A stretch of 64,000 bases of DNA from Terebella lapidaria (taxonomy: Eukaryota > Annelida > Polychaeta > Terebellida > Terebellidae), in assembly GCA_949152475.1 (NCBI GenBank), contig OX424562.1, positions 41,650,157 to 41,714,156 of the forward strand. Reading direction: 5' to 3'. Under the pieces are notes generated by a model. That model was given only the letters and a program-made list of their open reading frames with translations, did no database searches and was not told where the DNA came from. Positions 1 to 64,000 of this stretch are shown here, one piece after another. Position numbers and translations under genes: made by a program. Position 1 is the first letter of the stretch. Each line of letters starts with the position of its first letter.

Positions 1-1297
1 TTCTTTCATTATAGAGTTTTTTTGCATGTTGTCTCGTTTTTTTCGCCTCACGCCGCTTAACTTCGTAGTGTTCGTGGTTTCGCGTTCTTTGGTAGCGTTT
101 ATGGGCACGATTGCGAATTCTATCTGCATGTTTGCATGCATTCGTTATATATGGTTTATCACGTGGGCGAACAGTGATTGTTTTGTTTGGAATGCATGTT
201 TCTGCAGTTGAGAGCATGATATCTCTGAAGCGGATTGATGCATCTTCTATATTGAAACCAATGAAATTATTGCACTCGTTAAATTTCGCTTTTAACAATT
301 CCATAAGAAGTTCATAATCGGCCGAGTTGTAATGCCATATCCGGCGTTTGTATGACTTGTCATTGTTGTAACAATATGACAATTCGCAAGCTATCGTACA
401 GTGATCAAGATTCGCGAGAGGTGGCAATACCTCGACGTTTTGGATAAAACCAGGGGAGTCTGTGATTAACAGATCTAAGATGTTTGCACAATTTTCTGTG
501 TATCGTGTAGGCTCGTCAATTAGCTGGTATAAATGACATGACTCGACCATGTCGTAAAGTTTGCAACCAACTTCACTGCGCTCGTGTTTGGACTTCCAGG
601 TAATGCACCGGTCATTAAATTCGCCCAGAATTATCAGGTTGTCGGGATGTTCAGATAGTGATTGCATGACTGAGGACTGAAAGTCTTCGATGAAATTATC
701 AACATCAGCGACGGATTGTTCGTGATTCAAAGGAGCTCGATAGTAAGTGGCACAGATAACTTTTTTGGAGCCAACAGATATTTCGCACCATAGGCTCTCT
801 GTATTATCCTGATGAAGATCAGGGCGTTCTTTGAATGACAAACAATCATCAATAAACATGAGAACGCCACCACCATGTCGATTTCGATCGTTACGGATGG
901 TGCTGTAACCTTCGATTTGCAACATATCATTGCTAATACTATTATCGAGCCATGACTCACTTATAGCAATGATGTCAAAACACTGGTCATGAACGAGACT
1001 AGATTTGATCTCGTCGAATTTCAAGTGACATTTCGTAACGGGATCTTCCGCAAGCAAACTACGAGCGTTTGTATGGCATATTTAAAGTTTTTTAGTTGCA
1101 GGAGGCCCTGGATTCGGTTCAATATCACCTGCAACTAACAACAGAATTGAAATATACAGTGCAATACAATGAGATGATAAAAAATATAGTGATCCAAATA
1201 TGTCGTAAGTTTTTTTGCAATTAAACTTCAATAATAAACCAGCACATGCGCTACACCAATTACCAATAGACGCTCGGTATTGCTGAAGTGAGATCAT
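1..1297 (-). pseudogene. LINE ORF2, copy 1: 2A leader + APE endonuclease (partial, one nonsense codon)
   Basis: N-terminal part of the endonuclease/reverse transcriptase polyprotein. Residues 1-57 are Cys-containing and hydrophobic towards the end. They run into the 2A-like motif GDIEPNPGP, and the endonuclease should start with the Pro after the skip. In this copy a TAA codon follows six residues after the motif (about 1080-1082), where copy 2 reads AAA, so the endonuclease is cut off from its leader. Downstream the frame is open to base 1. Its motifs include IIAISESWL, a GGGVLMF block and ILGEFND. The last has Glu where this nuclease family normally has Asp (GDFN), and both copies share the change. 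The window edge falls in the linker before the RT domain. Confidence 0.85.
1103..1126 (-). other. 2A-like ribosome-skipping peptide (DIEPNPGP), copy 1
   Basis: The codons encode D-I-E-P-N-P-G-P, the D(V/I)ExNPGP consensus, preceded by a Leu/Ile-rich helix and Gly, as in active 2A sequences. Skipping would occur between Gly and the final Pro, releasing a leader of about 64 residues. 2A-like sequences are documented at the ORF2 N-termini of several CR1/L2-type non-LTR elements. In this copy the downstream ORF is stopped soon afterwards. Confidence 0.85.
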
Positions 1298-1630
1298 TCG
1301 GCAACTAAATACAGACTTCTGTCTGATTTTCCAGTACAGTTATTATGAACAATTGAAATGTAATCGTGAAACAGAATGTGTAAAAATGAACACGTATGGT
1401 TGAAAAAAAAACAATGCAAAATTAAAAAAACCCTGCCCCAAAACCTTGAGCAACCAATCAACATGAAATACTATCTGCAATTGGCTAGATTTAGTTACAG
1501 TGGATGCGTGGATTCGCACGGGCACCTCAGTCATACTTTTGGTTGAAAAAAAGGAAGATCAATATCTTTCTATGAAGCAATTAGTTAGATGAACTGTTCA
1601 ATCAAGCACTTAAATAGTCTTAGCTAGGAC
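1298..1630 (-). other. Spacer between LINE ORF1 and ORF2
   Basis: No reading frame looks real here. It contains A/T homopolymers (1405-1412, 1425-1431) whose lengths differ from the matching spacer at about 28729-29067. The spacer is conserved between the two LINE copies and may hold signals for ORF2 translation. Confidence 0.5.
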
Positions 1631-2956
1631 TTAGCTCCATCTTGTCTTGGCGTCGATGTTGTGAGTATCCAGGAATTCGGATCGCAGCGACATCAGCATA
1701 TTTCCAAGCTTGTTTTGGCCTGTCCAGTTGCGTCTATCGTGAAGTTTCTTGTCATCGAGTGAAAGACCACAGCCCCATGTTTTGTCGAACGGATTTGCCT
1801 CATCGAGTATGTCACTACCAGTTTCCAGAAGCACGGTCTTGAGAAAGTTGTTCTGAGAAACATTTGCTCGGAGTCACAGGTACATAGCATCTGAGGCGAC
1901 ATCGCTCTCGCTCCATTCCTTGTCGGTCCCACTGATACTTCTACCAATTTTTTTTACGTCTGGGTTCTAGAGCAGAAAGTATGGAGGTCGCAGCTTTGGT
2001 ATCATTGTAGTGAAGAGCTTTTCTGTAGTAGAAGTATTGTTCGTTACACGAGAACTCATGATCGTCCAGGAGGAAACGGCATGGATAGAAGTTTGACATT
2101 GGCGAAGCTAGTCCAAAGAAGGCAGAGATTCCCCCGGAGCTCCTTAGGCCAATGTTCCTGATAACGTCTATTGGCAGTTGACTCAGATCCTCTGTGTCGT
2201 ACAATTTGTCACCAACAATCAACTTGTGCTGGTTTGTCACACGAATTTTTTCACTGAACCTCGGGATTTTCTGAGCTGCCGTGGCGACGGCTTGTAGCAC
2301 TTTCCGGTTTCGGTTGATAGCCTCAGGATAGACTGGTTTGATGTACCAGCCAGATTCATCAGAAAGGTTTTTTCGCTCATTCCATACCATTTCGCGATCT
2401 TTATAATGGTGAAACTTCGCGATTATCGGCCTGGTGACGCCATGACGATAGGGACCAGTCCGGTGGGCTCGTGCAAAGATCCGTTCATCATGTGGTACTT
2501 TGATCTCGTCCAAGACCTTGTACAAGAGTTGCTCGACGTCCTCGTGTTTACCAGATTCAGCCACGCCAAAGAAAAGGAGACAGTCACGTCGATTGTAAGC
2601 CTCTACTTTCTCGAGGCGCATAGTTAATTGTTTTTTTTCTCGGTTAGGACATCACATCGTCGTTTGAGAGCCGTAGTTTCTTTAGCAATTTGGGTGGATT
2701 TGTCAGTGACATTGTGGATATCCGTTTTGATTGTATCCAATGTTGACATGTCTTTTTGAACCATTCTCGTAAGGTTGTCCAGTTTATCGTTATTGGAATC
2801 ATTTTGATTGGATAATATGGCTTCGTCACAATCATCGCGTGTATCCTTCAAAGCATTTTCCATTCTGTTTCTTTTGGGGTCCTGGTATATCAAAGGACTT
2901 GTACTTGTACTGCTTGTGCTTCCTTCGCTGAGCGGGCGTTTGCCAACGTTGGCCAT
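1631..2956 (-). pseudogene. LINE ORF1, copy 1: coiled coil - RRM - NADAR (YbiA-like) domain
   Basis: The protein starts at the ATG at 2956. About 110 residues of Ser-rich and heptad-like sequence form a probable coiled coil, ending in an A8 run at about 2631-2638 where the frame is lost. The frame reopens at 2621 with an RRM-like block (CLLFFGVAES, residues 14-23 of that frame, to about 90) and a basic C-terminal domain, as in L1/CR1 ORF1 proteins. From residue 167 (about 2123) the sequence changes to FFGLASPMSNFYPCRF ... NEQYFYYRKALHYND, matching the N-terminal half of NADAR/YbiA domains. After a second A8 run (about 1948-1955) the third frame continues with LLETGSDILDEA ... WGCGL ... NWTGQNKLGNMLMSLR (1834-1631), the C-terminal half of the same fold. 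The frame losses at homopolymers and a TGA near 1880 make this copy defective. The NADAR assignment is from motif recognition only. Confidence 0.75.
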
Positions 2957-2992
2957 TTCAGGGGTGAGAGACGGCTCAAACTTGAATTAATT

Positions 2993-4428
2993 GAAACAAA
3001 TATGCAGGTGTGAAAGTGCTTTGTTTGCATTCAGTCCACTGATCGATAGTCCGTCAAGAAATGTTAGGCAATGGTGTTCACAAGACCATGACATTCGATC
3101 ATAGAGTGTAAAGTATGCAATATTTCTCAACACAAGAATCCTTGTAATTGTTGCAAATTGTCTTCATTATATTACTTCATAGTGATCAGTGGTCCTTCAT
3201 ATACTATAAATTCACACTTCCCTTGAAATAGCTTCACATCCTAACGTGCAAAATGACTGAGAAAGCCCATCGCATTTTCACTCTCCTCTCACGGTAGCCA
3301 TTACACTTACACTTGATTGCATTTTACCCATTTGATTGCATTGAATTATGAACAACAATTAGCATTCTTTCCCCTTCCGGCCCTTTTCCGTCTGCATTAA
3401 CAAATGGGCTGTAAATGTGTACAGAGAATTATGTTATATGTCCAAAAGAGATGATATTTTTCCGGCCATATCGTGATACAGATTCCGTTTATTTCGGAAA
3501 GTTACGATTTTAGTGCGTCCGTCCATCCTCCACAAAGATATATAGAAGTTGATTGAAATAAAATAGTGTTACTATTCTAACTGAATAAGCCTCGTCATAA
3601 TGTAGCGGGACCTATTTCAACAGAATGCCTATTATCCTGCATTTCCCAACTTGTTATCAAAAGAAAACGAATTATATATTTACAGTTTACTCGTGAGATT
3701 CACAAGCTTAGAGACGTCGACGGTGAAATCATTAAAGCTGGTTCTAAAGATTGATCCATTGCATCAAAATGCGACTGGTAAGTTAATTACATGACAATAT
3801 GAACGTTCTGTTTATAAGTATATACGGAACATCCGTTATAAATGTAATTACCTAAACTGCTAAACGAATACCGTCTTTCAAGTTTATACCATTTATATTC
3901 ACAGTGTAAGAACAACTTGCATAGCTGCATGTTTCTCAGCGGATTCCTGCAGGATTTCGCCCCAGTTCTGGATATACATGTATGTGGAATATCGCAGGAA
4001 TATCAAAAGACCCGGAATCACAAAAACACCGTTCTCAAGGCGGATAATTTCATTAACCAAGTACCAATATATCGTCGACAAAACGTGGATATATCGTATG
4101 GATACAAGTTGCCACTAAATGATGCTATACTGTGCAAATCGATATGCATTTCCATTTGTTTTGTTTTGTGTGATTTTGATGTGCATTTGTGTGTTCTTGT
4201 GATTGTTCAAAATTAAATATGTACAAAACTGTTATTTTTCATATACACGTTTTTCCACTCACACTCGTAATTGGTAGGTTCCATACCGAGAACCAACAGG
4301 TTATTATCTGAAATATTAACCTCTCGGGAGGTTAATATTTTATTTATTAACCTCCAGGCGGAGTTCGTAACATGGATAATAACCCTTGAGAACAATGGGA
4401 CACTCCCCCAATCATGCACTATGATAAA
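2993..4428. other. Intergenic, no gene seen
   Basis: AT-rich sequence with only short chance ORFs (for example 3917-4216). Nothing coding is recognised. It ends in a hairpin-rich stretch just before the duplicated block. In the second copy of the region this whole interval is absent and replaced by LTR element 2. Confidence 0.5.
4312..4339. repeat. Perfect 12-bp-stem hairpin
   Basis: AATATTAACCTC, a four-base loop, then GAGGTTAATATT form a perfect stem. A further TTATTAACCTCC follows, and a longer imperfect fold pairs AACAGGTTATTATC upstream with GATAATAACCCTT downstream (about 4296-4390). It may be the end of a fold-back element. Confidence 0.6.
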
Positions 4429-5826
4429 ATATTCATCGCCAACAAAATAACAAATCTCTGCCCTACAGATGATTGATTGGCTAGCATTGCTTCAGATATT
4501 GCTGCACCAGTAGTACATTTTACGTCCAGATTGATGTCGTGCGGGTCCCGTCCTGTCAAGAGATGGGGCGTGTAACACATTTAGTTGTTGTTTGAGGGAT
4601 TTGAAGCCCTTTGGGTTACTCAGGATAGCCATAAATCTTCCAGAAGACTTCCGCTACGCGCTGCCAATGTTTTCAGAGAAATTCACCCGATGTAATATTC
4701 ATTACACACAACTGCAAATGGCAGATGGAATTTATCCATTAATACAGTGTCAAAGGCACACGGTTCACATAATCTAGTATAACTTGAAACGATCATTGCG
4801 ATATCCTCATCGAAATCCTTGTGAGCATTTGCTTTCACCTCTACCTTATGAACGTTATGAGTTGGAATATATATTTACTTTTGGCCCATGGTTTGTTATA
4901 TCTGTGACATTTCACCATTTACTTCTCCCATTCTACCAGACACTATTGATATGGTTTCGTCTCAAAATGTATTTTTGATCTTTTAAGAATGTTCTGTGAC
5001 CCTGTTCCATGATTGTTCAAAACTGAATAACATTGTGTTCTTGTTATATTTCCTGCTCCAGAGCATTGTTTCACTGAACAATATTCATGTATGTCCATCA
5101 CCAGTGAAATGTATGTCATGAGGATTTTTCGCACTTGAAATACACTTTAAATGCAGTTATATCATGGTTTGATAACTCTGTCTCGTCTTGTGGTGTATTT
5201 AAAATATGCTCAACCCATGTCTGCTTAATTTATCAAGTAATATCACAATTGAATAGGGCCTAGTTCTTGACTCCTAAGTAAACATGAAATATATAAAGTA
5301 TTGGTTGTGTGACTACTATGTCCAACATATAGAGAATACCATGATAGCAATAATACTGTCTATCGCAGTGATAACTATTGTTTCATGTAATTAGATCATT
5401 AGGGCACAGATAAATTTCAGCAATACCTGCTGTTTAGAGAACAAAGTGAATATGTAGGTAATTCACTGATGGCTGCAATTTCTCGCGACCATATACTAAC
5501 GTACCTATATGTCATGTTCACTGATCAAGCCCAGACCCCATCAGTATTTGGTTTACTTATTCAATAGTCAAGGTCGTTGATGAAGACACTCGACTGTCCG
5601 AGGCACGGCCACGTATTGCATACCTTGTAGACAATCTTTGTAGACAATCCCACACGTATAGATCAGGCTGTATCCAGTCCATGGCACCAAGCCCAGTCAT
5701 CCGTTGGTCACAGCCAATTGTGTCCTCTCATTTGTATCATATACAATTGAGTACCATTGAAGAGAAGGACCATTTCTTTTATACCAGGCAGGCGTCAAGG
5801 AGACGACATGCCTGAGACAATTTCAC
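4429..5826. repeat. Duplicated 1.4-kb block, copy 1 (pairs with 40425-41820)
   Basis: Near-identical to 40425-41820, with only scattered substitutions and small indels. Homology begins at ATATTCATCGCC and stops abruptly at ACAATTTCAC. The block also belongs to an older, diverged family of units at 46.4, 51.8, 55.5, 56.9 and 57.9 kb. The short ORFs inside (4592-4777, 4784-4978) are shared by both young copies but not kept open in the older ones, so I do not call genes. Confidence 0.85.
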
Positions 5827-5835
5827 GATTTCTAG

Positions 5836-5958
5836 TCAAAACGTACCTAAACCATAACGTACCCAACTGAAACGTACCCAACCAAAACGTACCCAAACCA
5901 AAACGTAGGCAATATTACCGAAACGTACCCAGTTTAATTGGTCAAAACGTACCCAGTA
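5836..5958 (-). repeat. GGGTACGTTT(T/C)GG array, left (inverted) copy
   Basis: Read on the minus strand this is a run of degenerate GGGTACGTTTTGGTT-like units of about 15-25 bp, ending outward in GGTACGTTTTGAC. It is very similar, unit by unit, to the array at 8952-9070 in the opposite orientation. The two could be the long terminal inverted repeats of one element. Confidence 0.75.
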
Positions 5959-6353
5959 TTTTTCTGGATCATTCATATTAGTTAGATCATTCCTCTTGCT
6001 CTCAACAAAACTCTGGTACCTTGATATACACATTGAAAGTATTTTGTGATACTAAGTATTTGACAGATTTACTATTAGTTTACACAACTCAAATATATGA
6101 TATACGAGTGTACTCGTTTACAACCCAAAATATCATAGGCTAATAATTATGGTTATGAAAATTTTAGATGATCCATCAGATTTAAAGGAGGAAATAAAAT
6201 CCCATAGCTGCCAGTTAGCTGGCCGAGCACAACAATCAGGACTGATGCACAAAGTGGATGGGACCGGGTGTCGTGATGGGAATTATCCCTTCCGTCCGCG
6301 CCAATAAACGCCGGCAGCTGCCCCACACACGTGTCAAACTATTGGGCAAAAAT

Positions 6354-6540
6354 TTAAATTAAACACAAACTTTCGTTTATCATTCTCCGATTTTTAATAT
6401 TGAGGTTGCGCCTGACGCGTATCAATGCGTTTAACTTTCTTGACGCTTTTGTGCACAAATTTTCCTCATGGAATGTCAGTATATCGTCAATCGAAACTCC
6501 TAATATTTTAGTCTCATTGTGACGAGCGAAGTTCACATGT
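6354..6540 (-). pseudogene. Fragment of a LINE reverse transcriptase
   Basis: About 60 codons read KILGVSIDDILTFHE ... CTKASRKLNALIRVRRNL, which matches the thumb region just after the palm in CR1/RTE-type RTs (LGVxIDxxLxFxxHI ... Kxxxxlxxlxr). The fragment is short and isolated, with no EN or YADD motif nearby. It comes from a different LINE than the two large copies. Confidence 0.65.
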
Positions 6541-8718
6541 TAGCGTAACAATGTGCACATTACCAGAAAATAGAACAAACCTTTACTAAATATGTTATAT
6601 AACAACTCGTATTTCGCAGGACTTAGGCCTACTGACATTCCATATGCATATAAAGCTTACATATCAGCATGTGTGGCATACTGTCAAACGCACGAGACAG
6701 GTCGGCCAAAACTGATTCTAACTTACGTATCTGCTATTGTCGATATTATGTATCCGTTAAACAAAACTGATTGGCATCTGTTCTTTGCTGTGATCACCAT
6801 CTGCCGGCATCAAGGCAGTCGCAATGATGTTCTGGCTGCGACGTACGTGGAGGGATTCTGTTATAACGGAAGACAGTTAGGGTCGTCCACGACTCGGATA
6901 TGTAGATTCCTAGTTATTATAAGTAATGGTAATTATCTAATATAATATTTCAAAACACAATTCACTGTGTCAAATATTTGTAGCTCACTTTTCACACACG
7001 TTAATCAAGATTAGATCCTCATGTATAGACAGATCTCTGGCGCATTATGTTTCATGACTGATGTAATGATGACCAGAGCCCTGCTATGTGGACTCCCGCT
7101 GCCTCCAGATGTACTTCCCGGACCAGACAGTGTATACAAACACAACGACGACCGACAGACGATACCCAGAGGAAGACATCACTTCTCAGCATGGCGCCTT
7201 ATCACCCAGAATCAAGGATACGCCCGCTTTTGTTACAAGCTGTTCGTTAACACACGAGTAGAACCAACCTGGCCGACCACCTGCTTCCCATGGACAAACA
7301 ATGAACTACATGTAGAGACCCTAATTGAACACAATCCGGATATACTTAGTGATTGTGATCGTTAATTGCACAGCGGGGATCATCTCCATGTACTCGGACG
7401 TCATTAATGTATTTAAATTTACTATTCATTCCTAGTGACTAGTCTAAGAGTGCATGAGCTATTTTATCTCAGTTGTTATGTGGGAGTTCGACGTCATGCG
7501 CATGGAGTACACATACTGCTACTGTATTATGAATACCAGTATTATTGGTTTAGAACTTGGCGATAAAGAAATGTTGATGCCTCCTGGGAAGTGAAACAAC
7601 CAAAGATCTTTGATTTGTACCTAAATTTTCAATAATTAGCGTTTGCATGCCCTGAAACTTTGGGCGAAAATTTGGTCCAAACTTCGGCGGGAAAATCATA
7701 TGGATCTAGATTCTTTGAAGACGAATTCACACAACATGGCGTTTTAAATCTCGATTATCGAAATCGCATTGTATATTTATAACGCTCAACCCAAGCCAGT
7801 TCTACGCAACAATCGAAAGCCAATCCGATATTTAGGCTTTTCCATAAAATAGAATGGACGCGCGGCCTGCGTGCGTAACAAGTTTAACACGAAACGTTTT
7901 CGAGGTTCACAGCTATGGGGCATCGTTCTGTTCATTGATGTGATATCTCTGCTCGGATTCGTATAAAATTATGATTAGATATGATGTGAAACACTCCGAT
8001 ATTTCCAATAATTTATGTAATTGGCAATGTGACGCTCCCTTAACACCCAGACTCTATGCAAAATGACGTTTCACGGAACTGCCTATAAAGTTCCAAGAAA
8101 CTACCCAAATTTTGGTCCTGACATTATGCTATATATCTGTGGAAACACCGTACGCATTTTCGAAAGCACACAAAGTAAAGAACACAATATTTGATGTCCA
8201 TCATGGCATAAGGAATAGAAAATGCAAACAACAACACATATATTTTGGCATTTTTCCAAAAAATTACTCGTAACTGCCTGAATGACTGTATAAGTGGGGT
8301 TTCGACGTCAGTTGGGTACGGTGACCAATGATTGGTGGTTCAATATCGCCTAGCAATGCCCTGTCAGGGCCGCCAGAGTTCTACGATTTGAATCACCCTG
8401 AGGCTGTCTATGATCGCTCCTCCCCTAATTTATGATCAAGTAAGCACCGCGTGCATCAAGTATCGATGCTGATTTGTTGACAAATTATATAATTATATAG
8501 TAATATAATTTTATACAACTATATAATTATGTACGCATGCACATGTTTCAATCTGGTTAAATCTGAAAACATTATATCTGAAATAATAACTATGCAGCCC
8601 ACGAAAGCAGGTTGGAAGTCACTGAACATTCAACAACTTTAAATAATTACATACGATTGAAAGTCCGCAAAATTTATCGTAATCAAACCAGTGAAAAAAT
8701 GATTGATTATTAGATCAG

Positions 8719-8778
8719 GCGCTCGAGCGCACGTTTGTTTTGATATTACAATCGAGCGCTCGAATTTCCGAGCGCTCG
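8719..8778. repeat. Cluster of three GAGCGCTC-type palindromes
   Basis: GCGCTCGAGCGC (8719-8730), TCGAGCGCTCGA (8752-8763) and CGAGCGCTCG (8769-8778) are perfect palindromes within 60 bp of otherwise AT-rich DNA, so they may be binding sites for a dimeric protein. They lie inside the interval bounded by the inverted arrays. Confidence 0.6.
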
Positions 8779-8951
8779 ACTTCACACTAATACATGTAGA
8801 ATAAAATGGTTTGATTGAGATTGATATATCACGATAGATATAATCTACAACCCATACAAATGTTGGACCATTATGGGTATTTATTGTAACATAATCAGAA
8901 GGAAATTTGGGCATGTATGGGGTATAAACCAGTTATATTGACACTCTCAAA

Positions 8952-9070
8952 TAACCGGGTACGTTTTGACCAATCTAACTGGGTACGTTTCGGTAAAAAT
9001 GGGTACGTTTTGGTTTGGGTACGTTTTGGTTGGGTACGTTTCGGTTGGGTACGTTTTGACATGGGTACCC
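8952..9070 (+). repeat. GGGTACGTTT(T/C)GG array, right copy
   Basis: Six units of GGGTACGTTT(T/C)(G/C)G with spacers of 4-15 bp, in the same unit order as the reverse complement of 5836-5958. A GGGTACCC motif follows. Periodic exact repeats explain the two ORFs reading YVLVWVRFGWVRFG here, which are not genes. Confidence 0.75.
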
Positions 9071-9310
9071 AATCACCCAATCACAAGCCCGAAGGCTACT
9101 GAGTTGATGGTATCCTCGGGGACAGATTTAATGTTCGCCAGCAGTGACACCGACTCAGTGGTATAAATGTAAGTATCAATCTATTACCACCAATACAATC
9201 AAATTTTGATGATGCCAATAAGAAACGTAAAATACAACATTTTGCAATAGAAACAAAGCCCGACCAAATAGTTTATCCAGAGACACACTGGCGTCATCAG
9301 GGGCAGATGT
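9066..9310. repeat. Leader segment S, copy 1
   Basis: Begins ACCCAATCACAAGCCCGAAGG. It repeats nearly exactly at 11160-11400 and partly at about 10885-11035. It contains a GTAAGTATC at about 9168 that resembles a splice donor and a coding-like stretch (ANKKRKILHFAIET in the 10.9-kb copy). It may be a captured gene fragment spread with the satellite. No intact ORF links the pieces. Confidence 0.6.
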
Positions 9311-9329
9311 AAAGATGATAATAAGCGAC

Positions 9330-10880
9330 ATATTAGCCATTTTGTTCTCTGACCTTGAAAATGAGATCAAAGGTCAAATTCTAGATCACCAAAATATTCA
9401 GCATACATCATTTCCTATATGTTCACCATGGACCCCTAAGCTGTAAATTTGATAATAAGCAAGATATAAGCCATTTTGTATTCTGACCTTGAAAATAAAA
9501 TGACTAACCTTGAAATTTAGGTCAAGGGTCAAATTCAAGGTCACTAGAATATTCAGCATATATCATTTCCTATATGTTCACAATTGATTCCTAAGCTGCA
9601 GTCGCTAATAAGCAAGATATTGGCCATTTTGTCCTGTGACCTTGAAAATGAGGCCAAAGGTCAAATTCAAGGTCACGAGAATATTCAGCACATATCATTT
9701 CCTATATGTTCACAATGGATTCCTAAGCTGTAAAGTCGATAATAAGCGAGATATTAGCCATTTTGTCCTATGACCTTGAAAATGAGGTCAAAGGTCAAAT
9801 TCAAGGTCACGAGAATATTCAGCATATATCATTTGCTATATGTTCACAATTGATTTCTAAGCTGTAAAGTCGATAATAAGCGAGATATTAGCCATTTTGT
9901 CCTGTGACCTTGAAAATGAGGTCAAAGGTCAAATTCAAGGTCACGAGAATATTCAGCATATATCATTTCCTATATGTCCACAATTGATTCCTAGTCTCTA
10001 ATCTCAATATTAAGTGATATATTAGGCTTAATGTGTCCCATTATACATGTTATAAAGCATAGGAAAATTTAACATGGGAAAGTCACATCTGGGCCGAATT
10101 TGGGCCCAAAATGGCCCACTTCGAGTGATTCAAGCGCAACGAAATTTATACATGTCACAGAAGTACATATGAGGAGTGTTATGCATCAATAAGAAAAAAA
10201 GTTACTGAACAGATTTTGAGAAAACGAGCATCAAAGTCCAAAATTAGCCATTTTCGACGAGAACGGCCGCAATGACCTTGAAACCAAGATCAGAGGTCAA
10301 ATTCAAGGTCACGAGAATATTCAGCATATATCATTTCCTATATGTCCACAATTGATTCCTAGTCTCTAATCTCAATATTAAGTGAGATATTAGGCTTAAT
10401 GTGTCCCATTATAAAGCATAGGAGATTTTAACATGGGAAAGTCCCATTTGGGCCGAGTTTGGGCCCAAAATGGCCCACTTCGAGCGATTCAAGGGCAACG
10501 AAATTTATACATGTCACAGGGGTACATATGAGGAGTGTTATGCATCAATAAGAAAAAAAGTTACTGAACAGATTTTGAGAAATTAGCCCAAGGGCTAAGA
10601 AAGGTTACCGGACAATATACATTTTAGATATTAGCCTTTTGTCCAGTGACCTTGAAAATAAAGTCACTGATAAATTCAAGGTCATGAAATTTTCAACAAA
10701 TATATCACTTCTAGTATGTCCACAATAAATTCCTAAGCTGTAAAGTCGATAATAAGTGAGACATTAGCCATTCTGTGATGTGACCTTGAAAATGAGGTCA
10801 AAGTTCAAGTTCAAGGTTATCATGGTTATGAAAATATTCAGTATATATCATTCCTCTATATTCGCAATTGATTCCTATGC
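9330..10880. repeat. 133-bp satellite with AGGTCA half-sites, block 1
   Basis: Tandem units of about 133-136 bp built on GACCTTGAAAATGAGGTCA ... ATTCAAGGTCACGAGAATATTCAGCATATATCATTTCC. Well-kept units lie near 9640, 9771 and 9905, with decayed ones near 9345, 9485, 10273, 10647 and 10785. Each consensus unit carries TGACCTTGA, a direct repeat AGGTCA-A-AGGTCA and TCAAGGTCA. Two T modules (10060-10265, 10425-10590) interrupt the block. Confidence 0.85.
10060..10265. repeat. T module, copy 1
   Basis: Starts TTTAACATGGGAAAGTC and includes GGGCCCAAAATGGCCCACTTCGAG and a run GAAAAAAAGTTACTGAACAG. It recurs at 10425-10590 (truncated) and 12540-12760 (longest). It links satellite blocks and appears to be a fixed part of the same composite element. 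Confidence 0.7.
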
Positions 10881-11159
10881 TGTAAATGTAAGTATCAATC
10901 TATTACCACCAATACAATCAGATTTTGATGATGCCAATAAGAAACGTAAAATACTACATTTTGCAATAGAAACAAACAAAGCCCGACCAAATAGTTTATC
11001 CAAAGACACACTGGCGTTTTCAGGGGCAGACAATGTGTTAAATGTAGTTGTTTCTACTGTACACCAGATGGAATTAGTATACAACTGCCCAACAACCTAT
11101 GAAAATAATTTAGAAATCCGAATCTAACCCCATGGAATAGATACATGACAAGTACAAAA

Positions 11160-11400
11160 GTACCCAATCACAAGCCCGAAGGCTACTGAGTTGATGGTAT
11201 CCTCGGGAACAGATTTAACGTCCGCCAGCAGTGACACCGACTCAGTGGTACAAATGTAAGTATCAATCTATTACCACCAATACAATCAAATTTTGATGAT
11301 GCCAATAAGAAAGATAAAATACAACATTTTGCAATAGAAACAAAGCCCGACCAAATAGTTTATCCAAAGACACACTGGCGTCATCAGGGGCAGATGTAAA
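11160..11400. repeat. Leader segment S, copy 2
   Basis: Near-exact repeat of 9066-9310, followed like it by decayed and then well-kept satellite units. The pair shows that the S-plus-satellite block of about 1 kb was duplicated as a whole. Confidence 0.7.
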
Positions 11401-11424
11401 GATGATAATAAGCGACATATTAGC

Positions 11425-12480
11425 CATTTTGTTCTCTGACCTTGAAAAATGAGATCAAAGGTCAAATTCTAGATCACCAAAATATTCAGCATACATCATT
11501 TCCTATATGTTCACTATGGATCCCTAAGCTGTAAATTTGATAATAAGCGAGATATAAGCCATTTTGTATTCTGACCTTGAAAATAAAATGACTAACCTTG
11601 AAATTTAGGTCAAAGGTCAAATTCAAGGTCACTAGAATATTCAGCATATATCATTTCCTATATGTTCACAATTGATTTCTAAGCTGCAAAGTCGCTAATG
11701 AGCAAGATATTGGCCATTTTGTCCTGTGACCTTGAAAATGAGGTCAAAGGTCAAATTCAAGGTCACGAGAATATTCAGCATATATCATTTCCTATATGTT
11801 CACAATTGATTCCTAAGCCGTAACGTCGATATTAAGCGAGATATTAGCAATTTTGTGCTATGACCTTGAAAATAAGGTCAAAGGTCAAATTTGAGGTCAT
11901 CAGAATATTCAGCGTATATTCTTTCCTGTATGTCCATATTTGATTCCTAAGCTGTAAAGTCGATAATAAGCAAGATATTAGCCATTTTGTCCCGTGACCT
12001 TGAAAATGAGGTCAAAGGTCAAATTCAAGGTCACGTGAATATTCAGCATATATCATTTCCTACATGTCCACAATTGATCACTAAGCTGTAAAATCGATAA
12101 TAAGTGAGATATTAGCCATTTTGTCCCGTGACCTTGAAAATGAGGTCGAAGGTCAAATTCAAGGTCATGACAATAATCTGCATATATCATTTCCTATATG
12201 TTCATAATTGATTCCTAAGCTGTAAAGTCGATAAGAAGTGAGATATTAGCCATTTTGTCCTGTGACCTTGAAAATGAGGTCAAAGGTCAAATTCAAGGTC
12301 ATCAGAATATTCGGTATATATCATTTCTTATATGTCCACAATTGATTTCTAAGCTGTAAAGTCGATAATAAGCGAGATATTAGCCATTTTGTTCTTTGAC
12401 CTTGAAACTGAGGTCAGAGGTCAAACTCAAGGTCACGAGAATATTCAGCATATATCATTTCCTATATGTCCACAATTGAT
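11425..12480. repeat. 133-bp satellite with AGGTCA half-sites, block 2
   Basis: Eight units at about 11438, 11573, 11727, 11860, 11994, 12128, 12261 and 12396, mostly 133-134 bp apart. By eye six of them have a perfect AGGTCA-N-AGGTCA direct repeat, and most also have flanking TGACCTTGA and TCAAGGTCA. It ends in the long T module at 12540. Confidence 0.85.
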
Positions 12481-12539
12481 TTCTAGTCTCTAATCTCAAT
12501 ATTAAGTGAGATATAAGGCATAATGTGTCCCATTATAAA

Positions 12540-12966
12540 GCATAGGAAAATTTAACATGGGAAAGTCCCATTTGGGCCAAGTTTGGCCAAAAATGGCCCA
12601 CTTCGAGCGATTCAAGCGCAACGAAACTTATACACATCACAGGAGTACATATGAGGAGTGTTGTGTATCAAAAAGAAAAAAAGTTACTGAACAGTTTTTG
12701 AGAAAATGGCCGCCAAAGTCCAAAATCAGGCATTTTTCGTCGAAAACGGCCGCCATTTTGAAAAAAATGCGAAAATCGAAAAACAAAAAAAAAACTTTTC
12801 TTGAAATATTTTTAGGTATATTTGTGCAAAATTTCAGAAAGATTCGATCATATACTTTAAAGATAAAAATGTGAACGGACGACGGACGGACGGACGGACG
12901 GACGGACGACGGACGACGGACGCAACGCCATGCCAATAGGTTATCGGACCATAGGTCCGGTAACCT
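12540..12966. repeat. T module copy 3 with (GGAC)n tail and terminal hairpin
   Basis: Longest T module, continuing into A-rich sequence, a GGAC/GACGGACG microsatellite (12874-12922), then CGCCATGCCAATAGG and a 12-bp-stem hairpin. The microsatellite explains the Arg/Pro/Ser-rich minus-strand ORFs here, which are artefacts. Confidence 0.75.
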
Positions 12967-13049
12967 AAAAACGTCCTCGAGTAGATCGACACAGGGAGAG
13001 TCTGACCATCATCCATCGCATCTTCCTTACAAAGATTCTCATCTTTTCA

Positions 13050-13205
13050 TATCGTGTGTTATGTATGGGATAGTGACCCAGGTTGAGTGATTCGCCCAGT
13101 TAGTAACCTCCCACAGACGCGAAGCGCGAGGGGGGGGGGGGGGGGGGATTACTAACTGTGCGAATCACGAAACCGTGGTCAGTATCCTATATAGTGCATG
13201 ATTTC
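13050..13205. repeat. Long imperfect palindrome with G18 run
   Basis: GTGATTCGCCCAGTTAGTAA (13087-13106) pairs with 13149-13168 at 19 of 20 positions. Weaker pairing extends outward to about 13050 and 13205, including GGGATAGTGACC against GGTCAGTATCC. The loop contains GAAGCGC and 18 consecutive G (13130-13147). It is probably a fold-back element, and the G run may be miscounted in assembly. Confidence 0.65.
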
Positions 13206-13787
13206 ACCCCCTAGAATTTCCCCATAACGCTACAGTTCGACCAGGCATGCATGCAAATGGTCACACTTGAATGGACACAATAACTGAAAATACTTGAATG
13301 AAAATTACAGTGAATACATAACTCCTTGTATATGATGCCGATTGATGTATTGCAAAAACCCTGTTTTCAAAATGCGGTCAAGTGGAACCAAGATCAACAG
13401 TAACATGCAACTGACGGCTTCGGCTCAACTCAGATATTTTCATGGCGACATTCAACTCCAGATAGCATTCTGTTGTTATGGTTATTATGTACATAGTCCA
13501 ACCGAACATGTTTCTAGTGGGTGTGTTTACCTGTTTCCCTAGTAATTTGTTTGTGTGTATTGCTCACATGAAGCATTATAAAAGCGAACGCGGCAAGAGG
13601 CGCGCTCATTTTACCACGGAAAACACTGCAATAACGTTCAATGGTGCGAAAATGCAGAACATTGATATTAACACAGGGGATTTCAATTCGTATTCAAACA
13701 TGTTGTTATCGGCGGAATGCAATAATTGCGAAACGTTATTTCTTCAAATGATGAGAAGGATGGTGTGATATCAGCAAGATTTAGTGG
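13206..13787. other. Intergenic, no gene seen
   Basis: Contains a 96-codon ORF (13478-13768) without recognisable motifs. It is the flank of the 3' end of LINE copy 2. I see no regulatory element or repeat in it. Confidence 0.4.
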
Positions 13788-15107
13788 GTGAGCTTTTTTT
13801 TACCCATTTTTATTTATTTTATTTTATTTTTTTTATATAAAATCATTTATTTTCACACATGTGGATGGTACACGCCGGGTATTCCCAAGCACGAGGCACT
13901 CTCCACATCTTTTTCACTGGGGACAGGGTGATAATACATACATATACATACATGTTATAATTCAATGAGTACTAGAGAAATTACATGAATCTTTTTGTTT
14001 GCACAATATACTGGTGTACAGATATCATGATATCATTATTGGTAGTAACGGTACTTGTAGGATGGCCGTGCATTATGATCGAAAAAAGTTGTTTCCTGGC
14101 TAGCTCTGGATTTGATAAATATGTTTCTATTTTTTCAATCATAGCATCCCTGACCATCAGATAAGCAGGGCAATCAAGGAAATAATGGATTGGATCTTCA
14201 GTACGATATTCGCATTTGGTACAAATGGCATTTTCGACAAAATTATAACTGAATCGTTGGGAGTTAAGGGCACTCAGGCCCATACGTATTCGGCTGAGAT
14301 TTACTTCGCCGTGTCCGTAGCCATGTGACCGTACCTTGGTTCGTTTTGCAGGAAAAATCGATTGCTTAGTTTTCTTTTTAAAATGAAGTAGAGTAGGAAG
14401 GTTTCGAATATTGGGGGCCGTTATATTCCATAACCGAATTGATGATGGGAAAAATGACATTAACGATCTCGCAAAAGGAGCGCGCAAATGGTCGTTGTTC
14501 CTCAAGACGTATCTATGATTCCGAGGAACCTCGTCAATGATTATATACAAATATTGTGGTACTTGCCTGTTAACGATTTTATAAAACAGAGATAGTTTGT
14601 AGTATTTTCTCCTCTCGCAGAGGAGCGGCCATCCAACCTCATCCATCAGAGCGCGTTGACTCGTGTGTCTGTATGCTCCAGTACATAATATAGCGGCATT
14701 TCTTTGAGATTTTTCCAAAAGGTTAGACAAAAAGTTCGTGCAGTTGTCGTACAGAAGACGCCCATATTCAAGAACTGGTCTGATAAAAGATATATACATT
14801 TTTTCTTTGCAGTCACGAGGCAGTGTCCGTGAACATTGCATCAATAAATTCATCATCGGTGCCGCCTTGTGGATACGAGAACGAATATGAGCCTCCCACG
14901 ACATATTGTGGGTAAGTATTACACCAAGGTGGTTATGCTCCTGTACACGGTTTATACTCTTTCCATAAAATATTGTAGGTCTATATCTAATCTCATTGCG
15001 TTTCCCTGAGATAACGATATATCCAGACTTAGGCGTACTAAATTTCACTGCCCATTGCTTAGCCCAAAATTCGATTTTGAGTAAGTCATCGTTCAATTCA
15101 TATATAG
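13788..15107 (-). mobile_element. LINE copy 2, 3' half
   Basis: 3' end of the LINE whose 5' half is at 26399-30244; LTR element 1 separates them. The 3' UTR ends in an A/T-rich tail (AAATAAAATAAATAAAAATGGG on the minus strand, about 13796-13840). Removing LTR element 1 plus one copy of a 4-bp target duplication joins the two halves in frame. Confidence 0.85.
13981..15107 (-). pseudogene. LINE ORF2 copy 2, C-terminal part
   Basis: About 375 open codons downstream of the RT active site: the rest of the palm (LLKIEFWAKQWAVKFST), the thumb (HLGVILTHNMSWEAHI), and a long C-terminal domain ending in a Cys/His cluster (CTKCEYRTEDPIHYFLDC, a C-x2-C ... H-x4-C arrangement) that may bind nucleic acid. 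The first codons (15132-15108) belong to the inserted LTR. It ends at the TAA after KRFM. The frame itself is intact over this stretch. Confidence 0.85.
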
Positions 15108-16257
15108 TGTAACGGTTTTGGGGCGTACCCAAAAGTTTCCCCTAGGTAATTCTGTTAGTGTTTTGTGATATTATGGTTAAATAACCGTTTATTAAAATGT
15201 ATATGTGTTTAAAGGTTCATACGGTTCCGTATTGTAATGTTTAAAAGGTTATCCGTCTCGGAACTTGGTATATTTATGATGTTGGTAAAGCCGGAGACGG
15301 AGCCGGAACCGGAGACGGAACCGGAGACGGAGCCGGAACAATGGAGTACAAAAACGTAATGACGTTATTTCCGGAAGGTCACGTGATCAGCCTCGTTTTC
15401 GGTTTAAAAGGTGACGTGTCAGCCACTGATTGGTTCTAGAGTGTTTTTAGAAATCCGGAAAATATCAGTGTTCTGGCGGGCTATGACGTCACAATAGGTT
15501 GGTCACGTGACATGGGTCTCAGGTCTATAAAAGCCCCCGCTTCACAGCGGACGGCGGAGTTGGTGTCCTGACGTCGACCTGTGCAGACCCCTTCTCCCAT
15601 AGTAGAGTACTCCCTTGTTCCGGATAGAGTCATCCAGATGATAGCAGTTAAGTCTTCCGACTGTGCACTTGGAAAATGAACATGAAAACTTCAACCGAGT
15701 TGTTTTTCCGTGTTCGTTAGGGAACTGGAATTTATAATAAAGTTAGTTCGCCGGAAAAGAAAGTAATACGGAGTAAAGGGAGATAAGACCACAGTCGGTT
15801 AAGACCAAGTTGTAATGACGTCTTAGGGTGATCTAAGAACCCAGATCACCGAGGAAGGAGACGGAGACGGAGGTGGAATTCAACGGAGCAACTACGGAGG
15901 CGGTATCGGACGGAGCAGTTGCAGAGACGGGAACGACGAAGCAGTTGCAGAGGCGGTACCGGACGACGGAGTTGCAGAGGCAGTACCTGACGGAGCGGTT
16001 GCGGTAACCGGAAGTGGGAACACTTCCGAGATACTCCATTTCAGGTGCAGTCGCAGGTTGCGGTGAGGCGGAGCCAACCGGAGCAGATTGCAGTGCGGCG
16101 GAACCTGGCAGAGCGGTTGCAGTATTCGGAAACGGCAACGTTCCCGGATTCTTTATTCCAGGCGCAGTCGCAGTTTGCAGACGGTTTGTAAGACGGAAAA
16201 CGACGGAGCTGTTGCAGTAAAGCGGTATCCCGACGGAGCAGTTGCAGTACCCGGAGA
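15108..16257 (+). repeat. 5' LTR of element 1 (3' part deleted)
   Basis: Matches 25028 onwards to about 16255, then jumps directly into gag sequence. About 190 bp of LTR end, the primer binding site and the N-terminal half of gag are missing compared with element 2. From about 15890 the LTR consists of degenerate CGGAGCAGTTGCAG-type repeats. Confidence 0.85.
15429..15533 (+). promoter_or_regulatory. LTR promoter: inverted CCAAT, CRE, E-box, TATA
   Basis: ATTGG at 15429-15433, TGACGTCA at 15484-15491, CACGTG at 15504-15509 and TATAAAAG at 15526-15533. The same order and spacing occur in the 3' LTR and in element 2 (39998-40047 on the minus strand). A start about 25-30 bp downstream of the TATA box would give the genomic RNA. 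Confidence 0.8.
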
Positions 16258-16902
16258 CCGGGGGAGAAAACATTTGTTTTCCAGGCAGAATTGCAGACAC
16301 GGAAATTGCAGCCGGAGGAGGAGCTGTCCGAGCTGGCCAGAGACATACGGAGCAAGACGCGGCTAGCTTACCCAAAAGCAGATCCGGCAACAACAGAAGT
16401 GCTCATGAAGATGCATTTCTGCAACAGTCTGACTAACCGAGATATGCGGTTATCGGTATTGAAAAGCCACCCGGAAACGCTGTCGCAGGCCCTGGCTTTC
16501 GCTACCGAGTATGAGAGTATTATGAAGACGGACAACAGCAGACCAGCGGAGCGACACCGGACGAGGCAGCTGAACACAGAGCCGGAGTGGAGCCAGCAGG
16601 TGAACGAATTGCGGAAGCAAGCCGAGCAGACTCAGCAGCAGTTGGCGGATCTGATGACTCAGGTCAAGGAAGCGGTTAGCCGGCAGCAGCAGCAGCGCAG
16701 TTCCCGAGCGGATTTAGAATGCTTCAACTGTGGCCGGAAAGGGCATTTTGCCCGAGACTGTAGGCAGCCGAAGCAGCAGCAGCAGCGGCGTCAACCACAA
16801 CAGCAGCAGTCGCCGCGACAACAGCAGCAGCAGCAGCCGCAGCAGCAGCAGCAGCAACAACTGCAGCAGCCACGACAGCAGCAGCAGCAGCCGGAAAACT
16901 AG
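16258..16902 (+). pseudogene. gag of element 1 (N-terminally deleted)
   Basis: Nucleocapsid-containing C-terminal part of Gag. It holds a capsid-like region (QPEEELSELARDI ... LTNRDMRLSVLKSHP), a coiled Gln-rich linker, a CCHC zinc knuckle (CFNCGRKGHFARDC, about 16719-16760) and a long polyGln tail coded by CAG repeats, then TAG at 16900. Element 2 has the full-length version of about 424 residues. Here a deletion fused the 5' LTR to codons near the middle of Gag, so there is no start codon in the proper place. Pol is read in the -1 frame relative to Gag and overlaps the polyGln tail, which suggests -1 frameshifting for Gag-Pol in this family. Confidence 0.85.
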
Positions 16903-19508
16903 AGCAGGTCGCGGAAAAGGGGAAATCCGGGACCCGGAAGAGAGGACACCCCCATAACCGACAGGTGGTTCACGGACCCGGTCCCAGGGGCGAGGTGGGC
17001 ATGTGTGTGACAGCCAGAGTATGCGGAGAGCCAGTAACGCTGATAATCGACACCGGCAGCACTGTCACAATGCTCAACCTACAAACCTGGGAACGGATCC
17101 GGAAACCCGGAATGAAGCTGAAGCGGTCGCCGATTCGTCTTTCAATGGTTGACGGAAGTAACATACGGACACATGGCCGGAAAGAACTCCCACTCAACAT
17201 CGCCGGAGTAGCTGAGACCGTGACGTTCGAGATTGCAGATTGTGAAGACGAAGGAATACTGGGAATGGATTTCATCCGTTCTCGGATATCCGGCATAAAT
17301 TTCGACCGAATGACCATGCAGATGGGCAGCCAGGAGGTGTTCCTCACCATGTTCGAGCAGACCAGGGAGCCGTTTCCGATCAACGCTGTAGCAGATTACC
17401 AAATTCCGCCGGAAACGGAACAGCTGATAATGGGACAAGCAGAGAGCGTCCGGGAAGCAGAAGGAGTACTAGAAATGCCGCAGGAGCCTACTGAGAAAAG
17501 ACCTTGGCTGATCGGGAGAACTTTATCCCGGATAAAGCAAGGAACAGTCCCGGTTCGAGTGATCAATGTGATGGCGGAGCCGGTAATCATCAAGAAAGGA
17601 GCGCAGCTGGCGACGATGACCACCTTAGCAGCCGGTTGCAGTGTTGTGCCGTTGGCGGAGCGGAGCAGGAAGGTGCAGATTTCCACGGAGTCGGAGGCCG
17701 GGCGGAATTGGAGCGGGTACGAGAAGCTGCGGCAGTTAGCAGAGCAGACCCAGGATGCAGTGCCGAGTCATTTCCGCGAGAGAGTAACCGACCTCCTATT
17801 TCGGAATAAGCCGACCTTCAGTAATGATGCCGGAGAACTGGGGCAGACCAACGAGGTACAACATCAGATAAACACGGGCAGTCACCGGCCGATTAAGCAG
17901 CCAACCAGACGAATTCCGCCAGACAAGAGAGAGCTGGTGAGCAGTCTGATTCAGGAGATGAAAGACAAGAACGTCATTGAAGAAAGTAGCAGTCCGTGGG
18001 CTTCCCCGATTGTTCTCGTGAAGAAAAAGGATGGGACCACCCGGTTCTGTGTCGATTACCGGCGGTTAAATGCAGTCACGGAGAAAGATGCTTATCCGTT
18101 GCCGAGAATAGACGACACCATAGCAGCCTGTGCAGACGCCAAATGGTTCTCCACTCTCGACCTGACCAGTGGCTACTGGCAGGTCGGGATGGATGAAGAC
18201 GCCCGGAAATAGTCGGCCTTCTGTGTTCCTGGCGGCCTTTACCAGTTCAAAGTAATGAGTTTCGGCTTGTGCAATGCTCCGGGTACGTTCGAGCGGTTGA
18301 TGGAGAAGGTGCTAGGCGGTTTGTCCTGGAAGACCTGCCTCATATATCTGGACGACATCATAGTCTACAGCAAGACCCTGGAGGATCACATCCGTGATCT
18401 TCAGGAGGTGTTCAGCAAGCTGAGAGAGGCAGACCTAAAAGTCAAACCGTCAAAATGCAAGTTCTTCCAGCCGGAGGTGTCTTTCCTGGGTCACATAGTC
18501 GGCAGAGACGGTATCCGCACCGACCCGGCAAAAACGGAGGCAGTACGGAAGTGGCGGACACCCACCAACCTGACGGAGCTGCGCAGTTTTCTGGGACTTT
18601 GCTCCTATTACCGGAAGTTCGTGCCGAAGTTCTCCGAGATTGCAGCGCCGCTGAATCACTTGACGGAAAAAGGGGTGCAGTTCCGGTGGCAGACGGAGCA
18701 AGACCAGGCATTTGCAGAGCTGAAGAACCGCCTAGTATCGACACCGATACTCGGGTACCCAAGGGAGCAAGGCCGATATATCCTGGACACGGACGCCAGT
18801 GACACCGGGCTGGGAGCAGTACTGTCACAGAAGCAGGGCAACCAGGAGCGGGTGATAACCTACTTGAGCCGCAGCCTAACCAAAGAAGAACGGAGATACT
18901 GTGTCACCCGGAAGGAGCTCCTGGCGGTTGTGTTTGCGGTACAGAAGAATAAGCAGTACTTGCTGGGACGACACTTCCTTCTTCGCACAGATCATGGCAG
19001 TCTTACCTGGCTTATGAATTTCAAGGAGCCCCAGGGGCAGGTAGCCCGGTGGATTGAGCACCTGAGTGAGTTTCATTTCGACATCGAACATCGTCCGGGG
19101 CGAATCCATAATAACGCAGATGCCTTGTCCAGATCCCCATGCAGCCAATGCGGAAAAATCGACTGGAAACAAGCCAAGATAGACGCCTGGAACTATGGAG
19201 AAAGGATCCGGCAGACACGAAGTGAAGAAACTCTTCAGCCCAAGCCAAGGAAGGGGGGACGCCGGAAACGGTCACGGAGATCGGGCGGAGAAGCAGAACT
19301 GACGGAGGAAGCGTCCCGGAAGCCGGTTGCGGTTGCAGTGATGGAGAAAGCAGCGTCCCGGAGAAGGCAGTTCCAGGAAAAGCGGATGCGGTTGCAGAGC
19401 AGATTAGGCTGGCGGAAAATGCGGACCAGGATACTGTGCTGGGGCAGAAATATCGACCAGATGATTTGCGGAGAATGCAGCAAGCAGAACCTTGGTACCC
19501 ACTGGTGA
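16863..19508 (+). pseudogene. pol of element 1: protease, reverse transcriptase, RNase H
   Basis: The protease has the active site LIIDTGSTV (D at 17049) and a later ILGMDFI. RT blocks follow: [21 protein letters not shown], the palm LTSGYWQVGMDEDARK, and YLDD (18345-18356). RNase H has [35 protein letters not shown] and RTDHGSLTWL. The clade is Ty3/gypsy by domain order. A TAG at 18210-18212, just after the second palm motif, interrupts RT. A deletion inside a coding repeat near 19355 shifts the frame before integrase; the shifted frame stops at 19508. The element therefore cannot make an intact Pol. The frame is open upstream of the first Met (16965) and overlaps gag. Confidence 0.9.
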
Positions 19509-20842
19509 CGTCGCTGATCGACGGGAGCGGTACAGCTGGCAGTGCAGACTTTTCCAGCATGAGCAGCGAGGAGAAAGTGCTGTACGGAATGCGGAAGACC
19601 TTGCTGAAAGTCGACGGAGTAGTCTACCGGAAATGGAAAACGGCAGAAGGAACCAGCCGAATGCAGTTAATAACCCCGAAGGAGCTGAGACAGGAGATTT
19701 TCCGTCTGGCCCATCAGAGCCGGACGGGAGGACACCTCGGAAGCAGAAGGATGGCGGCTAGCATTCGGAGGCGGTATTTCTGGCCGGCTATGATGCGGGA
19801 CATAAAGCAGTGGGTGCTGAGCTGCGACGAATGTGCGTCAAGAAGTATGCAGAACTTGAAACGATCTCCGATGCAGAAATACCGGGTTGGAGCGCCCATG
19901 GAGAGGGTGGCAATGGACGTGATGGGTCCGTTACCTAAATCCACCCGGGGGAACCGGTACATCTTAGTAATCGGTGATTACTTCACCAAGTGGGTAGAGG
20001 CTTACCCGATGCTAAATCAGGAAGCGGTGACGGTTGCGGACATATTCGTCAACCAGTTTGCAGCGCGGTACGGTATCCCGATGGAGATCCACACCGACCA
20101 AGGCAGAAATTTCGAGTCCGACTTGCTGAGAAATGTTTGCAGAATCCTGGGGATTCACAAGACACGGACTACCGCTTTCCGACCTCACCGATTCAACCGG
20201 ACGCTGCAGCAGATCCTGAGCCTGTACGTAAGCGAGCGGCAGACCAACTGGGATCAGCTAGTTCCGTTGGCGATGGCAGCTTACCGGAGTACCCCGCAGG
20301 AGACAACCGGGCAGAGTCCCAACTTGCTGATGCTGGGCAGAGAAGTCAACACTCCGGTAGAGTTACTGATTGGCAGACCGCCGGGAGAATCAACAGCAGA
20401 AGTAACAGAGTATGGCAGTCAGCTCCGGGAGCGACTAGAAGCGGTATACAAGGCGGTTCGAGCGAAATCTGGCAGAGAGATGGAACGGCAGAAGAAGCTG
20501 TACGACCGGAGGAAGGTCGACAATCAGTTCCAGCCAGGAGACCGAGTGTGGATGGCGGTCAAAACACGGAAGAAGGGCAAGGCACCCAAGTTGCAGAGGA
20601 AGTGGAGCGGTCCAAAGCTAGTGCTGAGCAGATTTACCGACGTGACCTACGAGATTGCAGAGAGTGAAACTCGGCAGAAGGTGGTTCACTTCGATTTGCT
20701 GAAACCGTATAATGGTGTCAAGCATCCGAGATGGATGAGGCAGAGAATGGCGGATTCCTGGAGGCAGACGGAGCCGCCGAAGCAGAGTAGTGTTCCGGAG
20801 ACGGAACAGACGGTCTTTGAGTCGGATACGGACTCGGAGTAA
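19359..20842 (+). pseudogene. integrase of element 1 (catalytic Glu region deleted)
   Basis: From the Met at 19436: the HHCC zinc domain H93, H100, C130 and C133 (LAHQSRTGGH ... CDEC), core Asp 161 (VAMDVMGPLP) and Asp 221 (IHTDQGRNFES), and a C-terminal module with GDRVWM ... KWSGPKLVLSRF ending in a chromatin- or DNA-binding-like tail. At about 20186 an in-frame deletion (net 18 bp relative to element 2) removes the block holding the third catalytic acid (S-D-G-x-I-E before FNRTL). Integrase should therefore be inactive even if expressed. The ORF ends at 20842 after ESDTDSE. Confidence 0.88.
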
Positions 20843-21591
20843 AGCCGCAAAGGACGAAGAAATATGAGAAGACGGAGTGAGCTGTAGAGCAGGAGAAGGA
20901 GATAGCTGAGACCCTGGTAAAACGTTGAGTTCCGGCAGAGAGCGACCGCAAGAAGTCGGAACAGTGAGCAAGTGCTGGTTCCGGAAACAGGGCGGAGAAA
21001 GGAAGCAGAGCGGAAAGCGGTGCAGAGACCGGATAGAGACATCCTAGAGGTTCTGACTGGGTTGAGCGCATAGTCAACCAGTCCAGGGTAGCGGCCAGGG
21101 GTCCAGAAGAACCTGGGTTAGCGGTCTAGTATCTCCAGAGAAGCAGCTACACGTCTTCCGTATTCAGAGAATTAAGACGGAAAAGTTTTCCAGCTGTGGA
21201 CATCCAACCGGAGTTTCCACTTAGCAGAGACAGTAAACCGACTGCAGATTGACAGAAACGGAGAAACATCACCCCAGATAGGAAGGCGCCTCCTTCTGGA
21301 CAAGAATGTATGCAGTTTCCAGTGTCGACAAGCAGTAATACCAGTGAGCAGATATGCAGTTGACGAAACAGTACAGATGGCGGAAACGCCCAACTTGCAG
21401 TCTAGATGTTCGTCTGACAGGCAGATTCAACTGGCTGAGACTCTATTCAACCCTCCTGATGGCAGAGATACTTCAAAATTGCAGATACTTCGCTCGGAGA
21501 AGCAGTTGAAAGGGAGCCGGAAAAACCCGGAGAAGCCGGTTGAGCCGGAGACGGACACCTCTCGGTTAACGGTTGAGTTTTTGCATAATTA
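20843..21591 (+). other. Post-pol region with a possible small ORF (ORF X)
   Basis: After integrase there are about 330 bp with no candidate gene. A frame then stays open from about 21177 to 21643 without a stop; its first Met in this copy is at 21344 (99 codons). Element 2 has the same frame with a Met giving 112 codons (33903-33565). Two single-base indels between the copies, about 25 bp apart, cancel each other and keep the frame. The protein has no known motif, and its end overlaps promoter A, so it may simply be stop-poor GC-rich sequence. Confidence 0.35.
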
Positions 21592-21661
21592 TGACGTCAC
21601 TCCTGAGGCAGCCAATCAGCGTGGAGCTTTTCCAGTCACGTGAGCAGAAAGGGTATAAAAG
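21592..21661 (+). promoter_or_regulatory. Internal promoter A (CRE, CCAAT, E-box, TATA)
   Basis: TGACGTCA 21592-21599, CCAAT 21612-21616, CACGTG 21637-21642, TATAAAAG 21654-21661. The elements are the same as in the LTR promoter, and all four are conserved in element 2 (33547-33616, minus strand). It lies 236 bp upstream of the ATG of ORF A and well after the end of pol. Confidence 0.75.
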
Positions 21662-21897
21662 GGCCTTGAAATCGGGCTCTGAGAGCAGTTGAAGAGCAGA
21701 CCTCGAGCTGTGCACATCGCTGTTAAAGTTTGGCGGAATCAAATCAAGTCCAGCATTTTCCGGCAGCGGCAGATTTTGCAGTGAAAAACGACTAAGTGTT
21801 TCCCGGAAGACCAACAGTCCGGAGAAGCGGTGCAGCAGAAGCGGTGTAGTAAAAGCGGTGCAGTAGATCGACAACTTCAGTTTCCCGGCTTTCCGGA

Positions 21898-22563
21898 ATG
21901 GCCTACTCGGCGTTCCTTGGAAGACAAGATCGCGGCCGGAGCAGAGATTGGGCAAGCCCTCAGCCCCTGGATTATAGCCGGCTGTGTAAGCGGTGTGACC
22001 GGATGTTCGAGAGTGAGACGGACAGGAGACGGCATGTGTGCCCAACCCTGAGGTATCATTGCTGTTTGTGTGCCTTCTACGGCAACCGGGCGAACGACCT
22101 TAGGCGGCATCTCCGGGAGATGCACGGCTGGAAGTACCCTTCCGGGAACCGTCCTCCTCAGGATGAGGCAACCCTCAACCATGTGGGAACCTTCGATTCG
22201 GCCTGGCAGGGAACAGCAACGCAGTCCCGGCGGAAGCGGTTCCGGAGATTCTGCACACAGTCTCCCAGGGAGAAACCAGTTCCGGAGACTTATGCGGACC
22301 AGCTTCCGTTCGGACCTGATTGGGATGCCGGAGCAGCCGCCCCCATCGGACAACCGGAGCAGTTAGATCTACCGGAATGGGCCCCGGACCCGCAGGGCTG
22401 TCTCCGGGCCGCCGAAGAAGACCAAGCGGAGGATTGGGAGGCGGAAATCCGTGCCAGAGAATACCGGCCTCCATCTCCCACCTCGGAACCGGAGATGGAT
22501 GAGTCGGAGTATGTGACGGCAGATGAGGAATCCTGGACGGAAGCGAAGGCAGTGTGGCAGTAG
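21898..22563 (+). CDS. ORF A: two-finger zinc protein encoded by the LTR element
   Basis: 221 residues. Finger 1 is C30-x2-C33-x12-H46-x-C48 (C2HC form). Finger 2 is a classical C55-x2-C58-x12-H71-x4-H76. The rest is Arg/Pro/Glu-rich, becoming acidic at the C terminus (EPEMDESEYVTADEES). The small DNA- or RNA-binding domain plus acidic tail suggests a regulator, perhaps of the element's own promoters or packaging; this is inference. It is preceded by its own promoter (21592-21661) and is the same strand as gag-pol. The start is the first ATG after the TATA box that gives a long frame and is shared with element 2. In element 2 the frame is cut at residue 134 by a C-to-T stop. It is not related to env or any standard retroelement gene I recognise. 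Confidence 0.8.
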   Translation: MAYSAFLGRQDRGRSRDWASPQPLDYSRLCKRCDRMFESETDRRRHVCPTLRYHCCLCAFYGNRANDLRRHLREMHGWKYPSGNRPPQDEATLNHVGTFDSAWQGTATQSRRKRFRRFCTQSPREKPVPETYADQLPFGPDWDAGAAAPIGQPEQLDLPEWAPDPQGCLRAAEEDQAEDWEAEIRAREYRPPSPTSEPEMDESEYVTADEESWTEAKAVWQ

Positions 22564-22750
22564 CGGAGACAGATGGCAGTGGGGCGGTAGCAGAGGCAGA
22601 TGGCAGTGTAGCGGTAGACGGAGGCGGTTGGCAGTTTGGCGGAGACGGAGAAGAAGAGCAGTGACAGATAGCAGCAACAACAACACGAAAAAAAAAAAAT
22701 ATATTATTTATCCAAGAAGACCACCAGGAGGAGTTGCAGTTGCTGAGCAG
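22564..22750 (+). other. ORF A 3' region
   Basis: GGAG/CGGT-rich degenerate repeats, then an A-rich run (22690-22700). No AATAAA is clear, although AAAAATATATTATTT may serve as an AU-rich processing element. Confidence 0.35.
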
Positions 22751-22801
22751 CCAATCATCAAGCAGATAAGCCAGTCACGTGACTTCCAGAGACTATAAAA
22801 G
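22751..22801 (+). promoter_or_regulatory. Internal promoter B (CCAAT, E-box, TATA)
   Basis: CCAAT 22751-22755, CACGTG 22776-22781, TATAAAAG 22794-22801. E-box-to-TATA spacing is 18 bp, nearly the same as promoter A (17) and the LTR (22). No CRE is visible. The set is conserved in element 2 (32416-32466). It is 78 bp upstream of the ORF B ATG. Confidence 0.75.
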
Positions 22802-22878
22802 GGGCAGATAGCTGTTACCGGATGCAGAAGGCAGTTTGCTGTAGCTGAGTCAACATCGACACAAAGCAGAGAATCAGA

Positions 22879-24771
22879 ATGCCGAAAGTAAAGACAACAC
22901 CCCGCAAGCCCCGCCCTCACCGGTGTGGAGACTGCAACCTGGAATTCAAGAGCAAGCACACGTTGCTCCGGCATGTCACGGAGCAGCACACGAGTGAAGT
23001 CACCGTCTTTGCCTGTCCGCAGTGTGACCATTGGAGCAGACGGAAAGAGGGGACACAGAAACATCTGCAGTCCCGACACGCAATGGGCGCGAACCCGATT
23101 CGACTAAGGGTTGGCAGAGAGCAGTTTGAGGAGAAAAGCCTCCGGTCCAAGATGACTCCACGGAAAAGCAAGAAACCAGTAACATGGCTTGACCAGTTGT
23201 CGGATACGGAGTCGGGAGGTTCGGTTTCGTCCCGGACCCGGTACCGTTGCGGTACCCAGTCGGTGGCCACACTAGCAGCTGACGTTTCGTCCACGGAGGC
23301 GGAGAGCAGTTCGGAAGAAGAAGCAGAGCTGAAAATTATGGCAAGTGAAGACGAGTTGCAAGACCCGGGGGACCCGAAGCCAGTTAAGCCACCGGTGACC
23401 CGAAGTTCTTCCCGGAACACCTCCCGGAAAAACAGCCCGGACCCATCTCGAGGTACCGGAGCAGATCGAGACCGCGGAAAGAAGCGGAGTCGCAGCTGTT
23501 CGCCGGATAATTCCGGTCGCCATCAACGCCGGGAATATAGGAAAGAGAGCCCGGAGCGAGCCAAGGACCGAGGCGGAGAACGTGCCCAAGAGGAGAAACG
23601 ACACACCCCGCCCAAGTCTTCAGGAGGCAGCGTCAAGGGAAAAGGCAAGGGGATGTATGACTACAAGTTCCGGCTGTTGGAGGAAGGTTCCAGCGGAGCA
23701 ACGGCAGAAGTTGGAGTAGCGGACATTGCGGAAATGCAGAGCAGGGACGATGAGGAAGACCTTTTCCGGAGCCCACCTCCGAGAACGACTAGCAGTGGCA
23801 GAGCAGTGAGCAGCGTGATTGTCCGGCCCGGAGGCGGGGCAGAAAGCAGATCCAGCGGCCGAGCCGATAGCAGAGCAGATAGCCGAGCCGATAGCAGAGC
23901 AGATAGCCGAGCCGATAGCAGAGCAGATAGCCGAGCCGATAGCAGAACAGATAGCAGAGCAGATAGCCGAGCGGACAGCAGACCCGTTGGCAGATCCGGA
24001 GGCAGATCAGAGACCAAAGCGGAAGGCGGAACCCGGAGCAGAGCTGGCAGTGAGACGGAGACCCGAGGATCCACGAAGAGAACTTTGCCGGCAACCATTC
24101 AAGCAGTAGCCGGAAGCAGAACCAGTTCAGCGGCTAGGGATGACGGAATGGAGTCTTCCGCATCTGACCGAAGCCATGCGGATGTGCAGAGAGCCCGGAG
24201 GAGTATCCTGGTAGATCAAGCCAGAGCTACACCCGGAATCCTGTCTCCGGTGGAGACCCGGCCTCGTCAGTCTTCCAGTGAGCGGTCCGGAAGGAGCCAA
24301 GCCCGAGCACCAACCCTGAGTCCACCCTACACATTCTACCCGTTTGGCGGTCCTTCAACTCAACGGTGTCCGTCCCACTGTTTCCCGGTGAATATTGGAG
24401 GACGGAGCGCTTCCGTCTTTGCGCCTGCAGTCCCGGAGCACGCCAGATACTATGCAGTACGTTGGGGACCGGAGCAGTGGGGGCCAGCCGAGATGAGAGA
24501 CTCCGGCGTCTACGTGGAGATCATGGAGCAGAGAGAGTCACCGTTTGGTCTCGTCCCGACCCATCAGATCGTCCGGATTCCAGATTGGTCCATCCGGGAC
24601 GAACGCCTCAGGAATGGGTTCTACGTCCCGCCCCAGTGGAGCCTCCATGATCCCGATCTTCTCCCGGTTGATGCCAGAGGAACAAGCTTCGGACGACCGT
24701 TGGTACCAAATACCATTCCACCTCGTCCGCCGTCGGGGAGCAGTTCGCGCCGTGATACTGGTGGGCAGTAG
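22879..24771 (+). CDS. ORF B: C2H2 zinc-finger / SR-repeat protein encoded by the LTR element
   Basis: 630 residues, intact. Two classical C2H2 fingers: C16-x2-C19-x12-H32-x4-H37 and C46-x2-C49-x12-H62-x4-H67. A long basic, Ser/Arg-rich and probably disordered region follows, with an A-D-S-R tetrapeptide array at about residues 327-370. The conserved C-terminal domain of about 130 residues (from PYTFYPFGG to the end) is rich in Trp, Pro and aromatics. This suggests a nucleic-acid-binding protein with a protein-interaction tail. The product is not homologous to Gag, Pol or Env as far as I can see. The same ORF is open in element 2 (615 codons) with a shorter ADSR array, although gag and pol are broken in both. 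Start: the first ATG after promoter B, in a good context (gaatcagaATGC). Confidence 0.85.
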   Translation: MPKVKTTPRKPRPHRCGDCNLEFKSKHTLLRHVTEQHTSEVTVFACPQCDHWSRRKEGTQKHLQSRHAMGANPIRLRVGREQFEEKSLRSKMTPRKSKKPVTWLDQLSDTESGGSVSSRTRYRCGTQSVATLAADVSSTEAESSSEEEAELKIMASEDELQDPGDPKPVKPPVTRSSSRNTSRKNSPDPSRGTGADRDRGKKRSRSCSPDNSGRHQRREYRKESPERAKDRGGERAQEEKRHTPPKSSGGSVKGKGKGMYDYKFRLLEEGSSGATAEVGVADIAEMQSRDDEEDLFRSPPPRTTSSGRAVSSVIVRPGGGAESRSSGRADSRADSRADSRADSRADSRADSRADSRTDSRADSRADSRPVGRSGGRSETKAEGGTRSRAGSETETRGSTKRTLPATIQAVAGSRTSSAARDDGMESSASDRSHADVQRARRSILVDQARATPGILSPVETRPRQSSSERSGRSQARAPTLSPPYTFYPFGGPSTQRCPSHCFPVNIGGRSASVFAPAVPEHARYYAVRWGPEQWGPAEMRDSGVYVEIMEQRESPFGLVPTHQIVRIPDWSIRDERLRNGFYVPPQWSLHDPDLLPVDARGTSFGRPLVPNTIPPRPPSGSSSRRDTGGQ

Positions 24772-25014
24772 TCGTCGCAAGTCGTCGCAAGTGAAGTCGG
24801 CGCAAGGAGAAGAAAGAAGAACCGTTTCCCGGATTCTAGTATAATTAAAGAGTTAAAAAGTGGGAAACGGAACAAGCAAGATATCCGGGTACAGTGACGG
24901 TAAACTAGTTAAGAGATACCAGTACCCGGATCACGGAAACAGTTGTGTTTGATTTTACGGACAGTTTAACGGTTGACAATTTGTATATTTGTGATATTGT
25001 TCTGTTCAGAGTCT
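24772..25014 (+). other. ORF B 3' region of element 1
   Basis: Contains a GTCGTCGCAAGTCGTCGCAAG direct repeat at about 24773-24793 and AT-rich sequence leading to the PPT. No coding frame. Confidence 0.5.
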
Positions 25015-25027
25015 AAGGAAGGGGGAG
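25015..25027 (+). other. Polypurine tract
   Basis: AAGGAAGGGGGAG lies immediately before the 3' LTR TGTAACGG, the expected position of the plus-strand primer. Element 2 has lost this site together with its 3' LTR. Confidence 0.85.
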
Positions 25028-26398
25028 TGTAACGGTTTTGGGGCGTACCCAAAAGTTTCCCCTAGGTAATTCTGTTAGTGTTTTGTGATATTATGGTTAA
25101 ATAACCGTTTATTAAAATGTATATGTGTTTAAAGGTTCATACGGTTCCGTATTGTAATGTTTAAAAGGTTATCCGTCTCGGAACTTGGTATATTTATGAT
25201 GTTGGTAAAGCCGGAGACGGAGCCGGAACCGGAGACGGAGCCGGAACAATGGAGTACAAAAACGTAATGACGTTATTTCCGGAAGGTCACGTGATCAGCC
25301 TCGTTTTCGGTTTAAAAGGTGACGTGTCAGCCACTGATTGGTTCTAGAGTGTTTTTAGAAATCCGGAAAATATCAGTGTTTTGGCAGGCTATGACGTCAC
25401 AATAGGTTGGTCACGTGACATGGGTCTCAGCTCTATAAAAGCCCCCGCTTCACAGCGGACGGCGGAGTTGGTGTCCTGACGTCGACCTGTGCAGACCCCT
25501 TCTCCCATAGTAGAGTACTCCCTTGTTCCGGATAGAGTCATCCAGATGATAGCAGTTAAGTCTTCCGACTGTGCACTTGGAAAATAAACATGAAAACTTC
25601 AACCGAGTTGTTTTTCCGTGTTCGTTAGGGAACTGGAATTTATAATAAAGTTAGTTCGCCGGAAAAGAAAGTAATACGGAGTAAAGGGAGATAAGACCAC
25701 AGTCGGTTAAGACCAAGTTGTAATGACGTCTTAGGGTGATCTAAGAACCCAGATCACCGAGGAAGGAGACGGAGACGGAGGTGGAATTCAACGGAGCAAC
25801 TACGGAGGCGGTATCAGACGGAGCAGTTGCAGAGACGGGAACGATGAAGCAGTTGCAGAGGCGGTACCGGACGACGGAGTTGCAGAGGCAGTACCTGACG
25901 GAGCGGTTGCGGTAACCGGAAGTGGGAACACTTCCGAGATACTCCATTTCAGGTGCAGTCGCAGGTTGCGGTGAGGCGGAGCCAACCGGAGCAGATTGCA
26001 GTGCGGCAGAACCTGGCAGAGCGGTTGCAGTATTCGGAAACGGCAACGTTCCCGGATTCTTTATTCCAGGCGCAGTCGCAGTTTGCAGTAAGACGGAAAA
26101 CGACGGAGCTGTTGCAGTAAAGCGGTATCCCGACGGAGCAGTTGCAGTACCCGGAGACGGAAACGCCTCCGGATCCTTACTTTACAGGTGCAGTTGCAGA
26201 TTAGCAGTCGGACAACGGTTAAGAGGTCCATTCCAGACCACGCTACCAACCTTAGAGACTTCTAGCCGGAGTTCAACCGTACAGCAGTAGCAGTATCCCG
26301 GAGTTTTACCGTTTCAGCTCCGGTTAAATAACAACTCACCCACCTCCCTAGAAAACCGGTTTATCAAGACGTCACAGAAGGGTGCAAAACCCGTTACA
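25028..26398 (+). repeat. 3' LTR of element 1 (complete)
   Basis: 1371 bp from TGTAACGG to CCGTTACA. It carries the same promoter block (TGACGTCA 25392-25399, CACGTG 25412-25417, TATAAAAG 25434-25441). The second half is a degenerate repeat of GGAGCAGTTGCAG/CGGTTGCGGTAACCGG-like units. This is unusually long and structured for a gypsy LTR, and the minus-strand frames through it are artefacts of the repeats. Confidence 0.9.
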
Positions 26399-27853
26399 AT
26401 ACTCTGAACTGGATCGCGAATTATTTTCATCAATGAGCAATCATCAGCATATAAATACATATCAGTGCCAATGTCTTGTACAATATCATTCACAAAAATT
26501 AGAAAAAAGTAAGGGCCCCAAGATTGAGCCCTGGGGCACACCTGCTTTTATAGCCAACCATTCAGAGTGTTGTCCGTTGATTAGCACTCGCTGCTTACGT
26601 TCCAATAAATAACTTTCCAACCAGTTCAATAGATTGCCGTGTATTCAAAAGCTGCGCAACTCGTGTAACAAACAGACGTGCCAGACTCTGTCAAACGCCT
26701 TTGAAATATCGAGATATACCATACAAATATCTGAACCATTGTCCAGTGCTTGGTATATTTTATGTGTAATAAGGACAAGCTGATTTATAGCAGAGTCCGA
26801 CGGTTTGAAACCTGAATTTCTCCAAGTTAGCAAATCGTGTTGTTTACAAAATTTATATATATGTACAAATACGATTTTTTCTAAAACTTTACCAACAACT
26901 GGCAGTAAAGAAATTGGTCGATAATTTGATTTCATATGTCGATCGCCTTTTTTAAAGGCGGGTGTAACATTAGCTTGTTTCCATAGTGTGGGAACTCTGC
27001 CAGATGACAGTGACTCATTGTACATTTCCGCAAGCGGGTGGCAAATAGTTTCTGCCGTCTGTTTCAGCAATCTCGCGCTGATCCCGTCGGGTCCATTCGA
27101 CTTATTTATGTTCAAAGTTTTCAGAATCTTATTAACACTTTCGGGTTCCACATTAATATCAGACAAGCGATTCTCTGTCATGAAATATAAGGGTGGTAAA
27201 GCGGTGGGAAGTTCGTCTAATACACCCTGAGATGCAAAAAACGTATTTAGTACATTAGCCTTTTCCACAGCTGTACAGTATGTGGCGTCATCATCAGTTA
27301 GTGACGGAACTCCCCCGTTAACCTTCATACCTGTCAGTGATTTCATCAGTTTCCAGTATTCTCTTCCCGTCGTACAGTCGCTCGCAAGTTTGTCGCGCAT
27401 TCTTTCATTATAGAGTTTTTTGGCATGTTGTCTCGTTTTTTTCGCCTCACGCCGCTTAACTTCGTAGTGTTCGTGGTTTCGCGTTCTTTGGTAGCGTTTA
27501 TGGGCACGATTGCGAATTCTATCTGCATGTTTGCATGCATTCGTTATATATGGTTTATCACGTGGGCGAACAGTGATTGTTTTGTTTGGAATGCATGTTT
27601 CTGCAGTTGAGAGCATGATATCTCTGAAGCGGATTGATGCATCTTCTATATTGAAACCAATGAAATTATTGCACTCGTTAAATTTCGCTTTTAACAATTC
27701 CATCAGAAGTTCATAATCGGCCGAGTTGTAATGCCATATCCGGCGTTTGTATGACTTGTCATTGTTGTAACAATATGACAATTCGCAAGCTATCGTACAG
27801 TGATCAAGATTCGCGAGAGGTGGCAATACCTCGACGTTTTGGATAAAACCAGG

Positions 27854-27885
27854 CGTTTTACCTCGACGTTTTGGATAAAACCAGG
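27854..27885. repeat. 32-bp insertion duplicating LINE sequence
   Basis: ACCTCGACGTTTTGGATAAA is present twice with CGTTTT between; copy 1 (about 430-460) has it once. The length is not a multiple of three, so it disrupts ORF2. It looks like a slippage or template-switch event. Confidence 0.8.
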
Positions 27886-28533
27886 GGAGTCTGTGATTAA
27901 CAGATCTAAGATGTTTGCACAATTTTCTGTGTATCGTGTAGGCTCGTCAATTAGCTGGTATAAATGACATGACTCGACCATGTCGTAAAGTTTGCAACCA
28001 ACTTCACTGCGCTCGTGTTTGGACTTCCAGGTAATGCACCGGTCATTAAATTCGCCCAGAATTATCAGGTTGTCGGGATGTTCAGATAGTGATTGCATGA
28101 CTGAGGACTGAAAGTCTTCGATGAAATTATCAACATCAGCGACGGATTGTTCGTGATTCAAAGGAGCTCGATAGTAAGTGGCACAGATAACTTTTTTGGA
28201 GCCAACAGATATTTCGCACCATAGGCTCTCTGTATTATCCTGATGAAGATCAGGGCGTTCTTTGAATGACAAACAATCATCAATAAACATGAGAACGCCA
28301 CCACCATGTCGATTTCGATCGTTACGGATGGTGCTGTAACCTTCGATTTGCAACATATCATTGCTAATACTATTATCGAGCCATGACTCACTTATAGCAA
28401 TGATGTCAAAACACTGGTCATGAACGAGACTAGATTTGATCTCGTCGAATTTCAAGTGACATTTCGTAACGGGATCTTCCGCAAGCAAACTACGAGCGTT
28501 TGTATGGCATATTTTAAGCTTTTTAGTTGCAGG

Positions 28534-28557
28534 AGGCCCTGGATTCGGTTCAATATC
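28534..28557 (-). other. 2A-like ribosome-skipping peptide (DIEPNPGP), copy 2
   Basis: Same motif as in copy 1, here in frame with the endonuclease (PATKKLKICHTNARS follows). The residues before it, ISILLIVAG, fit the helical upstream requirement of 2A sequences. Confidence 0.88.
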
Positions 28558-29067
28558 ACCTGCAACTATCAACAGAATTGAAATATACAATGCAATGCAA
28601 TGAGATGATAAAATATATAGTGATCCACATATGTCGTAAGTTTTTTTGCAATTAAACTTCAATAATAAACCAGCACATGCGTTACACCAATTACCAATAG
28701 ACGCTCGGTATTGCTGAAGTGAGATCATTCGGCAACTAAATACAGACTTCTGTCTGATTTCCCAGTACAGTTATTATGAACAATTGAAATGTAATCGTGA
28801 AACAGAATGTGTAAAATGAACACGTATGGTTAAAAAAAAAAAAAAAACAATGCAAAATTAAAAAAACCCTGCCCCCAAAACCTTGAGCAACCAATCAACA
28901 TGAAATACTATCTACAATTGGCTAGATTTAGTTACAGTGGATGCGTGGATTCGCACGGGCACCTCAGTCATACTTTTGGTTGAAAAAAAGGAAGATCAAT
29001 ATCTTTCTATGAAGCAATTAGTTAGATGAACTGTTCAATCAAGCACTTAAATAGTCTTAGCTAGGAC

Positions 29068-30244
29068 TTAGCTCCATCTTGTCTTGGCGTCGATGTTGTG
29101 AGTATCCAGGAATTCGGATCGCAGCGACATCAGCATATTTCCAAGCTTGTTTTGGCCTGTCCAGTTGCGTCTATCGTGAAGTTTCTTGTCATCGAGTGAA
29201 AGACCACAGCCCCATGTTTTGTCGAACGGATTTGCCTCATCGAGTATGTCACTACCAGTTTCCAGAAGCACGGTCTTGAGGAAGCTGTTCTGAGAAAATT
29301 TTGCTCGGAGTCCCAGGTACATAGCATCTGAGGCGACATCGCTCTCGCTCCATTCCTTGTCGGTCCCACTGATACTTCTACCAATTTTTTTTACGTCTGG
29401 GTTCTAGAGCAGAAAGTATGGAGGTCGCAGCTTTGGTATCATTGTAGTGAAGAGCTTTTCTGTAGTAGAAGTATTGTTCGTTACACGAGAACTCATGATC
29501 GTCCAGGAAGAAACGGCATGGATAGAAGTTTGACATTGGCGAAGCTAGTCCAAAGAAGGCAAAAATTCCCCCGGAGCTCCTTAGGCCAATGTTCCTGATA
29601 ACGTCTATTGGCAGTTGACTCAGATCCTCTGTGTCGTACAATTTGTCACCAACAATCAACTTGTGCTGGTTTGTCACACGAGTTTTTTCACTGAACCTCG
29701 GGATTTTCTGAGCTGCCGTGGCGACGGCTTGTAGCACTTTCCGTTTTCGGTTGATAGCCTCAGGATAGACTGGTTTGATGTACCAGCCAGATTCATCAGA
29801 AAGTTTTTTTCGCTCATTCCATACCATTTCGCGATCTTTATAATGGTGAAACTTCGCGATTATCGGCCTGGTGACGCCATGACGATAGGGACCAGTCCGG
29901 TGGGCTCGTGCAAAGATCCGTTCATCATGTGGTACTTTGATCTCGTCCAAGACCTTGTACAAGAGTTGCTCGACGTCCTCGTGTTTACCAGATTCAGCCA
30001 CGCCAAAGAAAAGGAGACAGTCACGTCGATTGTAAGCCTCTACTTTCTCGAGGCGCATACTAGTTAATTGTTTTTTTCTCGGTTAGGACATCACATCGTC
30101 GTTTGAGAGCCGTATTTTCTTTAGCAATTTGGGTGGATTTGTCAGTGACATTGTGGATATCCGTTTTGATTGTATCCAATGTTGACATGACTTTTTGAAC
30201 CATTCTCGTAAAGTTGTCCAGTTTATCGTTATTGGAATCATTTT
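29068..30244 (-). pseudogene. LINE ORF1 copy 2: coiled coil (truncated) - RRM - NADAR
   Basis: N-terminally truncated at 30244. The coiled-coil frame ends at an A7 run (about 30072-30078) and a TAG. RRM plus the N-terminal NADAR half run 30058-29378. The C-terminal NADAR half runs 29322-29068 and here lacks the TGA seen in copy 1 (MYLGLRAKFSQNSFLKTVLLETG). The same A8 run separates the two NADAR halves in both copies, needing a shift of one base. The Asn/Glu and Trp-Gly motifs expected of NADAR proteins (NFYPCRF, WGCGL, NWTGQNKLG) are present. Confidence 0.75.
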
Positions 30245-30261
30245 ACATATGATTACATATG
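30245..30261. other. Filler at the LINE / LTR-element-2 breakpoint
   Basis: ACATATGATTACATATG belongs to neither neighbour. It joins LINE ORF1 sequence to the interior of LTR element 2 about 45 bp short of its PPT. It resembles templated filler of end-joining repair. Confidence 0.55.
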
Positions 30262-30489
30262 TATATCACATATATACAAATTTTTAACCGTTAAACTGTC
30301 CGTATAATCTAACACAACTGTTTCCGTGATCCGGGTACTGGTATCTCTTAACTAGTTTACCGTCACTGTACCCGGATATCTTGCTTGTTCCGTTTCCCAC
30401 TTTTAACTCTTAATTATACTAGAATCTGGGAAACGGTTCTTCTTTCTTCTCCTTGCGCCGACTTGGCTTGCGACGACTTGCGACGACTA

Positions 30490-32337
30490 CTACCCACCAG
30501 TATCACGGCGCGAACTGCTCCCTGACGGCAGACGAGGTGGAATGGTATTTGGTACCAACGATCGTCCGAAGCTTGTTCCCCTGGCATCAACCGGGAGAAG
30601 ATCGAGATCATGTAAACTCCACTGGGGTGGCACGTAGAACCCATTCCTGAGGCGTTCATCCCGGATGGACCAATCTGGAATCCGGACGATCTGACGGGTC
30701 GGGACGAGACCAAACGGTGACTCTCTCTGCTCCATGGTCTCCACGTAGACGCCGGAGTCTCTCATCTCGGCTGGCCCCCACTGCTCCGGTCCCCAACGTA
30801 CTGCATAGTATCTGGCATGTTCCGGGACTGCAGGTGCAAAGACGGATGCACTCCGTCCTCCAATATTCACCGGGAAACAGTGGGACGGACACGGTTGAGT
30901 TGAAGGACCGCCAAACGGGTAGAAAGTGTATGGTGGACTCTGGGTTGGTGCTCGGTCTTGGCTCCTTCCGGACCGCTCACTGGAAGACTGTCGAGGCCTG
31001 GTTTCCACCGGAGACAGGATTCCGGGTGTAGCTCTGGCTTGATCTACCAGGATACTCCTCCGCGCTCTCTGCACGTCCGCATGGCTTCGGTCAGACGCGG
31101 AAGACTCCATTCCGTCATCCCTTGCCGCTGAACTGGTTCTGCTTCCGGCTACTGCTTGAATGGTTGCCGGTAAAGTTCTCTCCGTGGATCCTCGGGTCTC
31201 CGTCTCACTGACAGCTCTGCTCCGGGTTCCGCCTTCCGCTTTGGTCTCCGCTCTGCCTCCGGATCTGCCAATGGGTCTGCTGTCCGCTCGGCTATCTGCT
31301 CTGCTATCTGCTCTGCTATCGGCTCTGCTATCTGCTCTGCTATCGGCTCGGCCGCTGGATCTGCTTTCTGCTCCGCCTCCGGGCCGGACGATCACGCTGC
31401 TCACCGCTCTGCCACTGCTAGTCGTTCTCGGAGCTGGGCTTCGGAAACTGTCTTCCTCGTCGTCTCTGCTCTGCATTTCTGCAATGTCCGCCACTCCAAC
31501 TTCTGCCGCTACTCCGCTGGAACCTTCCTCCAACAACCGGAACTTGTAGTCATACACCGCCTTGCCTTTTCCCTTGACGCTGCCTCCTGAAGACTTGGGT
31601 GGGGAGTGTCGCTTCTCCTCTCGGCCACGTTCTCCGCCTCGGTCCTTGGCACGCTCCGGGCTCTCCTTCCTATATTCCCGGCGTTGATGACGGCCGGATT
31701 TCTCCGGCGAACGGCTGCGACTCAGCTTCTTTCCGCGGTCTCGATCTGCTCCGGTACCTCGAGATGGGTCCGGGCTGTTTTTCCGGGAGGTGTTCCGGGA
31801 GGAACTTCGGGTCACCGGCGGCTTAATCGGCTTCGGGTCCCCTGGTTCTTGTAACTCGTCTTCACTTGCCATAATTTTCAGCTCTGCTTCTTCTTCCGAA
31901 CTGCTCTCCGCCTCCGTGGACGAAACGTCGGCTGCTAGTGTGGCCACCGACTGGGTACCGGAACGGTACCGGGTCCGGGACGAAACCGAACCTCCCGACT
32001 CCGACTCCGTATGCGACAACTGGTCAAGCCGTGTTACCGGTTTCTTGCTTTTCCGCAGAGTCATCTTGGACCGGAGGCTTTTCTCCTCGAACTGCTCTCT
32101 GCCAACCCTTAGGCGAATCGGGTTCGCGTCCATTGCGTGTCGGGACTGCAGATGCTTCTGTGTCCCCTCTTTTCGTCTGCTCCAATGGTCACACTGCGGA
32201 CAGGCGAAGACGGTGACTTCACTCGTGTGCTGCTCCGTGACATGCCGGAGCAACGTGTGCTTGCTCTTGAACTCTAGGTTGCAGTCTCCACACCGGTGAG
32301 GGCGGGGCTTGCGGGGTGTTGTCTTTACTTTCGGCAT
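30490..32337 (-). CDS. ORF B of element 2 (C2H2 / SR-repeat protein)
   Basis: 615 codons, intact, the same protein as 22879-24771. Both C2H2 fingers are unchanged. The ADSR array is shorter, and there is an extra Ser-Glu before GGSVSS. Substitutions are spread along the disordered region, while the C-terminal aromatic domain is well kept. It is the only long frame of this element that has no stop or frameshift. Function unknown; a nucleic-acid-binding accessory protein is inferred from the fingers and SR-like region. Confidence 0.85.
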   Translation of the reverse strand: MPKVKTTPRKPRPHRCGDCNLEFKSKHTLLRHVTEQHTSEVTVFACPQCDHWSRRKEGTQKHLQSRHAMDANPIRLRVGREQFEEKSLRSKMTLRKSKKPVTRLDQLSHTESESGGSVSSRTRYRSGTQSVATLAADVSSTEAESSSEEEAELKIMASEDELQEPGDPKPIKPPVTRSSSRNTSRKNSPDPSRGTGADRDRGKKLSRSRSPEKSGRHQRREYRKESPERAKDRGGERGREEKRHSPPKSSGGSVKGKGKAVYDYKFRLLEEGSSGVAAEVGVADIAEMQSRDDEEDSFRSPAPRTTSSGRAVSSVIVRPGGGAESRSSGRADSRADSRADSRADSRADSRADSRPIGRSGGRAETKAEGGTRSRAVSETETRGSTERTLPATIQAVAGSRTSSAARDDGMESSASDRSHADVQRARRSILVDQARATPGILSPVETRPRQSSSERSGRSQDRAPTQSPPYTFYPFGGPSTQPCPSHCFPVNIGGRSASVFAPAVPEHARYYAVRWGPEQWGPAEMRDSGVYVETMEQRESPFGLVPTRQIVRIPDWSIRDERLRNGFYVPPQWSLHDLDLLPVDARGTSFGRSLVPNTIPPRLPSGSSSRRDTGG

Positions 32338-32415
32338 TCTGATTCTCTGCTTTGGGTCGATGTTGACTCAGCTACAGCAAAGTGCCTTCTGCATCCGGTA
32401 ACAGCTACCTGCCCC

Positions 32416-32466
32416 TTTTTATAGTCTCTGGAAGTCACGTGACTGGCTTATCTGCTTGATGATTGG
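32416..32466 (-). promoter_or_regulatory. Internal promoter B of element 2
   Basis: On the plus strand: TTTTTATA 32416-32423 (TATA box, one A different from element 1), CACGTG 32436-32441 and ATTGG 32462-32466. Same order and spacing as 22751-22801. Confidence 0.7.
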
Positions 32467-32895
32467 CTGCTCAGCAAACTGCAACTCCTCCTGGTGGTCT
32501 TCTTGGATAAATATTTTTTTTTTTTTCGTGTTGTTGTTGCTGCTAACTGCCACAGCTTTTTCTTTTCCGTCTCCGCCAAACTGCCAACCACCTCCGTCTA
32601 TTGCTACACTGCCAACCGCCTCCGTCTACTGCCACACCGCCTCCGCTTCCGTCCAGGATTCCTCATCTGCCGTCACATACTCCGACTCATCCGTCTCCGG
32701 CTCCTAAGTCTCTGCCGCTGAAATGGGAGATGGAGGCCGGTATTCCCTGGCACGGATTTCCGCCTCCCAATCCTCCGCCTGGTCTTCTTCGGCTGCCCGG
32801 AGACAGCCCTGCGGGTCCGGGGCCCATTCCGGTAAATCTAACTGCTCCGGTTGTCCGATGGCTGCTCCGGCATCCCAGTCAGGTTCAAACGGAAG

Positions 32896-33300
32896 CTAGT
32901 CCGCATAGGTCTCCGGAACTGGTTTCTCCCTAGGAGACTGTGTGCAGTATTTCCGGAACCGCTTCCGCCGAGACTGCGTTGCTGTTCCCCGCCAGGCCGA
33001 ATCGAAGGTTTCCACTCGGCTGAGGGTTGCCTCATCCTGAGGAGGACGGTACCCGGAAGGGTACTTCCAACCGTGCATCTCCCGGAGATGCCGCCTAAGG
33101 TCGTTCGCCCGGTTACCGTAGAAGGCACACAAACAGCAATGATACCTCTGGGGTGGGCACACATGCCGTCTCCTGTCCGTCTCACTCTCGAACATCCGGT
33201 CGCACCGCTTACACAGCCGGCTATACTCCAGTGGCTGAGGGCTTGCCCAATCTCTGCTCCGGCCGCGATCTTGTCTTCCAAGGAACGCCGAGTAGGCCAT
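32896..33300 (-). pseudogene. ORF A of element 2 (truncated at residue 134)
   Basis: Both zinc fingers are intact and identical in spacing to 21898-22563. A TAG replaces the Gln codon that follows ETYAD, removing the proline-rich and acidic C-terminal third. Further small indels follow downstream (32640-32880). The fingers could still be made as a short protein. Confidence 0.8.
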
Positions 33301-33546
33301 TTCGGAAAGCCGGGAAACTGAAGTTGTCTATCTACTACACCGCTTCTACTGCACCACTTCTGCTGCACCGCTTCTGCTGCACCGCTTCTCCGGACTGCTG
33401 GTCTTCCGGGAAACACTCGTTTTTCACTACAAAATCTGCCGCAGCCGGAAAATACTGGACTTGATTCGATTCCGCCAAACTTTAACAGCGATGTGCACAG
33501 CTCGAGGTCTGCTCTTCAACTGCTCTCAGAGCCCGATTTCAAGGCC

Positions 33547-33616
33547 CTTTTATACCCTTTCTGCTCACGTGACTTGAAAAGCTCCACGCTGATTGGCTGC
33601 CTCAGGAGTGACGTCA
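33547..33616 (-). promoter_or_regulatory. Internal promoter A of element 2
   Basis: CTTTTATA 33547-33554, CACGTG 33566-33571, ATTGG 33592-33596 and TGACGTCA 33609-33616 on the plus strand. All four sites of promoter A are conserved. Confidence 0.72.
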
Positions 33617-33903
33617 CAATTATGCAAAAACTCAACCGTTAACCGAGAGGTGTCCGTCTTCGGCTCAACCGGCTTCTCCGGGTTTTTCCGGCTCCCTTTC
33701 AACTGCTTCTCCGAGCGAAGTATCTGCAATTTTGAAGTATCTCTGCCATCAGGAGGGTTGAATAGAGTCTCAGCCAGTTGAATCTGCCTGCCAGACGTAC
33801 ATCTAGACTGCGAGTTGGGTGTTTCCGCCATCTGTACTGCTTCGTCAACTGCATATCTGCTCACTGGTATTACTGCTTTGTCGACACTGGAAACTGCATA
33901 CAT
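33565..33903 (-). other. Possible ORF X of element 2
   Basis: 112 codons from an ATG at 33903, the same frame as 21344-21643. It is Gln/Glu/Thr-rich without a domain I recognise. See the element 1 entry for the compensating indels. Coding status is uncertain. Confidence 0.3.
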
Positions 33904-34366
33904 TCTGTCCAGAAGGAGGCGCCTTCCTATCTGGGGTGATGTTTCTCCGTTTCTGTCAATCTGCAGTCGGTTTACTGTCTCTGCTAAGTGGAAACTCCGG
34001 TTGGATGACTACAGCCGGAAAACTTTTCCGTCTTAATTCTCCGAATACGGAAGACGTGTAGCTGCTTCTCTGGAGATACTAGACCGCTAACCCAGGTTCT
34101 TCTGGACCCCTGGCCGCTACCCTGGACTGGTTGACTATGCGCTCAACCCAGTCAGAACCTCTAGGATGTCTCTATCCGGTCTCTGCACCGCGTTCCGCTC
34201 TACTTCCTTTCTCCGCCCTGTTTCCGGAACCAGCACTTGCTCACTGTTCCAACTTCTTGCGGTCGCTCTCTGCCGGAACTCAACGTTTTACCAGGGTCTC
34301 AGCTATCTCCTTCTCCTGCTCTACAGCTCACCCCGTCTTCTCATATTTCTGCGTCCTCTTGCGGCT

Positions 34367-36480
34367 TTACTCCGAGTCCGTATCCGACTCAGAGACCGTC
34401 TGTTCCGACTCCGGAACACTACTCTGCTTCGGCCATCTCGGATGCTTGACACCATTATACGGTTTCAGCAAATCGAAGTGAACCACCTTCTGCCGAGTTT
34501 CACTCTCTGCAATCTCGTAGGTCACGTCGGTAAATCTGCTCAGCACTAGCTTTGGACCACTCCACTTCCTCTGCAACTTGGGTGCTTTGCCCTTCTTCCG
34601 TGTTTTGACCGCCATCCACACTCGGTCTCCTGGCTGGAACTGATTGTCGACCTTCCTCCGGTCGTACAGCTTCTTCTGCCGTTCCATCTCTCTGCCAGAT
34701 TTCGCTTGAACCGCCTTGTATACTGCTTCTAGTCGCTCCTGGAGCTGACTGCCATACTCTGTTACTTCTGCTGTCGATTCGCCCGGAGGCCTGCCAATCA
34801 GTAACTCTACCGGAGTGTTGACTTCTCTGCCTAGCATCAGCAAATTGGGACTCTGCCCGGTTGTCTCCTGTGGGGTACTCCGGTAAGCTGCCATCGCCAA
34901 CGGAACTAGCTGATCCCAGTTGGTCTGCCGCTCGCTTACGTACAGGCTCAGGATCTGCTGCAGCGTCCGGTTGAATTGCTCAATGAAACCGTCCGACTGA
35001 GGTCGGAAAGCGGTTGTCCGTGTCTTGTGAATCCCCAGGATTCTGCAAACATTTCTCAGCAAGTCGGACTCGAAATTTCTGCCTTGATCGGTGTGGATCT
35101 CCATCGGGATGCCGTACCGCGCTGCAAACTGGTTGACGAATATGTCCGCAACCGTCACCACTTCCTGATTCGGCATCGGGTAGGCCTCTACTCACTTGGT
35201 GAAGTAATCACCGATTACTAAGATGTACCGGTTTCCCCGGGTGGATTTAGGTAATGGACCCATCACGTCCATAGCCACCCTCTCCATGGGCGCTCCAACC
35301 CGGTATTTCTGCATCGGAGATCGTTTCAAGTTCTGCATACTTCTTGACGCACATTCGTCACAGCTCAGTACCCACTGCTTTATGTCCCGCATCATAGCCG
35401 GCCAGAAATACCGCCTCCGAATGCTAGCCGCCATCCTTCTGCTTCCGAGGTGTCCTCCCGTCCGGCTCTGATGGGCCAGATGGAAAATCTCCTGTCTCAG
35501 CTCCTTTGGGGTTATTAACTGCATTCGGCTGGTTCCTTCTGCCGTTTTCCATTTCCGGTAGACTACTCCGTCGACTTTCAGCAAGGTCTTCCGCATCCCG
35601 TACAGCACTTTCTCCTCGCTGCTCATGCTGGAAAAGTCTGCACTGCCAGCTGTACCGCTCCCGTCGATCAGCGACGTCACCAGTGGGTACCAAGGTTCTG
35701 CTTGCTGCATTCTCCGCAAATCATCTGGTCGATATTTCTGCCCCAGCACAGTATCCTGGTCCGCATTTTCCGCCAGCCTAATCTGCTCTGCAACCGCATC
35801 CGCTTTTCCTGGAACTGCCTTCTCCGTCACCGCAACCGCAACCGGCTTCCAGGACGCTGCTTTCTCCGTCACCGCAACCGCAACCGGCTTCCGGGACGCT
35901 GCTTTCTCCGTCACCGCAACCGGCTTCCGGGATGCTGCTTTCTCCGTCACCGCAACCGCAACCGGCTTCCGGGACGCTGCTTTCTCAGTCACCGCAACCG
36001 CAACCGGCTTCCGGGATGCTGCTTTCTCCGTCACCGCAACCGCAACCGGCTTCTGGGACGCTGCTTTCTCCGCTACTGTAACCGCCTTCCTTGGGACTGC
36101 TTCCTCCGTCAGTTCCGCTTCTCCGCCCGATATCCGTGACCGCTTCCGGCGTCCCCCTTCCTTGGTTTGGGCTGAGGAGTTTCTTCACTTCGTGTCTGCC
36201 GGATCCTTTCTCCGTAGTTCCAGGCGTCTATCTTGGCCTGTTTCCAGTCGATTTTTCCGCATTGGCTGCACGGGGATCTGGACAAGGCATCCGCGTTATT
36301 ATGGATTCGCCCCGGACGATGTTCGATGTCGAAATGAAACTCATTCAGGAGCTCAATCCACCGGGCTACCTGCCCCTGGGGCTCCTTGAAATTCATCAGC
36401 CAGGTAAGACTGCCATGATCCGTGCGAAGGAGGAAGTGTCGTCCAAGCAAGTACTGCTTATTCTTCTGTACCGCAAACAC
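34367..36480 (-). pseudogene. pol of element 2: RNase H end, repeat linker, integrase
   Basis: RNase H C-terminal part (RTDHGSLTWL, HNNADALSRS; 36480-36109), a linker of tandem 14-residue TEKAASRKPVAVAV units, then integrase with HHCC (35463-35341), the first and second catalytic Asp, and the S-D-G-x-I-E block before FNRTL that element 1 has lost. A TGA replaces a Trp codon at about 35195 in the core, and a frameshift lies between RNase H and the linker. The C-terminal tail lacks about 17 residues relative to element 1 (34430-34450). Confidence 0.85.
35819..36090 (-). repeat. Coding minisatellite in the pol linker (about 42 bp x 6-7)
   Basis: Units of 36-42 bp encode TEKAASRKPVAVAV with small variants (one unit lacks two residues, one has Trp or Gln for Arg). 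Element 1 has only about one and a half units at the same place (about 19310-19358) and lost its frame there. The array is in the RNase H-integrase linker. Confidence 0.85.
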
Positions 36481-37640
36481 AGTATCTCCGTTCTTCTTTG
36501 GTTAGGCTGCTATGGTATCGTCTATTCTCGGCAACGGATAAGCATCTTTCTCCGTGACTGCATTTAACCGCCGGTAATCGACACAGAACCGGGTGGTCCC
36601 ATCCTTCTTCTTCACCAGAACAATCGGAGAAGCCCAAGGACTGCTACTTTCTTCAATGACGTTCTTGTCTCTCATCTCCTGAATTAGACTGCTCACCAGC
36701 TCTCTCTTGTCCGGCGGAATTCGTCTGGTCGGCTGCTTAATCGGCCGATGACTGCCCGTGTTTATCTGATGTTGTACCTCATTGGTCTGCCCCAGTTCTC
36801 CGTCATCATTACTGAAGGTCGGCTTATTCCGAAATAGGAGGTTGGTTACTCTCTCGCGGAAATGACTCGGCACTGCATCCTGGGTCTGCTCTGCTAACTG
36901 CCGCAGCTTCTCGTACCCGCTCCAATTCCGCCCGGCCTCCGACTCCGTGGAAATCTGCACCTTCCTGCTCCGCTCCGCCAATGGAACAACACTGCAACCG
37001 GCTGCTAAGGTGGTCATCGTCGCCAACTGCGCTCCTTTCTTGACGATTACCGGCTTCGCCATCACATTGATCACTCGAACCGGGACTGTTCCTTGCTTTA
37101 TCCGGGATAAAGTTCTCCCGATTAGCCAAGGTCTTTTCTCAGTAGGCTCCTGTGGCATTTCTAGTACTCCTTCTGCTTCACGGACACTCTCTGCTTGTCC
37201 TATTATCAGCTGTTCCGTTTCCGACGGAATTTGGTAATCTGCTACAGCGTTGATCGGAAACGGCTCCCTGGTCTGCTCGAACATGGTGAGGAACACCTCT
37301 TGGCTGCCCATCTGCATGGTCATTCGGTCGAAATTTATGCCGGATATCCGGGAACGGATGAAATCCATTCCCAGTATTCCTTCGTCTTCAGTCTGCAATC
37401 TCGAACGTCACGGTCTCAGCTACTCCTGCGATGTTGAGTGGGAGTTCTTTCCGGCCATGCATCCGTATGTTACTTCCGTCAACCATTGAAAGACGAATCG
37501 GCGACCGCTTCAGCTTCATTCTGGGTTTCCGGATCCGTTCCCAGGTTTGTAGGTTGAGCATTGTGACAGTGCTGCCGGTGTCGATTATCAGCGTTACTGG
37601 TTCTCAGCATACTCTGGCTGTCACACACATGCCCACCTCG
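36481..37640 (-). pseudogene. pol of element 2: protease and RT N-terminal part (RT core deleted)
   Basis: The protease region (37640-37400) has a TGA and frame changes. From 37398 the frame is open through ILGMDFI, the linker, and RT to [11 protein letters not shown], then ends at 36502. Beyond it the sequence jumps to the RNase H block (LTKEERR), losing about 740 bp that include YLDD. The joint lies at GCAGCCT, present at both parental sites in element 1 (about 18124 and 18870). A second small deletion follows at TGTGT. An expanded C run near 37678 also puts the start of pol out of frame. Confidence 0.87.
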
Positions 37641-37730
37641 CCCCTGGGACCGGGTCCGTGAACCACCTGCCGGTTATGGGGGGGTGTCCTCTCTTCTGAG
37701 TCCCGGATTTCCCCTTTTCCGCGACCCGCT

Positions 37731-39005
37731 CTAGTTTTCCGGCTGCTGCTGCTGCTGTCGTGGCTGCTGCAGTTGTTGCTGCTGCTGCGGCTGCTGCTGC
37801 TGCTGTTGTCGCGGCGACTGCTGCTGTTGTGGTTGACGCCGTTGCTGCTGCTGCTTCGGCTGCCTGCAGTCTCGGGCAAAATGACCTTTCCGGCCACAGT
37901 TGAAGCATTCTAAATCCGCTCGGGAACTGCGCTGCTGCTGCCGGCTAACCGCTTCCTTGACGTGAGTCATCAGATCCGCCAACTGCTGCTGAGTCTGCTC
38001 GGCTTGCTTCCGCAATTCGTTCACCTGCTGGCTCCACTCCGGCTCCGTATTCAGCTGCCTCGTCCGGTGTCGCTCCGCTGGTCTACTGTTGTCCGTCCTC
38101 ATAATACTCTCACACTCGGTAGCAAAAGCCAGAGCCTGCGACAGCGTTTCTGGGTGGCTTTTCAATACCGACAACCGCATATCTCGGTTAGTCAGACTGT
38201 TGCAGAAATGCATCTTCATGAGCACTTCTGTTGTTGCCGGGTCCGCTTTTGGGTAGGCTAGCCGCGTCTTGCTCCATATGTCTCTGGCCAGCTCGGACAG
38301 CTCCTCCTCCGGCTGCAATTTCCGTGTCTGCAACTCCGCCTGAAAAACAAATGTTTTCTCCCCCAGACAAAACTGCTGTTTTAATGCCGCCACAACCGTA
38401 TCAAAGCTGCGTCTCTGCTCCGCGGACAGATCCAGTAGTATGCTGCGGGCGTTACCCCTAAAACTGACACATAAGTTCAGTGCCTTTTCCTCTGCTGTCC
38501 AACGGTAGTACCGAGCGTATTCAAGGAGGTGAGCCTCATACTCCGGCCACGGATCAGTTCCGTCGTATGTCATTAATCTGGCCACTCCTGCCCTTGGTGC
38601 TGGTTGTTGTACTGCTTCTGCCTGCTGCTGCTTTCCGGTTACTGCCAGGTGCTGCTGAAACACCTCCATTTGGGTCGCCAATAATCTGGTCAGGTTGTCG
38701 ACTAAATTTTCTCCGCCTTCCGGTTCCGCATCCGGTTCCCGATCGCCAGCCTGGTCCGGAAAGTTAATTTCCGCCTCTGCTAACCGCTCTGCAGGCTGTA
38801 CTCCTTGAGGAACCCGAAGGGGCTCTTCTGCAACTGCTTTCTGCATTTCCGGCTGCATCAGCTTTCGCTCGGCAGGACGAACTGCTTCCTTTTCCGCAAC
38901 CAGCATCTGCAACGGCTCAGCTCCTACTGCTCCTACAGGCTGCTCCGTGTTCGACACGGCTGTCTTCAGCTGCTGTTCCGCCAATTTGCCCCGTCTAGTA
39001 GTCAT
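37731..39005 (-). CDS. gag of element 2, full length
   Basis: About 424 codons from the ATG at 39005 (MTTRRGKLAEQQ); an upstream Met at 39056 lies in the LTR end and is not the likely start. Regions: a variable N-terminal third; a capsid-like part with YDGTDPWPEYEAHLLEYARYY and QQFCLGEKTFVFQAEL, typical of gypsy Gag (retrotransposon gag domain); a Gln-rich linker; a CCHC knuckle (37866-37907); and a polyGln tail. It assembles particles and packages RNA in related elements. The frame is intact, unlike element 1. The -1 frame (37908-37621) is open across the polyGln region, where Gag-Pol frameshifting is expected. Confidence 0.85.
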   Translation of the reverse strand: MTTRRGKLAEQQLKTAVSNTEQPVGAVGAEPLQMLVAEKEAVRPAERKLMQPEMQKAVAEEPLRVPQGVQPAERLAEAEINFPDQAGDREPDAEPEGGENLVDNLTRLLATQMEVFQQHLAVTGKQQQAEAVQQPAPRAGVARLMTYDGTDPWPEYEAHLLEYARYYRWTAEEKALNLCVSFRGNARSILLDLSAEQRRSFDTVVAALKQQFCLGEKTFVFQAELQTRKLQPEEELSELARDIWSKTRLAYPKADPATTEVLMKMHFCNSLTNRDMRLSVLKSHPETLSQALAFATECESIMRTDNSRPAERHRTRQLNTEPEWSQQVNELRKQAEQTQQQLADLMTHVKEAVSRQQQRSSRADLECFNCGRKGHFARDCRQPKQQQQRRQPQQQQSPRQQQQQQPQQQQQLQQPRQQQQQPEN

Positions 39006-39015
39006 ACTGCAGATG

Positions 39016-39033
39016 ATCCCACCGCTGCCACCA
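39016..39033 (-). other. Primer binding site, tRNA-Leu type
   Basis: TGGTGGCAGCGGTGGGAT on the minus strand begins six bases after the 5' LTR. It is complementary to the 3' end of animal tRNA-Leu (AAG/TAG type, ...ATCCCACCGCTGCCA plus CCA) from my knowledge of those tRNAs. Element 1 has lost this site. Confidence 0.8.
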
Positions 39034-39039
39034 AAAAGT

Positions 39040-40424
39040 TGTAACGGGTTCTTCACCCTTCTGTGACGTCTTGATGAACCGGTTTTCTTGGGAGGTGGGT
39101 GAGTTGTTATTTAACCGGAGCTGAAACGGTGAAACTCCGGAAAACTGCTACTGCTGTACGGTTGAACTCCGGCTAGAAGTCTCTGAAGGTTGGTAGCGTG
39201 GTCTGGAATGGACCTCTTAACCGTTGTCCGACTGCCAATCTGCAACTGCACCTGTAAAGTAAGAATCTGGAGGCGTTTCCGTCTCCGGGTACTGCAACTG
39301 CTCCGTCGGGATACCGCTTTACTGCAACAGCTCCGTCGTTTTCCGCCTTACTGCAACTGCGACTGCACCTGGAATAGAGAATCCGGGAACGTTGCCGTTT
39401 CCGAATACTGCAACCGCTCTGCCAGGTTCCGCCTCACTGCAAACTGTTCCGGTTGGCTCTGCCTCACCGCAACCTGCGACTGCACCTGAAATGGAGAATC
39501 TCGGAAGTGCTCTCACTTCCGGTTACCGCAACCGCTCCGTCAGGTACTGCCTCTGTCACTCCGTCGTCCGGTACCGCCTCTACAACTGCTTCGTCGTTCC
39601 CGTCTCTGCAACTGCTCCGTCCGGTACCGCCTCCGTAGTTGCTCCGTTGAATTCCACCTCCGTCTCCGTCTCCTTCCTTGGTGATCTGGGTTCTTGGATC
39701 ACCCTAAGACGTCGTTACAACTTGGTCTTAACCGACTGTGGTCTTATCTCCCTTTACTCTGTATTACTTTCTTTTCCGGTGAACTAACTTTATTATAAAT
39801 TCCAGTTCCCTAACAAACACGGAAAAACAACTCGGTTGAAGTTTTCATGTTTATTTTCCAAGTGCCCAGTCGGAAGACATAAACTGCGATCATCTGGATG
39901 ACTCTATCCGGAACAAGGGAGTACTCTGCTATGGGAGAAGGGGTCTGCACAGGTCGACGTCAGGACACCAACTCCGCCGTCCGCTGTGAAGCGGGGGCTT
40001 TTATAGACCTGAGACCCACGTCACGTGACCAATCTATTGTGACGTCATAGTCCGCCAAAACACTGATATTTTCCGGATTTCTAAAAACACTCTAGAACCA
40101 ATCAGTGGCTGACACGTCACCTTTTAAACCGAAAACGAGGCTGATCACATGACCTTCCGGAAATAACGTCATTACGTTTTTGTACTCCATTGTTCCGTCT
40201 CCGTCTCCGGTTCCGTCTCCGGTTCCGGCTCCGTCTCCGGCTTTACCAACATCACAAATATACCAAGTTCCGAGACGGAAAACCTTTTAAATATTACCAA
40301 TACAGAACCGAATGAACCTTTAAACACATATACATTTTAATAAACGGTTATTTAACCATAATATCACAAAACACTAACAGAATTACCTAGGGGAAACTTC
40401 TGGGTACGCCCCAAAACCGTTACA
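39040..40424 (-). repeat. 5' LTR of element 2
   Basis: 1385 bp with CCGTTACA/TGTAACGG ends. The promoter block is CTTTTATA 39998-40005, CACGTG 40022-40027, TGACGTCA 40040-40047. It contains the same degenerate GTTGCAG repeats (39290-39660) and several small differences from the element 1 LTRs. Confidence 0.9.
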
Positions 40425-41820
40425 ATATTCATCGCCAACAAAATAGCAAATCTCTGCCCTACAGATGATTGATTGGCTAGCATTGCTTCAGATATTGCTG
40501 CACCAGTAGTACATTTTACGTCCAGATTGATGTCGTGCGGGTCCCGTCCTGTCAAGAGATGGGGCGTGTAACACATTTAGTTGTTGTTTGAGGGATTTGA
40601 AGCCCTTTGGGTTACTCAGGATAGCCATAAATCTTCCAGAACACTTCCGCTACGCGCTGCCAATGTTTTCAGAGAAATTCACCCGATGTAATATTTATTA
40701 CACACAACTGCAAATGGCAGATGGAATTTATCCATTAATACAGTGTCAAAGGCACACGGTTCACATAATCTAGTATAACTTGAAACGATCATTGCGATAT
40801 CCTCGTCGAAATCCTTGTGAACATTTGCTTTCACCTCTACCTTATGACCGTTATGAGTTGGAATATATATTTACTTTTGGCCCATGGTTTGTTATATCTG
40901 TGACATTTCACCATTTACTTCTCCCATTCTACCAGACACTATTGATATGGTTTCGTCTCAAAATGTATTTTTGATCTTTTAAGAATGTTCTGTGACCCTG
41001 TTCCATGATTGTTCAAAACTGAATAACATTGTGTTCTTGTTATATTTCCTGCTCCAGAGCATTGTTTCACTGAACAATATTCATGTATGTCCATCACCGG
41101 TGAAATGTATGTCATGAGGATTTTTCGCACTTGAAATACACTTTAAATGCAGTTATATCATGATTTGATAACTCTGTCTCGTTTTGTGGTGTATTTAAAA
41201 TATGCTCAACCCATGTCTGCTTAATTTATCAAGTAATATCACAATTGAATAGGGCCTAGTTCTTGACTCCTAAGTAAACATGAAATATATAAAGTATTGG
41301 TTGTGTGACTACTATGTCCAACATATAGAGAATACCATGATAGCAATAATATTGTCTATCGCAGTGATAACTTATTGTTTCCTGTAATTATATCATTAGG
41401 GCAAAGATAAATTTCAGCAATACCTGCTGTTTAGAGAACAAAGTGAATATGTAGGTAATTCACTGATGGCTGCAATTTCTCGCGACCATATACTAACGTA
41501 CCTATACATGTTCACTGATCAAGCCCAGACCCCATCAGTATTTGGTTTACTTATTCAATAGTCAAGGTCGTTGATGAAGACACTCGACTGTCCGAGGCAC
41601 GGCCACGTATTTCATACCTTGTAGACAATCTTTGTAGACAATCCCACACGTATAGATCAGCCTGTATCCAGTCCATAGGACAAAGCCCAGTCGTCCGTTG
41701 GTCACAGCCAATTGTGTCCTCTCATTTGTATCATATACAATTGAGTACCAGTGAAGAAAAGGACCATTTCATTTATACCAGGCAGGTGTCAAGGAGACGA
41801 CATGCCCGGGACAATTTCAC
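40425..41820. repeat. Duplicated 1.4-kb block, copy 2 (pairs with 4429-5826)
   Basis: Starts exactly at the LTR boundary and ends at ACAATTTCAC, as in copy 1. The left boundary is set by the LTR insertion; the right boundary is where copy 1 runs into the GGGTACG array. Differences are scattered single bases and short indels. Confidence 0.85.
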
Positions 41821-42030
41821 TCAACTGAGCTCTGGCAAATAATGATAGAATCGTATTGTACATGAGCACCGAGCCAATTGTCTAAATATAGCAATTGCCT
41901 GCATCAAAATCAATATCAGTTGCATAATTAAGCTTTGGCAAATAGCGATAAAATCGTATTGTTCACATATAGTAATTGTATGTGTCAAAATCAATATCAG
42001 TTGCATAATTGAGCTCTGGCAAATAGCGAC
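41821..42030. repeat. Short tandem repeat, about 2.5 units
   Basis: GCTCTGGCAAATA(A/G)(T/C)GA recurs at 41829, 41932 and 42013, with ATCAAAATCAATATCAGTTGCATAATT between. Periods are about 103 and 81 bp, unequal through an internal deletion. Confidence 0.7.
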
Positions 42031-44620
42031 AAATTATTACTACCAAACGTCTGTTCATGTTTTGTCCCTGTGAACATAGCACATCTTTGTGAGAACATTA
42101 TTTACTGAAGACAGAGGGCATATTTATTGTAGACATATGCAACATGTCTGCTGAATGATTGTCATTCATGTTCGCGTCCGAATATACGAATGAAGCTCGT
42201 TAAAATGTGAAAAAATTTGCGAGTTTGATAAAACCTTCATGTTGTAAACTCACTTTATGGTCAAATATAATCTGATCCCCCTGAACATGAAACATTTTGA
42301 AAGTTGAAAAAATGTATTCATGTTCATTTTTGCGTAACTTAAATACAAGCTATGTTTGTGATCTGCTGTCCCATATTGAAATGTTTGATATAGCGATTGG
42401 AACGAGCTACATTACTATAACGTCGATATTTAACATGTCTCAGGTCTCGAATATTTGAATTAGTATCTTTTATGTTAGGAATTAGACACTTTGTCTCCAA
42501 ATGGCCATCCCGTAGCCACTTACAGTGTGTACTTACAAATAATGGTGACAGCCTGATGACATCACTACACATTCTACAAACATACTTCTGACGTTAAAAC
42601 CCATAAATAATCAGAGCTCAATGTTAATGGCTCAGCTCCTGTGGTATCTCCCACTCATAGCAGCAAGTTACTAAGAGAGAGTCTGTCCATGTAATTCGTC
42701 TAAGGGAATATACATTTAATACATTTATCAAAACATTTATGTTCATATTCGAATTATTTTGAAATATGTTTGCACATTGTTTGCGTTCGTTCAATAATCT
42801 ATGTGTTGATAATAGCTAATAGTACATTCAATGATTCCAACATGCCCAAGGTATAAATATTTCGAAAATAGAATTGGATGAAAGGCATTCATCAGTCGAT
42901 GTGCTTGAGATTATTCGATAGCATACTTGATCATAAAACTTACCTGCATCGTCGAAAAAATTTATTTTTTTCTTGTTGAGTATGTATTCGTTGATTTTGT
43001 GTTGTTGTGCTACAAATGTACACTCATGTGTTTCCTGTGATAATTATGAGTGACCTTTGCACCTGGTATAATGTTTTCAAGATATATTCATTTCTGCTTC
43101 TTCTAGTTTACAAAATGAGGGCCCTCGTTCTTGATCGACCTCGAATGTCACAAACAATTTTGTGTAGTAATAACTCTAAATGGTTTTGTTATTGTCTGAC
43201 AGCAAAGAGTATTCTCTTTTTGCCTTGTTATTCCACCGTCTATCAGATCAGCTCAATATCTGATTTTTATCGCGCCTTGAGCAGTGACTACTAGTACGTT
43301 TTGCACATTTGTTTGTTTACATATTTTGGGCAAGGTTTTTTCGTTAATCAACAGATGCTACTCGGGAAGGCAAACAATGGGCCAGGCAAATTATACCTGA
43401 GTATTCATATTATACCTGTACAAATCTACCGCCCCTAGGGAAAATATAGTGGAGTTCATAGAGTGTACTGTAAAGGATCATATATCTACCTGTTCATTCC
43501 TTGTTGGATGATATGATTCAGCACATGGTTGCTTTCGAAGAGTGTCTTAAGTTTTCATTCATCATCTTGGGTGATATTTTGTAGCCTGTATATTTTTCTT
43601 GATCTTGCTGCTCCAGTGATGATGCTGGGTCATGATAACGATTAGTTTCGTCCACGTTGCACGCGCTTTATTGGTGGTTTTATACGTGAATGCGAAGGCA
43701 ATCTCAGAAATTGCATGATCCTCCTAACAACATTGTATGCTGTATCTAAAGACACAATCGCATCACCAATCATCTGAACATAACCTCCCAGATAATGATT
43801 TCAAACTCCATTTCAATAGGGATTACATTGTGTATCAACAATACTCCGTATGCGAATCATGTCAAAGCCGGCTAATGCGCATCCAGGGACTTCATTGTTA
43901 TATAGGATTAAACTACTGCCCTTTGTCATGTGGATTTTATTCTCTGAATCCACAGCTTCTTGTTTGTCATTAGGTGGATATTACTGGAAGGCTTGATGTT
44001 ATTTTGTAGCCGAGGCACAAAGCCAGAGATTCAGTGCTTGTGATAACTATCGATCAGAGTTTGGTCTCCTCGTACCTAAAAAAAACACCAACCGTAACTG
44101 GCTAGGAACACCAGGGCAAAACATCTGCATTGGTTAACTCAACTCAAGATCTATATAGTATCAATATTCATCTTCAATTATTACACAGTTATCAGGCATA
44201 ATGGAATACATAGACTACATAATGAACAGAAACATCAGAACAAGATTCTAATGCACCTAATTCAAACTGGTATCCACCTGTGACGTAATGAGTACTAATT
44301 GCTAAGGTAAATGAGCGTCAATAATCCAGTAATGAGATGAACAACATTTGACACAAATATCATAATATCTAGAGAATGAATAAAGGAATTTCGATTTTGT
44401 AAAAACCAGCCTATTTGTTACACTTCTCGCCACATGGTGATTTCAAATACGTTTTGGGTTTATTTCCGTTGTTGAGTGCTTAAACTAATTTCGATTTCAA
44501 CTTTTTTCATATTTAGATGTACCTCACTAGAATTTAGGATCTGTTGTACCCTCTTCAATTTTATTTGATAGATCACTTCTCAAATGTGAAATATTGATAC
44601 ATGATATCATTATGAAGGTC
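42031..44620. other. Non-coding; left end of the old duplicated series
   Basis: No gene is recognised. Stretches near 42480-42660, 43180-43290 and 43900-44080 have diverged counterparts at 49470-49600, 49920-50030 and 50080-50290 in the same order (for example TAGCCGAGGCACAAAGCCAG at 44010 and 50211). The 95-codon ORF at 43007-43294 is not conserved as a frame. Confidence 0.5.
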
Positions 44621-45168
44621 TTAAAGCTGCTGCCTTCGAATGTATGCTATATCTTTTTTTTCAAAACCAATTCTTCATTAAACACATCAAATGCAATAAA
44701 ACTAAAGGTGTGCTCAATGATTTTGACGATTACGGTCCGTCCGAGTTGTCTTTTCATTCGTTTTAGTGCCCATTCTGTACCGGTTTTGTAAATAAACAAA
44801 CGAAGTGTATCCATCAAACCCGAGTGTAAACAAATGCTCAAATCGCGCTTAAAAGTCCACACCGAGTACATTTTCCAGTTCGTATGTGCATATAAAGTGT
44901 AGTTGTGAGAAAATAATCAGTGATACTATGATGTGCGTGGAAATGTCAGTCTATCTCGCACTTCTATGCTTTGTTTACATCTGCGTGTGATGGATACAGT
45001 TCCTGTATAGACGCAAGAACCGCCTGTTCAAATGAGCAAAATTTCCCTGAGGACTAGCTATTTTCATTACATTTGAAGTAAGTATGCTTCATTCAGTTAG
45101 TTTAGCATGTTTAATATGAAATATAGTTTTCAGAAAATATTGACTGATTTCGAAGGCAGCTGCTTTAA
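44621..45168. mobile_element. piggyBac-like MITE with TTAA ends
   Basis: TTAAAGCTGCTGCCTTCGAA at 44621-44640 and TTCGAAGGCAGCTGCTTTAA at 45149-45168 are inverted repeats with one mismatch, each bounded by TTAA, the target site used by piggyBac transposases. It is 548 bp with no transposase frame. The 74-codon minus ORF inside (44871-44647) has no known motif. Confidence 0.7.
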
Positions 45169-46029
45169 CTTCTCCATTCAAATAAATATGGTCATGTAGA
45201 CGGAGAAAACGAAAAGTTAGAAAGCTCAAGTGTGATGAACATCGTGAGTTCGACACATATCACGTGCGCCAGCATTACTATGCGGGGAAACAATACATGT
45301 TTGGTCAGTATTGACATGCCACATTTGGATAGTTGAGCATCTGGCTAGTCGTATTTTCTTCGCTTGAAATTATGAATCAATTCCTCGCTATTATAGTTAT
45401 ACGGTGTCTAATGTAGAAATGCAGGAAACACGGCCTGAGACAATCTACTGCCTAGAATAACGATATTGAGTAGTATTCAAACACTTTTATATCATTGACG
45501 TTAGGTGTAGGACACTCACTCTTCGAACGGACACCAGTCGGTCACTCATTGGGGTACATGTACTTGTTCGGGACATCCTGATGACAAAGACACACACTAA
45601 AAACACAGTGTCTATATAAACAACACTCGATATTATCATTTGACAGGCAGCGCTGTCTCCCACTAAAGGGGACCAGTCACTGACAGGAAATCTTGTTTAT
45701 GTCACTTTTTCCAACATGGAATAAGTATTTACTTTTCATATCTGATTCACTTTCCACTTTTTCAATGACAATTCATGTTTTGCCTCATCGCATATGTTTA
45801 TATCCGTTATATGCATATCAAATCCAATGCCAAATTTGAGTATTCAACGTGGTAGATATGACTGCACCACCATCTCACTCCAACAGGTATTCTTAAAAAA
45901 CGTTTATACTGTAAACAAAAACCTTGATATGTTCGTCGATAGAATGATAATGATAATTTCTGGGTCGCTTACAGATCATGAGACCACATAATCATTTTCC
46001 CTTGAGGAAGGAAATAACTTTATTAATGC
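45169..46029. other. Intergenic, no gene seen
   Basis: The segment around 45655-45800 (GCTGTCTCCCACTAAAGGGG...) has a diverged counterpart near 49585-49740. Nothing coding. Confidence 0.4.
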
Positions 46030-47660
46030 GTCTCACAGCAAAGTTCTTCAGGTGCAGGTTTTTTTTCTCACGCGTGTCAAATTTCGGAGACAGGCGACGA
46101 ACGAGGCAACGCTATCTTTCTAGATCAGCGCAGCGCGAGTCAGACCACCCTCATCCATCATCTCTACCCTACAAATCCGGGGTTATACTCGATGTGTGAA
46201 GATCGTTTTTTCATCCTCATGCAATCTGAACCCTGAATGTAACTCTCCTCTTCCGATTCAATGTCAATCTTCAAGGTCATCATCCATTTCGTTTTTCTGC
46301 CCGGCCATTTTCAAATGGATATTCTCACCTTTCCTGGGAGAATTTCAATCATATCGTGTGGTTTCTTTATAAAATATTCATCACCAGTAAACCAGCGAAT
46401 TCTTCCCAAACAGGTGATTGATTGACTGGCTGTATTTGGATATAACGGCATTAGTACTTTTCACGAACCTGATTATTTTAGTACATTTCACGGACCAGAT
46501 TGATGTTATTTGTGCCAAAATCTGTCGGAACATTTTCTAGTGGCAGTTTCAAAGATTCCGAGCCCTTCGGGTTACATAGGTTAGTCATGGATCTTCCGGA
46601 AGATTACATATGTGATGTTGAGTGACGTTAACTGTGTTTACCGGACGACATTCACCTACTAAGCTGGTGAATTAACCACACAACTCAAACAGACAGTTCG
46701 CTAAATCCTACGTTACTTGAAATGGTCGAGGCAAAGTACTTCATAAAACTCATAGAAACATAAATATCCTAATGAAGATATGGCTTTAGTCTCAAATTTA
46801 TAATTACTAGTATACATTACCACCGATATATTTATTTGAGGATTTTTCTACGAACTGTCACTATATTATCTGTATCAAATTTGAACCATGCACTTTAGGA
46901 AAATGTTCTAGGCAAATAACACTTATTAACATCGTGGACTGCTGAGTTGATACTAAATGTTATTGATCACACTATTAAAGTGATATTTTATACCGGGTAG
47001 GTGTAGATATGTGATGTCCTAAAAGCTGCAATTACAGCTAGGAGGGTCAGAGTTCAAACATTGTCAGGTCAGGTCTCATCAAAATTAGTAAAAGGTTGTC
47101 CACATGGTGCTTTGAAATTTAGACACTGTGAAATTAGTACATAATCAGATCTGTCAACTGAGTACGATGCATTTCCTTACAATTGTTCAATAACGCCAAC
47201 GATGTCTGTTTTTACCCCTGTCCAGACACACACAATGCTGATGTAATGTTTTAAAAGTCCATTTTCTATGAATATTCAATAACCCTAATCACTATTGTTT
47301 CCAACTAAATGATCCGGTGATAATCGTGTATGTAAATGACCATTAGAATGCATACTGTGAGGAGGTTTGTTACTCACACTCGAAGTCCGCTGATTTATAC
47401 TAAATACATGCGAATGTCAATGGAGTCGAGGGGATAATTGCCTCATGAGCCATGAATATCAGGGCTTGATTACTCTTCCTCCGTGTCTTGTGGTATACGG
47501 AAGATACCCTCAATCCATGCCCGTGTCATTGCCTGGTGACAGTGTCGCAATGAGTCATGATCATGGATTCCTCAATAGACCAGAAGCCTGTAATGTGCAG
47601 GTTGTACAATTAATATGAACAACATATAGAGAAAATGATAAAAATAAAATGTTGGTACTA
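46030..47660. repeat. Old repeat unit, copy at 46.0-47.7 kb
   Basis: Contains in order the landmarks CACAGCAAAGTTCTTCAGGTGCAGG, GCGCAGCGCGAGTCAGACC, ATTCATCACCAGTAAACCAG (46377), a CCCTTCGGGTTACATAGG block (46563) and the AGACCAGAAGCCTGTAATGTGCAGG block (47577). Strongly diverged from the young 1.4-kb block. Confidence 0.65.
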
Positions 47661-49043
47661 GCAGCGTCGGGTTAATCAACGATTTTCAGCAAACATTTAT
47701 CAGCAAGAAAATTTGACAGTTAAAAATCGGTGGTTAAAAAATTATACGTAGTTTTTTGCCAGTAATACAATAACATGGGTTGATCACTAGCAATGATTTT
47801 TTACACATTGGTATCATATATAGTTTGAAATGCCCAGACAATCTCCGTTAAACAACCACGGCCGCCATAATCAGTGAGCATTGAGAAACAGTGACCTTAT
47901 GTCACATCCAACTGTGCAGATTATACCATTTGTATGCAACAACGCCAATATCAGTTGTAAACTGAGTTACGTTAAAACATGCAAAAATAACTAAGATTTT
48001 CCTTATTTTTGTTCACGCCTACAGTGATAGATATCTCAAACCATGGAGCTTGTGGTACCCAAGCTGTTGCTGCTTCTCAATGGAACGCAGGACTGATTAG
48101 TACCTTTTAAAGATTGTATTTATCTGATGGTCGTATGTACGTGTCGATCATGTAGCCAAGCACGGAACACCAGAAACTATCCGAGTCTGCGACCTGGGGA
48201 CTGAACTTGAATGGATACTATATGCAGTTTTTTTTCGCATATTTTTTTCATATATGGATAATTATATTTCTATGATACATCACACACTGGCACTCAATTC
48301 TGTAATTATGCAGTGTTATCACACTCACTCGAGCCCTAATATCTATAATCATCATATACCCACAAGGATACAATACACATGATGACGTTGATACATTATA
48401 TATTTAGTACCATTATATCATCTCATCCTGTCCGGTGTCATGTCACGAATGGGCAGTTTGGCCACAATTCCCATGTGCTATATCACATTTATGACATATC
48501 CAGTGGAGGTGTTTTCTATTGTTGTGTTAATTTTCCTCTTCTTGACTTGGTACTGCCCTGGAATTACCTGAGTAGCAGCAGATCATGTTTATATATGCAT
48601 CAACATGCATCACATGAACTAGTTTTGTGTTATTTTAGTTTTTTGTTTATTGAAGTGCCCAGCTAGCCTCTATACTGCTGCGACAAGGATATGTTTTACC
48701 AAGACTTATAGCTGCGTTTAAGAGACTCTTAGTGCAGGTTCTTAGCTCATACTTTTGGACGAATTGTTCACATTGTGACAAAAGCATGAAACTTTTCGGA
48801 GGAGTACAGTATCACTTACTGGTGAATATAAGCTAGGGAGCCATTCTCAATATAGCATGTGGCGGATATGGCAGCCATTTCTCTTTTTGCAGTAAATTGA
48901 CCTAAACGGAATTGGTTATTCCTACCTGTGCATGTCAAACATTATCCAATATCAATTGGACTATTAGTGCTGTGTTATTGGAAATGACATTTCTCATGTT
49001 TTATTCACTATAGCAAGCGATTTGTTTTCTATGATAACTATAC

Positions 49044-49092
49044 AAGCATGTGACAAGCATGTGACAAGTATGTGACAAGCATGTGACACATA
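49044..49092. repeat. 11-bp tandem repeat (ACAAGCATGTG)n
   Basis: Four contiguous copies, one with T for C, then a degenerate fifth. It is a short minisatellite. Confidence 0.8.
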
Positions 49093-49859
49093 TGTGTGTT
49101 CACGTTCCGCTGGTCTGTGAGGAATACCACAAACGTAATACAAATCACATGTTCTTAAATAACATTTCAGACAAACAGTGAAAACAGTGTATGGAATGAC
49201 CATTTAGCAATAAAAAAACAACCTGTTGAGTAAAAAAAAACTAATATCTGGTCTGTTCATGTAAAAGTTGAATGATTGATTAATTCCCAGTATCAAATTC
49301 ATTAACATAATTATGACGTATATTATTTATGCATGGCCACATGCCCAAATGCTGGGAAAATGAATTGGAACCAACTAAATTGCCTATAACATCGATATGA
49401 GTTCAGTTCTCAAACATGAATATCAGTATCACCGATGTTATTTATCAACACTGTGTTCTCTGAATAGACTGCCGTTGGCCATTTATAGATACATTGGCAT
49501 CCCGATGACAGCCCACATATTCTGCAAACATACTCCTGACGTTGAAACCCATAGAAAATCAACACTTAATGTTAGAGACCGAGCAGCTGTCACTTAGAGG
49601 AAACCTTGTACTTCCTGTCATTCCTTCCACATCAAAGTTTTTTTTTATTTCTCAATTTTGCAGCTAGTATCAAATAACACGACAATTTTGCTTTGACAAT
49701 CCATACTTTGCTTCATATATTTTTTATTCCGTGTATTCTGTTCAATAACCAATTTGCCTGATATTTATTTATGAATTCAAGTACATATATTAATACTAAC
49801 TCGTCCAAAGTATACTATTCTTATGTCGATTTCGAAAAGATTTTAGGAATACTGATCCT

Positions 49860-49960
49860 TTTGTACAATGAGGGATTCGAACCCAGGACACGACAAACAA
49901 AGGTCCAACACTCGATATAAATGGTGTCATTATTGTCTGATAGCGAAACTTAGCAATTCC
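49860..49960 (-). repeat. tRNA-like SINE remnant
   Basis: GGGATTCGAACCC (49872-49884) is a Pol III B box on the minus strand, with a GAGTGTTGGAC stretch upstream that resembles an A box. The T-arm pairs poorly, so this is a tRNA-derived repeat rather than a tRNA gene. Confidence 0.5.
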
Positions 49961-51529
49961 CCTGCCCTGCTCTTCCATCATCTATCAGATGATATTCAGA
50001 TGTCTGACTATTATCGTGCTTATTTCGTGTATATTTCAACCGAGGTTTTTTCTTGGTTTCCTGTCTCCCTACACCAGTAGAACTAACCTACTGCCCTTTG
50101 TTACGTGGATTTTATTCCAGAAATCCAAGCTTATTGCCTTTTACGAGATGGATTTTGTTGAATGGTTGTTGCTGTTTTAGGCGGGATGAAGTTTATTGAA
50201 TCAAGTGATTGTAGCCGAGGCACAAAGCCAGAGATTCAGGTCTTGTGATACCTATCGATGAGAGCTGGGCTTCATCGTGTCGAATCGAGTAAACCTGGTG
50301 TTGCTTTATCATTTAATATATTCTATTAGTTTATAAAAAAAACCACAGGTGTTTGCATTTCATACCAAACATGTAGTATTTGTATAAATGCATGTGATAT
50401 GTTCACGAATTGCTGCACAACGCTCGTATTTCAGGTAACGTAGATACAGACTATCATACAATATTACAAGGTAATGTGTGAAAAAAATGGACTTGTGTGT
50501 ATAACCCGGTGTCCCCCCTGTGTTGTCCATAACAACCAACATAATTTACACTAAAATCTCTCAGTAACACCATGCATATCAGGCAATAAACAAGAAAACG
50601 TTACTGGTTTTAAAGTACACCTGGATGAACATCGGGTAGTTCCGTAACTTAAAACAATCCTAGCTTACATTTCTGGAGAGGAAATCTGCCTGAATGTTGG
50701 TTTTCTACACCCTCATTGTTCTCCAAGATATTTCAGCTTAAACACTGTCGTTGCCAGGACAGACCTGATTCAGTTTCCTGAAAATATTCTTCCTGGTATA
50801 GGCTTGTGAGTCCAGATACTTTTGAGGATGTATCCTATCAAACAAGAATATTTAAAAATGTATTTCATCAAACAAACATCCATTTCAATGTTTTGTCAGA
50901 GTATACAAACAAGCGTGAACAACATTATTTTCGCTGCACCTCCAGCAGTATCTGAAATATTGGGGGAAAGATTCAGTCAAAAGAATACAAAATATTTCCA
51001 GATGTTTGGGAACATACCAGGTTTGAACAAGAATGCTTTATCGGTGCGTGGTGTGTTCGACTGTCGAGTACATTAGTTTAAGTAAATGTCGAATTGCTCT
51101 TGGCCATTTGCTCCACAGTGTACTGTACATGCATTGTCCATTATTTGTTTCACCACAAATCTGCCAATAAAGCAGACAAGGAATCACGCGTGCTTTTGCA
51201 AATAGAATCCGATGTCCAGTTTGAATGATCAATATTGTCAAGTGTAATGTACATACATTGTCCATTACTTCTTTCATGAACTGCCATTATTGTAGTCGTG
51301 CGTGCTTCTGCAGGCTATTTCTATCTCTTAACATATCTTATGCTGAATGTTTACATTGTAAGTTGTTTCCGGCAGTCAATCACAAAAGTAAAAATTATAC
51401 TTTTATTGATGGTTGACAGATTATACAATGCCATTATGTATTTCTCTTTGGAGGATGATTAAAAGGTATACATTGGTATGGACCGACCCATGTCCCAAGT
51501 ACAATTTCATGAGGCGCCATTCATCTGGA

Positions 51530-54010
51530 TGAGTCCAGCGCATCATCCACCACCTCCACCTAACACAGCAGGGGTTTTTTCCCCGGGGTGTGGACAAAGA
51601 TCCCGCTACCCTCGTCCTGAGATCTGAAACCTGGAAATTCCTGGAAAACTCTCATCTTCCAATTCACGTGTCAGACTTTAATGTCAGCCTGTGTTTCTTT
51701 TCTTTTTTTCGCCATTCTCAAATGGCGATTCTCAGATTTCCTGGGAGGATTTCAATCAAATCATGTAGTTTCGTAATCATAGTATTGAAATATTCATCGC
51801 CTGGAAAATAGTAAATTTCCCTTCTGCGGGTGATTGTTTGGCTGGCTTAATCATGTTTATATATGATATTACAGCATTAGTACATTTCCCGGACCAGATT
51901 GATGTTGTGAAGGCCAAGCTCTGTCGTGTAATGGGGACGTGTTACACATTTAGTTCATGTTTCCGAGATTTCAAGCCCTTCGGTTTTCACAGGATTGTCT
52001 TAAATATTCCAGAAGAGCTACGGCTGGCGGCGCCAATGTTTCAAGACAGACTGATGCGATGCAGCAGGACATCTATTAAGGGTGGGAATCGCCAAGCATT
52101 GGGAATATCCATGTTCGTCTTTGTAACTTCGTCATATAAACACCAAATTGTCCCAAAATTTGACCATAGCTGTTCTAACACTGGTCAATTAATACTTTTG
52201 CAACAAAGTTATAATTTGTTTGATTACGCAATGAATACAGACAGATGTTTAGCAGATTGTCTCACTCGCTGCAGCGATCGGCGCACATGAGCGGATTACG
52301 CTGTATGTGTTACAGTGACCTCGACGCTACTGAAGCAATTAGCAATCTGAATTTCCTCAGGTGTTGAACTCAGTGGAAATCATGTCATACACTCAACTCA
52401 GAAAATTTAGCAAGCAATAACAAATGTGGCTCACAATTTTGAAATACACCAGACTTTCATCGACATGCATAGGCCAAACGTTACTATATAAAGAAGCATC
52501 TGGATGAACTTGCTTGTTTATTGTACATCTCACATTTTTGCAGTGATTTTCAGAACAGTGACTATCAGTTTGTGATTACGAACATATGAAGTTATTGTTG
52601 TGCAAGTATTTTCGCAAATAACACCGTCATGGGAAAGTTCTACCTTGTCATCTGTTGCGTACATTTCTTTCTCTGTATTCATAGACATGGTAGGTCATGT
52701 GGACGAAAACCTACAACGGTGTGGTTTGCTTGACAATGACAATTCCTGGGCGATTCACCACCTTAAACTGGCGAGTGCTTTCATACTAGTTGGTGAGGCC
52801 ATGTTTAGGCAACAGATAACATCATCCAGTGACAGTTGAGAACAGTACATATATAGCGGAGTGTGTGTATACACTGGGAAATGAATCTTTTCAGACTTTT
52901 CAACAATGCAAAATCAGTGTCTATATTTTGTGTTCATCTTTACCTCCTTATTTACGCCAACGAAGCTTGGTTTTATATCATTGTGCATGTACATAGAATG
53001 TTGTAGTGTTGCTTCCGAGATTTATTCGTGTAGCTTATGACAGCTCAATGACTCTAGTCAATGATTGTGTAGATAGCTGGGGGAAGAATTGCCTCGTGAG
53101 CCATGAATATCACAACTTGTTACTCAACCTCGTTGTTATGTGGTGAATCCAGGACAGCCTCAACTCATGTCTGTGTCATTTTGCTGGTAACATCGCCACG
53201 ATGCACTGTAATTACTGAATCTTCAGTAGACCGGAAGTCTGTAAGGTGCAGGTTGTGTAGTTGATATAACCTATATGTAGAAAATAAGATGAAAATTAAA
53301 AATGCTGTAACTCGCACAAAGCTATATTTCAGCAATATCTGTTTTTTAGAAAACACAACATCATAAGTATCAATGTGAAAGAACGGACAACTGGTCATAA
53401 CATCCCTTCAATACGACTGTCAATAAAACTTGATGATTTTAGTACAAATCTAATATAATATATCATTTATCCTACAATATACCATATCGTATATAGCATT
53501 AATCTTTTCTACCAATATCTGTCCGTCCTACAGATATCCACCTTGAAAAACTTGAAAAAAAAACACATTGAACCATGAGACAATATTTATTTACATAGTG
53601 CTTTGCACTACACATCAAACCTGGAATATCCAGTCTAGACTGACCAGACCAGATTCCAGTAATGGTTCGGTTCATTCACACACAGTTGAGTTCCTCACAG
53701 AAGACACCCGATGGTGCCCAGAACGGTCAGATTTAACGATGGCTGACGAGCTGTTTATACCCTGAGTAGTATATGATTCTAATCACCCGGCCATCTATGC
53801 ACAAGTACATCATGTATAGATTACTGATGATTGGATCTAGATACTGTCTAGGATATAGCCATGGTGTATAGGTGAGTGGAGTTGGGGGCACAAAGCACGA
53901 TCATTCAATGACGTGTTCGTAATTGTATTATTACATGATTGAATGCCGTTGAAGAGGGTCCTTTTCTTTTATATCAGGCATGCGTCAAGAAGAAGGTTTG
54001 TCCCCGATAA
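51530..54010. repeat. Old repeat unit, copy at 51.5-54.0 kb
   Basis: Landmarks: GATCTGAAACCTGG (51621), ATTCATCGCCTGGAAAATAG (51791), TTTCAAGCCCTTCGGTTTTCACAGG (51968), AGACCGGAAGTCTGTAAGGTGCAGG (53228), CATGTATAGATTACTGATGATTGG (53812), and the TTTTATATCAGGCATGCG end (53967). A 150-codon ORF (51838-52290) lies in it. Part of that frame is also open in the 4.6-kb copy with similar residues (FKPFG...RI..N.PE), but other copies do not keep it. Confidence 0.65.
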
Positions 54011-55129
54011 TCTAGAGCCAACCATTACATACACACGTTATTAAGCTATTACAAACAATGATGAAATGTCATCATCACTATTCCAACTGTGTAAAAATCG
54101 AAAAATGTATAGAAGGACATTAATATCTGCTCGGTACTAAATATGTCAGCACGTTGTTCATCGTTGTTCCATCGAGCTACAAATGTATGAATGCAAACTG
54201 ATTAACAGGAGAACCTCAAGAATATTGATTATATCGTGACAGATGTCTCCTAGTATTCCTTTGTAACAACGTTGTTTTTCTATTAGTCAAGAAACAATAT
54301 GAAGTGTTACTTATTTGAAAGTACAAATGGTAGAAGCTTTGAAAATTTCATAAGTTTCAAAAAGTTTCAGCATTCTATTCTACTTTATACATAGGTGTGT
54401 CCGAACGTCGTTTGAATCGGTTTGTTTTATTTGGCAACATGATGAAAGTAACAATAAAACATATGAACATGTACATGAGAACATGACAATGAATGAACTT
54501 CTTTTAATGGATTAGATTTCACCAGATATAGACAGGCTGTGAATTTGATAACGTATGCTCTTGTTATCAAAGCGCTATCTACCACTCCAAACAGTATAAC
54601 ATCAAACATTAACATTGCCAGGCCACATCTGATCTAGTTTCTCCAAAGTAGATTTCTGCAGAATACATTGTATCGAACCTATACACTTTTGAAATGTGTT
54701 TGATTACACGAAAATATATATATATGAATTCAGTGGACCACCATTTGTCTGCTGTTGTTGTAAAATCTGGAACATTAGGTAGAAAGCCATGAAAAGCTTA
54801 AATGCAATCCATTGCCCCATTTATTTTATCAGTGCCGGGCATGCTCGAGTGTCGAGTAAATTGAATTTAGTACATGTCAAATTGCTCATAGCCATTGGCA
54901 CGGTTGTAAAATGAGCTAGACGCACAAATCAAATCTCAAATACGAGTGTTCAGCATTTAGTTATGAATACAGTAGAATACAGTACCAATTCAACCATTCT
55001 TCCACAAAAACGTTCAAGTTTTAAAGGTCTTCTCGACAGGTACATGTATTATTCATCATTCACAAATGTGTATATTCCCTGGTGGTTTACAGATTCTAAT
55101 AGCCAACTGAGCATGTCCCCTATGGGGAA
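54011..55129. other. Non-coding
   Basis: No gene recognised. Parts near 54600-54900 (GCCAGGCCACATCTGATCTAG, TCAGTGCCGGGCATGCTCGAGTG) match 61550-62130 with an insertion in the latter. Confidence 0.45.
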
Positions 55130-56840
55130 AAAAACAATAATACATATATTGACTAGTGTCGCAAACAAGTTTTCAATGTGTGAAATGCAGGTGTTTTTCT
55201 CATGTGTTCTTTGCACAACCGGCTGCGAACGAGAAAACGTCATTACCATGTGAGCGCAGCGAGAGAGTCCAGTAACAACTTCCATCGTATCTATATTACA
55301 AAGCCGGGGTTTATACCCGTGGTGTGAACTCGGTCGTGTTAACCTCCTGAGATCTGAACCCTGAGAATTTCTTGTGAAATATCATATTCCACTTTCCAGT
55401 TCTCCTCTAGCCCTGTTCATGTTTCTGCTCGGCGATTCTCACCTTTCCTGGGGTATTTCAATCATATCATGTAGTTTTGTAATGCAATATTCATCGCCCA
55501 CAAAACAGCAAATTTCTCGCGAACAGGTGATTGATTGACTAGCTTTATATCGGATATTACAGCATCAGTACATTTCACGGAGCAGATTATTTAGTACATT
55601 TCAGGGCTGGATTGGTGTCGTGAAGGCCAGGCCCTGTGGTGAGATGGAGCGTGTTACACATCTAGTTGATATTTGGGGGATTTCAAGCCCTATAGGTTAC
55701 ACAGGGTGGTCATAAATCTCCCAGGAGTATTACCCGGGACGGCGTCACTTTATTCAGACAAATTGATTCCAAACAGACTAAGGTTAATTTTATCAACCTC
55801 TTACTTTTAATTCTTTCAATACTGCGAAGTAGTACATGATCTGTATTCATCGTTTGTGTTGATAGCGTTCGAGTTTAACCCCATATTTTCTCCAACGACG
55901 TCTGGTATTATCCTTTATTCCTAAATATTTAGGATATTTATATCACTGAAGTATAACTATAACTGGGATATATAACTGAACTACAGATTCCTTGTTGTCA
56001 TTGTTTCAGGACATTTTCCATTCAGCGGAATTCATGTATGAAAATCATCTGTAATCTTTTTACGCTATGAATGCAGATAGCTTTAAGTCATGTCTCTGCC
56101 ATTCACCTGGCAACATTGTCACAATTAGCTGTAATTCCTGGATCCTCGGGAGACCGAAAGTCTGTGAGGTGCAGGTTGTGTAGTTAATATCACCTTGTAT
56201 ATAGAGAAAAAAAATGAAAATAGAAAAGACACATTTGCACAAGACATATTTCAGCAATACCCTTTGTTCAGAAAACACAACGGCATTGGTGTCGATGGTG
56301 GAATAACGGTATGAAAAATAACAGTAACACATCAGTATGATTGTTGATGATTTTAGTACTTATGTAATAATATGAACCATTTATATCATACCAATATCTG
56401 TGAGACATGCCATCTTGAGAGCGCGCATGAACAACGCCATATTGAACCATGAGAGACAAGAATCATTAACAGACTGTTGTGCACTACACGGCATACACAG
56501 AGTAGCCAATATTAGAAGCGCTCTCATGGTTATATAAAGATGAAAGACGATGGAGCAGTTGGGTAGTATTTGGCTCCAAGCACGTCCTGGAAATCTATGC
56601 ACAGGTACGTCGTGTATGGATTACTGACAAGTGATTGGACCTGTACGATAACTAGGCTAAAGCCATTGTGTATAGATCGTGTGTGGTTCAGGGGACAAAT
56701 CAGACTTATCAGTTGATCACATCTAATGGAGTCCTCTCTCTTGTATCATAAACAATTGAGTGTTTCTGGAGAGAGGGACCGTTTCTTTTATATCAGGCAC
56801 GCGTGAAGGAGAAGGTATGCTGGGCACAATGTTAAACCTG
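55130..56840. repeat. Old repeat unit, copy at 55.1-56.8 kb
   Basis: Most complete old unit: GTGTCGCAAACAAGTTTTC (55158), GCGCAGCGAGAGAGTCC, ATTCATCGCCCACAAAACAGC (55488), TTTCAAGCCC (55681), AGACCGAAAGTCTGTGAGGTGC (56151), CACGTCCTGGAAATCTATGC (56580), TTTTATATCAGGCACGCGTG (56786). Confidence 0.7.
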
Positions 56841-57889
56841 TAACAAATCGGTGATTCTCAAATGGCTTGGCGATTCTCACTTTTCCTGGGAGTATTTCAA
56901 TCATATCACACGGTATTGTTATGAAATATTCATCACCCACAAAACAGCAAATTTCTCCAAAACGGGTGATTGATTGACTAGCTTTATATCATATATTACA
57001 GCATCAGTACATTTCGCGGAGCAGATTGTTTTAGTACATTTCAGGGCTGGATTGGTGTCGTGAAGGCCAAGCCCTGTGGTGAGATGGAGCGTGTTACACA
57101 TTTAGTTCATATTTGATGGCTTTCAAGCCCTTTAGGTTACACCGGGTGGTCATAAATCTCCCAGGAGTATAACCCGGGACGGCGCCAATGTTTTCAGACA
57201 AATTGATTCTAAACAATTTCAGGGTAGTTCGTACTTAAACATTTAGCACGGCAAAATAGAAAATAATCTTTATAGTTTGTGTTGATGTTCAGCTTCTTAT
57301 TTTTTTCCAACGACGTCTGGTATTACTCTTGTTCATAGACGTACACTTGAATGTATTGGTTTCAAGATTTATTCGTAAATCTTCAGCATATTTGGATAAC
57401 TGAACTATATATTTCTTGTTGTCATAGTTGAAGGTCATTTACCATTCAGCGGTATTCATGTATGGAAATAATTTGTCATTTATGTTACGCTATGAATGCA
57501 GATAGCTTTAAGTCATGTCTCTGCCATTCACCTGGCAACATTGTCACAATCAGCTGTAATGCCTGGATCCTCGGGAGACCGAAAGCCTGTAAGGTGCAAA
57601 TTGTGTACCCAATATCACCTTGTATATAGAGACAAAGATGAAAATGGAAAAGACATTGATTCGTTCAAAAAATATTTCAGCAATACCTCATGTTTAGAAA
57701 ACACAACAGCATTAGTGATAAAGGAGGAAGACCGATACGGACAGCAACAATAACACATCAGTATGATTGTTGATAATTTTAGTACATATGTAATAATATG
57801 AACCATTTATGTTATACCAATATCTGTCAGGCATGCCATCTTGAGAGCTCGCAGGAACAACGCCACATTGAACCATGAGAGACAAGAAT
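56841..57889. repeat. Old repeat unit, copy at 56.8-57.9 kb
   Basis: Very similar to 55440-56460: ATTCATCACCCACAAAACAGC (56929), AGCCCTTTAGGTTACACCGG, AGACCGAAAGCCTGTAAGGTGC (57578). It is a local tandem duplicate of its neighbour. Confidence 0.7.
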
Positions 57890-59240
57890 TGATTGATGCT
57901 TGATTGACTTGCTTTTTATCAGATATTACAGCACCAGTACATTTCACGGACCAAATTACTTTCGTACATTTCAGGGATAGATTGGTGTCGTGAGGCCCGA
58001 GCCCTGCGTTGAGATGGAACATGTTACACATTTAATTGATATTTGAGGGATTTCAAGCCTTTCAGGCTACATATGGTGGTCTTAAATCTCCCAGGTGTAT
58101 TACCCAGGGCGGTGGCCATGTTTTCAGACAAATTGATTCCAAACAGATGCAGGATAGTTCGTACTTGAACTTTTAAACACTGCAAAACTTTTGAACACTG
58201 CAAAATAGTACATAGTCAAGTCATATCGTTTGTGTTGATATTTAGCTTCATATTTCCTCCAACGACGCCTGGTATTATCATTGTTCATACACGTACAATT
58301 AGATGTATTAGTTTCTAGATTTATTCGTAAATATTTAGAATATTTCGAGAACTGAACTACAGATTTCTTGTTGTCATTGTTTCAGGTCATTTTCCATTCA
58401 GCGGTATTCATGTATGAAAATCGGTCCTCTTTGTTACGTTGTGAATGCAGGTAGCTTCAAGTCATGTCTTTGCCATTCCCTGGTATCATTGTCACAATGA
58501 GATATAATTCCTGAAACATCGGTAGATCAGAAGCCTGTAAGGTGCAGGTTGTGTAGTTGATATCACCTTGTATATAGACACAAAGATGAAAATGGAAAAG
58601 ACATTAATTCGCCCAAAAAATATTTCCGATATACCTTTTGTTTAGAAAACACTAGAAAACACAGTATGATTGTTGATGATTTTAGTACATATGTAATGAT
58701 ATAAACCATTTATACTACACCAATATCTGTCAGGTATGCCATCTTGAGAGCTCGCATGAACAACGCCACACTGAACCATGAGAGACAAGAATCATTAACA
58801 GACTGTTGTGCACTACACATCTGGGGTAGCCAATATAGACCAGGCCAGTATTGTTTTGGTGTACTCAAACACAGATGTGATCCTCAATGAACACATCCGA
58901 GCCTGCAATGCTTTGTCATGCCTTATATAAAGATGAAAGACGATAGAGCAGTTTATCGCCTGGGTAGTTTCTGACTCCAAGCACGTCCTGGAAATCTATG
59001 CACAGGTTTGTCGTGTATGGATTACTGGCAAGTGATTGGACCTGTACGCTAACTAGGCTAAAACCACTGGGTATAGATCGTGTGTAGTTCAGGGGACAAA
59101 TCACACTAATCAATTGATCACATCTAATGGATTCCTCTCTTTTGCATCAATTGAGTGCTACTGGAGAGAGGGACCGTTTCTTTTATATCAGGCATGCGTG
59201 AAGGAGAAGGTATGCTTGGTACGATGCTAAACCTGTGACA
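57890..59240. repeat. Old repeat unit, copy at 57.9-59.2 kb
   Basis: Third consecutive unit. It starts inside the TTGATTGACTTGC part, includes AGATCAGAAGCCTGTAAGGTGCAGG (58525), CACGTCCTGGAAATCTATGC (58982) and the GAGAGAGGGACCG ... CAGGCATGCGTGAAGG end (59164). Confidence 0.7.
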
Positions 59241-59339
59241 AATGTGATTAATAGTGATAAAACTATAGAATTCATTCATCATCCTTTTTTCGTCTAATTC
59301 GGAAATTAACAAGTGTATACTTGGGATTCAATATCTGTT

Positions 59340-59615
59340 GAGCAATGTATTCTGCTGAAATGGCGCGAAATCTGGCTCTAATCACTTCCTGGCAATCACT
59401 TCCACAGGTACATCATGTATGGCTTAGTGGCAAGTGATTGGCTATAGATACTACCTAGGATATAACCATTGTTTGTGGATTGTGTGGAGTAGGGGTACAA
59501 AACACGATCGTTCAATGACGTGTTCACAATTGTACCATATATGATTGAATGCCATTGAATCGAAGAGAAGGGACCGTTTCTTTTATATCAAGCATGCGTT
59601 AAGACCATATATATG
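59340..59615. repeat. Partial old repeat unit (3' end only)
   Basis: Repeats only the end of the unit (TACATCATGTATGGCTTAGTGGCAAG ... AAGGGACCGTTTCTTTTATATCA). Confidence 0.6.
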
Positions 59616-59675
59616 CGCCGCGTCATTGAAAAATATCAATCAATATACAATGTATTCCCTGACATTGGACTCAGA

Positions 59676-59995
59676 GCTTGGATGAATAACAAGAGGGCGG
59701 TCTGGAGTGGCAGTCGGTCTTAGACTGCACAGGTGTCCCCGGTACGTTTCAGAAAAAAATGTGTGACGCCCGTTTTCCCCTAAAAAAGATTTTTTTTTTG
59801 TGGCGGCCATCTTATTTTTCCAATTTGGCTGAAATTCAATAGCAACCTACAAAAAGTTTTGTGCACAAAACGTTTCGTGATGATATCTTATGACGTTTCA
59901 GAATAAATTTCGTGAGATCGTTTTCAGACGGCGTACGGCGCACTGGAAACCGCACAAAAACTATATATCTCCCCTACGGGGGACATAACTCTTTT
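59676..59995. repeat. Interspersed repeat ending CTCCCCTACGGGGGACATAA
   Basis: Compact stretch with GGCGGCCATCTTATTTTTCC, ACGGCGTACGGCGCACTGG and a terminal CCCC-TA-C-GGGG hairpin. Composition differs sharply from its surroundings and suggests a mobile element; family not identified. Confidence 0.5.
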
Positions 59996-59999
59996 TATT

Positions 60000-60493
60000 C
60001 ACTTGGAATTTGTCTCACCTGAGTACTGATTTCATTTGATGTTTTTCTCATTCCTCTGGTGTATCTTAACGGATAGGCAGTTTGGTCACAAATCGGAGAG
60101 GATTTCTGTGGATTGGGGGCACGGGAGGGAGGCTGCTCTAATCAGCTCATGCCCCCCAAGGATTGGTAGTTTCTCGCTCTGGAATGGTGCGTACAGGTTC
60201 TGGCAGACCGTCTGTCTATCCGGGGTTCTATCCCCATGCTGGACCGTCGACGAGGCTGGCCAGCAACACGCCCACGTGTGTGGGTTCGGAAGCCGCCTTC
60301 ATGGTTTTCAGGCTCTTCACACTGGGCTACACTACTATGATGATGTAATATCTGAGTGATGAATCGAGGCCGGACTTGTTCGCTGGATTATTACCTGGTC
60401 ATAGTTAATTAAATACGACGCCCGCCGTGCCGTGCTCATATGCGGGGCGCTTGCACCCTAAATAGCATTTTAATAATAATAATAATAATAATC
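60000..60493 (+). repeat. Unclassified repeat with (AAT)n tail
   Basis: GC-richer block ending GCGGGGCGCTTGCACCCTAAATAGCATTTT(AATAAT)n at 60471-60493. A tail of this type suggests a retroposed sequence. The 107-codon ORF at 60036-60359 inside has no known motif. Confidence 0.45.
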
Positions 60494-60805
60494 GCTTCAA
60501 ATATATTACCCTCGATAATAATTCCAGGAACCACTTTCCGACTCCCTGGGTCCATAGACAATCACCTGTTTGTCAGACTTGTTGCTGCCATTACTGGAGC
60601 AAAGTGACTAGAACACACGTACATTTGCCAACACTACCAATCGGGTATTTAATTATTCGACTGAGTGAACCGAGACACATTGTGATACACCTTGCCCAAG
60701 GATGTTGGACAGCCAACACAGCAGCGCCAGCGCCGCGGCTCGAACTAGCAACCTACTGGTCACGGGACGAGCGCCTTAACTGACTGCACTACCTGCCCCC
60801 ACAAT
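60494..60805 (-). repeat. tRNA-derived SINE
   Basis: On the minus strand: GGCAGGTAGTGCAGTCAG (A box region, 60775-60800), GCTAGTTCGAGCC (B box, 60737-60749), then TGTCCAACATCCTTGGGCAAGG, a body typical of metazoan tRNA-SINEs. The (TAA)n run at 60471-60493 could be its tail. Confidence 0.7.
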
Positions 60806-61910
60806 AAAATGCTCCTTTGATAATCATTTTGATTATTGTTATTATTATGGTGCGTTGTCAAGGTCAGTCTTGTTGACTAATGTGGCTAGCAATGTATTTT
60901 CTTTGTGAAAATAAACACGTTTGTGAAGGTAATCTGAAAAAAAAACCGATCATCTGAACAAAACATGTGCCGTTTCTCAGTATGCACTGCCCTATCAATC
61001 ATCTGAAGATAACCATGCGATTTTGGAATTTATCAGATTTGGAATGGAACTGTGGTAATGGCATCAAAGCTGTCCAAATCACATTTAGTTAATTTTTTGC
61101 ACTTTCATTGCGAATCGAAACACTTTACACATCATCGTTATATCATGTAGATGTTCATTACTCTCCCTTTGTACCAATTTATCCAAAACATGTAGGGTGG
61201 TTTTGAGTGTTATGCTTGATGCCAACATTATTCATTGGACCCCTATCATCCCTGCTTTATCAAGTTACAATATTTCAAGATCAGTCCGTCAAAGTTCTCA
61301 TCCAAATCATGCATTGTAAACACTGATGATCATACATGTACAGGGAGCCTTGCAGATAAATTGTGTACATAACTCCTCTTGTTTCTTTTGTGGTATTTTA
61401 CATATAACCTCCTCTGTAACACAGTGTATATAAATCAAGAAACACAAGTGTTATTGATGTGGGAGTAGAAATAGAATAAGCTCCCTAAATTCCATAACTT
61501 TCATGAAGTGCCCGAATGTTATATATCTGCTGAGACAGTTCACCAGCAGACATTGCCAGGCCACGTCTGATCTAGTTTCTCAAAAGTAGATTTCTGCACA
61601 ATATACTGTGTCAAACATATGGACTTTTGAAATGTATGTAATTAAGCAAACAATATATATGTTCTCCCAGAGTTAACAGCAATACAACATTATCAACTGA
61701 TTCAATTAATTGACGACGGGAATTCAACAGGCCACACATTTACCGATTTCTTTGCTGTTATTGCAAAGTCTGGAATATTAGACTGAAGAATCATGAAAAA
61801 AAAAACTCCATGTAAAACAAAGGAGACGAAAACCATTCCCAGATGTATGCCGACATGCCGACATCCTAGAATTGAAAATCCGTTACATACATTTGTTTTA
61901 TCAGTGCCGG
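60806..61910. other. Intergenic, no gene seen
   Basis: AT-rich sequence. The 61550-61910 part parallels 54610-54840. No coding or RNA gene recognised. Confidence 0.4.
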
Positions 61911-62112
61911 TGTAAATGGAATTTACGTCTGACGTAAAATAGGTCCCACAGACAAATATTCCTAGGAAATGTTGCCCAATGGGACAATATTCTCAGGGAA
62001 CACATGTCCAGGGACACATTACCCCGGCACTCACGTCCAGGCAGACTATTTACCCCAGGGATATATGTCCGGGGGACTGAAAATACATGGGACATATATT
62101 CCATTTTCACCT
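61911..62112. mobile_element. 200-bp inverted-repeat insertion (MITE-like) with empty paralogous site
   Basis: Ends GGTGTAAATGGAAT and ATTCCATTTTCACC are inverted with one mismatch. The paralog at 54831-54860 reads AGTGCCGGGCATGCTCGAG where this site reads AGTGCCGG, insertion, CTGGCATGCTTGAG, so the element is absent there. A CCGG/CTGG target duplication is possible. Confidence 0.65.
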
Positions 62113-62700
62113 GGCATGCTTGAGTGTCATGTACATTAACTTCAGTAAATGTCAAATTGTTCAGCCATTGGCTTGATGGTATAGTGTGTTCTACCTACAG
62201 TCATACATTTGTCCATATTTGCTTACAATGGATTAGTTATAACCAAAGAGAGTCATCGATTCGCGTGTGCTTTAGCAATCCATATCATATTTCAAATATG
62301 AGTATTTAGCATTTTAGTATATACAGCAGACAGCAGTATCAGTTGAATATTTTTTCCACAACAACATCTGAATTTTAAAGGGTTTTTCGACAGTCAATAT
62401 TGTCATCACTCACGAAAAATGTACATTTCCTAAAGGATTACTGATCCTAAGACTCGCCTCAGCATAAACCCCATGAGGAAGCAAGTAAAATACATATTGA
62501 CCCGAGTCGGAAACAAGTTTTCAATGTGTGGAATGCAGGTGTTTTTTTTCTCAATGTGTGTAAAACTTCGAAGACTGGCGGGAACGGGAAAATGCTACGA
62601 GCGCAGCGAGAGAGTCCAGTAACAACATCCATCGTATCTATATTACAAAGCCGGGATTTATACACGGGGTGTGGACTCGGTCGTGTTACCCTTCTGAGAT
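62113..62700. repeat. Old repeat unit, 5' landmarks only
   Basis: Contains CTTGAGTGTCATGTACATTAAC (62119), CGGAAACAAGTTTTCAATGTGTGGAATGCAGG (62509), GAGCGCAGCGAGAGAGTCC (62599) and the GATCTGA joint (62697), in the same order as 54851-55360. The unit then stops and the THAP exon region begins. Confidence 0.65.
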
Positions 62701-62818
62701 CTGAATCAACGATCCCATAGCGTCACTAAGATACGCAACTCCCGCGCAAATGTGAGATTTTGCCGACCTCAGCGCCGCCACGCTGTTGCCGAGGTAGCTG
62801 CTGTCTGCTTCGAAGGTC

Positions 62819-62915
62819 ATGGCGGCTAAGAAATGTTGCGTTTTCTGTGCGGCGATACATTGCAACAACTGCCGAAAAAAATGTCCTGTGATGACCTTTC
62901 ACAGATTTCCAAAGG
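62819..62915 (+). CDS. Probable first exon of a THAP-domain gene
   Basis: ATG in a good context (aaggtcATGG) opens a frame with Cys pairs (KKCCVFCAAIHCNNC) followed by MTFHRFPK, the N-terminal signature of THAP zinc-coordinating DNA-binding domains (C-x(2-4)-C ... F-x-FP). A GT splice donor (GGGTAATA, GT at 62916-62917) falls right after the Lys codon in phase 1, a position where THAP genes often have their first intron. The frame would otherwise run on to 63039 without THAP-like sequence. The upstream 70 bp are CpG-containing and less AT-rich than the surroundings. It may be a host transcription factor or a domesticated or active P-element-like transposase. The rest of the gene is not identifiable within the remaining 1.1 kb. 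Confidence 0.6.
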
Positions 62916-63139
62916 GTAATACCAGGTTTTCTTCAAAATATGTTTGTGAGGATTTGAAGTTAAATGAAATTGGCAAAGATGTTGACAGTGTACCGATGTC
63001 TGTATTATCGCCCGCCATCACAACGTCAACACAGCAGTGACAGTCGTCAAAATTATTGATCATGATCAAAGCTCACAGTGTCCGGCACTTATATTTGGCT
63101 TACCTGTTCAATTAACATGATTAACAAGGCAATTTCATT

Positions 63140-63300
63140 CCCAGCTAGATCGTGTATTGTGTATTGTATTGTATTTTATTCGAGATGTGCATATAACATA
63201 ATACATAATAATTCAAAATAGTACAAGAATATAGGACACATCCCAGGTGTTTACAAAAGCGTAGCTTGTAACCCGAGGGCTGTAAACACCTGTAATTAAA
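63140..63300 (-). repeat. Probable LINE 3' end with hairpin
   Basis: A GTATTGTATTGTATTTTATTC tail (63158-63182) on this strand is typical of a CR1/L2-type 3' end read on the minus strand. Next to it a 12-bp perfect stem CAGGTGTTTACA (63244-63255) pairs with 63281-63292. No coding sequence remains. Confidence 0.5.
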
Positions 63301-63463
63301 ACCAGTCACCTCACCATATACACCACAAACCTCATATCCTTTACAATAAATTGTTGTTCCTTCCAGTCCGTCTAATACTCATAAACATCATATTGTTCTA
63401 TATTTACATACTTTACAATATTATCCACTATATACAAAATTTACTCTTTGATAATTTCGCTGA

Positions 63464-63640
63464 ATATTCACACACACACACCTACACCCCCCCCCCATGT
63501 TACCCACCTGCACACACACCTACCCCCATACAACTCACACACAAACATCTACTGTACCCATCCCGAGCCAATCACACACAACCAAGCCCCTTTACACCCA
63601 CACACACAAACCCGCATCCCCACACACATTTTTCAAAATT
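63464..63640. repeat. CA/CACAC-rich low-complexity tract
   Basis: Irregular ACAC and CCCC runs. The His/Pro/Thr-rich ORFs here come from this composition. A C run at about 63720-63735 is a separate simple repeat. Confidence 0.8.
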
Positions 63641-64000
63641 AACTATAGTTTGGTCAAAATATACAGGGTATCCGCAGAAACCCATATAGTCGGGCATGTA
63701 CGGGGGGTCCCTTTGCACTCCCCCCCCCCCCCCCCATGATCCTCCAAAACCAACTTTTTTCTCAAGGTTTTTTAATACTAATAAACATTACATATGTCTC
63801 CGGTTGCGCATCCATTGCAAAAATTGGTTTTCGGGCCATTTTTCAAAATGGCCGCCCCGCGAAATCTCGAATTTTGAGATTGCTTCACTTTAAGCTGCAT
63901 AGGTCTACAAAATAAAATGTTTGTTACCTTTTGCTGCTCATTGTAGGGGCCTTATACATTGTACATGAGAAAACAGTGGTTAAATAAACATTTATAATAT
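63641..64000. other. Window end, non-coding, possible interspersed repeat
   Basis: Includes a TTTTTCAAAATGGCCGCC motif (63839-63856) and TCTCGAATTTTGAGA, of the kind common in small invertebrate repeats. No gene. Confidence 0.4.

Follow-up and report, generated by a model that had tools for sequence, protein, structure and literature searches.

Organization of the element in the window

The window, which is the whole 64,000-nucleotide stretch of DNA that was analysed, contains two copies of a Ty3/gypsy element. In copy 1, the reading frames of two zinc-finger protein genes, ORF A (21898-22563) and ORF B (22879-24771), are uninterrupted and lie between the end of pol (20842) and the 3' LTR. 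The features of the two copies are as follows.

15108..16258, plus strand: copy 1 5' LTR with its 3' end missing (alignment to the 3' LTR)
16291..16902, plus strand: remainder of copy 1 gag with one CCHC knuckle (knuckle by eye; Pfam zinc knuckle in copy 2 gag)
16965..20842, plus strand: copy 1 pol with protease, RT, RNase H and integrase; reading frame interrupted in places (Pfam)
21592..21661, plus strand: putative internal promoter of ORF A, with TGACGTCA, CCAAT, TCACGTGA and TATAAAAG (motifs)
21684..21897, plus strand: presumed leader of the ORF A transcript, 214 nt, ATG-free (sequence)
21898..22563, plus strand: ORF A, 221 aa, with a C2HC and a C2H2 finger, a basic patch and an acidic tail
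22751..22801, plus strand: putative internal promoter of ORF B, with CCAAT, GTCACGTGAC and TATAAAAG (motifs)
22879..24771, plus strand: ORF B, 630 aa, with two C2H2 fingers, a Ser/Arg/Asp repeat and an element-specific C-terminal domain
25028..26398, plus strand: copy 1 3' LTR, with TGACGTCA, GTCACGTGAC and TATAAAAG; AATAAA at 25583 and 25644
30490..32337, minus strand: copy 2 ORF B, 615 aa, intact
32629..33300, minus strand: copy 2 ORF A, interrupted by two in-frame stops
37731..39056, minus strand: copy 2 gag, 441 aa, intact
39040..40424, minus strand: copy 2 5' LTR, with the primer site next to it

The assignment to Ty3/gypsy, made earlier in a sequence-only reading, is borne out by its pol, gag and LTR features. 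Pfam matches to protease, RT, RNase H and integrase follow one another in that order over 16965-20842, the integrase matches the Ty3 Gag-Pol chain 7q5b as well as foamy-virus integrase chains, and copy 2 gag has a CCHC knuckle (Pfam PF00098, E 3e-7). The LTR termini are of the TG...CA type (TGTAACGG...CCGTTACA), and a tRNA primer site is present which we take to be that of tRNA-Leu. These termini rule out the Troyka lineage, for which the available part of the source gives CG...CG. The 5' and 3' LTRs of copy 1 differ by 7 mismatches over 1133 aligned bases, in addition to 20 gap columns, and this copy has lost the stretch from the end of its 5' LTR through the primer site to the beginning of gag. 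The copy 1 flanks (...TATAG and ATACT...), which were inspected for a target-site duplication of 4-6 bp, are unequal. The same layout had been claimed for both copies, which holds for the intact ORF B of copy 2, whereas ORF A of that copy is interrupted by two stops and its 3' LTR is absent.

Copy number and linkage

The host assembly (761.6 Mb) contains at least 70 full-length matches to ORF B and at least 226 matches to ORF A. The order integrase, ORF A, ORF B was found in all 20 fetched copies, and ORF A lies 5' of ORF B in 17 of 18 additional copies. Because of these numbers and the constant order in the fetched copies, A and B are assigned to the element: they are integral genes of a high-copy Ty3/gypsy family, as the description of two extra zinc-finger genes 3' of pol had implied, and in the host assembly they are neither confined to the window nor found only as host genes. 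A single insertion accident is ruled out by the two copies in the window and the many genome-wide. Both genes also occur in three divergent copies, which were selected via a promoter pattern that allowed a CACGTG-TATA spacing of 8-20. A search for divergent subfamilies that did not use the promoter pattern returned, besides L030 itself, copies with about 79% likeness to it that apparently belong to the main family.

Coding evidence and protein features

ORF A and ORF B are under purifying selection. Estimates of dN/dS, a check proposed with the initial description, were 0.22 for A and 0.19 for B, compared with 0.08 for gag, 0.13 for PR-RT, 0.13 for IN and 0.75-0.78 for the spacers; the value for ORF B over 16 copies was 0.13. 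All four internal indels that distinguish copy 1 from copy 2 in A and B are multiples of three. ORF A does possess the two zinc fingers attributed to it, the first of which is corrected here to C2HC-like. Cys2His2 motifs occupy residues 55-76 of A and residues 16-37 and 46-67 of B, and the finger ligands are retained in the 16 aligned A sequences, the exceptions being L019, where one Cys is changed, and L010, where finger 2 is frame-shifted. The finger domains of both proteins score under the Pfam cut-offs. Residues 150-221 of ORF A include 21 acidic and 5 basic residues, and ORF B has Ser/Arg/Asp repeats together with a basic run. The likeness between the A and B proteins is weak (53 of 2000 shuffles were equally good), which rules out that they are clear recent duplicates. 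Only A and B were found between pol and the LTR, with no env gene. A hydrophobic span is absent from both (top 19-residue mean 0.38 for A and 0.81 for B), and without a membrane span neither can be read as env. Up to E 1, the Pfam scan matched neither A nor B to the TRP28 (transposase 28) domain, and it revealed no domain known from a silencing antagonist.

Relatives outside the element were sought in several collections. When the 8000 candidates sharing most words with the whole of ORF B were scored, four matches were obtained. Three of them are to repeat-like stretches of proteins that, judging by their Pfam labels, are unrelated, and the fourth is to a protein with multiple fingers (25% over 19%). 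The C-terminal part gave no matches. The C-terminal domain of ORF B had been called conserved, which is correct among element copies, the only place where a relative was found. ORF B was not confirmed in viral contigs or in bacterial and archaeal genome contigs, neither ORF A nor the integrase was found in viral contigs, and the DNA from 21600 to 24770 had no match in phage records. ORF A has a single match in the protein collection, P0005, which is 91% identical over the aligned residues and has 32 extra residues. Since the fetched copy L020 has an extra stretch nearly equal to that of P0005, P0005 offers no evidence of spread to other hosts and is probably, on this likeness, the element family again.

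Promoter-like modules upstream of ORF A and ORF B

The module of ORF A consists of TGACGTCA at 21592, CCAAT at 21612, CACGTG at 21637 and TATAAAAG at 21654, and ends 236 nt 5' of the ATG. That of ORF B consists of CCAAT at 22751, CACGTG at 22776 and TATAAAAG at 22794, and ends 77 nt 5' of the ATG. The LTR promoter was said to have the same parts. A and B do share CCAAT, CACGTG and TATAAAAG, and the LTR has CACGTG and TATAAAA in common with both and TGACGTCA in common with A only, but it lacks a CCAAT box at the corresponding place. The combination CACGTG-N8-40-TATAAAA occurs seven times in the 64 kb, only at element promoters (three LTRs, two A and two B), compared with a mean of 0.0005 when the element interior was shuffled 2000 times by a Markov procedure. 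Alignment of the A and B promoters beats 1000 of 1000 shuffles, and their score is equalled by 19 of 1000 segments drawn at random from the element, a set that may overlap the promoters themselves. Assembly-wide, CCAATCA...CACGTG...TATAAAAG has 792 matches versus one for the reversed control, and among the matches listed (roughly the first 100) those of A type and of B type are often paired about 1 kb apart.

The exact module is retained at B in 18 of the 20 fetched and 17 of the 18 additional copies, at the LTR in 19 of the 20 and at A in 15 of them. The CACGTG-TATA spacing in module-bearing copies is N12 at B, N11 or N10 at A and N16 at the LTR, including in the three divergent copies, where motif identity is partly built in since they were selected by promoter pattern. 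By site, variability near the motifs is not significantly lower in motifs than in flanks (B, 2/26 versus 14/109, p 0.74; A, p 0.36; LTR, p 1), and by letters only A falls below 0.05 (A, p 0.014; B, 0.072; LTR, 0.29). Over 300 nt at B, motifs are less variable than flanks (letters, p 2.5e-8; sites, p 0.02), a difference that local repeats may inflate. The A leader matches the start of the LTR R region at 25 of 35 positions in register, which none of 5000 shuffles equalled and which was equalled by one of 3227 element segments in a set that includes the 5' LTR. The stretch from the expected start to the ORF is ATG-free for both genes, for B only if the start falls beyond the ATG at 22822, 2 bases 5' of the assumed start.

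Two ancient alleles of ORF A

The main surprise, absent from the sequence-only reading, is that ORF A exists as two alleles (classes) with a dS of about 1.3 in elements that are otherwise 92-100% identical where compared. Between class I and class II elements, identity drops at the ORF A start codon and returns beyond the ORF A end, so ORF A has the boundaries of a coding cassette. The promoters of the two classes are nearly equal. These sequence comparisons indicate that the alleles predate the element subfamilies or have crossed them. The cassette was probably moved by template switching in reverse transcription.

Between classes, dN/dS of ORF A is 0.19 with saturated dS, which leaves positive selection unsupported as the origin of the classes. 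The N-terminus (residues 1-27) diverges strongly, with dN/dS of 0.77 versus 0.07 in the fingers, regional ratios that are rough because dS is saturated; dN/dS exceeds 1 in no region of ORF A. When the tree of ORF B is labelled by A class, the minimum is three changes, of which strongly supported branches force only one, so that the B tree does not demonstrate repeated recent exchange.

Comparison with known systems

The earlier statement that no family with this layout had been described was too strong, since the available text of the articles cited here describes an accessory gene with its own promoter in maize Grande and an internal promoter in foamy viruses. Gene23 of Grande, a Ty3/gypsy element, lies in antisense in the interval between pol and the 3' LTR (PMC7264820). 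Gene23 and the TRP28 ORFs of the Retand lineage resemble A and B in position and element type, and in having a product that is nuclear or predicted to bind DNA, like the role proposed for A and B (PMC7264820; PMC11963269). They differ in that they are plant genes with another domain type and are antisense (with two stated exceptions in Retand), whereas the element described here carries two finger genes on the gag-pol strand, each with its own module. In foamy viruses (Spumaretrovirinae), regulatory genes (Tas, Bet) are expressed from an additional promoter close to the 3' end, and Tas binds both this internal promoter and the LTR (PMC4929722). Foamy viruses belong to a different element family, possess env and have a single internal promoter, located between env and the 3' LTR (PMC4929722).

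CERV of Cer1, a Ty3/gypsy element of C. elegans, is an accessory protein that is nuclear, may have a zinc motif and is encoded between pol and the 3' LTR, but the suggested motif is of the C4 type, the protein is required for export of genomic RNA, and the word promoter is absent from the main text (PMC10309623). MDG1-group elements of Drosophila (412, mdg1) are Metaviridae with two extra ORFs, of which sORF1 has a helix-turn-helix prediction; unlike A and B, these lie mostly 5' of gag, and sORF2 is a short fusogen-type membrane protein for which the authors suggest that no alternative promoter is used (PMC11952523). DrFV-1 of zebrafish combines gag-pol with three extra ORFs that have no known relatives, but is termed spumaretrovirus-like, and finger domains and internal promoters are not mentioned in the text available (PMC2774666). 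The accessible parts of two further articles (PMC8220671; PMC8556966) contain nothing on such accessory genes except a reference to Grande. The literature searched, as far as its available text extends, yielded no element with a pair of finger genes on the sense strand that each have their own promoter.

Proposed mechanism and alternative explanations

We consider it rather probable that the element represents a complex-retrovirus-like Ty3/gypsy family in which A and B are nuclear regulators made from internal promoters and working like foamy-virus Tas. The LTR would direct gag-pol expression, and two internal Pol II promoters 3' of pol, built from the same E-box and TATA parts, would direct the two accessory genes, whose transcripts probably use the common LTR polyadenylation site. 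Based on its two fingers, basic patch and acidic tail, the most likely role of ORF A is in the nucleus, as a DNA-binding regulator with target sites in the element's own promoters. For ORF B, the likeliest role is that of another nuclear accessory protein, which would bind DNA or RNA. More tentatively, the three promoters of shared design might answer A in a self-regulating circuit, in which A would be an exchangeable allele maintained by long-term balancing selection, persisting in two versions older than the subfamilies and passed between elements as a cassette, in the manner of immunity or mating-type alleles. Elements could then vary in regulation or host evasion while having all else in common.

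Splicing is the usual route to downstream genes in complex retroviruses, and to env in many retroviruses. A and B might likewise come from spliced or read-through LTR transcripts, with the internal motifs being enhancers or relics of LTR duplication, as the resemblance of the A leader to the start of R and the loss of the exact A module from 5 of 20 copies would allow. This origin is nevertheless unlikely, given that a donor of the GTRAGT type looked for is absent from the first 2.8 kb of copy 2, that the best acceptor-like tracts are weak (the one 5' of A has 12 pyrimidines in 17 positions, the one 5' of B has 10), and that the E-box, TATA and spacing of B are retained in 35 of 38 copies. B could instead be a packaging or nucleocapsid-like RNA-binding protein, which its repeats and basic run and the single knuckle of gag would suit; this seems improbable, as gag already supplies a knuckle and a promoter-like module of its own fits expression of B separately from gag.

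A similarly low probability is given to A and B serving chiefly to counter silencing by the host (through chromatin or small-RNA pathways), with an arms race keeping both A alleles. Such a role would agree with old alleles in otherwise similar elements and with the rough ratio at residues 1-27 of A. Against it, no silencing-antagonist domain was recognized by Pfam, positive selection is undemonstrated with every region of A at or below 1, and the near-equal promoters of the two classes fit a shared DNA target equally well. C2H2 fingers are common host domains. Together with the known capture of genes by LTR elements (PMC7264820, in the part available), this would favour captured host finger genes carried as passive cargo. 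That explanation is very improbable, being already contradicted by selection on A and B close to that on gag-pol, and also opposed by the copy numbers, the linkage and the presence of both genes in the three divergent copies.

If the regulatory reading is correct, the organization of complex retroviruses, with several promoters and encoded regulators, has arisen independently in Ty3/gypsy elements, and an allele of a regulator can greatly exceed in age the element that bears it. The family would provide a natural series of variants in both promoters and fingers, and because many copies reside in one genome, both the circuit and the allele exchange could be tested by ordinary RNA and reporter work.

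Two copies of one Ty3/gypsy element

In the window (G000:C8:41650157-41714156, from an assembly of 761.6 Mb) a single Ty3/gypsy element is present as two copies:

15108-26398, + strand: copy 1, with truncated 5' LTR, gag remainder, pol broken in places, ORF A, ORF B and complete 3' LTR
about 30263-40424, - strand: copy 2, with 5' LTR, intact 441-aa gag, broken pol, ORF A with two stops and intact ORF B, lacking the 3' LTR

The pol domains follow the Ty3/gypsy order of protease, RT, RNase H and integrase, with matches of the integrase to chains from Ty3 and foamy virus. Copy 1 is young since its LTRs differ at only 7 of 1133 aligned bases. The two copies diverge by 3-5%, a share of which may be later than the insertion of copy 2. 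A non-LTR retrotransposon, the right half of which contains endonuclease and RT by Pfam while the left half (13981-15107) was judged by eye, seems to enclose copy 1 and adjoin copy 2, which indicates that the two insertions were independent.

Copy 1 apparently interrupts this retrotransposon (13981-15107 and 26399-30244), the other end of which meets copy 2 internally at the place expected of the 3' LTR; part of the retrotransposon is present a second time at 1-2805. A 42-bp tandem repeat at 35790-36111, in the RNase H-integrase linker of copy 2, is longer there than in copy 1. The flank of copy 2 at 40421-41820 recurs with 98% identity as a 1.4-kb stretch at 4425-5826, with weaker likeness at 51938-58137, and an irregularly spaced array of units of about 134 bp lies at 9075-12753.

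Linkage of ORF A and ORF B to the element

ORF A and ORF B belong to the element. The sequence-only reading had proposed a check of whether the finger genes stay linked to it in other copies, and in the host assembly they do: the order integrase, A, B was found in 20/20 fetched copies (those placed directly behind the window's copies among the ORF B matches), among which L013 and L027 are partly rearranged or deleted. The same order occurs in all three copies representing the divergent subfamilies, which were chosen by promoter pattern. Another 20 loci were chosen by likeness to a divergent B, and L032 (the same locus as L030) and L036 (copy 2 itself) were set aside; in 17 of the 18 further copies that remain, A is upstream of B. 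With 70 of 3331 candidates scored, ORF B has at least 70 matches, all of which span residues 1-630 and 59 of which are stop-free. ORF A has at least 226, with 150 of 686 candidates scored, and both lists are biased to good copies. Of the 20 fetched copies, 14 have an open full-length ORF B and 13 have an open ORF A that keeps the usual tail. L027 (G000:C4:19617633-19624504) contains a repeated block, with A and the first part of B followed by an A tail and a full B region, which records a rearrangement in the accessory region.

Selection on the accessory genes

Between copies 1 and 2, dN/dS is 0.22 for A, 0.19 for B, 0.08 for part of gag, 0.13 for PR-RT and 0.13 for integrase, as against 0.75 and 0.78 for the spacers read as codons; the 224 bases 3' of B, with few changes, give 0.40. 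Both genes change more at third positions than at first and second ones (p 0.02 for A, p 1e-7 for B), an excess absent from both spacers in the same comparison. With CpG sites removed the excess persists for B (p 0.0002) and becomes marginal for A (p 0.044). Among 16 intact copies of ORF B, dN/dS is 0.13.

Over the 1 kb that separates pol from ORF A (20843-21897) the two copies differ at 27/1044 positions, a lower rate than at third codon positions, whether those of gag-pol (70/1132, p 4e-5) or those of A and B (71/833, p 1e-8). This slow change may reflect cis signals or the mark of recombination.

Two ancient forms of ORF A

When the ORF A of copy 1 is aligned with those of 15 fetched copies, the other five having a broken A, there are two classes with unlike N-termini (starts MAYSAF and MALQQ) and a protein identity between classes of 58-71%. 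Once L010 and L019 are dropped for their frame-shifted tails, class I has 10 copies and class II has 4. Outside ORF A, elements of both classes are 92-100% alike. Mean identity over the 40 between-class pairs is 94.5% in the leader, 71.9% in the first 100 codons of A, 97.6% in the last 150 nt of the A-B spacer and 97.3% in the 3' part of integrase. The drop starts at A's ATG (one pair, copy 1 and L011, base by base), and identity has recovered to 97% at about 22629 or before (150-nt windows; two pairs, with L011 and L015).

At synonymous sites the classes diverge by about 1.3 over the whole gene and by more than 2, or to saturation, in the fingers, while dN/dS is 0.19 overall and 0.07 in the fingers, which argues that both classes are old and constrained. 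The pattern looks like exchange of an old gene rather than a young gene changing rapidly. Of the three divergent copies, L030 groups with class I in the finger tree, where the dividing branch (100/100) places L029 (flagged for odd composition) and L031 on the side of class II, whereas in the integrase tree the main-family elements of both classes form one group apart from L029, L030 and L031 (99/99). This conflict implies that the A alleles are older than the subfamily split or have crossed between subfamilies. Positions -1, 3 and 6 of the finger 2 helix hold identical residues in both classes, which suggests that the two share one DNA target. The tails of A recombine too: in L012, L021 and L024 a front of class I is followed by an end that resembles class II. 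Class II makes up 8/20 and 1/17 copies in two small, score-picked samples.

Promoter-like modules

Three sets of promoter motifs are present in the element:

A promoter, 5' of ORF A: TGACGTCA, CCAAT, TCACGTGA, TATAAAAG
B promoter, 5' of ORF B: CCAAT, GTCACGTGAC, TATAAAAG
LTR promoter: TGACGTCA, GTCACGTGAC, TATAAAAG

CACGTG followed after 8-40 nt by TATAAAA occurs seven times in the window, always within element promoters (mean 0.0005 in 2000 shuffles of the interior), and all five occurrences of TGACGTCA are at an LTR or the A promoter. Across the whole assembly, CCAATCA...CACGTG...TATAAAAG has 792 matches versus 1 for the reversed control; among about the first 100 matches listed, nearly all are A- or B-type by eye, the exceptions being C1:28964022 and C1:41793082. 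At G000:C2:419204-420677, two A-type promoters with equally shortened spacer lie 1430 bp apart on one strand, perhaps through tandem duplication.

The exact B module is present in 18/20 fetched and 17/18 further copies, the exact A module in 15/20 fetched copies and the exact LTR module in 19/20. The five lacking an exact A module are L010, L018, L020 and L025, which retain the B and LTR modules, and L027, which retains the LTR module only. Over 19-21 copies (without L027 and the divergent copies; for A also without L010 and L018, for the LTR also without L017 and copy 2), motif sites have 0.36-0.44% minority letters versus 1.7-4.5% in wider surroundings. Immediate flanks are nearly as conserved as the motifs; by letters only A differs significantly from them (p 0.014), and no site-wise test of motifs against immediate flanks is significant.

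In the first 35 nt from the presumed A start, 25 bases equal those of the LTR at the same distance from the TATA, a likeness matched by 0/5000 shuffles and by 1/3227 element segments, a set that includes the 5' LTR. On this likeness, the A promoter region may come from an LTR. Counted from 30 nt past the TATA start, neither leader has an ATG ahead of its ORF; for B an ATG at 22822 lies two bases ahead of this assumed point, and the ATG-free A leader is weak evidence because ATGs are sparse there.

Known systems and proposed expression

Retand-type elements with accessory genes are a cited precedent (PMC11963269). Cer1, MDG1-group elements and DrFV-1 have extra ORFs of other kinds, and the main text of a survey of mollusc LTR elements (PMC6238403) contains neither 'ORF' nor 'zinc finger'. 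The full-text literature, mostly papers free of subscription, yielded neither an element with two sense finger genes, each with its own promoter, nor one whose accessory gene comes in old alleles.

The main alternative to internal promoters is that A and B are expressed by splicing from LTR transcripts. The first 2.8 kb of copy 2 has no GTRAGT donor and the acceptor tracts before A and B are poor, though unusual sites could serve such splicing. Most likely, the LTR makes genomic and gag-pol RNA, and two internal promoters make short RNAs for A and B, both of which would end at LTR signals. Candidate signals are:

25583 and 25644: AATAAA
24844 and 25111: ATTAAA

The product of ORF B is a finger protein of larger size, which has Ser/Arg/Asp repeats and, at its C-terminus, a domain specific to the element. 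The ORF A protein has two fingers, a basic patch and an acidic tail, a composition that is most likely that of a transcription regulator. Foamy viruses possess an internal promoter and the transactivator Tas (PMC4929722), and by analogy A would act on the LTR and the internal promoters of the element.
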